From a virus, in the IMG/VR virus record IMGVR_UViG_3300020220_000233, positions 1 to 29,681 of that record: a stretch of DNA of 29,681 nucleotides; one strand, 5' to 3'. Below the pieces are notes generated by a model. That model searched no databases. It was not told the DNA's origin and worked only from the letters and a program-made list of their open reading frames with translations. This document shows positions 1-29,681 of this stretch, one piece after another. Made by a program: the position numbers and the translations under genes. The stretch's first letter is position 1. Each line of letters begins with the position of its first letter.

Positions 1-181
1 GATTAACAAAGGTTATAATAAAATCTGTAAACGTAGTAGCATGATAACTACGACGCATTTTTGCTTGCGCTGTGTACCCTGTCAAATTTAAAGGTGTTGT
101 ATTTTCTTCGTTGGTAATGTTAAAGGTGGCATCAAAATCCGTTCCTTTTTCCATTAGAAGATTTAAGGGGATTGCTGCCAT
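1..181 (-). CDS. Virion structural protein, N-terminal part (3' end outside window)
   Basis: This is a partial gene: the ATG is at 181 and the reading frame stays open to the window edge, giving about 60 residues that begin MAAIPLNLLMEKGTDF. The visible part is short beta-type sequence with an NLTGYTAQAKMR segment. From general knowledge, a protein with this MAAIPLNL...GTDF...NLTGYTA opening is common among structural genes of marine T4-like phages, but I cannot assign a position in the particle. It starts only a few bases after the TAA of the glycine-rich gene upstream. That gene's last codons supply a GAGG, but it is about 14 bases from the ATG, so translation may depend on coupling. The gene is cut by the window, not visibly broken. 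Confidence 0.7.
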   Translation of the reverse strand, partial: MAAIPLNLLMEKGTDFDATFNITNEENTTPLNLTGYTAQAKMRRSYHATTFTDFIITFVN

Positions 182-187
182 GATTTT

Positions 188-1075
188 TTATAGAACCTCC
201 ACGAAAATATGTCCATCACCATTATTGGCATCATTTGTATATACAAAATTGGTAATTCTTGAAGAATCATAGTAAGATGATCCTCCTCCACCACCGCCCC
301 CACCGTTGCCACAGTGAGAATTACCACCACCACCACCATAATATCCGCCTCCACCAGCTCCACCTTGTCCGCTATTAGATCCACATGAACCAGAATTTCC
401 TCCAGTATATCCAGAACCAGATGTAGTTCCCTCATTTTGTCCGTTCATGTTAAGTTGAGCAGCACCAGGACCAGATTGCGATCCTCCTTGAGCTCTTGTC
501 ATAGAACTAGCATTTTGTGTTCCTGTTCCTCCACTAGGATAACCACCAGCCATTGTATATGTTGAATCTTTTGGAGAACTGCTTGATGATCCAGCACCAG
601 CTCCTCCAATTAAAAGATAATTTGAACGATTTGCTTCATCTAATGGATTTGAATTTGATCCTCTCCACCAACCAGTAAATCCACCACCAGGAGCTCCATC
701 TTCATTCGCATATCCTCCACCAGGATATCCTCCAGATACCCCATTGGATCCACCATCTGCACCAGATTTTCCAACAACAAATTTATAAGTTCCTGCTGGC
801 GTTGCTACGTATGTTCCAGTAACATTTCCACCATATCCAGGAGGAGCTCCTGCCCCCCATTTGTTTGATCCTCTTGCTCCTTTGCAAGTAACTCTTAAAG
901 TTGGAGATCCCTGAACAGTGGCTTCATAAACTCCAGCTTGATTTAATGATGGAGATGTTAAAGTAAATGATTGACCGCTGACGTACAACACACCATTATA
1001 TAATATTCCTGACACTTGTTTTTTTGCCGATAATCCTCTAATACTTCCACCACCTATTGTTTGTAAAAATGGCAT
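188..1075 (-). CDS. Glycine-rich tail fibre tip / adhesin-like protein
   Basis: This 295-residue protein has an N-terminal non-glycine part (about residues 1-80, ending in a small beta domain with TLRVTCKGARG). A glycine-, serine- and asparagine-rich region follows to about residue 275, with runs such as GGGYANEDGAPGGGF and a nine-glycine tract near the C-terminus. It ends in an ordered GDGHIFVEVL strand. The layout resembles the Gly_rich family (ALK-type glycine-rich domain, PF12810) and recalls the glycine-rich receptor-binding region of T-even gp38 adhesins. Two cysteines sit inside the glycine-rich part. A strong Shine-Dalgarno (AGAGGA) lies seven bases before the ATG and overlaps the stop of the fibre gene upstream, which fixes the start. 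Inference: a distal receptor-contact protein of the fibre encoded just upstream, or an independent short fibre. The family call is by pattern only. Confidence 0.7.
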   Translation of the reverse strand: MPFLQTIGGGSIRGLSAKKQVSGILYNGVLYVSGQSFTLTSPSLNQAGVYEATVQGSPTLRVTCKGARGSNKWGAGAPPGYGGNVTGTYVATPAGTYKFVVGKSGADGGSNGVSGGYPGGGYANEDGAPGGGFTGWWRGSNSNPLDEANRSNYLLIGGAGAGSSSSSPKDSTYTMAGGYPSGGTGTQNASSMTRAQGGSQSGPGAAQLNMNGQNEGTTSGSGYTGGNSGSCGSNSGQGGAGGGGYYGGGGGNSHCGNGGGGGGGGSSYYDSSRITNFVYTNDANNGDGHIFVEVL

Positions 1076-1087
1076 TTTATTTTCCTC

Positions 1088-3679
1088 TTATGCAAATTTA
1101 CTTACTGAAGCTAAAACTGTCCAGGTATTATTAGCAGTTTTGATGACCGTATAAGTGTAAACATCAATAGCATTTTGACTTCCAGAAGTAGGTGCAGTTC
1201 CACCAGACCATTTTGGAGATACGCTAGAACCATCAACTTGGAAAGAATTATTATAATAAGCAGTTGATCCTTGGCTAGCCAAAATTACAAAGGTGATGGA
1301 ATCTCCAGTTGCAAGAATTGTATTCAATGCTGTTGTAGAATCACCTCTTGCATTTACAGTCCAGTTTCCACTAGCATTAGTCGTGAAATAATGTACTGCA
1401 TTTTCAGACAAATTAATAGTAGCAGGTGTAGATCCATTTAAAGCATCTGCTTTAACTGATGCTTTTTCAATGATTTCATTTGTAGTAATTCTTGAAGTTT
1501 CAATATTTCCAAATTGAACGGTAGCGTCAGTAAGAGTTAAGTCTCCACTTGATGCACCAGTAAATGTTCCAGTAGCAAATCTAATTTTATCTTCACTTTC
1601 ATCCCACCCAATGAACACATTATCTGAAGATCCTCTTTCAATAATCAGACCAGCATCACCAGATGGAGATCCAGTTGCTCCTGTTCCTAATTCTAAAAGT
1701 TTATCACTAATAGTAGTATTTGTAGTATTGATTGTGGTGGTAGTACCAGTTACGGTTAAATTGCCAGTGATTGTTAATGTTCCACCAGCAGGAGTGAATG
1801 AATTTTTATTATCAATATATGTTTTTACTGCCGCTTGTGTTGGAACTTTTGAATCGGTATTTTGAGATAAAGTTCCATCAGTTGAAAATTCATTTACAGA
1901 TGCACCAATCAATCCACCAAGAGAACCAAGTCTTAAGGATTGAAGACCAGTTAGATTAAACGCAGATGCATCAAGTGTAATCTGTCCAGTTGCTTGATCA
2001 ACTTTGAAATAATCACCAACATAAAAATTGCCAAGTTCATCAGTTGCAACATAATACACACGACCAGGATCAGTAGTATTAGTTACAATTTGATCTGCTT
2101 GTGATGGCGCCTGTGTGGGGTTTCCTGGCCAATTTGTTGTTGTAGAATCTCCTGTTCCAATTTGCAGAAAATCGTGTCCTGTTAGTCTAACAAGACTAAA
2201 TTCTTTTCTTACAAGAACGGTAGTTCCAGATCCTACAGGAGTTGCACGTGAGGTTGAAAATACTAATACATGATATGTAGTTACTCCAGCAGTGACAGAA
2301 CTTACTGTTTGAATCTGATATGCGTTACCATCAGTTGTTGCAAACTGCAGAGAATCACCAGCAGCTGCCGATGATGCAAAAGTTGTAACGAGGATTCTTC
2401 CAGACTGATTTGTTTCTACGTTTGCTGCTGCAAGAGTTGCTGTTGCTCCAGAAGAAGATCCAGTAACTATTTCGTTAGCTGCAAAAGTTCCGCTATTTTG
2501 TACGATATATAAAGTCTTTGGTTGTGCCTGAACATTAACAACACGAGCAGTTGCTCCAGACGTTCCACCAGTAATTGTTTCTCCTAATATAAACTCTGTA
2601 GTGAGAACATTCACATAGTTGAGCATCGTGCCTTGAACTGTTCCTTGATTTGGAGTTTCTGTGGCATCAAATCCAGCAGAATATACTCCGTATTCGCCAT
2701 AAGAATTACTTGAATTTAGTGATCTGATTTTAGATCCACCAGTTGCGGCATATCCAACTTGACAGTAATAAGTGAAACCAGAAATAACCTCAACGTTTGC
2801 ATTGTCTTTTGCCCAGATACCCAGTCCATCACTGTGAATTGCAGTATAGGTGTGGAATAACATACTGCGATTACCACTGCCATGCAATCCACCATCTACC
2901 AAAGCACCTGTTGCTCCAGCACCAAAAGAAGTTACATTATAAATGTACGGTGATTTATCTAAGATTGGACTTGCCGCACTAAGAGCAAAATAAACTCCCC
3001 CCAAGGTTCCTGCATCTGGATCAAAAGCAGGTGTTCCAGGAGTATATCCTCCCATTCCGTCAAGAACTACGTCTTGTATAATAGTTCCATTACTCAGACG
3101 GAATAATGTTGATTTTGTGTTTAATACAGAACCAGAAGAATCAAGACCAGTTCCTGGTTTAATGATTGTTGCACGGAGATTATCACCAACAACAGTTGTA
3201 AACGGAGGAAGAACAATCGGTAGTTGTACTTCAGTATATGTTCCAGCTTTTATAAAAATAACTGCTGGATTTACAATTGATGGTGTTCCAATATTCTGAG
3301 ATGCATATTTTAATGTTTTGAATGCTGTATCAATTGATCCTCCACGACCAGCAGCGTCTACACCATTTGTTGCAACATAGTATACATTAGTTGCACCACC
3401 AATAGCACCCCATGCAACATCTGTTCCATTGGACTTTAGAACTGCACCAGCAGCACCAATGTTTAACTTAGCAATTTGTCCAGTAGAGTCATAATATAAA
3501 ATATCTCCTCTAACACCGCTATTGATGTTTTCTCCTTGAAGATTCAATGCCGCGCCAGGACCAAAACTTTGAGTTCCACTAACAGTTAAAGCTCCAGTAA
3601 CTGCTAAGTTTTGAGAATCTGGAATTGTGACCGTCGTTCCAGTACGCGACTTAATATTGTCTACTCTTAATGTGGACAT
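1088..3679 (-). CDS. Large tail fibre with beta-helix (pectin-lyase-like) region
   Basis: This 863-residue fibre candidate opens with MSTLRVDNIKSRTG, a common fibre N-terminus, followed by LTVSGTQSF-type repeats. Residues about 95-330 look like a right-handed beta-helix, with VIFIKAGTYTEVQLPI, TTVVGDNLRATI and then short hydrophobic rungs rich in G and N. Residues about 358-422 hold two copies of an F-GE-x-VTGG-SGATA module. A repeat linker (VPTQAAVKTYIDNK) and a stretch of TGTTTTINTTNTT follow. The last about 140 residues closely resemble the C-terminus of the fibre at 4605-5816. An exact TATAAATA lies about 40 bases upstream of the ATG, so the gene probably starts a late transcript. A GGA ten bases before the ATG is a weak ribosome site. 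Role in host surface binding is inferred. No catalytic residues for glycan cleavage could be identified. Confidence 0.8.
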   Translation of the reverse strand: MSTLRVDNIKSRTGTTVTIPDSQNLAVTGALTVSGTQSFGPGAALNLQGENINSGVRGDILYYDSTGQIAKLNIGAAGAVLKSNGTDVAWGAIGGATNVYYVATNGVDAAGRGGSIDTAFKTLKYASQNIGTPSIVNPAVIFIKAGTYTEVQLPIVLPPFTTVVGDNLRATIIKPGTGLDSSGSVLNTKSTLFRLSNGTIIQDVVLDGMGGYTPGTPAFDPDAGTLGGVYFALSAASPILDKSPYIYNVTSFGAGATGALVDGGLHGSGNRSMLFHTYTAIHSDGLGIWAKDNANVEVISGFTYYCQVGYAATGGSKIRSLNSSNSYGEYGVYSAGFDATETPNQGTVQGTMLNYVNVLTTEFILGETITGGTSGATARVVNVQAQPKTLYIVQNSGTFAANEIVTGSSSGATATLAAANVETNQSGRILVTTFASSAAAGDSLQFATTDGNAYQIQTVSSVTAGVTTYHVLVFSTSRATPVGSGTTVLVRKEFSLVRLTGHDFLQIGTGDSTTTNWPGNPTQAPSQADQIVTNTTDPGRVYYVATDELGNFYVGDYFKVDQATGQITLDASAFNLTGLQSLRLGSLGGLIGASVNEFSTDGTLSQNTDSKVPTQAAVKTYIDNKNSFTPAGGTLTITGNLTVTGTTTTINTTNTTISDKLLELGTGATGSPSGDAGLIIERGSSDNVFIGWDESEDKIRFATGTFTGASSGDLTLTDATVQFGNIETSRITTNEIIEKASVKADALNGSTPATINLSENAVHYFTTNASGNWTVNARGDSTTALNTILATGDSITFVILASQGSTAYYNNSFQVDGSSVSPKWSGGTAPTSGSQNAIDVYTYTVIKTANNTWTVLASVSKFA

Positions 3680-3719
3680 GCTTTTTTATTCCGTAGATGG
3701 CAATACTTATTCCTTGGGT

Positions 3720-3727
3720 TATTTATA
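3720..3727 (-). promoter_or_regulatory. T4-type late promoter upstream of the beta-helix fibre
   Basis: Read on the minus strand this is TATAAATA, an exact match to the T4 late promoter core recognised by gp55-type sigma factors. It ends about 40 bases before the ATG at 3679, a normal late leader length. The site overlaps the TAA stop (3723-3725) of the 187-residue gene, so one sequence serves as stop codon and promoter core. Motif match and position are seen; activity is inferred. Confidence 0.7.
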
Positions 3728-4286
3728 CGATGAGAACTGCTTGGTCTCCAATAATAACTTCCACTCCGTTCTCAATATCAATTGGAACATCATTTTCATA
3801 TGCACTTGGCAAAATAATGTATCCAACTTTTTTATCACCAACTAACGATACATTTTGAGTAAAAGTTGTTCTAACATTATCAGCAAAATTTGTAAGTTTT
3901 GGTAGATTAGTTTGTTCAGTTGGATTTGAGAAGAAGAAATATTCTGTGGTATCAGTTAGAGCAAGAACACAATTGCTATCAACTGTAACTGTTATTCCAG
4001 ATTCAATATCAACAGTAGCATCTACGTGTGTATACACTTCGCCAAATTTGTTTGGTGAAGAAATTGTTCTATTTGTAGAAAACCCACCATAATAGAAGAA
4101 AACAATTTTATCTAATTGATCTGAAATTGCACCAACGTCTGCACCACCTACTTGTAGTCTGGCAACATTTAAGTCGGCAGTTCCAACATATGCAGCATGA
4201 ATATCTGCAGCAATCTCGTTAATCGCAACTCTTTGAAATTCAATAGTATTTGACGGATCAACGTATTTTAAATTTGTAGATGCCAT
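3723..4286 (-). CDS. Putative virion structural protein, 187 residues
   Basis: I do not recognise this protein family. It has 187 residues. The first 35 are helix-forming, with EFQRVAINEIAADIHAAY, and this resembles the QRQEINQIAVDLDSI segment at the start of the repeat fibre at 4605-5816. The rest is beta-rich, with VDIESGITVTVDSNCVLAL and near the end the related VPIDIENGVEVIIGDQAVLIV. Both recall a short "IE-x-G-V-x-V-x-x-G" turn common at the ends of phage fibre and collar proteins. The ATG lies about ten bases after the U-tract of a terminator for the upstream gene, and there is no clear promoter of its own, so it depends on read-through or an unseen start. No good Shine-Dalgarno is visible other than the purine stem of that hairpin. 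Its place between fibre genes suggests a small fibre or baseplate accessory part. Confidence 0.65.
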   Translation of the reverse strand: MASTNLKYVDPSNTIEFQRVAINEIAADIHAAYVGTADLNVARLQVGGADVGAISDQLDKIVFFYYGGFSTNRTISSPNKFGEVYTHVDATVDIESGITVTVDSNCVLALTDTTEYFFFSNPTEQTNLPKLTNFADNVRTTFTQNVSLVGDKKVGYIILPSAYENDVPIDIENGVEVIIGDQAVLIV

Positions 4287-4295
4287 ACTGGAAAT

Positions 4296-4325
4296 AAAAA
4301 CCCTCTCTAGTATTTAGAGAGGGTT
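4296..4325 (-). terminator. Rho-independent terminator after the small coiled-coil gene
   Basis: On the minus strand an 11-base stem, AACCCTCTCTA pairing with TAGAGAGGGTT around a five-base loop, is followed by TTTTTATTT. The perfect stem (positions 4299-4309 with 4315-4325) and the following T-run are the textbook layout for an intrinsic terminator working leftwards. It lies immediately after the stop of the gene at 4331-4549 and ten bases before the next ATG. Confidence 0.85.
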
Positions 4326-4330
4326 CAATC

Positions 4331-4549
4331 TTATTCTTCAGAGGCAGGTGTCGTAGGTCCAGGGAGACCATCCTGTGTCTCTACCTGCTCCTCGGTCTTT
4401 GGGGATAGAAGTTCTAGAGTTTCTAGTCCTCCTTGTAGTTTTATTTTATACTCTTTTAGTTTGGTAAGTTGCTCTTCTGTTTGAGCAATTTTTACATCGC
4501 AATCTTTAACTTGCTTTTCAAACTCAAGTCTTAGTGATGAAGGATCCAT
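4331..4549 (-). CDS. Small coiled-coil protein, unknown function
   Basis: From the ATG at 4549 this encodes 72 residues. A TTG three codons upstream could extend it to 75, but the ATG is preferred; neither has a clear ribosome site. Residues about 5-50 are strongly charged with heptad spacing (LEFEKQVKDCDVKIAQTEEQLTKLKEYKIKL), which predicts one long coiled coil. The tail is acidic and proline-rich (GLPGPTTPASEE) and probably disordered. An AATAAATA late-promoter-like site lies about 30 bases upstream and a strong terminator directly downstream, so this gene can be expressed alone. Possible roles are an assembly chaperone for fibres, or a small trimeric or dimeric spacer; T4 fibre genes have small coiled-coil chaperones (such as gp57A), but there is no recognisable identity here. 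Function is not known. Confidence 0.7.
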   Translation of the reverse strand: MDPSSLRLEFEKQVKDCDVKIAQTEEQLTKLKEYKIKLQGGLETLELLSPKTEEQVETQDGLPGPTTPASEE

Positions 4550-4578
4550 AATTATCAATTAAGAATGATGTCAATAGT

Positions 4579-4586
4579 ATTTATTG
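4579..4586 (-). promoter_or_regulatory. Possible late promoter (AATAAATA) for the small coiled-coil gene
   Basis: The minus strand reads AATAAATA, which fits the relaxed NATAAATA form of the T4-type late promoter. It lies in the 55-base gap between the repeat fibre and the small coiled-coil gene, about 30 bases upstream of the ATG at 4549. The placement in a real gap is the main support, because the seven-base core is expected by chance several times in DNA this AT-rich. Confidence 0.5.
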
Positions 4587-4604
4587 CCCTTTTAATTAAA
4601 CTTT

Positions 4605-5816
4605 TTATGTAAATTTATCCCGTGAAGCTAAAACTGTCCATTGTATTGTTGCATTATTGCCCGTTCTGATAATTGTATAAGTATAAACATCAATTGAGTT
4701 TGCATTTCCTCCAGGAAATGCAGTTCCACCAGACCATTTTGGTACTACCACACTATTATCAATTTTGAAAGTAGTATTACGATACGCAGTTGATCCTTGA
4801 GTCGCCAAAATTACAAAGGTGAGAGAATCACCAATTCCTATCAACTGTTGCAGAGTAGAAATTGAAGATGAGTTTCTTACATCAACAGTCCAGTCTCCAC
4901 TAGCATTAGTTGTATAATAATATACTGCATTATTTTGCAAGTAAACCGTAGCATCGTTTGAACCACTCAAAGAATCCGATTTAAGCAATGCGCTTTCAAT
5001 GACTCGGTTTGTATTAATGCTTGAGACATATAAAACTTTAGCAGATTTACTATAAGTAAATCCACTATCACCACTAAGTACGCCATTATCATTAAATTGA
5101 ACTTCAGTATTTAAACCACCAGCAGGCGCCCCAGCTGGGGCAGAATTTACCCACAAACCAGTTGAACTATTGTATGAAAGTACTTGTCCACTTGCAGGAG
5201 AAGTAATTGCTACATCATTTAGTGCATCAATAGAAAGGTTACTAATGCCAGTAATATAACCAGCATTAGCATGATTTCCCCAACTATATGCTGTATCCCA
5301 TTCAGAAATCTTAGTATTGTTTTGAACCCAATAACCAGCAGACGCATGATTTCCCCAACTATATGCAGTATCCCAATTTGTTTTGTTTGTATTTGTAATT
5401 GTTGCCGCAGGCGATGCAGCAAATATTGGGTCAATTTCTGTATATGAAGTTAAATATCCAACAGTACTATGATTCCCCCAACTATATGCAGTGTTCCAAT
5501 TACTAATTTCGGTGTTTGTAATATTTTTTGAGGGAGAAGCATTGAATATAGGATCAGTTTCTGTATAAGATGTTAAATATCCAGCATTAGCATGGTTGCC
5601 CCAACTGTATGCAGTGTCCCAATTAGAAATCTTAGTATTGTTTTGAACCCAATATCCAGCATTAGCATGATTTCCCCAACTATATGCTGTATCCCAATCA
5701 GATGCATTATAATTTACCAGCGTAGTATTGATGGAATCTAAATCAACAGCAATTTGATTAATTTCCTGTCTCTGCTGTTCAAATGTAAATTGCTTAGTGA
5801 CGTTCCTGAGTACCAT
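4605..5816 (-). CDS. Tail fibre with WGNH repeats
   Basis: This 403-residue protein begins with a helical segment (MVLRNVTKQFTFEQQRQEINQ, about residues 1-35). Five copies of the motif W(D/N)TAYSWGNH-xx-GY follow, starting at residues 41, 66, 108, 148 and 173, separated by two kinds of linker (WVQNNTKIS or LTSYTE-DPIF-ASP). Motifs of this W-TAYSWG-H-AGY type are widespread in phage tail fibres. After a linker with FNDNGVLSGDSGFTYS, the last about 140 residues match the C-terminal domain of the fibre at 1088-3679, including TNASG-WTV, ATQGSTAY, PKWSGGTA and WTVLAS. The start codon lies inside the previous gene (23-base overlap), with no clear Shine-Dalgarno, so translation is probably coupled. 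The shared end is likely the trimerisation or receptor-contact domain. Confidence that it is a fibre is high; the specific target is unknown. Confidence 0.8.
   Translation of the reverse strand: MVLRNVTKQFTFEQQRQEINQIAVDLDSINTTLVNYNASDWDTAYSWGNHANAGYWVQNNTKISNWDTAYSWGNHANAGYLTSYTETDPIFNASPSKNITNTEISNWNTAYSWGNHSTVGYLTSYTEIDPIFAASPAATITNTNKTNWDTAYSWGNHASAGYWVQNNTKISEWDTAYSWGNHANAGYITGISNLSIDALNDVAITSPASGQVLSYNSSTGLWVNSAPAGAPAGGLNTEVQFNDNGVLSGDSGFTYSKSAKVLYVSSINTNRVIESALLKSDSLSGSNDATVYLQNNAVYYYTTNASGDWTVDVRNSSSISTLQQLIGIGDSLTFVILATQGSTAYRNTTFKIDNSVVVPKWSGGTAFPGGNANSIDVYTYTIIRTGNNATIQWTVLASRDKFT
5252..5696 (-). repeat. Five tandem WGNH-type fibre repeats (coding)
   Basis: Five imperfect coding repeats share the plus-strand core ccccaactatatgc near 5279, 5354, 5475, 5591 and 5674. 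They encode W(D/N)TAYSWGNH-xx-GY. The spacing between motif starts is 25, 42, 40 and 25 residues, because two linker types alternate. High base identity between copies suggests recent duplication or recombination within the gene. Confidence 0.85.
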
Positions 5817-6015
5817 TTGATTGTATTAATTGACGTAATAGAAATTTGATCTCACTAATTTCATTTTTCATACAATCCAGTTCCTGTTCAAAATTACGAA
5901 ACTTATTCCTGGATCTTTTGTATTTTTCAAAAGCAGATCTGTCAGTATTTATGATTGCACCCGTATCAACGTCACGATACAGGTGGTCTTCATTTTTCAC
6001 TTTAATATGTTTCAT
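5794..6015 (-). CDS. Small conserved coiled-coil protein between DUF4815 gene and fibre
   Basis: This 73-residue protein has an N-terminal part with KHIKVKNEDHLYRDVDTGAIIN, then a basic helix (SAFEKYKRSRNKFRNFEQE) and a heptad-like C-terminal segment (LDCMKNEISEIKFLLRQLI). From general knowledge, short proteins of this type (MKHI...VRD--TGAIIN) are conserved at this position in marine T4-like phages and have no assigned function. The ATG comes one base after the TGA of the 2710-residue gene (TGATATG), so the two are almost certainly translationally coupled. Its own 3' end overlaps the start of the repeat fibre by 23 bases. Tight coupling to a baseplate-periphery gene and a fibre suggests a small linker or assembly factor. 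That role is inferred from context only. Confidence 0.75.
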   Translation of the reverse strand: MKHIKVKNEDHLYRDVDTGAIINTDRSAFEKYKRSRNKFRNFEQELDCMKNEISEIKFLLRQLIQSNGTQERH

Positions 6016-6016
6016 A

Positions 6017-9000
6017 TCAATAAGATGCTACTGCTCGCAGATCTTGTACTTTTGGAACAAATGCAGGATTACTTGATTTCATAACGATCTTGATTGCAAA
6101 CGATGAGAACTCTGGAAGATTATCAACACTATAAGTCAATTCTTGATACGAAGATTGTTTTTCTGTAATTCCACTAATAGCATTTTCTGATGATGCAACT
6201 ATATCGGTATCTGGAATGCCAGTCTCATTAAAATACTCCCACTCAATATCCTCAAAGTTTTCTTGCGAAGAAGATTTTTTGATTCTATAAAGAACTTTGA
6301 TATTTTGAATATCACTGGTGTTAATTGTTGTTCTTACATCAATTGCAGTAGCTGGGTTTTCAATTGCAATTTCTTTTGTCACATACTTGGCAATACTTGA
6401 ACTATTTTTTGATTGTTTATCTGAAATAAAATCAGCACCATCACTATAGGAAACCTTAGATACTTCAATGAACTTTTGTTCTGTCGGTGGTTGATTCGGA
6501 TAAGAAATTAAGTCACCAACACGGAAAATATCATTATCCTGGAAATCTACAGATGCATTTCTAGTAAAATCTGCTCCCTCAACAATAGCACTAACATAGT
6601 CATCATTGATTGGTTGCTTATCATTGATAACAGTTAGCTGACCACTCTTTTGATTCCATAACACAATCTTGCCAGTAATCTTATTTGTATAAGTTGCTGC
6701 TGGGACAGAAGGATTTCTTGCTGTTACATATGTTGGTGGGGATACTGTATTTGGAATTTGGAATGTTACTTGAGAAACACCAGAAAATGCTACTGTTGGA
6801 GGTGTATTAAAAGTATTATTTTCAAACTGCAACACCTCACCTGGCGTAAATGAGTTTGTTGTTTTTAGTTTTACAAAAACAGTAACTCCTTGGACTTTAA
6901 CAATTTGACCAGATGCTTTAGTTGTTAATCCAGTAATCTTTTGGTTATTTGAGATTAGTTCACCTCCTTGGGTATTTACTCCATCTACTAAGAAAGTATA
7001 AACTGGATAGAACTCTAAGATTTGATTTCTGCGCCCAAATCTAGATTCCATTCCACTTGCGTTTTCAACTCTATTTGAAATTACTTTGATTGAAGATCTT
7101 GAAAGATCAATCATTGGAGATAGATATGAAACACTACTTGAAAAATCTAACTTATATGTTAATGATCTATTAATATTATTAATAGTTTCGTTAACTCTGG
7201 ATGCTAATACTTTTTGATTGATGAAGAAGAAATCTTCGTTTAAGAATGTCTTTTCGTAATCAGATTGTGAATATGATGTAAATGTTTTTACATTATCATC
7301 AACTGGAGAAATGTTTGTGGTTTTTACAAAGCTATCAATTTTTGTTTGACTGAATGATAGATTTGGAACGATAGCATGAATTTTTTCATACTTTCTATTA
7401 TATGAGGCAAGAATTGTTGATCCTCCACCAAAAGAATTTGCGGAAGCTCTATTTGAGGAAGTAATATTATAATAATCAATTCCTGTATTAGTTGCTTTAA
7501 ATAAATCACTATTTAATTGCGAAGCAGTTACTCCTCCAACATCTTTCACTCCCCTGAAAAATACATACGACTTACCATCAGAATCAAATCCATTATCTGG
7601 ATGATTGACCTTAACTACAAAATTATTATTTTTAAATAAAGTTGATGTTGCTGTAGTATTTGATCCAGCGTTTGTTTCAATTGGATCAATTGATAGTCTC
7701 TCATATCCTAGATTTTGATTTGTAAGGAGAAGAGATGCTGTTCTTGTAGTATCAAATTCTGCACGATACAATCTGAATTTAATATCTTCAAATAAATCTT
7801 CTGTCCATGCATCTGTATTTTGTGATTTGAATAGAGACCCAAGAGCAGGTTGAGTCGTTACTGTGGTGTTGGTAGCAATTTCAATTTCACCAAGTTTTGA
7901 TGCCCATAATAGATAATCAATTGAATCCGTTTCAATTACTAATGCATATTCAGTATCATTTTGTAGATATACTGGATAATCAAATGTAAACTTAGTTGGT
8001 GTGATTGAACGTGTTACACCAGTTTCATCAACGGCGATACCCATGCGAACTGCTGGAGTATCAATCGTAATTACTGATTCAATTTCTGCACCAGCGTTTC
8101 CAGCGCCAGTTCCACGAATGACAACAGCGGGTGCTTCCGTATAGTCGGATCCAGAAAGAACTAATTCCGAGTAATATACTTTTCCTCTAGATACTCTCAA
8201 GGTCGCAGTTGCATTTCCACCACCTGGAAGTTGTGGACTTTCAATAGTTATAATTGCAGATTCATAATTAGATCCAGTATTTTTAACACGTAAATCAGTA
8301 ACTCTTCCAGAATTTTTAGTAATCTTTAATATTAGATTTGTATTCTGAGCATTATTGTACGTTGTTAGTGAAGGTACAGTTAGAGTTTCATCTTGCTTAA
8401 AGAATTTGCCGTTATAGTTATCAAGAACTAATGTATATACTTGATCGCTAGTAAGAGTAAATACTCCTGTTGTTGATGGAGTAACTTCAATGTTGTTTTT
8501 ATCAAATAGTTTTGAAATTGGACCCGATGCATTTGAAGTTCCACCAGTAACCTTTTCTCCTTTCTTAATTGTGAGAGTGTCGCTAGCAACCACTCGCAAA
8601 TAAGTATTTGGAGATACTACTTGTTGAGTGCCAGGAATAATATTCTTTCCTGGTTTTCCGTTTTGAACATCAGTCAAGTAAACTCTAATAGGAATATTGC
8701 TACTCTTCTGTGAGAAAAATAGATCTACGCCAGTAGTAAATAATCCTCCAGTAAATCCAGAAACAGTAAATGTCTGAGCAAGTGGATTTGGTTTAATGGG
8801 ATTTTCGGTATTGCTTCCAGTAATTTGAGTTCCTTCGTTTGCTTTAAAGAATGCTGGTGTTGTTGAAACAATAGATGCTGGATTTTCTGGTAGTAATCCT
8901 GTTGCATAATATTTTACTTCTGCATAAGTCTCAACAACATCTTTTATTTGATCAGTAGAACTAGATGTAAATCTAATTGTCTTAATACCAGTTGTAAATC

Positions 9001-12000
9001 TGATTTCATCTGCATCATCATCGTATACAACTGTATCTACATTACCAGTCCAAACAGCATTTTCGCGTGGTGGTTTTCCAGCAGGAATTAAAATAATTCC
9101 ACTAGCATTTCCATTTTCATCTGTCTTAATACTTCCATTAAATGCAGATAAAGAATTACCTGCGATACCAGTGTATCTAAAATCGGGATTAACCCATCTT
9201 GCAATATTTCTGCCTTCCATAAAGACGTAAACATTTGTGTTTGGTTTTAGACGATTAATTTTAAACTGAACTGGAATGCTTCTAGCAAAGAATGATAGTG
9301 ATGTAGCAACAACACTAGATCCTACTCCTCTTGTAGTAATTCCTTTTCCAATTTCGTTATTTTCTGGACTGATGTTTGAAGAACTACCAACAGATGCGCT
9401 AGTTACAGTAGAGTCTGCAACATTGGTGTTAACCTCTGCAAAAGATCCAATATTAAAGAATGATCTATTTGCACCAATCCAATTAATCTTGTATGAATTA
9501 TAAAGACTAGAGAATGCATCTCTAATTTCATTCTTGGCAAGGAAAATAGAATATAGGTTGGTATTATTATCTGTTACTAATGGAGCAACTGTAGTATCAT
9601 ACCAAGAATCTGCATTTGGAGCAATAAATGAATCTCCAACATACTGTAAAACAACAAACGGATTTGGATTGATAGTCTTTGTTGCAAATGAATTGCCTAA
9701 TAATTGCAATTCTGTATATGGCAATGTAACACGATCCCCAGTTCTCTGATAACCAGCAACAGATCTTTGATCGTTTCTTGAATTAACTTCAACTAAATCA
9801 AATGAAGATTCTTTTGATTGTGGACGCATAACAGATTGTTGAGTGTCAATTGAACACTTGTAGTCCAAAGAACTCAATGATCCAATCTTGTGTGTCTCAA
9901 AATTATCAACGATAAATCCACTCTTAAAACGGTTGAGTCCAGTAGAATCAACAATTTGCATATTCAATGCTTGTTGCTCTAAAACACTTAGCAAAGTATA
10001 ATATTCCAAACGCTCAATTCTTTTCTCTAGTTTTCCAATATCACGCATGGTATAGCGACGATTGTCAACAGGAGTAATTCTTACATCTTTATTATTCTGT
10101 GTAAATGCTGGAACGTAAATATAATACAAAGGAATTGCATCACTGATTGGATCTGGTTTAGATGGATTGAGAGAAGAATTTCCTTCTTTAATAATAAACT
10201 CCCCTTTCTTATCTAAAAATAAAGCATCAATTCTATCAAGATACTGTGTTTGTGTGAACGAGAAAGTATATTCCAGATTTGAATCTGGTGCTGGTGTACT
10301 TGAAACTACTCCACCAGTTCCAGTGAATGATCTGGTATTTGAAGATGATAATAGAGAATTATTTTGGAATCCAGAAATGATTGAATTATTATCTACTTTT
10401 GGTCTAAAATCAAGAACGTCTTTCAGTGAAACTTTTCCTAGTGCGGGAGAATTGAAAAATGGAATTTCGTCTGGACCAACACCTGCTTCATGTAAATAAG
10501 AATCTACTGTGCAAAAATCTCCTTGAGTATGTTCAAAATAATCAAATGCAATTACAAGTTGACCAGTAGGAGCATCAAATCCAGGTTTCAAGATAATTCT
10601 TGATACATCGTAAATTGTGTCTCTTTGACCGTCATCAAAAGTATAGCGATTAGTAACATCAATACCACTAACAAGATTTCCGTTTCTATCTACAGTTGGT
10701 GGTTCAGAAGGAGATCCTTCATAAACGTATCTTAATTTATAAGCATCAGCAAAACTATAGACATCTAATGCTTCACTATCATAGTCTTTTCCACGGAAAG
10801 GAATAATTTTATCGCCAATAGAATCAATTACAATTCTTTTATTTGCAATTGCTGTTTTTAGTCTTGGTTTTGCTTTAGTTACTTCTAACGTTGCAGTTAG
10901 TTTTAGAGTTGGATATATTCCACCTACAGGAATATTGCCAAAATATGTTGATGGAAGTTGTAAAGTTACGCTACCCGAAGTTAAACCACTCGCAGAATCT
11001 GTTGATGCTTTAATTGAAACTTGATTCTCTGTGATATAAACAATGTCGCCTTCTTTAACAACATTAATTGGAGCATTTCCACGATCAAGAACTGTAACAA
11101 TAAAATTACTTTCGCTAAATGAAACAAATCTCTGAGTTCCAAATGGCAATTGAGCTGCAAATGTAATTACTCCAGCACCGCCAACACCTTTGCTAACAAA
11201 ATCTCTCCTGAGATAGTAAGAAATCCTAGAGTCTTCACTGGATGCTACAATAGAACTTACTTGATTTGTTCCAGTTTTATAAAGCAGAGTTCCCTGATTA
11301 AAGTTACTAATTGATGGACGAACTCTTACTACGCTAGCATTACTTACATCTTGTGGTAAAGATCTATCAAAATAAATTCTTGATTTTAAAACACCTTCTG
11401 GTCTAGTTGCATATTGTACAATACCACGAATAATAGTATCAGTTTTATCTGTAAATTGTACAAGATCTCCCTGCTGTAGATATCTAGTTGAATCTCCACC
11501 AAACCCATTACATTCAATATATTTTCTTCCTCTTTCTCCACTAAAAGTAAATTCTGTTACAGAAGTTACTTCAGCAAATTTTTCTTTATTGATTTCAATA
11601 TCCGAGGTAAAGGTGTTTTCACCACCAGAACCATACTCACAGAAGAATGATTTTACATTTTGTGGAGTAAATGTTGTTACTGCATTTCTAACAAGAACAG
11701 GAGTAATTACTGCTGCTGTTGGTGTGCCACCACCAGTTCCCTGAACTACATTAACAATTGGTGGTCTTGAATATTCGGTACTGACTAATTCTCTGTTGAT
11801 GATTGTAGCTTTAACAATCGCTCCGCTTCCATTTAGATCTAGATCAATCTTTGATGCATCAAATTCAACACCATCAATTCTTAGTAAAGTTCCATTTACA
11901 TAATTTCCACCTCTATTATTAATAATAAAATGTGAAACGGTATTATCTTTAGCAATTCTCAGAGAATTATTCTTTTCATCTCTAATTGCTTCACCCGTCT

Positions 12001-14149
12001 TAAATGTGCCAAAGAGGGTCTTTACCATTAGTGTCTTAGTGCTGCTAAAGAAACCGTTGGAAGAACCCTCTACAACGCCATATGCGCCACTCTCAAGACC
12101 ATATACATACTGTCCTGGTGTGAAACTATCTTGTACGCTAATTGCTTCGTCTAAAAGAATTTTGGTAAAGAATTGAGGATCAAAATATGATAGTCCAAAG
12201 GTAGTATTATAAATGGAACTTCCATTGTCTTTTCTACCTTTTGAAACAATAACATCAGTATCTGGATTAAAACCACTTCCTTTTTCAAGTAAAGTAAAGT
12301 TACTTGGTTTTGCTGTTCCGATAATTGGGGTAACCGTTTCATTATAATCAACAATTGTTCCAAATGGAAGAGATCCTGGTGTTCTAGCAGAAGACTCAGA
12401 TAAAAAGACTTCCCTATATCTGGAAGAAGATCCATCATCATAGTCAACAAAATACTTATCTAGATAATCTTTTCTGCCAGTAATTGTTAACTCTAAGTAA
12501 CTCACGCCAGAAGATGGATTCACTTCAATTCTTCCGACTTTTGAATATGCAATAGATTGCACTGAATTTACAACTGAAGGTTGCCCAGCATCAGTCCTTG
12601 TTTGAATAAACCAAATTGTTCCAAGGACAGATTGAAAATTAGCGTCTGATAAAGTTGAATAAGTATTTGCAAAAGATGGATCTATATTGATATAGATTGT
12701 TTTGATTCCAGAATCAATATCAAAAAATATTCCTCTACGATCAAGAGTTTGTTTTGAATCGTTAGTTCCTTCTTGATTACTTAAACCAATAGATCCATCA
12801 TTAAATGTGGAGCATAAGAAAATATTTGGATATGCAGTTAATTCTGGCGCTTCTGCATTTAATGGAATTGATCCGAATGTATTTGTAATTTTGTAAGTAG
12901 GAAGTCCTTTTGTCTTTAAACGAATATCATCTCTATCAAGAGTTTCCCTTGCTTTATTGATGGGTAAGTATTTGGTTTCCTTATTTACAATTTCAAAACC
13001 TTTGATATATGCTTTACCTGGACCAACACTAGCTACAAGTTTATCTGATGCTTGTTGTAACGTGAATCCATTTATTTTTCCAAATTCGTCAGCAGAATAT
13101 ACGCCCAAATTGCCATTTTTCTGATAGTATTCTCTGATATCCAAAGAGAAATTATCAACAACATAATCACCAGACTCATCATACGTTCTTCTGGCAAGTG
13201 TTTGTTCTAGTAAATTATAATCAGTTTGCGTTACTTGACTTTGAATCGCACCTCTTTTTACAGTAAGAAGTTGAATGAAATTCTTATCAGTGATTTCTTC
13301 TAAAGTATATTTTACTAGATCAAGAAAAATCTTTAATCTGTGTGCTCCTGGAGCGGTGTAATTACTAGATCCAATTGAATTATCATATAAAGAAGCATCT
13401 TCTTCTGGAGTTACGATACTTTCCGTAATTTTGAATCCAATTTTTGCAGATGGTTTATCGTAGTACTTATCAACTACTAGCATCTGTGCTTCATTTCTTA
13501 CAAAATAACCATTTACAAAATAGATACCTTCTTCTACTTTTACAGCAGAAGCATATCCCATTGCTGGACTATCAATAAATGTAGTTTCTTTTGTATCTGG
13601 ATTTGTAATTGAAATTGATGTTGGTAGCACACTACCATCAGTGCCAACAACTAAAAGTGGAGTGTTAATACCATCAACTACTTCCAGAGTCTCTCCTTGT
13701 CTGAAAGTAGTTTCATTTCCAGCATCGCCACTGTTTACATAATTTACAAAAATTACATCTGCAGTCAATTCGGTTGATATCTCTGCTTCTACTACAGAAG
13801 CAACTACTCCAGATGTAAGACCTCTTAACTTTTTATCTTTTAATTCCTTTACATCGTATTTTTTATATACAATCTTACCATTTACATTAACTGGAATTTC
13901 CGAAACGGAAGACAATTTTACAAAATGTAATTTGGTATTAAGACCAACCTCACCAGGGATCACAAGTTCTCCTTGTTTAAAAGCATACTTACCAAATTGC
14001 TCAATCTGATTCTGTAAAACAGATTGCAACTGTGTTAGTTCTCTTGCCTGGATAGAATACCCAGGACGAAACAGTAACTTATAATAATCCTTATCCTGGG
14101 AAAAATCGTCGTAGAAAGGAGCTACGTTTAGATTGGTTTTTTGAGGCAT
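6017..14149 (-). CDS. Giant DUF4815-type virion structural protein (2710 residues)
   Basis: The N-terminus (FYDDFSQDKDYYKLLFRPGY, then QARELTQLQSVLQNQIEQFG) is characteristic of DUF4815 (PF16075), found in marine T4-like phage structural proteins. The first about 1400 residues probably form that family region with insertions. They end in a coiled-coil-like segment, YTMRDIGKLEKRIERLEYYT, near residues 1363-1385. Later parts are beta-rich: an Ig-like stretch around INRLKPNTNVYVFMEG, F-GE-x-V-G modules near residues 665-705, 1855-1885 and 2410-2443, and a GSNYESAIITIESP / GSDYTEAPAVVIRG pair. The final strands end PKVQDLRAVASY. It lies directly after gp8, where T4 has gp9 and gp10, so a role at the baseplate periphery in fibre attachment is a reasonable inference, but no T4 homologue is recognisable. 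The ATG follows the gp8 stop within 30 bases, with GGTG as a weak ribosome site. Confidence 0.8.
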   Translation of the reverse strand: MPQKTNLNVAPFYDDFSQDKDYYKLLFRPGYSIQARELTQLQSVLQNQIEQFGKYAFKQGELVIPGEVGLNTKLHFVKLSSVSEIPVNVNGKIVYKKYDVKELKDKKLRGLTSGVVASVVEAEISTELTADVIFVNYVNSGDAGNETTFRQGETLEVVDGINTPLLVVGTDGSVLPTSISITNPDTKETTFIDSPAMGYASAVKVEEGIYFVNGYFVRNEAQMLVVDKYYDKPSAKIGFKITESIVTPEEDASLYDNSIGSSNYTAPGAHRLKIFLDLVKYTLEEITDKNFIQLLTVKRGAIQSQVTQTDYNLLEQTLARRTYDESGDYVVDNFSLDIREYYQKNGNLGVYSADEFGKINGFTLQQASDKLVASVGPGKAYIKGFEIVNKETKYLPINKARETLDRDDIRLKTKGLPTYKITNTFGSIPLNAEAPELTAYPNIFLCSTFNDGSIGLSNQEGTNDSKQTLDRRGIFFDIDSGIKTIYINIDPSFANTYSTLSDANFQSVLGTIWFIQTRTDAGQPSVVNSVQSIAYSKVGRIEVNPSSGVSYLELTITGRKDYLDKYFVDYDDGSSSRYREVFLSESSARTPGSLPFGTIVDYNETVTPIIGTAKPSNFTLLEKGSGFNPDTDVIVSKGRKDNGSSIYNTTFGLSYFDPQFFTKILLDEAISVQDSFTPGQYVYGLESGAYGVVEGSSNGFFSSTKTLMVKTLFGTFKTGEAIRDEKNNSLRIAKDNTVSHFIINNRGGNYVNGTLLRIDGVEFDASKIDLDLNGSGAIVKATIINRELVSTEYSRPPIVNVVQGTGGGTPTAAVITPVLVRNAVTTFTPQNVKSFFCEYGSGGENTFTSDIEINKEKFAEVTSVTEFTFSGERGRKYIECNGFGGDSTRYLQQGDLVQFTDKTDTIIRGIVQYATRPEGVLKSRIYFDRSLPQDVSNASVVRVRPSISNFNQGTLLYKTGTNQVSSIVASSEDSRISYYLRRDFVSKGVGGAGVITFAAQLPFGTQRFVSFSESNFIVTVLDRGNAPINVVKEGDIVYITENQVSIKASTDSASGLTSGSVTLQLPSTYFGNIPVGGIYPTLKLTATLEVTKAKPRLKTAIANKRIVIDSIGDKIIPFRGKDYDSEALDVYSFADAYKLRYVYEGSPSEPPTVDRNGNLVSGIDVTNRYTFDDGQRDTIYDVSRIILKPGFDAPTGQLVIAFDYFEHTQGDFCTVDSYLHEAGVGPDEIPFFNSPALGKVSLKDVLDFRPKVDNNSIISGFQNNSLLSSSNTRSFTGTGGVVSSTPAPDSNLEYTFSFTQTQYLDRIDALFLDKKGEFIIKEGNSSLNPSKPDPISDAIPLYYIYVPAFTQNNKDVRITPVDNRRYTMRDIGKLEKRIERLEYYTLLSVLEQQALNMQIVDSTGLNRFKSGFIVDNFETHKIGSLSSLDYKCSIDTQQSVMRPQSKESSFDLVEVNSRNDQRSVAGYQRTGDRVTLPYTELQLLGNSFATKTINPNPFVVLQYVGDSFIAPNADSWYDTTVAPLVTDNNTNLYSIFLAKNEIRDAFSSLYNSYKINWIGANRSFFNIGSFAEVNTNVADSTVTSASVGSSSNISPENNEIGKGITTRGVGSSVVATSLSFFARSIPVQFKINRLKPNTNVYVFMEGRNIARWVNPDFRYTGIAGNSLSAFNGSIKTDENGNASGIILIPAGKPPRENAVWTGNVDTVVYDDDADEIRFTTGIKTIRFTSSSTDQIKDVVETYAEVKYYATGLLPENPASIVSTTPAFFKANEGTQITGSNTENPIKPNPLAQTFTVSGFTGGLFTTGVDLFFSQKSSNIPIRVYLTDVQNGKPGKNIIPGTQQVVSPNTYLRVVASDTLTIKKGEKVTGGTSNASGPISKLFDKNNIEVTPSTTGVFTLTSDQVYTLVLDNYNGKFFKQDETLTVPSLTTYNNAQNTNLILKITKNSGRVTDLRVKNTGSNYESAIITIESPQLPGGGNATATLRVSRGKVYYSELVLSGSDYTEAPAVVIRGTGAGNAGAEIESVITIDTPAVRMGIAVDETGVTRSITPTKFTFDYPVYLQNDTEYALVIETDSIDYLLWASKLGEIEIATNTTVTTQPALGSLFKSQNTDAWTEDLFEDIKFRLYRAEFDTTRTASLLLTNQNLGYERLSIDPIETNAGSNTTATSTLFKNNNFVVKVNHPDNGFDSDGKSYVFFRGVKDVGGVTASQLNSDLFKATNTGIDYYNITSSNRASANSFGGGSTILASYNRKYEKIHAIVPNLSFSQTKIDSFVKTTNISPVDDNVKTFTSYSQSDYEKTFLNEDFFFINQKVLASRVNETINNINRSLTYKLDFSSSVSYLSPMIDLSRSSIKVISNRVENASGMESRFGRRNQILEFYPVYTFLVDGVNTQGGELISNNQKITGLTTKASGQIVKVQGVTVFVKLKTTNSFTPGEVLQFENNTFNTPPTVAFSGVSQVTFQIPNTVSPPTYVTARNPSVPAATYTNKITGKIVLWNQKSGQLTVINDKQPINDDYVSAIVEGADFTRNASVDFQDNDIFRVGDLISYPNQPPTEQKFIEVSKVSYSDGADFISDKQSKNSSSIAKYVTKEIAIENPATAIDVRTTINTSDIQNIKVLYRIKKSSSQENFEDIEWEYFNETGIPDTDIVASSENAISGITEKQSSYQELTYSVDNLPEFSSFAIKIVMKSSNPAFVPKVQDLRAVASY

Positions 14150-14176
14150 CTCACACCGCGTCTAACTTGATTAAAA

Positions 14177-15937
14177 TTAGAATTCAATTACTAGTTTAAT
14201 GTCCTCAATTTGATCAGGAGCTCTAGTAATTTGTCTTCTATTCTCTATGTATACGACCTCTCCCGAGTTTGGTTGAATTTCTGGAGACGCAAGACCACCA
14301 GTAAACGAAATATCAGAAAGAATAGTATTTTGAGAAGTATCAACTGTACCCGAAGCAAGTGAACTTGCTCCAACAATAGCATTTGATGCATTTGATGTAA
14401 ATGCTCTTACTACTCCAGCATCTGCGTGAATTTGTGAAGACTGGAAGTATTTTAAGATGCCATTAGTTGAATTCCATGAAACAACAGTTCCATACGCCTT
14501 TCCGCCAGTAACAGTCTGTGAAATTACTTCGTCAACGTTGTAATTTGCCGTCGCACCATTGATTTTTAGTACTGAGGTTCCTCTTAATGTGTTATTTGTA
14601 GCAAAAGAAGAACTGCCGTATTGAAGAGGGTCTTGAATAATACCGATACGACGGAAATCATTATCAACTGGAAAATCACCAAATCCTTCGTCATATGTTA
14701 GACGAATATTTGTCATTACTCTTTTTGCAAAAAGTTCCATTTCTGCGTTTGAACCATGACCACCTTCCGATGAAATAACAACTTCAATAGAAGCGGTTCC
14801 AGTAAAGGCAGCAGCAGCAGTTGTAAGTGCTGCATCAGTGTAAACTTTTCCTGTTACTAAGAGGAGATTTCCGTATGTATAACCAGATCCAATGTTGTTC
14901 ATTGTTGCACTGGTTACCGCACCACTACCATCGGTTGTAAATTTAACAATTCCGTTTGATCCATCCCCATATACTCTTGTGTATAGTGTAGCATTTGCAG
15001 GAAGTCCTGATCCTGCATTTCTGACTACAGCAACATGAATAGCACCTGGGATTGCTGCTGCTTGCACAGCAACTCTTGAAGCTTCAGAAGTTTCGGCAAT
15101 TGGCATAAAATCTGAGGACAAGAATGCAAGCACATCTCCAGTTGTTAGAGTGTACATATGCTTCCAAACATACCCAGCAGTACCTGATGGTTCTTCAAAA
15201 ATACCATTGATAAATGTTCCTTGACCAGCAACTGGTTGTGATGTTGGTTCGTATGTGGCGTTTTGACCTTGTGGGTTAGCTGGTCTCTGACCATTGTAAA
15301 GACACTTAAATACTTCGTATCTTGAATTCATCACATAGAATTTTGATGTTGCAAGTGATGAAGATCCATTAGCAGTTTGAATACCAATCGCACCACCACC
15401 ACCAGGAGTTGGTGCGTAGTTTGGACGATACATATCAAAAACTGGATTCAGAGTTAAGTTCCAATTAAAACGAGGAACAACAAGACGAGCAAATGGAGAA
15501 GTGATACGTTTGGCAGCAATCAATTCGTTATAAATTTCTTGTTTCTCGGTTTGATTATCAAGTGGAGCAGGCGGAACCTCTTCTGTAGCATATCTGTATA
15601 CACCAGATTTAGCAGTAGCAGTTGAAGTACCACCAGTAATTGTAGTTCCAAATGCTGGAGTTGTTGTTGATGTTGGAAGAACGTTACTTACCAAAAGACT
15701 GTTTGAGTAAACTTTGGAAACCTGTCCACTCCATCCCCCACCACTAACTGTTTCTCCTACCTGGAAAGTTCCAACTACGTTGAAAATCTCAAGATAAGCA
15801 CTCCAACTAGACGATCTTCCTACGAAGAAATACATTCTAGTACGATCAGATGCGGCGTCGTTAGCACCTTCACTGAGGGATTCTAGAAATTGTTTCGCAT
15901 TAAAAATTCTAAACTTTTCTGAAATAATAGCTGCCAT
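14177..15937 (-). CDS. 8: Baseplate wedge subunit gp8-like, enlarged
   Basis: This protein matches T4 gp8 at several blocks in order. TSKFRTEKMLNF and FGRSEPWS of T4 correspond to SEKFRIFNAKQF and FVGRSSSWS. T4 VIPRRDW corresponds to VVPRFNW, GDGYVWEYLF to GTAGYVWKHMY, and GFRQISIITNPL to DFRRIGIIQDPL. The T4 end SGEMIYMENRPPI--A-DQTEEINIL corresponds to SGEVVYIENRRQI--APDQIEDIKLV. T4 gp8 has 334 residues and this has 586, so it carries insertions: one at about residues 47-118 (two GETVSGG/TTITGGTSTATA modules) and one in the middle around NAGSGLPANATLY to NIGSGYTYGNLLL. Gp8 bridges gp7 and gp10 in the T4 wedge. It sits directly after the giant gp7-position protein and has tandem TATAAATA sites upstream, so it may head its own late transcript. 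Confidence 0.9.
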   Translation of the reverse strand: MAAIISEKFRIFNAKQFLESLSEGANDAASDRTRMYFFVGRSSSWSAYLEIFNVVGTFQVGETVSGGGWSGQVSKVYSNSLLVSNVLPTSTTTPAFGTTITGGTSTATAKSGVYRYATEEVPPAPLDNQTEKQEIYNELIAAKRITSPFARLVVPRFNWNLTLNPVFDMYRPNYAPTPGGGGAIGIQTANGSSSLATSKFYVMNSRYEVFKCLYNGQRPANPQGQNATYEPTSQPVAGQGTFINGIFEEPSGTAGYVWKHMYTLTTGDVLAFLSSDFMPIAETSEASRVAVQAAAIPGAIHVAVVRNAGSGLPANATLYTRVYGDGSNGIVKFTTDGSGAVTSATMNNIGSGYTYGNLLLVTGKVYTDAALTTAAAAFTGTASIEVVISSEGGHGSNAEMELFAKRVMTNIRLTYDEGFGDFPVDNDFRRIGIIQDPLQYGSSSFATNNTLRGTSVLKINGATANYNVDEVISQTVTGGKAYGTVVSWNSTNGILKYFQSSQIHADAGVVRAFTSNASNAIVGASSLASGTVDTSQNTILSDISFTGGLASPEIQPNSGEVVYIENRRQITRAPDQIEDIKLVIEF

Positions 15938-15973
15938 AGCACTTTTGTCTGTATAGTAAGACTGAATCCGAGT

Positions 15974-15981
15974 TATTTATA
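15974..15981 (-). promoter_or_regulatory. T4-type late promoter, gp8-proximal copy
   Basis: The minus strand reads TATAAATA, exact to the T4 late consensus, ending about 37 bases before the gp8 ATG at 15937. It lies in the 49-base gap between the giant gene and gp8. Confidence 0.7.
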
Positions 15982-15983
15982 TT

Positions 15984-15991
15984 TATTTATA
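15984..15991 (-). promoter_or_regulatory. T4-type late promoter, upstream copy overlapping a stop codon
   Basis: A second exact TATAAATA on the minus strand lies ten bases upstream of the first, about one helical turn. It contains the TAA stop codon (15987-15989) of the 3365-residue gene. The two cores could give alternative start sites for gp8, or one may be a sequence by-product of the other. Confidence 0.55.
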
Positions 15992-18900
15992 GGGCGTTTC
16001 TTAAGTAGTCTCCCAAAGCATGAAACTCAATAGGTGTTCCATTTACTCCACGTGTACAATTTAAGAAACGATCACTCAACTTGCTGGTATAAGAAATTTG
16101 TTCTTTGCCAACCAAAATAGTTCCAGATGATGGGAATTTTGATGTATTAGCATAGATAACAGCATTTGTTGCAAGATATCCAGGATTACCTATCGCGGGG
16201 ATGTCATCAGTTTCCACCATTGATAAGTAGTAATTTATTGATGGATATGCAAGATTAAATAGATTTCCTGTTGATATAATATTTGAACCTGCGTAATTAT
16301 CAAAATCTCCAACAGTAAATCCATTCATAATAAAATCTTCAATGGTTATTGCAGAAACTGGTGTTCCTCCAGTAGAGAGAATATTACCAGTATCCATAAA
16401 CTTTGCATTTTCCCATTGTGCAAATGACGGACCTAAAGTTCCACTTGCCAAGTTTGTTGAGAAACTTAATCCGCGATGGTCAACAAATCCAACATAGTGA
16501 TTGAACATTCTCTCAACTGTTGCTAGTAAAAGGGGTTGAGATTCTACAGTTCTATCAATATAATATTGTCTTAGCATGTAAGAATCACTTTGATTTGTTG
16601 GAGAAGAAACTTGACCAATACTTGCTGGACGAATATATAAAACTTCTTTGGATACAGAAAGAGGAGAAAGATCAATTTCTCTATTTAAAGTAATTACACA
16701 ATTTGCACTAGAAGATGGAGAAACGGAAGTTATGAATGAATAAACGGTCTCAATTCCTCTAGAAAATTCAACAATTAAATTTGTTGCTACTGGAGATTGT
16801 TGTATAATTTGAGTTCCAACTGTCAGTTGAATAAAACTATCAATTTTTCTTCCTCTTTGCTTGATAATATCATACTGCCTTGCAGTAACAACTCTTGGTG
16901 GTTTTGTGTATCCAGATCCAGAATCAGTGATGACAATATCAATTATTTGTCCACGAGAAACAATAACTTCTGCTCTAGCTCCACCACCATTCTGATCTAC
17001 GGGTATGAAATGTAAAATTGGTGTTGTCTCATATCCATATGCAGTTGTTGGTTGAATAATACCAGTATTATATAAAAGCTGTAAATCTTTTTTATTCCAA
17101 GTAATTTTATTAACTTTTCCTGCTTGAATACTGCAAGTAACGCTCAATCCAACACCAGTAGTTTCTCCATTATAATTGCTTGTAACAACAGACCCAAAAA
17201 AGTCATTTGATACATCTTGGGATGGATTATAATTTTTTGGATTTACATATTGTGGCAGTTCTTTAATGTCTCTGTATTGGTTTTCGCCATCAATTTTGAT
17301 AATATCACCAGCATTTAGATTTGCTAATAAACGCTTCTTTTCATAAAAGGAGATATCTGCTTCTTTTGTATCATACAACCATGTAGCAGAATTTCTCTGC
17401 ATCTTATAATCATTCTCTTCATCTCTAACAACAGTAATACTATTTGTAGTAAATACTAACTCATACTCATCTGAGAAGTCATCTTCTGCAGCAAAGAATA
17501 TTGTTGAATTGACTAATTGTGGATTACCACCAGCAAGTGTAATCACAAGTTTATTGGATGTTTTGTAATATGATTTTACATTGCCAATAAATCTTTTCGT
17601 TCCACTAATTTTTTGATATGCAACTTGGAACTTATCATATGATGTATTATACCAAGTTTCCCAATCAACAAAGGAATTGGGAGAACCAGCATCGCATGTC
17701 AGGATTAATTTGTTATAGTAAGTATTCCTTTCAAAGTCATATAAAGTAATAGTCTGCTCAATATCTCTTCCATATAAAAGAATAATTTCAATATTATTCT
17801 CTGAAAAAATATCTCTAGTAAAAGTAATTGCTGGACCATTAATTTGATAAGAGTCTCCTTCTCGTTGTAAAGTACCATCAATAAACACCAATACAAAATT
17901 GCCGTCATCAATGGTTTTCACTTTCTTATCTTTGGAGTTTAAGATTAGGAAAGGACCTGGAGATCCGTCAAGAATACCAGATTTATCAATTTCACAACGG
18001 ATATAGTTTCCTATCGTATGTGCAAAGAATTTTTCTACTGCTAAAGGTTCTTGAACTAATTTTACATTTTCTTCTTGCCCCCAAATTGGTGGAGATGAGA
18101 ATACAATTTTATTGGGAATTGATGATCTATCAATATAATATGCAGAATCGTGTTGTAATATTCCACTCAATCCAACAAAAAGATTCTCATTTAAATCTGT
18201 TTGAACTGGAGAACCATCAGAATAATATAAATCAAAAATTGTATTCTCCCCATTAATATAATCTGGATATGAAACTTCTACAGTCCCTGGTCCAGTTACT
18301 AAAGTTTGTCTAATCACATCATATAGAGAATCTAAAGCAGAAGCAACATCTTCACATTCAGTAAATGTGTTATATCTCAATCCAATATCACGAATCAGAT
18401 CAATATTTGAGTATGACCTTAAGGTAGTCCAATATCCAGTTGAATTTGGATTTTGTGGAATTACATCAATTCTATCTGGTCCTCCTTCTAATGTATCTTC
18501 AACAATCTGTGCATATGTGTTTATTGCACTTTCAACTTGAGCACATAATGGAGATACAGTATCCAATCTAACATTTGGATCTGTTACAGGAGCAATAATT
18601 GTGATGCCACTAATTTGATTTAGCATTGCATCAATCATCAGTAAAGCTGCCTGGTTGTAGGCGTAAATTGATTCTGACAATTCACCAGCAATATGTACAC
18701 GTTGATTGTTTACAAAATATGAATTTGCAAATTTAATTACTTTTTCATTGCCACCATAACGTAGTGAATATACAACCGCATCAACAAATAAACCAATGTC
18801 ACGTAGACATAAATCTTCTGTTTTTACCCAAGAAGTGATTCCAGTATTTTTTGTAATGTTTGGTTTTTGGTTGTTTTGGATTGCTGTAGTTAGAATACCA

Positions 18901-21900
18901 AACAATGAAGTAATTGCAGAATTTACATTTGAACATTCTGGAACGCTAGTAATATTTGGATCAATAACCGCTCCTAAATTATTAACTGCAGCAATACACA
19001 AATCTCTTGCAAAATTAAACGCATGAATTGATTCCGTTCTTTCCCCATCAAGAGCATCATGGAAATCAAAATATGCGTTAGTAACTTCAATAGTAGCTGA
19101 GTTTCCACCACGAGCCACATCTTCGGCAATTGCTACTAGAATAATTTTCAAATCTCTTTCACATGATGATGTCGCATACTGAGTGCCGAATTCGTTTTCT
19201 ATCTCAACCAAAGTATCCAATACAATATCATCAAGATTCTTATAAATTAACCTCCTAGCATCTTTAAATCTATATGCTTCTTCTGGGACTCCTGGATAAA
19301 TGAATCCAGGGAATTCTTCATAAATTCTATAAGCTGCTTCTCTTTGAATATTAATTTTATTGGCAATAATAAGATCTGCAGCATCTATATATGTACCAGT
19401 ATTTGAACCGCTCCATAAGAATGTTACAACGGCATTATCAGAAATTGTGAGTCCACTTGCTGGAGTAATAGCATAATAATTTCCAGGAGAAATCTGTAAA
19501 AATATTCCTGGAGCAATTTGGATAATTGCAGCAGTAGTATCTACACTTGATGCGGGAGTTGTGTTAGTTGTTATAGTTTGAGCAGAAGAACTTGATAGTG
19601 GAATTGCGTTTTTACTCAGTTTTAATCTTGTGCTATCAAGAATTTCTGTAATGATAGTATCAGAACTAAATGCTCTCCCAGCACTAATTCTCATACCAAT
19701 AGCAACATTTCTTGTATCACCAATTTCAATGATGTTTGTTCCTGGAGTCCAAGATGCTCCTGGTTCTACAACATCCCAATTTCTCATTGCTAGTTTGCAT
19801 AGACGAACAGCATATCCAAATGCTTCAATGGTTGCATCAACTTCATCTCCATCAATATAACTTAATGTTCCAAAATTGAAATATTTTTCTATTGATAGAA
19901 TGGTTTTTTCGTTTCCTCCAAACCTTAAATCATGTGCCAAAGCATCAATGATGTAACCAATATCTCTAGAACATTTTGAACCAAGAGTATTCCACGTTAA
20001 AGATGGATATTTTGATTTGATATAACCAAGAGTTTCTGCTTGAATAAATGCTCTATTAAACTCAAGTTGATTTGCGGAATCTATCCATCTTCCATTTCTC
20101 TGGAAAATATTTCTAATTTTCTTTAAGTATCTTTGATTTAATGTTGGATTTTTAAATTCAAATAATCTACCATAGAATCTTACTCCAGGAGCAATCTGCC
20201 CATCTTCAATGGACTGACCAAGAGGTGGATTTTTAAACGTAATTTTATCGCCAGAAACAGTATATGCAGTCCCTGGTTCTTGAATTATGCCGTCAAGAGT
20301 AATAATTAGTGCTTGTGAATTATATGGATTTACAGAATTGCCATTTACGTCAACAATATTAAATGTAGTAGTTCCTTCAAGATTTCCTTTATCTGTAAAT
20401 GCACCGTCAAATGGAGCATTTAGATAAACTCTTTTAGCACGAATTTCTGATGTATTTGCACTGTCAACAGAAACTGATCCAACTCCTTTTTCAACATTTA
20501 ATGATTTTGTAGCAATAATACTCTGAGTAATTTTTCTCTTTGTATTAATTACGGTAACTTTATTTTTATTGGGATCCCACAATTGGACAATACTTGTTTT
20601 TGTAGATTTTGTGTTGGCACTCATTCTATTTTGAGCACCAGACTCAATCAGAACCTCTCCAAACAACTGGAATCCAGCTGGATGAGTAGTTTGCTTTATG
20701 AGAGATCTCCACAAATCAATTGGAGTTTTTGATTTTACCGTATATGAATAGTCTTGATAATAATATGAGTCAGAGATTCTTTGATTTGCGTCACTAATTT
20801 TTCCATAATCTGATTGATAATATCCCATATTATCAAAATAAGTTTTGATAATAGGAGAAAACTGCGTATAATCAATGGATTGTAGTTTCGCAGTTTTGTT
20901 ATTTGACAATCCAATGATTTGCTTTCCTTCACGGAGAATTCCTTGAACTCTATCAACAATAAGAATATTTGATCCATTTCTCCAAGAAGTTACTCGTGCT
21001 CTAGCAACTTCAACATTTCCAGATCTTTGAATAATAGTTTCACCAACAATAAAAGCATCTGTAGCAAAATCTGAAACTACTAGTATATAATTTGATCTAA
21101 ATGAAGATTTTAATGTTAGATCCTTGTGATAAGCACCGCCATTATTAATTAATTTAATATTTCTTGGAATACCAATGTTTTTACTATTCAAATAACATTT
21201 AATATCTGACTCTGCAATTTTAATATCTGGAATCTCTGTATAACCAGTTCCAGAATTTTTAATTAAAATCCCAGTAATTTTACCAGCATCAGCAACTGCT
21301 GTTAAAACTGCATTACCAGAAACGATAACTACAGGTTTGGAATAATTTTTTCCTGTCTCAGTTACTACAACTCCAGTGATTCTTCCATCTTGAATAGTAC
21401 ATTCTGCAACTGCAGCATATTCTGCAGATGGAACTACGCCAGTAACAATTGGAATTTTTTTGTAATCACTACCAATATTTGTAATTCTAACCGAATTTAT
21501 TTTTCCAATGGAGAAAATAGATTCCGATACATATGAAATTTGTCCACTTCCATCATGTGGAGCTGCGAATAATGTTTCATATACAATTTTATTTGATGTT
21601 ACATATAATGCAATTTTTTTTCCTTGCAGCGGATCATCAACTACATTTAGATAAGATTTTTCCGAATTGATTTTATTATTCTTATCATAATAAAAATACT
21701 TACTAAATGGAATATCAACTTTATTTTGATATGTGTTTGATGAGATTCTAGGACCAAAACCAACTTTTACACTGATGATATTTCCAACAGATACTTTCTC
21801 TGGAGTTACTAAATTTAAATTGATACTTGGAGAAAGATCAAAACGAACATCACTCATTGATGGATGAGAAATATCAAAATTATATTTGTAGTATTTTTTA

Positions 21901-24900
21901 ATATCAATTACTTTATTTCTAACAAAATTTATATTATTAGAAGAAAATTCAAAATATCTTTCTGGTTTGGTGATTGAAGAAATTGTAACAAGTCTTTTAT
22001 CAACACTCTGATCAAAGAAAACAGAATCTTTAATTAAAGAACTAATTGTAGTGAGTGTTTGTGAATAATTATATACAAAAACAATTTTTTGTGTAGTTGG
22101 ATCATATGATAGTACAATAGGATCGTCAGAACCAGAACCAAGTTGATATCCAGGAGAAATATTATATCCTGGATCATAAATTGAAACAACTGCACCATCA
22201 AAATGATCTACTGCTGTAGTTCCTTTCTGAGATCTTTCTACAACAAATGTATTATTTGTTCTTGACAATACCTTTACAATTTCATCATTGATTTTTAAAT
22301 AATCTCCAATTGTGATACCGATATAACTATCAAGAGTTAGTTTTGAATTTTGTAAAGAAAATCCGACGTGATCAACACTCAACTTTAATGATGGAGTTGT
22401 AGAATTAGTTTTATTGAGAGCAACATTGCCAACTGTAAGAACATCAAATTTATTATATCCAAATCCTTTATCACTGATCGTAACACTTGTGACGGAACCT
22501 TGAGAAGAAACAACAATAGTTGCTTTTGCATTAGTTCCATTACCACCAACAAGAGCAATATTTGAATAAGATCCTGCAGTATAATTTTCACCTCCATTTA
22601 AAATTGCAACTCTTCCAACACCAGTGTCTTTTAAGACTCTACTTACTCCTGGTGCTTGCAATGTTGCTTCTTGATAGATGCGGGTTCTTACATAATACGT
22701 TGATGTTGTTGTAGCATCATTTGGATTGATATCAATCGTAATTTGTTCGTCTAATCCAACTCCATGATCATCCGAAGTTGTTAGTAATGCTACACTATCA
22801 TTCAAATTAAAAATAATTAAATCGTTACTTAATGAGTTTAAAGATACAATTTTTGATCCTGGGGTGTTAATTAAATCAGAACTAGTTAAGAATAATGTAT
22901 CAGATACAATAAAATTTCCAGAAAGAACTTTTACTTTTACTGTATTTTGTGCTGTTGTCCCTTCCAAGACTTTGCCAGTTGCTACAGCAGCATTAATGCC
23001 ATTACTTAAAGATAATATAGCACCTTTTGTGTATGATGAATTTTGATCTAAAATTAACGATAATACTTTTGTATTTGAAGACAATACATCACTTGAATTA
23101 AACGTTCCAGAAACGTTTCTAAGGGCAACCTTTGTCCCAGAGAATACATCTCCAACAATTTTTCCAGAGGCACCTGTTAGCGCCTGTGTGAGTGTATCTC
23201 CATCAAACAAATAAGCAGTAGTAACTAGATCAAATAAAACAACTTTACTATCTTCAGATTCAATTGAAAGAACTTGTCTGCCACTAACAGAAGAAACCTC
23301 TGCTTTTGCACCAAATCCATCTGTCTGTGTGTCGTTTATAATAACTTCCGAACCAACAGAAAAATTATTCACGCTATCTAAAACAGTTGCAGATATTACG
23401 TTTCCTCTATTAACATCTTCAATTATTGCATGAGAAAGATCACCATTTTTATCAATACCACTTGTTCTAAGTCTGTTAGCATCAACAGGCAAGTCATCTT
23501 GAGAAATACTGGAGTTATAATTTGAATCTAAAGGTAATGAGTAATAATTTTGTCCAATAATATAAGGGAATACTGGATTATTTGATGCGTCAACTGTGAT
23601 AAAATATGCATAAGTTCCCTGTGGATATTCTGGAGTTACACAATATCTTCCGTTATTTTGATCTAATGATCCATAACCTTCAATATAATTATAATCATCA
23701 ACAAATGTTCCAATTGGATAAATTGCTGTGCTCGGACCAATATTTCTGCTGATATTCTTAGAATAACTTGATGTCATTCTAACAATTGGACTTGTTAAAA
23801 CAAGAGGATTGTTATAACCATATGGACCATAAATTGGATTGCCATCATATGCAAATCCAATAATCGGGGAGTGCGAAGATCCAGTATCAGTAGAACGCAA
23901 AGCAGATGGAGATGCATAATATGCATATCCGTATCCTAGTGTATTAACAAAATTTTTGAAGAAATAACCATTGTTTGAATCTAATTGAGATTTAAATTTT
24001 TTGTATTTGTCTTTTACCCAGGATTTAATTTCTGCAACTGCTTCTGCTCCAGAACCAATAGCAATAAGATCAACCGAAACATTTTCTTGTGTATAAAGAC
24101 TTCCACCTTTTATTTTTTCAAAACCGACTACTTTTCCTTCGTTAGAAATGATAGTCTTAAAATCTGCAAATCTTCCTTTGCCAGCTGCATCGGTAATTTT
24201 AACTTCTGGAGGAGAAGAATAATATTCTCCAGGATTATTTACAACAATACTAGTAATTTCACCATTAGTTACAACTGCCGTTGCAGTAGCATTTCTGCCA
24301 GATGTGATCTCTACAGTTGGGATTTGACCATAATTACCAGTATCATCAACAATAATAGATTCAACAACTTGTCCCGCTAACTTTGTTCTTACTAATCCAC
24401 TTACATTATTAATTAAAACATATGGACCTTTTTGGTATCCAGAACCTCGGTTTAAGACTTTAATTTTTTGTATGGCACCATTGTAAACAACATCACTATC
24501 TTTATAACTTAGAAGTGGAATACCATTAATTGCAATGCCAACATCTCTATTACCAGTTTCATAAATTTCTGTAGTAGAAATTGCATTCTTTCTAATAATT
24601 CTCAATAACTTTTGATCCTCAATATCTTGAGGAATCGTAGCAGTCAGAGGAATAATATCATGAGAAGGGAATCCAGATGATGTTATGTAATAACCTTCAC
24701 CATCTTCAAAAATTGCCGATACATTTGAATTTAATTTTGAAATTGCTGCAGAAACACTTGGATGATTGGAAGATCCTGGAGGAGATGAACTTGTGATCCA
24801 TCTTAGATTATTTTGAGAATCAAAAATTTTAGGATCTGTTGTGATAAATCCAGGTTCCGAAATCTGCAAAATTTCTCCTGGATTTGAATATGGTGAACCA

Positions 24901-26084
24901 TATTGATTCTCTAATGCATATAGAACACCATATACTAATAATGATATACCATTACTAGAAACATTAGCTCCATATGTAACAGAAGATCCAATTGGATGTA
25001 CAAGAGATCCCGATCTAGATTTAATAATAAATTGATTTACATTTTTCTCTTCAAATGTAAACTTTTCCGAACTGATATAAAATTCTCCTTTTGAATCCCA
25101 TCCCATTGTTGAGAATACATTAATTCTATCTCCAATAGAATCAAATTGAGATACCTCTTTTGTTAGTTTGGTTTTAGAAGCGATGGAAAATGAACCATTT
25201 ACACTTTGTTCAGCAAGAATTAATTCATATAAATCTTCACCATTAAACTTACCAACATATTTTACATTATCAACTACAGCAGAAGCATAAGAACCATCAA
25301 CATTTTGCTTGATTGTTCTCCCAATCAAGTTTAATGGATTTCCAGATAAAATTTTGACTTTTAATGAATATACATTGGTCCACTTAGATTCAGATGCCTT
25401 TAATGTAAAATCTCTAGGATATTTTACTTCTGGTTCTAGATCATTATCAATTAAACATTTAAATAAAAATTTAATTGAACTATCAGTACCCTTTGACTGA
25501 TAGAATGATGTAATATTTTTAATTAAAACTCGTTTGTCAACATCTGATTTTAGATATGCTTCTGGGAAGTCGCTTAGATATTGTTTCTCAAAACTTTTAA
25601 CTAAGGCATATAAAAATAAATTGCTAATGTTTTGTACAACTGATCCATTTAGATGATTTGATGCCTGTGTGGTTACAAATGTACTTTCACTGTAAAGATC
25701 TCCCAGTTTTGTATTTCCACTAATACCACGACTTACTTCTAGGAATTGTGTATCTGTACGTTGCTTATAAAAACAAATTTCATTATCAATTTGAATATAT
25801 CCACCGTTCTTGGGAAATGAAGTTGCATCAAGAACTGTGATTGTGTCATCAGATGATTGTAATGATCCTGCTAATTTTGTAGACTGTGTGAGAATATTTT
25901 TTTCATAAAAATCAATATCACAATAAGTCTGAATATTTGTAATAATATCCAGCGGATTACCCTGAATTTCTAACTGCTCATAGTATTTTTGTACGAATCT
26001 TGTAAAGAGTTCGTACTCTTCGTTGATAAAGTCTGGTAATTGTGATTCAACCAGAAATGAAATTTTGTTAGCAGTTTTCAGCAT
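15987..26084 (-). CDS. Giant baseplate wedge protein in gp7 position (3365 residues)
   Basis: By position between gp6 and gp8 this is the counterpart of T4 gp7 (1032 residues, the wedge initiator), but I see no sequence match, so gp7 is not assigned. Parts in order: a helical N-terminus (FINEEYELFTRFVQKYYEQL); an FP-x-x-G-x-I-x-I-x-x-E / SRG--GN module at 79-130; glycine-tyrosine strand repeats (GSGYQKGPYVLI, GNYGQIPTVEI, GEYYSSPPEVKI) at about 538-690; a YHYH-like domain at about 725-850 (HSPIIGFAYDGNPIYGPYGY); more such repeats near 1155-1220 and 1528-1658; a second RG--GT module near 1245-1306; three helical repeats (C-RDIG--IDA---DLR-GGNEK) at about 2030-2495; and a C-terminal RGVNGT module. 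The ATG is five bases after the gp6 stop. A single uninterrupted frame argues against frameshift decay. Confidence 0.8.
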   Translation of the reverse strand: MLKTANKISFLVESQLPDFINEEYELFTRFVQKYYEQLEIQGNPLDIITNIQTYCDIDFYEKNILTQSTKLAGSLQSSDDTITVLDATSFPKNGGYIQIDNEICFYKQRTDTQFLEVSRGISGNTKLGDLYSESTFVTTQASNHLNGSVVQNISNLFLYALVKSFEKQYLSDFPEAYLKSDVDKRVLIKNITSFYQSKGTDSSIKFLFKCLIDNDLEPEVKYPRDFTLKASESKWTNVYSLKVKILSGNPLNLIGRTIKQNVDGSYASAVVDNVKYVGKFNGEDLYELILAEQSVNGSFSIASKTKLTKEVSQFDSIGDRINVFSTMGWDSKGEFYISSEKFTFEEKNVNQFIIKSRSGSLVHPIGSSVTYGANVSSNGISLLVYGVLYALENQYGSPYSNPGEILQISEPGFITTDPKIFDSQNNLRWITSSSPPGSSNHPSVSAAISKLNSNVSAIFEDGEGYYITSSGFPSHDIIPLTATIPQDIEDQKLLRIIRKNAISTTEIYETGNRDVGIAINGIPLLSYKDSDVVYNGAIQKIKVLNRGSGYQKGPYVLINNVSGLVRTKLAGQVVESIIVDDTGNYGQIPTVEITSGRNATATAVVTNGEITSIVVNNPGEYYSSPPEVKITDAAGKGRFADFKTIISNEGKVVGFEKIKGGSLYTQENVSVDLIAIGSGAEAVAEIKSWVKDKYKKFKSQLDSNNGYFFKNFVNTLGYGYAYYASPSALRSTDTGSSHSPIIGFAYDGNPIYGPYGYNNPLVLTSPIVRMTSSYSKNISRNIGPSTAIYPIGTFVDDYNYIEGYGSLDQNNGRYCVTPEYPQGTYAYFITVDASNNPVFPYIIGQNYYSLPLDSNYNSSISQDDLPVDANRLRTSGIDKNGDLSHAIIEDVNRGNVISATVLDSVNNFSVGSEVIINDTQTDGFGAKAEVSSVSGRQVLSIESEDSKVVLFDLVTTAYLFDGDTLTQALTGASGKIVGDVFSGTKVALRNVSGTFNSSDVLSSNTKVLSLILDQNSSYTKGAILSLSNGINAAVATGKVLEGTTAQNTVKVKVLSGNFIVSDTLFLTSSDLINTPGSKIVSLNSLSNDLIIFNLNDSVALLTTSDDHGVGLDEQITIDINPNDATTTSTYYVRTRIYQEATLQAPGVSRVLKDTGVGRVAILNGGENYTAGSYSNIALVGGNGTNAKATIVVSSQGSVTSVTISDKGFGYNKFDVLTVGNVALNKTNSTTPSLKLSVDHVGFSLQNSKLTLDSYIGITIGDYLKINDEIVKVLSRTNNTFVVERSQKGTTAVDHFDGAVVSIYDPGYNISPGYQLGSGSDDPIVLSYDPTTQKIVFVYNYSQTLTTISSLIKDSVFFDQSVDKRLVTISSITKPERYFEFSSNNINFVRNKVIDIKKYYKYNFDISHPSMSDVRFDLSPSINLNLVTPEKVSVGNIISVKVGFGPRISSNTYQNKVDIPFSKYFYYDKNNKINSEKSYLNVVDDPLQGKKIALYVTSNKIVYETLFAAPHDGSGQISYVSESIFSIGKINSVRITNIGSDYKKIPIVTGVVPSAEYAAVAECTIQDGRITGVVVTETGKNYSKPVVIVSGNAVLTAVADAGKITGILIKNSGTGYTEIPDIKIAESDIKCYLNSKNIGIPRNIKLINNGGAYHKDLTLKSSFRSNYILVVSDFATDAFIVGETIIQRSGNVEVARARVTSWRNGSNILIVDRVQGILREGKQIIGLSNNKTAKLQSIDYTQFSPIIKTYFDNMGYYQSDYGKISDANQRISDSYYYQDYSYTVKSKTPIDLWRSLIKQTTHPAGFQLFGEVLIESGAQNRMSANTKSTKTSIVQLWDPNKNKVTVINTKRKITQSIIATKSLNVEKGVGSVSVDSANTSEIRAKRVYLNAPFDGAFTDKGNLEGTTTFNIVDVNGNSVNPYNSQALIITLDGIIQEPGTAYTVSGDKITFKNPPLGQSIEDGQIAPGVRFYGRLFEFKNPTLNQRYLKKIRNIFQRNGRWIDSANQLEFNRAFIQAETLGYIKSKYPSLTWNTLGSKCSRDIGYIIDALAHDLRFGGNEKTILSIEKYFNFGTLSYIDGDEVDATIEAFGYAVRLCKLAMRNWDVVEPGASWTPGTNIIEIGDTRNVAIGMRISAGRAFSSDTIITEILDSTRLKLSKNAIPLSSSSAQTITTNTTPASSVDTTAAIIQIAPGIFLQISPGNYYAITPASGLTISDNAVVTFLWSGSNTGTYIDAADLIIANKINIQREAAYRIYEEFPGFIYPGVPEEAYRFKDARRLIYKNLDDIVLDTLVEIENEFGTQYATSSCERDLKIILVAIAEDVARGGNSATIEVTNAYFDFHDALDGERTESIHAFNFARDLCIAAVNNLGAVIDPNITSVPECSNVNSAITSLFGILTTAIQNNQKPNITKNTGITSWVKTEDLCLRDIGLFVDAVVYSLRYGGNEKVIKFANSYFVNNQRVHIAGELSESIYAYNQAALLMIDAMLNQISGITIIAPVTDPNVRLDTVSPLCAQVESAINTYAQIVEDTLEGGPDRIDVIPQNPNSTGYWTTLRSYSNIDLIRDIGLRYNTFTECEDVASALDSLYDVIRQTLVTGPGTVEVSYPDYINGENTIFDLYYSDGSPVQTDLNENLFVGLSGILQHDSAYYIDRSSIPNKIVFSSPPIWGQEENVKLVQEPLAVEKFFAHTIGNYIRCEIDKSGILDGSPGPFLILNSKDKKVKTIDDGNFVLVFIDGTLQREGDSYQINGPAITFTRDIFSENNIEIILLYGRDIEQTITLYDFERNTYYNKLILTCDAGSPNSFVDWETWYNTSYDKFQVAYQKISGTKRFIGNVKSYYKTSNKLVITLAGGNPQLVNSTIFFAAEDDFSDEYELVFTTNSITVVRDEENDYKMQRNSATWLYDTKEADISFYEKKRLLANLNAGDIIKIDGENQYRDIKELPQYVNPKNYNPSQDVSNDFFGSVVTSNYNGETTGVGLSVTCSIQAGKVNKITWNKKDLQLLYNTGIIQPTTAYGYETTPILHFIPVDQNGGGARAEVIVSRGQIIDIVITDSGSGYTKPPRVVTARQYDIIKQRGRKIDSFIQLTVGTQIIQQSPVATNLIVEFSRGIETVYSFITSVSPSSSANCVITLNREIDLSPLSVSKEVLYIRPASIGQVSSPTNQSDSYMLRQYYIDRTVESQPLLLATVERMFNHYVGFVDHRGLSFSTNLASGTLGPSFAQWENAKFMDTGNILSTGGTPVSAITIEDFIMNGFTVGDFDNYAGSNIISTGNLFNLAYPSINYYLSMVETDDIPAIGNPGYLATNAVIYANTSKFPSSGTILVGKEQISYTSKLSDRFLNCTRGVNGTPIEFHALGDYLRNAL
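18600..19995 (-). repeat. Three repeated helical domains inside the giant wedge protein (coding)
   Basis: Three diverged copies share the pattern C-x-RD(I/L)G-x-x-(I/V)DA followed by R-GGN and then a Y-x-A---C/M stretch. Copy 1 (about 19770-19995) has CSRDIGYIIDALAHDLRFGG. Copy 2 (about 18960-19170) has CERDLKIILVAIAEDVARGG. Copy 3 (about 18600-18820) has CLRDIGLFVDAVVYSLRYGG. A degenerate remnant, LIRDIGLRYNTF, follows near 18370-18400. They are similar at the protein level rather than the DNA level, so they are old duplications. Confidence 0.75.
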
Positions 26085-26089
26085 CTAAA

Positions 26090-27892
26090 CTACTCTTTGT
26101 ATGCTATGAATTTACTCTTTGATATATCTACGTCAAGATATACCTCGCGCTTAACCTCAATGTCTCTATTAGCTGGTTTTACTCTCAATTCAATACGATT
26201 GTCTGAAAAACTGCCTTTTAAGATTGTGAGATTGTACATCTTAATTTCACCTTTTACATAATCAACATCACCAATTGAATCATTCAATAGAATTTTTTCA
26301 CCAGTCACAGAATCTAGTCTATATAGGACGATTTTGCCATTCCTATCTTCCAAATAACTTGTAAACTCTGGATATTCAAAAACAGTCATTTCAGTTGAAG
26401 AAACAACAGGATTATCACAATCTTCTAGAAATGCATTTTGATAACAGATCTCATAATATGCTGAAGAATTAATCTGTGCGTAGAAATCTTTTCTCATCGT
26501 GATATCTGTACTGTTTGAATTGATAGCACGATCAGATCCGTCAATCACAGCAACAAATTTACTGTATCTAAATTTACCATTAAATTTTTCTGTTTCTGAT
26601 GTTTTGAGATATTCTTCAATTCCAGTTGCAACTTTTGCTGCCATTTGTGCAGGAATTGATTTTGTTTTACTTTCATCGTAATAAATGGAAGTATCCAACT
26701 CAATGTATAAAATTGAAGGATCAATAAACTCTGGTCTAATTGAAGCAACGGTATATTTCTTTAATTCGTCTGAAAGTTGATTTTTTGTAAATGATGACAG
26801 TGCTGCCGCTTCAACTGGTTTTACAGCAATAAAAACTTTCCCATACTGGGGTGGTTCTTGATCTTCTCCACCAAATACAATAATATCTCCAACTGCGGGG
26901 TATAAGTTTCTAATAATTGCTGCATAGTCATTAGATGTCACTGCTCTGTTCTGTGATCCATAGAACTTAGGAGCATTGAATTTAATTTTCTCAATAGATT
27001 CAATATCTGCACCACCAGATGCAATCTGGGTAGTTGTTAGTTTTGTAATATTAAATGGTAACAATAATGAATTATCATCTTGATCATTAAGGACTCCACC
27101 AAAAGTAAAAGTTTTGGCGCCGTTTGTTACTGGTCCATTTGTAATTATATAAGTCAATTCAACAAATTGACCATTTGTTAATTTTTTACCTAAAACTCCA
27201 TCACCAAAGAAAATTTCGTATTTCTCATCTTCAATTTCATTGATAAAGTAAATTTCATCATTACTACCAACTTCTAAAATATTTGATACTGGTGTATAGT
27301 CTTTGTATATAGTAGATGCTGCAGATTGGTAAACTCTAACTCTCAGAGTACTAATATCAACTGAAGGGTTCTCAATTAAAAATCTTTGTGACTTGAGCGA
27401 TGCATTAACAACAAACCTATTTGTTACAAGAGCTCCTTCATACAAATTCAAATTTGAGAATTTTGCAACTCCGTTGATAACATCACTTCTTCTATCCTCT
27501 TTTAGAATGAAGCGATACAAAGTACCATCGTAATTTGTAATAAATCCACTTCCAGCTCTGAATTTAACAGATGATGGTGCTGTACTGTTAAATGTAATTT
27601 CAAAATCAACTGATGCTCTTGGAGATGTAATTGACTTTGGTGTGTATCCTAATTGCTTTGCCAGTGCCACCACGTTGTCTCTTAAAGTGGCAGAATCCAA
27701 GAACATCTCATTCACTACCATATTGGTATTGAATGCAGTATAATAAGTATTATATGCCAATACATCAAGCAATTGACTTAGAGCAGATCCTTCAAAGTCA
27801 TAGTCAGTAAAATCTGACTGCGCTCTCATATAATCTTTGAGAGTTGTCTTAATCTGATTAAAATCTAAGTTGTTTAATTGAGCGTATGGCAT
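26090..27892 (-). CDS. 6: Baseplate wedge subunit gp6
   Basis: The N-terminal region matches T4 gp6: T4 has NGQNEFLDYDFEGSRLNVLCD and LLAYNTLY, and here the sequence is RAQSDFTDYDFEGSALSQLL followed by DVLAYNTYY. The next block, TLRDNVVALAKQLGYTPKS, parallels T4 NLRSSVVQAAQDNGYLPTS, and IFFGDGVLGKKL parallels T4 FYFGEGEIS. The length of 600 residues is near the 660 of T4. Gp6 forms the ring that joins wedges around the hub and belongs to the baseplate J-like superfamily. It overlaps gp25 by one base (TAATG), and AGGA seven bases upstream gives a good ribosome site. In T4 gp25 and gp6 are direct partners in the wedge core, which fits the coupling. Confidence 0.93.
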   Translation of the reverse strand: MPYAQLNNLDFNQIKTTLKDYMRAQSDFTDYDFEGSALSQLLDVLAYNTYYTAFNTNMVVNEMFLDSATLRDNVVALAKQLGYTPKSITSPRASVDFEITFNSTAPSSVKFRAGSGFITNYDGTLYRFILKEDRRSDVINGVAKFSNLNLYEGALVTNRFVVNASLKSQRFLIENPSVDISTLRVRVYQSAASTIYKDYTPVSNILEVGSNDEIYFINEIEDEKYEIFFGDGVLGKKLTNGQFVELTYIITNGPVTNGAKTFTFGGVLNDQDDNSLLLPFNITKLTTTQIASGGADIESIEKIKFNAPKFYGSQNRAVTSNDYAAIIRNLYPAVGDIIVFGGEDQEPPQYGKVFIAVKPVEAAALSSFTKNQLSDELKKYTVASIRPEFIDPSILYIELDTSIYYDESKTKSIPAQMAAKVATGIEEYLKTSETEKFNGKFRYSKFVAVIDGSDRAINSNSTDITMRKDFYAQINSSAYYEICYQNAFLEDCDNPVVSSTEMTVFEYPEFTSYLEDRNGKIVLYRLDSVTGEKILLNDSIGDVDYVKGEIKMYNLTILKGSFSDNRIELRVKPANRDIEVKREVYLDVDISKSKFIAYKE

Positions 27893-28287
27893 TATCTCGT
27901 CCTAGAAAGGAAGAATTCTACATTTATGGGTGGTCTATCAGAACCAATAATTTCATACACCATTTCAACATCAAATCCATTGTCATCAAAGTTTGGTATC
28001 ACATCAATAGATAACACAGAAATTCTTGGTTCGTAATTTGCAAGAGTTAAAGAAATATTTCTGGATAAAATACCAGCAGTTGCATAATCTAATGGTTCAA
28101 ACAAATATGATCTGATATCTGACCCAAATTCTGGATTGAATAATTTCTCACCCTTATTCATTAATAAAATATTAACAATTGCCTGTTTAATGGCAGAAGC
28201 ATCCTTACTGACAACAAGATCATCAGTAACAGGATGCTTCTTAAAACTAATATTGATATCTCTAAAGGAGAGATTTGACGTTGCCAT
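27892..28287 (-). CDS. 25: Baseplate wedge subunit gp25
   Basis: This 131-residue protein is almost the length of T4 gp25 (132). It carries the two signature blocks: KGEKLFNPEFGSDIRSYLFE (T4: KGSRPFDPEFGCDLSDQLFE) and NYEPRISVLSIDVIP (T4: NYEPRIDKLAVNVIP). Gp25 is part of the wedge core with gp6 and gp53 and belongs to the gp25/GPW-like baseplate family; it is structural, despite the old lysozyme label given to the family. No clear Shine-Dalgarno precedes the ATG. A small hairpin (28302-28321) lies 14 bases upstream, so its translation signal is unusual. It is the first of the recognised wedge genes in this direction and runs straight into gp6. Confidence 0.95.
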   Translation of the reverse strand: MATSNLSFRDINISFKKHPVTDDLVVSKDASAIKQAIVNILLMNKGEKLFNPEFGSDIRSYLFEPLDYATAGILSRNISLTLANYEPRISVLSIDVIPNFDDNGFDVEMVYEIIGSDRPPINVEFFLSRTR

Positions 28288-28301
28288 TAACAGTCTACGA
28301 A

Positions 28302-28321
28302 GTCACTAGTTATTTAGTGAC
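28302..28321. repeat. Inverted repeat in the gap before gp25
   Basis: A perfect seven-base inverted repeat, gtcacta (28302-28308) with tagtgac (28315-28321), encloses a six-base loop. It lies in the 36-base gap between the 72-residue gene and gp25. No T-run follows on either strand, so a classical terminator is unlikely. It may be an mRNA end or processing structure, or chance. Confidence 0.45.
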
Positions 28322-28323
28322 CT

Positions 28324-28542
28324 TTAGACATGCCATCTTTCAATAAAATCGTCAAAACCGCCTGCACCGCCACATGGACGACTCATGCGATCTTCAGGAA
28401 TATCATAAAGTTCTTCTTTTTTCTTGTTTCTATTTCGTTTTGCCGCCATATTCAGATAGATATCTGAATCTGTTTCTGTAATGAGTGTCATTCCTTCTTC
28501 AACAAAGTCATGACTTTTATCTACATGAAAATGGTTCCCCAT
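28324..28542 (-). CDS. Small protein of unknown function, 72 residues
   Basis: I do not recognise a named family. The protein has a histidine- and acid-rich N-terminus (MGNHFHVDKSHDFVEEGM), a strongly basic middle (MAAKRNRNKKKEE) and a C-terminal segment with LYDIPEDRMSRPCGGAGGFDDFIERWHV. No signal peptide or membrane segment is visible. The ATG at 28542 has GAG about eight bases upstream. An internal ATG at 28449, just before the basic part, lacks any ribosome site, so the longer form is preferred; the internal one remains an alternative because the protein after it looks like a complete small domain. It sits between the 49-residue basic gene and gp25, in the late baseplate cluster, so a structural or assembly role is possible but not shown. 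Confidence 0.65.
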   Translation of the reverse strand: MGNHFHVDKSHDFVEEGMTLITETDSDIYLNMAAKRNRNKKKEELYDIPEDRMSRPCGGAGGFDDFIERWHV

Positions 28543-28596
28543 AACTTTTCTCTGTAACTACACAGAACTTTTATTGGGGTTACTATCCCAATATTC

Positions 28597-28614
28597 AGTT
28601 TTCGGAGTTTTCGG
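28597..28614. repeat. Tandem 9-base repeat in a short gap
   Basis: Two adjacent copies of agttttcgg lie in the 82-base gap between the 49-residue and 72-residue genes. The same gap holds an ATTGGG/CCCAAT inverted repeat (about 28573-28592). Neither resembles a known promoter or terminator; they are recorded as visible structure. Confidence 0.5.
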
Positions 28615-28624
28615 CGCTCGGCGT

Positions 28625-28774
28625 TTAACGTCCTTGCCCTCTATAACGCTTCCTACCAGTATTTCGTGAAGACGCTCCAAGATGTGTATTTTGACTACGC
28701 CCCTGCCGAGTTTTCTTCGGTTTACCAGGAGTGTAACCAGTCTTGACTAGTCCAACTTTTGATCTTGCTGCCAT
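28625..28774 (-). CDS. Very small basic protein, 49 residues
   Basis: The reading frame ATG GCA GCA AGA ... CGT TAA gives a 49-residue protein starting MAARSKVGLVKTGYTPGKPK and ending NTGRKRYRGQGR. It has many Lys and Arg residues, almost no acidic residue, and repeated Gly-Lys/Arg motifs, so it should be largely disordered and could bind nucleic acid or an acidic protein surface. From general knowledge, a short protein of this kind (KTGY-GKPKKTRQG...KYRGQG) recurs in marine T4-like phages without a known function. The ATG is five bases after the TAA of the 157-residue gene, with only a weak AAG upstream, so coupling is likely. It is too short for many gene finders and is easy to miss. Confidence 0.75.
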   Translation of the reverse strand: MAARSKVGLVKTGYTPGKPKKTRQGRSQNTHLGASSRNTGRKRYRGQGR

Positions 28775-28779
28775 AATTC

Positions 28780-29253
28780 TTAAGGTTTTGGTACGTTTAC
28801 AATTCCGAGTGCTGTTCTAACACCTATAAGTATTTTAGGGCTTTGCCCAATTCCTGTCAAGGGTCTATCATTTAATGCATAAATTGCTGGTTCTGTTCCA
28901 ATTGGTGCTGGAATTCCTCCCACATTTACTGCTGGAGGTGCGGTAACAGCATCTCCTATGACTGCAACCAACTTCTTCTCAAAGAAGACAGTTTTGTTTT
29001 GATAAGGAGTAATCAGTTTACGTGGCAGAAAACCAATGGGAGGACATGGTGGTGTAGGTGCTCGTAATGCTCCAGTTACATCTGCAGCTACTATAGGTAC
29101 TCCACCACTTGGATAAAACTTTAAAGGTGTCGTTCCTAATTTGATTGTTGCAGCAGGAAATGGAGTGCCCCCTAAAGGTGCAGGAGAATATATGAAACAC
29201 ACATCCTGCGATATTGTGTCAATTGTTGCTTCTCCTGCAATTGTTCCAATCAT
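28780..29253 (-). CDS. Possible PAAR-like baseplate spike-tip protein
   Basis: This 157-residue protein is rich in Pro, Gly, Val and Ile. It has short beta repeats separated by PxG turns, with FYPSGGVPIVAADVTG, VFFEKKLVAVIGDAVTAPPA and VNVGGIPAPIGTEPAIYALN. The VF--KKLVAVIGD-VTAP stretch and the repeated short strands resemble PAAR-repeat proteins, which cap the spike of contractile tails. The match is by pattern, and the expected metal-binding His/Cys set is not visible, so an alternative is an unrelated beta-rich baseplate protein. It overlaps the 71-residue gene by ATGA, and AAGGA nine bases before the ATG supports the start. Position just upstream of gp25 and gp6 fits a hub or spike component. 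Confidence 0.55.
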   Translation of the reverse strand: MIGTIAGEATIDTISQDVCFIYSPAPLGGTPFPAATIKLGTTPLKFYPSGGVPIVAADVTGALRAPTPPCPPIGFLPRKLITPYQNKTVFFEKKLVAVIGDAVTAPPAVNVGGIPAPIGTEPAIYALNDRPLTGIGQSPKILIGVRTALGIVNVPKP

Positions 29254-29465
29254 GCTTTTATATCCTTCTGAATACTATCTATTCTTTTATATAAATCATC
29301 TAGAGCTTCATTCAACTTCATGTAACTCTGGGACTGGGGGGGCTTGTACATCAATTGGGGGCGTTCTAACGATGACACCTTCCTCTCCACCATCGTCAAT
29401 CTCTCGGACAGCGATTGGAGTAACTCGTTGAATTTCTGCATTGTCAATTGGTTGTCTTGAGTCAT
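29250..29465 (-). CDS. Small coiled-coil protein, overlapping the upstream gene
   Basis: This 71-residue protein has two heptad-like helices: LQSLSERLTMVERKVSSLE (about residues 16-34) and LNEALDDLYKRIDSIQKDI (about residues 50-68), joined by a proline-containing linker (RPQLMYKPPQSQSY). It probably forms a helical hairpin or oligomer. The stop is fused to the next start (ATGA), and an AGGA lies seven bases before the ATG at 29465, both supporting a real gene. The unusual point is that its first about 52 codons overlap the 3' end of the 90-residue gene in another frame. Possible roles are an assembly chaperone or a baseplate linker; none can be shown. A shorter form starting at the internal ATG at codon 49 (about 23 residues) is less likely because it has less support. 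Confidence 0.65.
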   Translation of the reverse strand: MTQDNQLTMQKFNELLQSLSERLTMVERKVSSLERPQLMYKPPQSQSYMKLNEALDDLYKRIDSIQKDIKA

Positions 29466-29580
29466 TATCTAATCCTGCAAAACGTCTTGCTGCTGCTGAT
29501 TCAAATTGATCGCAAAATGTATCAAAATTTTGCAAAACCTTTTCATAGAAACCTGGATCTTGCTCGTAGTGATTCATCAT
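29308..29580 (-). CDS. Small acidic protein, 90 residues, unknown function
   Basis: I do not recognise the family. The N-terminal half is helical (MNHYEQDPGFYEKVLQNFDTF, then CDQFESAAARRFAG). The C-terminal half is acidic and proline-rich (IDDGGEEGVIVRTPPIDVQAPPVPELHEVE). The first ATG overlaps the TGA of the upstream partial gene (ATGATGA), and GGA lies five bases before the second ATG, so either Met may be used. Its last 158 bases overlap the 71-residue gene in a different frame. Both proteins look natural in composition, which argues against one being a simple shadow, but only conservation analysis can settle it. It belongs to the tight translational chain leading to the 157-residue and 49-residue genes. 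Confidence 0.6.
   Translation of the reverse strand: MMNHYEQDPGFYEKVLQNFDTFCDQFESAAARRFAGLDNDSRQPIDNAEIQRVTPIAVREIDDGGEEGVIVRTPPIDVQAPPVPELHEVE
29473..29476 (-). promoter_or_regulatory. Ribosome binding site inside the 90-residue gene
   Basis: AGGA on the minus strand lies seven bases before the ATG at 29465. It supports that internal ATG as the true start of the 71-residue coiled-coil protein and therefore supports the out-of-frame overlap. Confidence 0.55.
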
Positions 29581-29681
29581 TGTCCGCGAATTGATGGAAT
29601 TTCATTAGAAACAGAGTTATCTGGAAATCTCACATTAATATCAAGTTCTATGACTTTTTCTTCAAGTGCAATGACTCTTTG
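29577..29681 (-). CDS. 3' end of an unidentified gene
   Basis: An open frame enters from the window edge and ends in TGA at 29577-29579, giving 34 residues: a helical part with heptad spacing (QRVIALEEKVIELDI) and a tail SNEIPSIRGQ. The stop overlaps the next start (ATGATGA). The gene body lies outside the window, so its identity cannot be given. The compact overlap and same strand place it in the same late cluster. Confidence 0.6.
   Translation of the reverse strand, partial: QRVIALEEKVIELDINVRFPDNSVSNEIPSIRGQ

Follow-up and report, generated by a model that had tools for sequence, protein, structure and literature searches.

The Rz/Rz1 spanin pair of phage lambda consists of two small phage proteins encoded in overlapping frames of the same strand, with an internal start. 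The locus described here, in which two genes (referred to as A and B) overlap, resembles Rz/Rz1 in each of these respects. However, it is not part of a lysis cassette, its gene B is widespread without A, and neither protein has a transmembrane segment or a lipobox (the highest 19-residue hydropathy is 0.38 for A and 0.11 for B, and no lipobox pattern was found in either), so that an identity as spanins of the Rz/Rz1 type is rejected.

Both proteins fall into described families. B belongs to PHROG 699 (profile match with an E-value of 2e-14 over residues 2-69), which corresponds to T4-GC 393 in Syn33, P-SSM7 and P-SSM4, and it also occupies the place typical of this family, ahead of the structural module. 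In the members of PHROG 699 examined that lack A, B begins beyond the end of the preceding gene or shares with it no more than a few to about 23 nt, whereas the 5' two thirds of B are shared with A in the present sequence. A belongs to PHROG 10663 (E-value = 1.5e-15, residues 11-80), the record of which is silent on the C-terminal half being encoded over another gene. PHROG 699 was matched by all 67 aligned B proteins, and PHROG 10663 by all 68 aligned A proteins. PHROG 11480 was also considered, as a family of short A-like proteins free of the overlap, and was discarded: it matches a 25-residue helix only, yields no such gene and has matches in six of 14 unrelated control genomes. No report of the A/B pair was found in the literature on gene overlaps or on ribosome profiling in cyanophages, and the searches brought up neither expression nor proteomic data for it.

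The sequence analysed is the whole of the virus record IMGVR_UViG_3300020220_000233 (29,681 bases, positions 1 to 29,681), hereafter called the window. Comparison with its relatives makes it very probable that one stretch of its DNA specifies two separate small proteins, of which B would be old and A a younger overprint. B would be an old coiled-coil protein of cyanophages with its own start codon inside gene A, and A a younger protein of a single cyanophage clade. Of protein A, the N-terminal helix would come from sequence ahead of B, and the acidic, probably disordered tail from the 5' end of B, read in the frame one base behind that of B.

The gene pair in the window and its relatives

A preliminary description had proposed that 158 bases code in two frames of the same strand, and the position of the overlap is confirmed here, the two minus-strand ORFs being out of frame with each other (Table 1). 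The B frame is one base ahead of A; seen from B, A occupies the -1 frame. From its first ATG (29580), ORF A extends over 29308-29580 of the minus strand and has 90 aa. The fusion of this start to the upstream stop, CAATGATGAAT, is present in the sequence as described; the first ATG is not kept in close relatives, and the second (29577) is. The reported junction of the B stop with the next start is likewise present.

Table 1. Features of the A/B locus (window coordinates)
Feature	Position	Strand	Remarks
Gene A (PHROG 10663)	29308..29577	-	89 aa from the conserved ATG; predicted N-terminal helix and acidic disordered tail
Gene B (PHROG 699)	29250..29465	-	71 aa; two predicted helices with a YKP linker between them
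A/B overlap	29308..29465	-	158 nt; B read in +1 with respect to A, both frames showing purifying selection
AGGA	29473..29476	-	8-11 nt before the ATG of B, within A codons; modest ribosome-binding site
TAG stop in the B frame	29469..29471	-	two codons ahead of the ATG of B
Next gene, 157 aa (PHROG 11361)	28780..29253	-	outside the overlap; start fused to the stop of B (ATGA)
gp25 baseplate wedge gene	27892..28287	-	context marker
gp6 baseplate wedge gene	26090..27892	-	source of the phage tree

Downstream of A and B follow, in this order, the 157-aa gene, a 49-aa gene, a 72-aa gene, gp25 and gp6, and from this position beside gp25 and gp6 we infer that A and B act in baseplate or tail assembly. 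The gp6 protein of the window is 57-61% identical to those of the A-bearing Synechococcus phages examined. The 157-aa gene has no Pfam match; because the PAAR motif is matched, in several A-bearing relatives, by genes that follow B, it may encode a diverged spike-tip protein in a similar place. After gp6 lie two very large minus-strand genes (6017-14149 and 15987-26084; 2710 and 3365 aa), and the gene after gp6 in relatives is annotated as a large structural protein. On the upstream side, the 12 bases before the A start (window 29577-29590) differ almost completely from those of two relatives (L006:584-596 and L008:437-449) even though A and B of these relatives are 97-100% identical to those of the window, and the upstream neighbor may therefore have been exchanged recently. 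The slot before B also changes its occupant between lineages (L078 2820-2990, L081 1793-1957, L093 839-1474). Syn33 and S-CAM22, both B-only phages, have a small MazE/AbrB-like protein there, and S-WAM1 has a 2OG-Fe(II) oxygenase.

Searches of named phages with tblastn recovered B in 183 records with the window query and in 222 with a distant member, nearly all bearing cyanophage names, and A in 25 records with the window query and again in 25 with a distant A query. When the loci from these searches and from four IMG/VR scans were pooled, A and B occurred together in 146, always in the same +1 overlap, and B occurred alone in 68; no locus contained A only. In this large group of marine cyanophages the doubly read stretch amounts to about 140-180 bases, nearly all loci lying within 122-182 nt, and it persists even where the A proteins of two phages are no more than about 35-40% identical.

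B is omitted or truncated in the annotations of all nine A-bearing phages examined: A is listed and B missing in S-B43, S-RSM4, S-WAM2, S-H9-1, Sf-CH1b and ACG-2014h, and B is cut to 38 residues in S-CAM4, ACG-2014e and ACG-2014i. B does appear in the annotations of those B-only phages that were examined. Several cyanophage genome annotations thus drop or shorten a gene that is annotated in full in other cyanophages. One of these genomes, that of Synechococcus phage S-B43 (MN018232.1, 214 kb), contains two gp6 genes, at 129437-131230 (L220) and 47948-49783 (L239). The two copies share 58% and 40% identity with the window gp6 and come from different clades, one grouping with the A-bearing clade and the other with S-T4 and ACG-2014f; the record may be a mixed assembly, or the phage may have two baseplate sets, an unusual arrangement.

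Predicted proteins and the start of B

AlphaFold2 models were built from the IMG/VR loci. The B model has two helices, at residues 3-34 and 51-70 (mean pLDDT 82.8). That of A has a single one (residues 10-33), located outside the overlap. No structure was predicted for the overlap-encoded half of A (pLDDT about 52-61), which has a net charge of -8 and contains seven prolines. The earlier contrast between a coiled coil (B) and an acidic tail containing prolines (A) holds. Comparison of B with solved structures and a viral fold library returned generic coiled coils and cyanophage proteins, none with an E-value of 0.001 or less in the fold library, and comparison of A with solved structures gave nothing of note.

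The AGGA ribosome site previously noted before B is indeed present, but its pairing with the 16S tail is weak in the window's group, in which equally strong pairing is seen at 35% of the control positions nearby; in the window itself the site is weaker evidence than had been supposed. The site is strong in the sister A-bearing group, only 0.7% of the controls being equally so. All 32 ungapped sequences from the window's group retain the ATG of B, and 23 of these 32 have a B-frame stop three or fewer codons upstream of it, as the window itself does. Because of these two features, it is more likely that B is made by separate internal initiation than by frameshifting. A and B could also be thought of as one protein produced by +1 frameshifting from A into B, since the B frame of the second group is usually open upstream of the ATG; this has hardly any probability in view of the upstream stops and the conserved ATG in the window's group, and of the existence of B as a free-standing gene in the B-only phages, and it is rejected. 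With internal initiation as the favored route, we infer from conservation that both A and B are translated.

Selection in the two frames

Substitutions in the overlap were sorted, with a counting scheme for overlapping genes, by whether they change A, B, both proteins or neither one. In the B frame, dNN/dNS was about 0.2-0.4 overall and 0.21-0.26 by this scheme, indicating purifying selection. In the A frame, this scheme gave a dNN/dSN of 0.36-0.41 for the window's group, as compared with about 3 for the B-only control. With independent pairs (each sequence used once), which correct only partly for the uneven group sizes and the relatedness of sequences within groups, the A-frame ratio was 0.61 (0.45-0.75) in the window's group, 0.83 (0.65-1.05) in the second A-bearing group and 2.40 (1.72-3.90) in the same columns of B-only genomes, and none of 2000 paired bootstraps reached the B-only control value. 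Judged alone, the second group lies only marginally below 1, and all of its pairs with 25% divergence or less gave a ratio of 1.06; constraint on A in this group is recognized from the contrast with the B-only genomes. The synonymous rate of A falls from 0.418 per site before the overlap to 0.128 within it.

The A frame of the B-only genomes is interrupted by stops in all 53 sequences (mean 4.5). In A-bearing sequences, four to five would be expected from the B protein alone. None was seen before A's own stop in the 146 A-bearing loci, the chance of an open A frame over the overlap being about 0.0015-0.003 per sequence (given the B protein and phage codon usage). Four residues of A encoded in the overlap, T53, P54, E59 and V77, are invariant over 36 homologues, and P54 and E59 are still invariant over 68.

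These results bear on the possibility that B is the sole functional gene in the overlap, the function of A being confined to its N-terminal helix and the tail being a passive run-on. In favor of this, the tail of A is predicted to be disordered, the position of the A stop varies between loci, from which the wide range of overlap lengths results, and in sliding windows over the window's group A is constrained across the overlap except in the last one (1.15). However, a passive tail is improbable, since B-only genomes have, in matching columns, an A-frame ratio about 3-7 times as high, the expected stops are absent and the overlap contains invariant A residues.

In short, amino-acid conservation is found in both frames when synonymous constraint is measured in each across the overlap, as the preliminary description had suggested should be done, and its statement that both genes have support is upheld, with weaker selection on A in the second group. 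Neither of the outcomes that it considered fatal was encountered: the A frame is free of stops in A-bearing relatives, and B does not start only after the overlap, its N-terminal part being coding and homologous to A-less B.

Relative age of the genes and comparison with other overlaps

In distribution, one frame appears older than the other, B being found without A (68 loci) and A never without B. The overlap-encoded part of B (up to YKP) aligned with B of phages lacking A with an HHalign probability of 94% (E-value = 1.1e-7, 38 columns). Among 13 B-only phage genomes searched for A, 12 had no match with an E-value of 1 or less and one had a match of 0.03 over 19 positions; in the same search all nine A-bearing control genomes matched, with E-values of 6.4e-28 or less. 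In the gp6 tree, the root of which sits on one long branch, the A-bearing phages constitute one clade (100/100) that is sister to S-T4 and ACG-2014f, and the B-only phages constitute another. A was not found in S-T4, ACG-2014f, a Methylophilales phage or CC31, and neither was B, for which ten positive controls matched.

The overprinting of one gene on the other, as proposed earlier, thus holds, and the direction, which had been left open, is now indicated by evidence favoring A as the newcomer. Most likely, to judge from these sequences, A was gained once in its clade and its tail was written over the 5' end of B; a single origin is favored because the overlapped part of B is homologous to A-less B and the A-bearing phages form one clade in the gp6 tree. 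Codon choice points the other way: in the overlap, A is nearer to phage usage than B in 97 of 97 sequences, and by the usual rule A would therefore be the older gene. However, ordinary genes read in an arbitrary -1 frame have the same codon score as A, by which the rule is confounded here, and the score of B is depressed because its third positions are the first positions of A. Within the overlap, GC at B third positions reaches 0.67, as compared with 0.45 for B-only genomes and 0.19 for the remaining window genes, the high value being the footprint of A first positions. Codon usage was accordingly rejected as a clock for the older frame in +1 overlaps.

Apart from codon choice, the history with both genes ancestral and a later loss of A from the B-only lineages (or with an origin of B over A) draws on the fact that a single gp6 split parts the A-bearing from the B-only phages, so that the position of the root matters. 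We nevertheless hold it to be unlikely. The overlapped part of B is common to the B-only phages, and B therefore cannot have originated over A inside the A clade; the sister group of that clade (S-T4 and ACG-2014f) has no detectable A, and loss would therefore require two events as against one gain. For the gain of A, a tentative scenario, which we would put at somewhat below even chances, is that overprinting took place once, at the base of the clade, and made out of the -1 frame of the conserved coiled-coil gene a truly new protein part, the disordered acidic tail of a new protein of the baseplate region, which has been under selection throughout the clade since, perhaps through binding of A to B. 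That the two proteins bind each other is a guess.

According to surveys, +1 is the commonest type of same-strand overlap once overlaps of 1 and 4 nt are set aside (PMC8903798, PMC7017920). The median +1 overlap in a survey of virus genomes is 14 nt (interquartile range 8-26; PMC8903798), and the longest overlap common across genera within a family was reported as 112 nt (PMC7017920). The A/B overlap is on the same strand, as are those of other dsDNA viruses, but in nearly all loci it is longer than the last figure, a comparison that is only rough because the criteria differ. Overprinted gene pairs on one strand are a known kind in tailed phages, and the A/B pair is a new, well-controlled case, for which the evolutionary evidence is unusually good because relatives without A serve as the control. 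Since the older gene occurs by itself in many relatives, the cost of a second frame and the constraint that it imposes can be measured at the same codons, and the pair thus provides, for a tailed phage, a natural control of overprinting.
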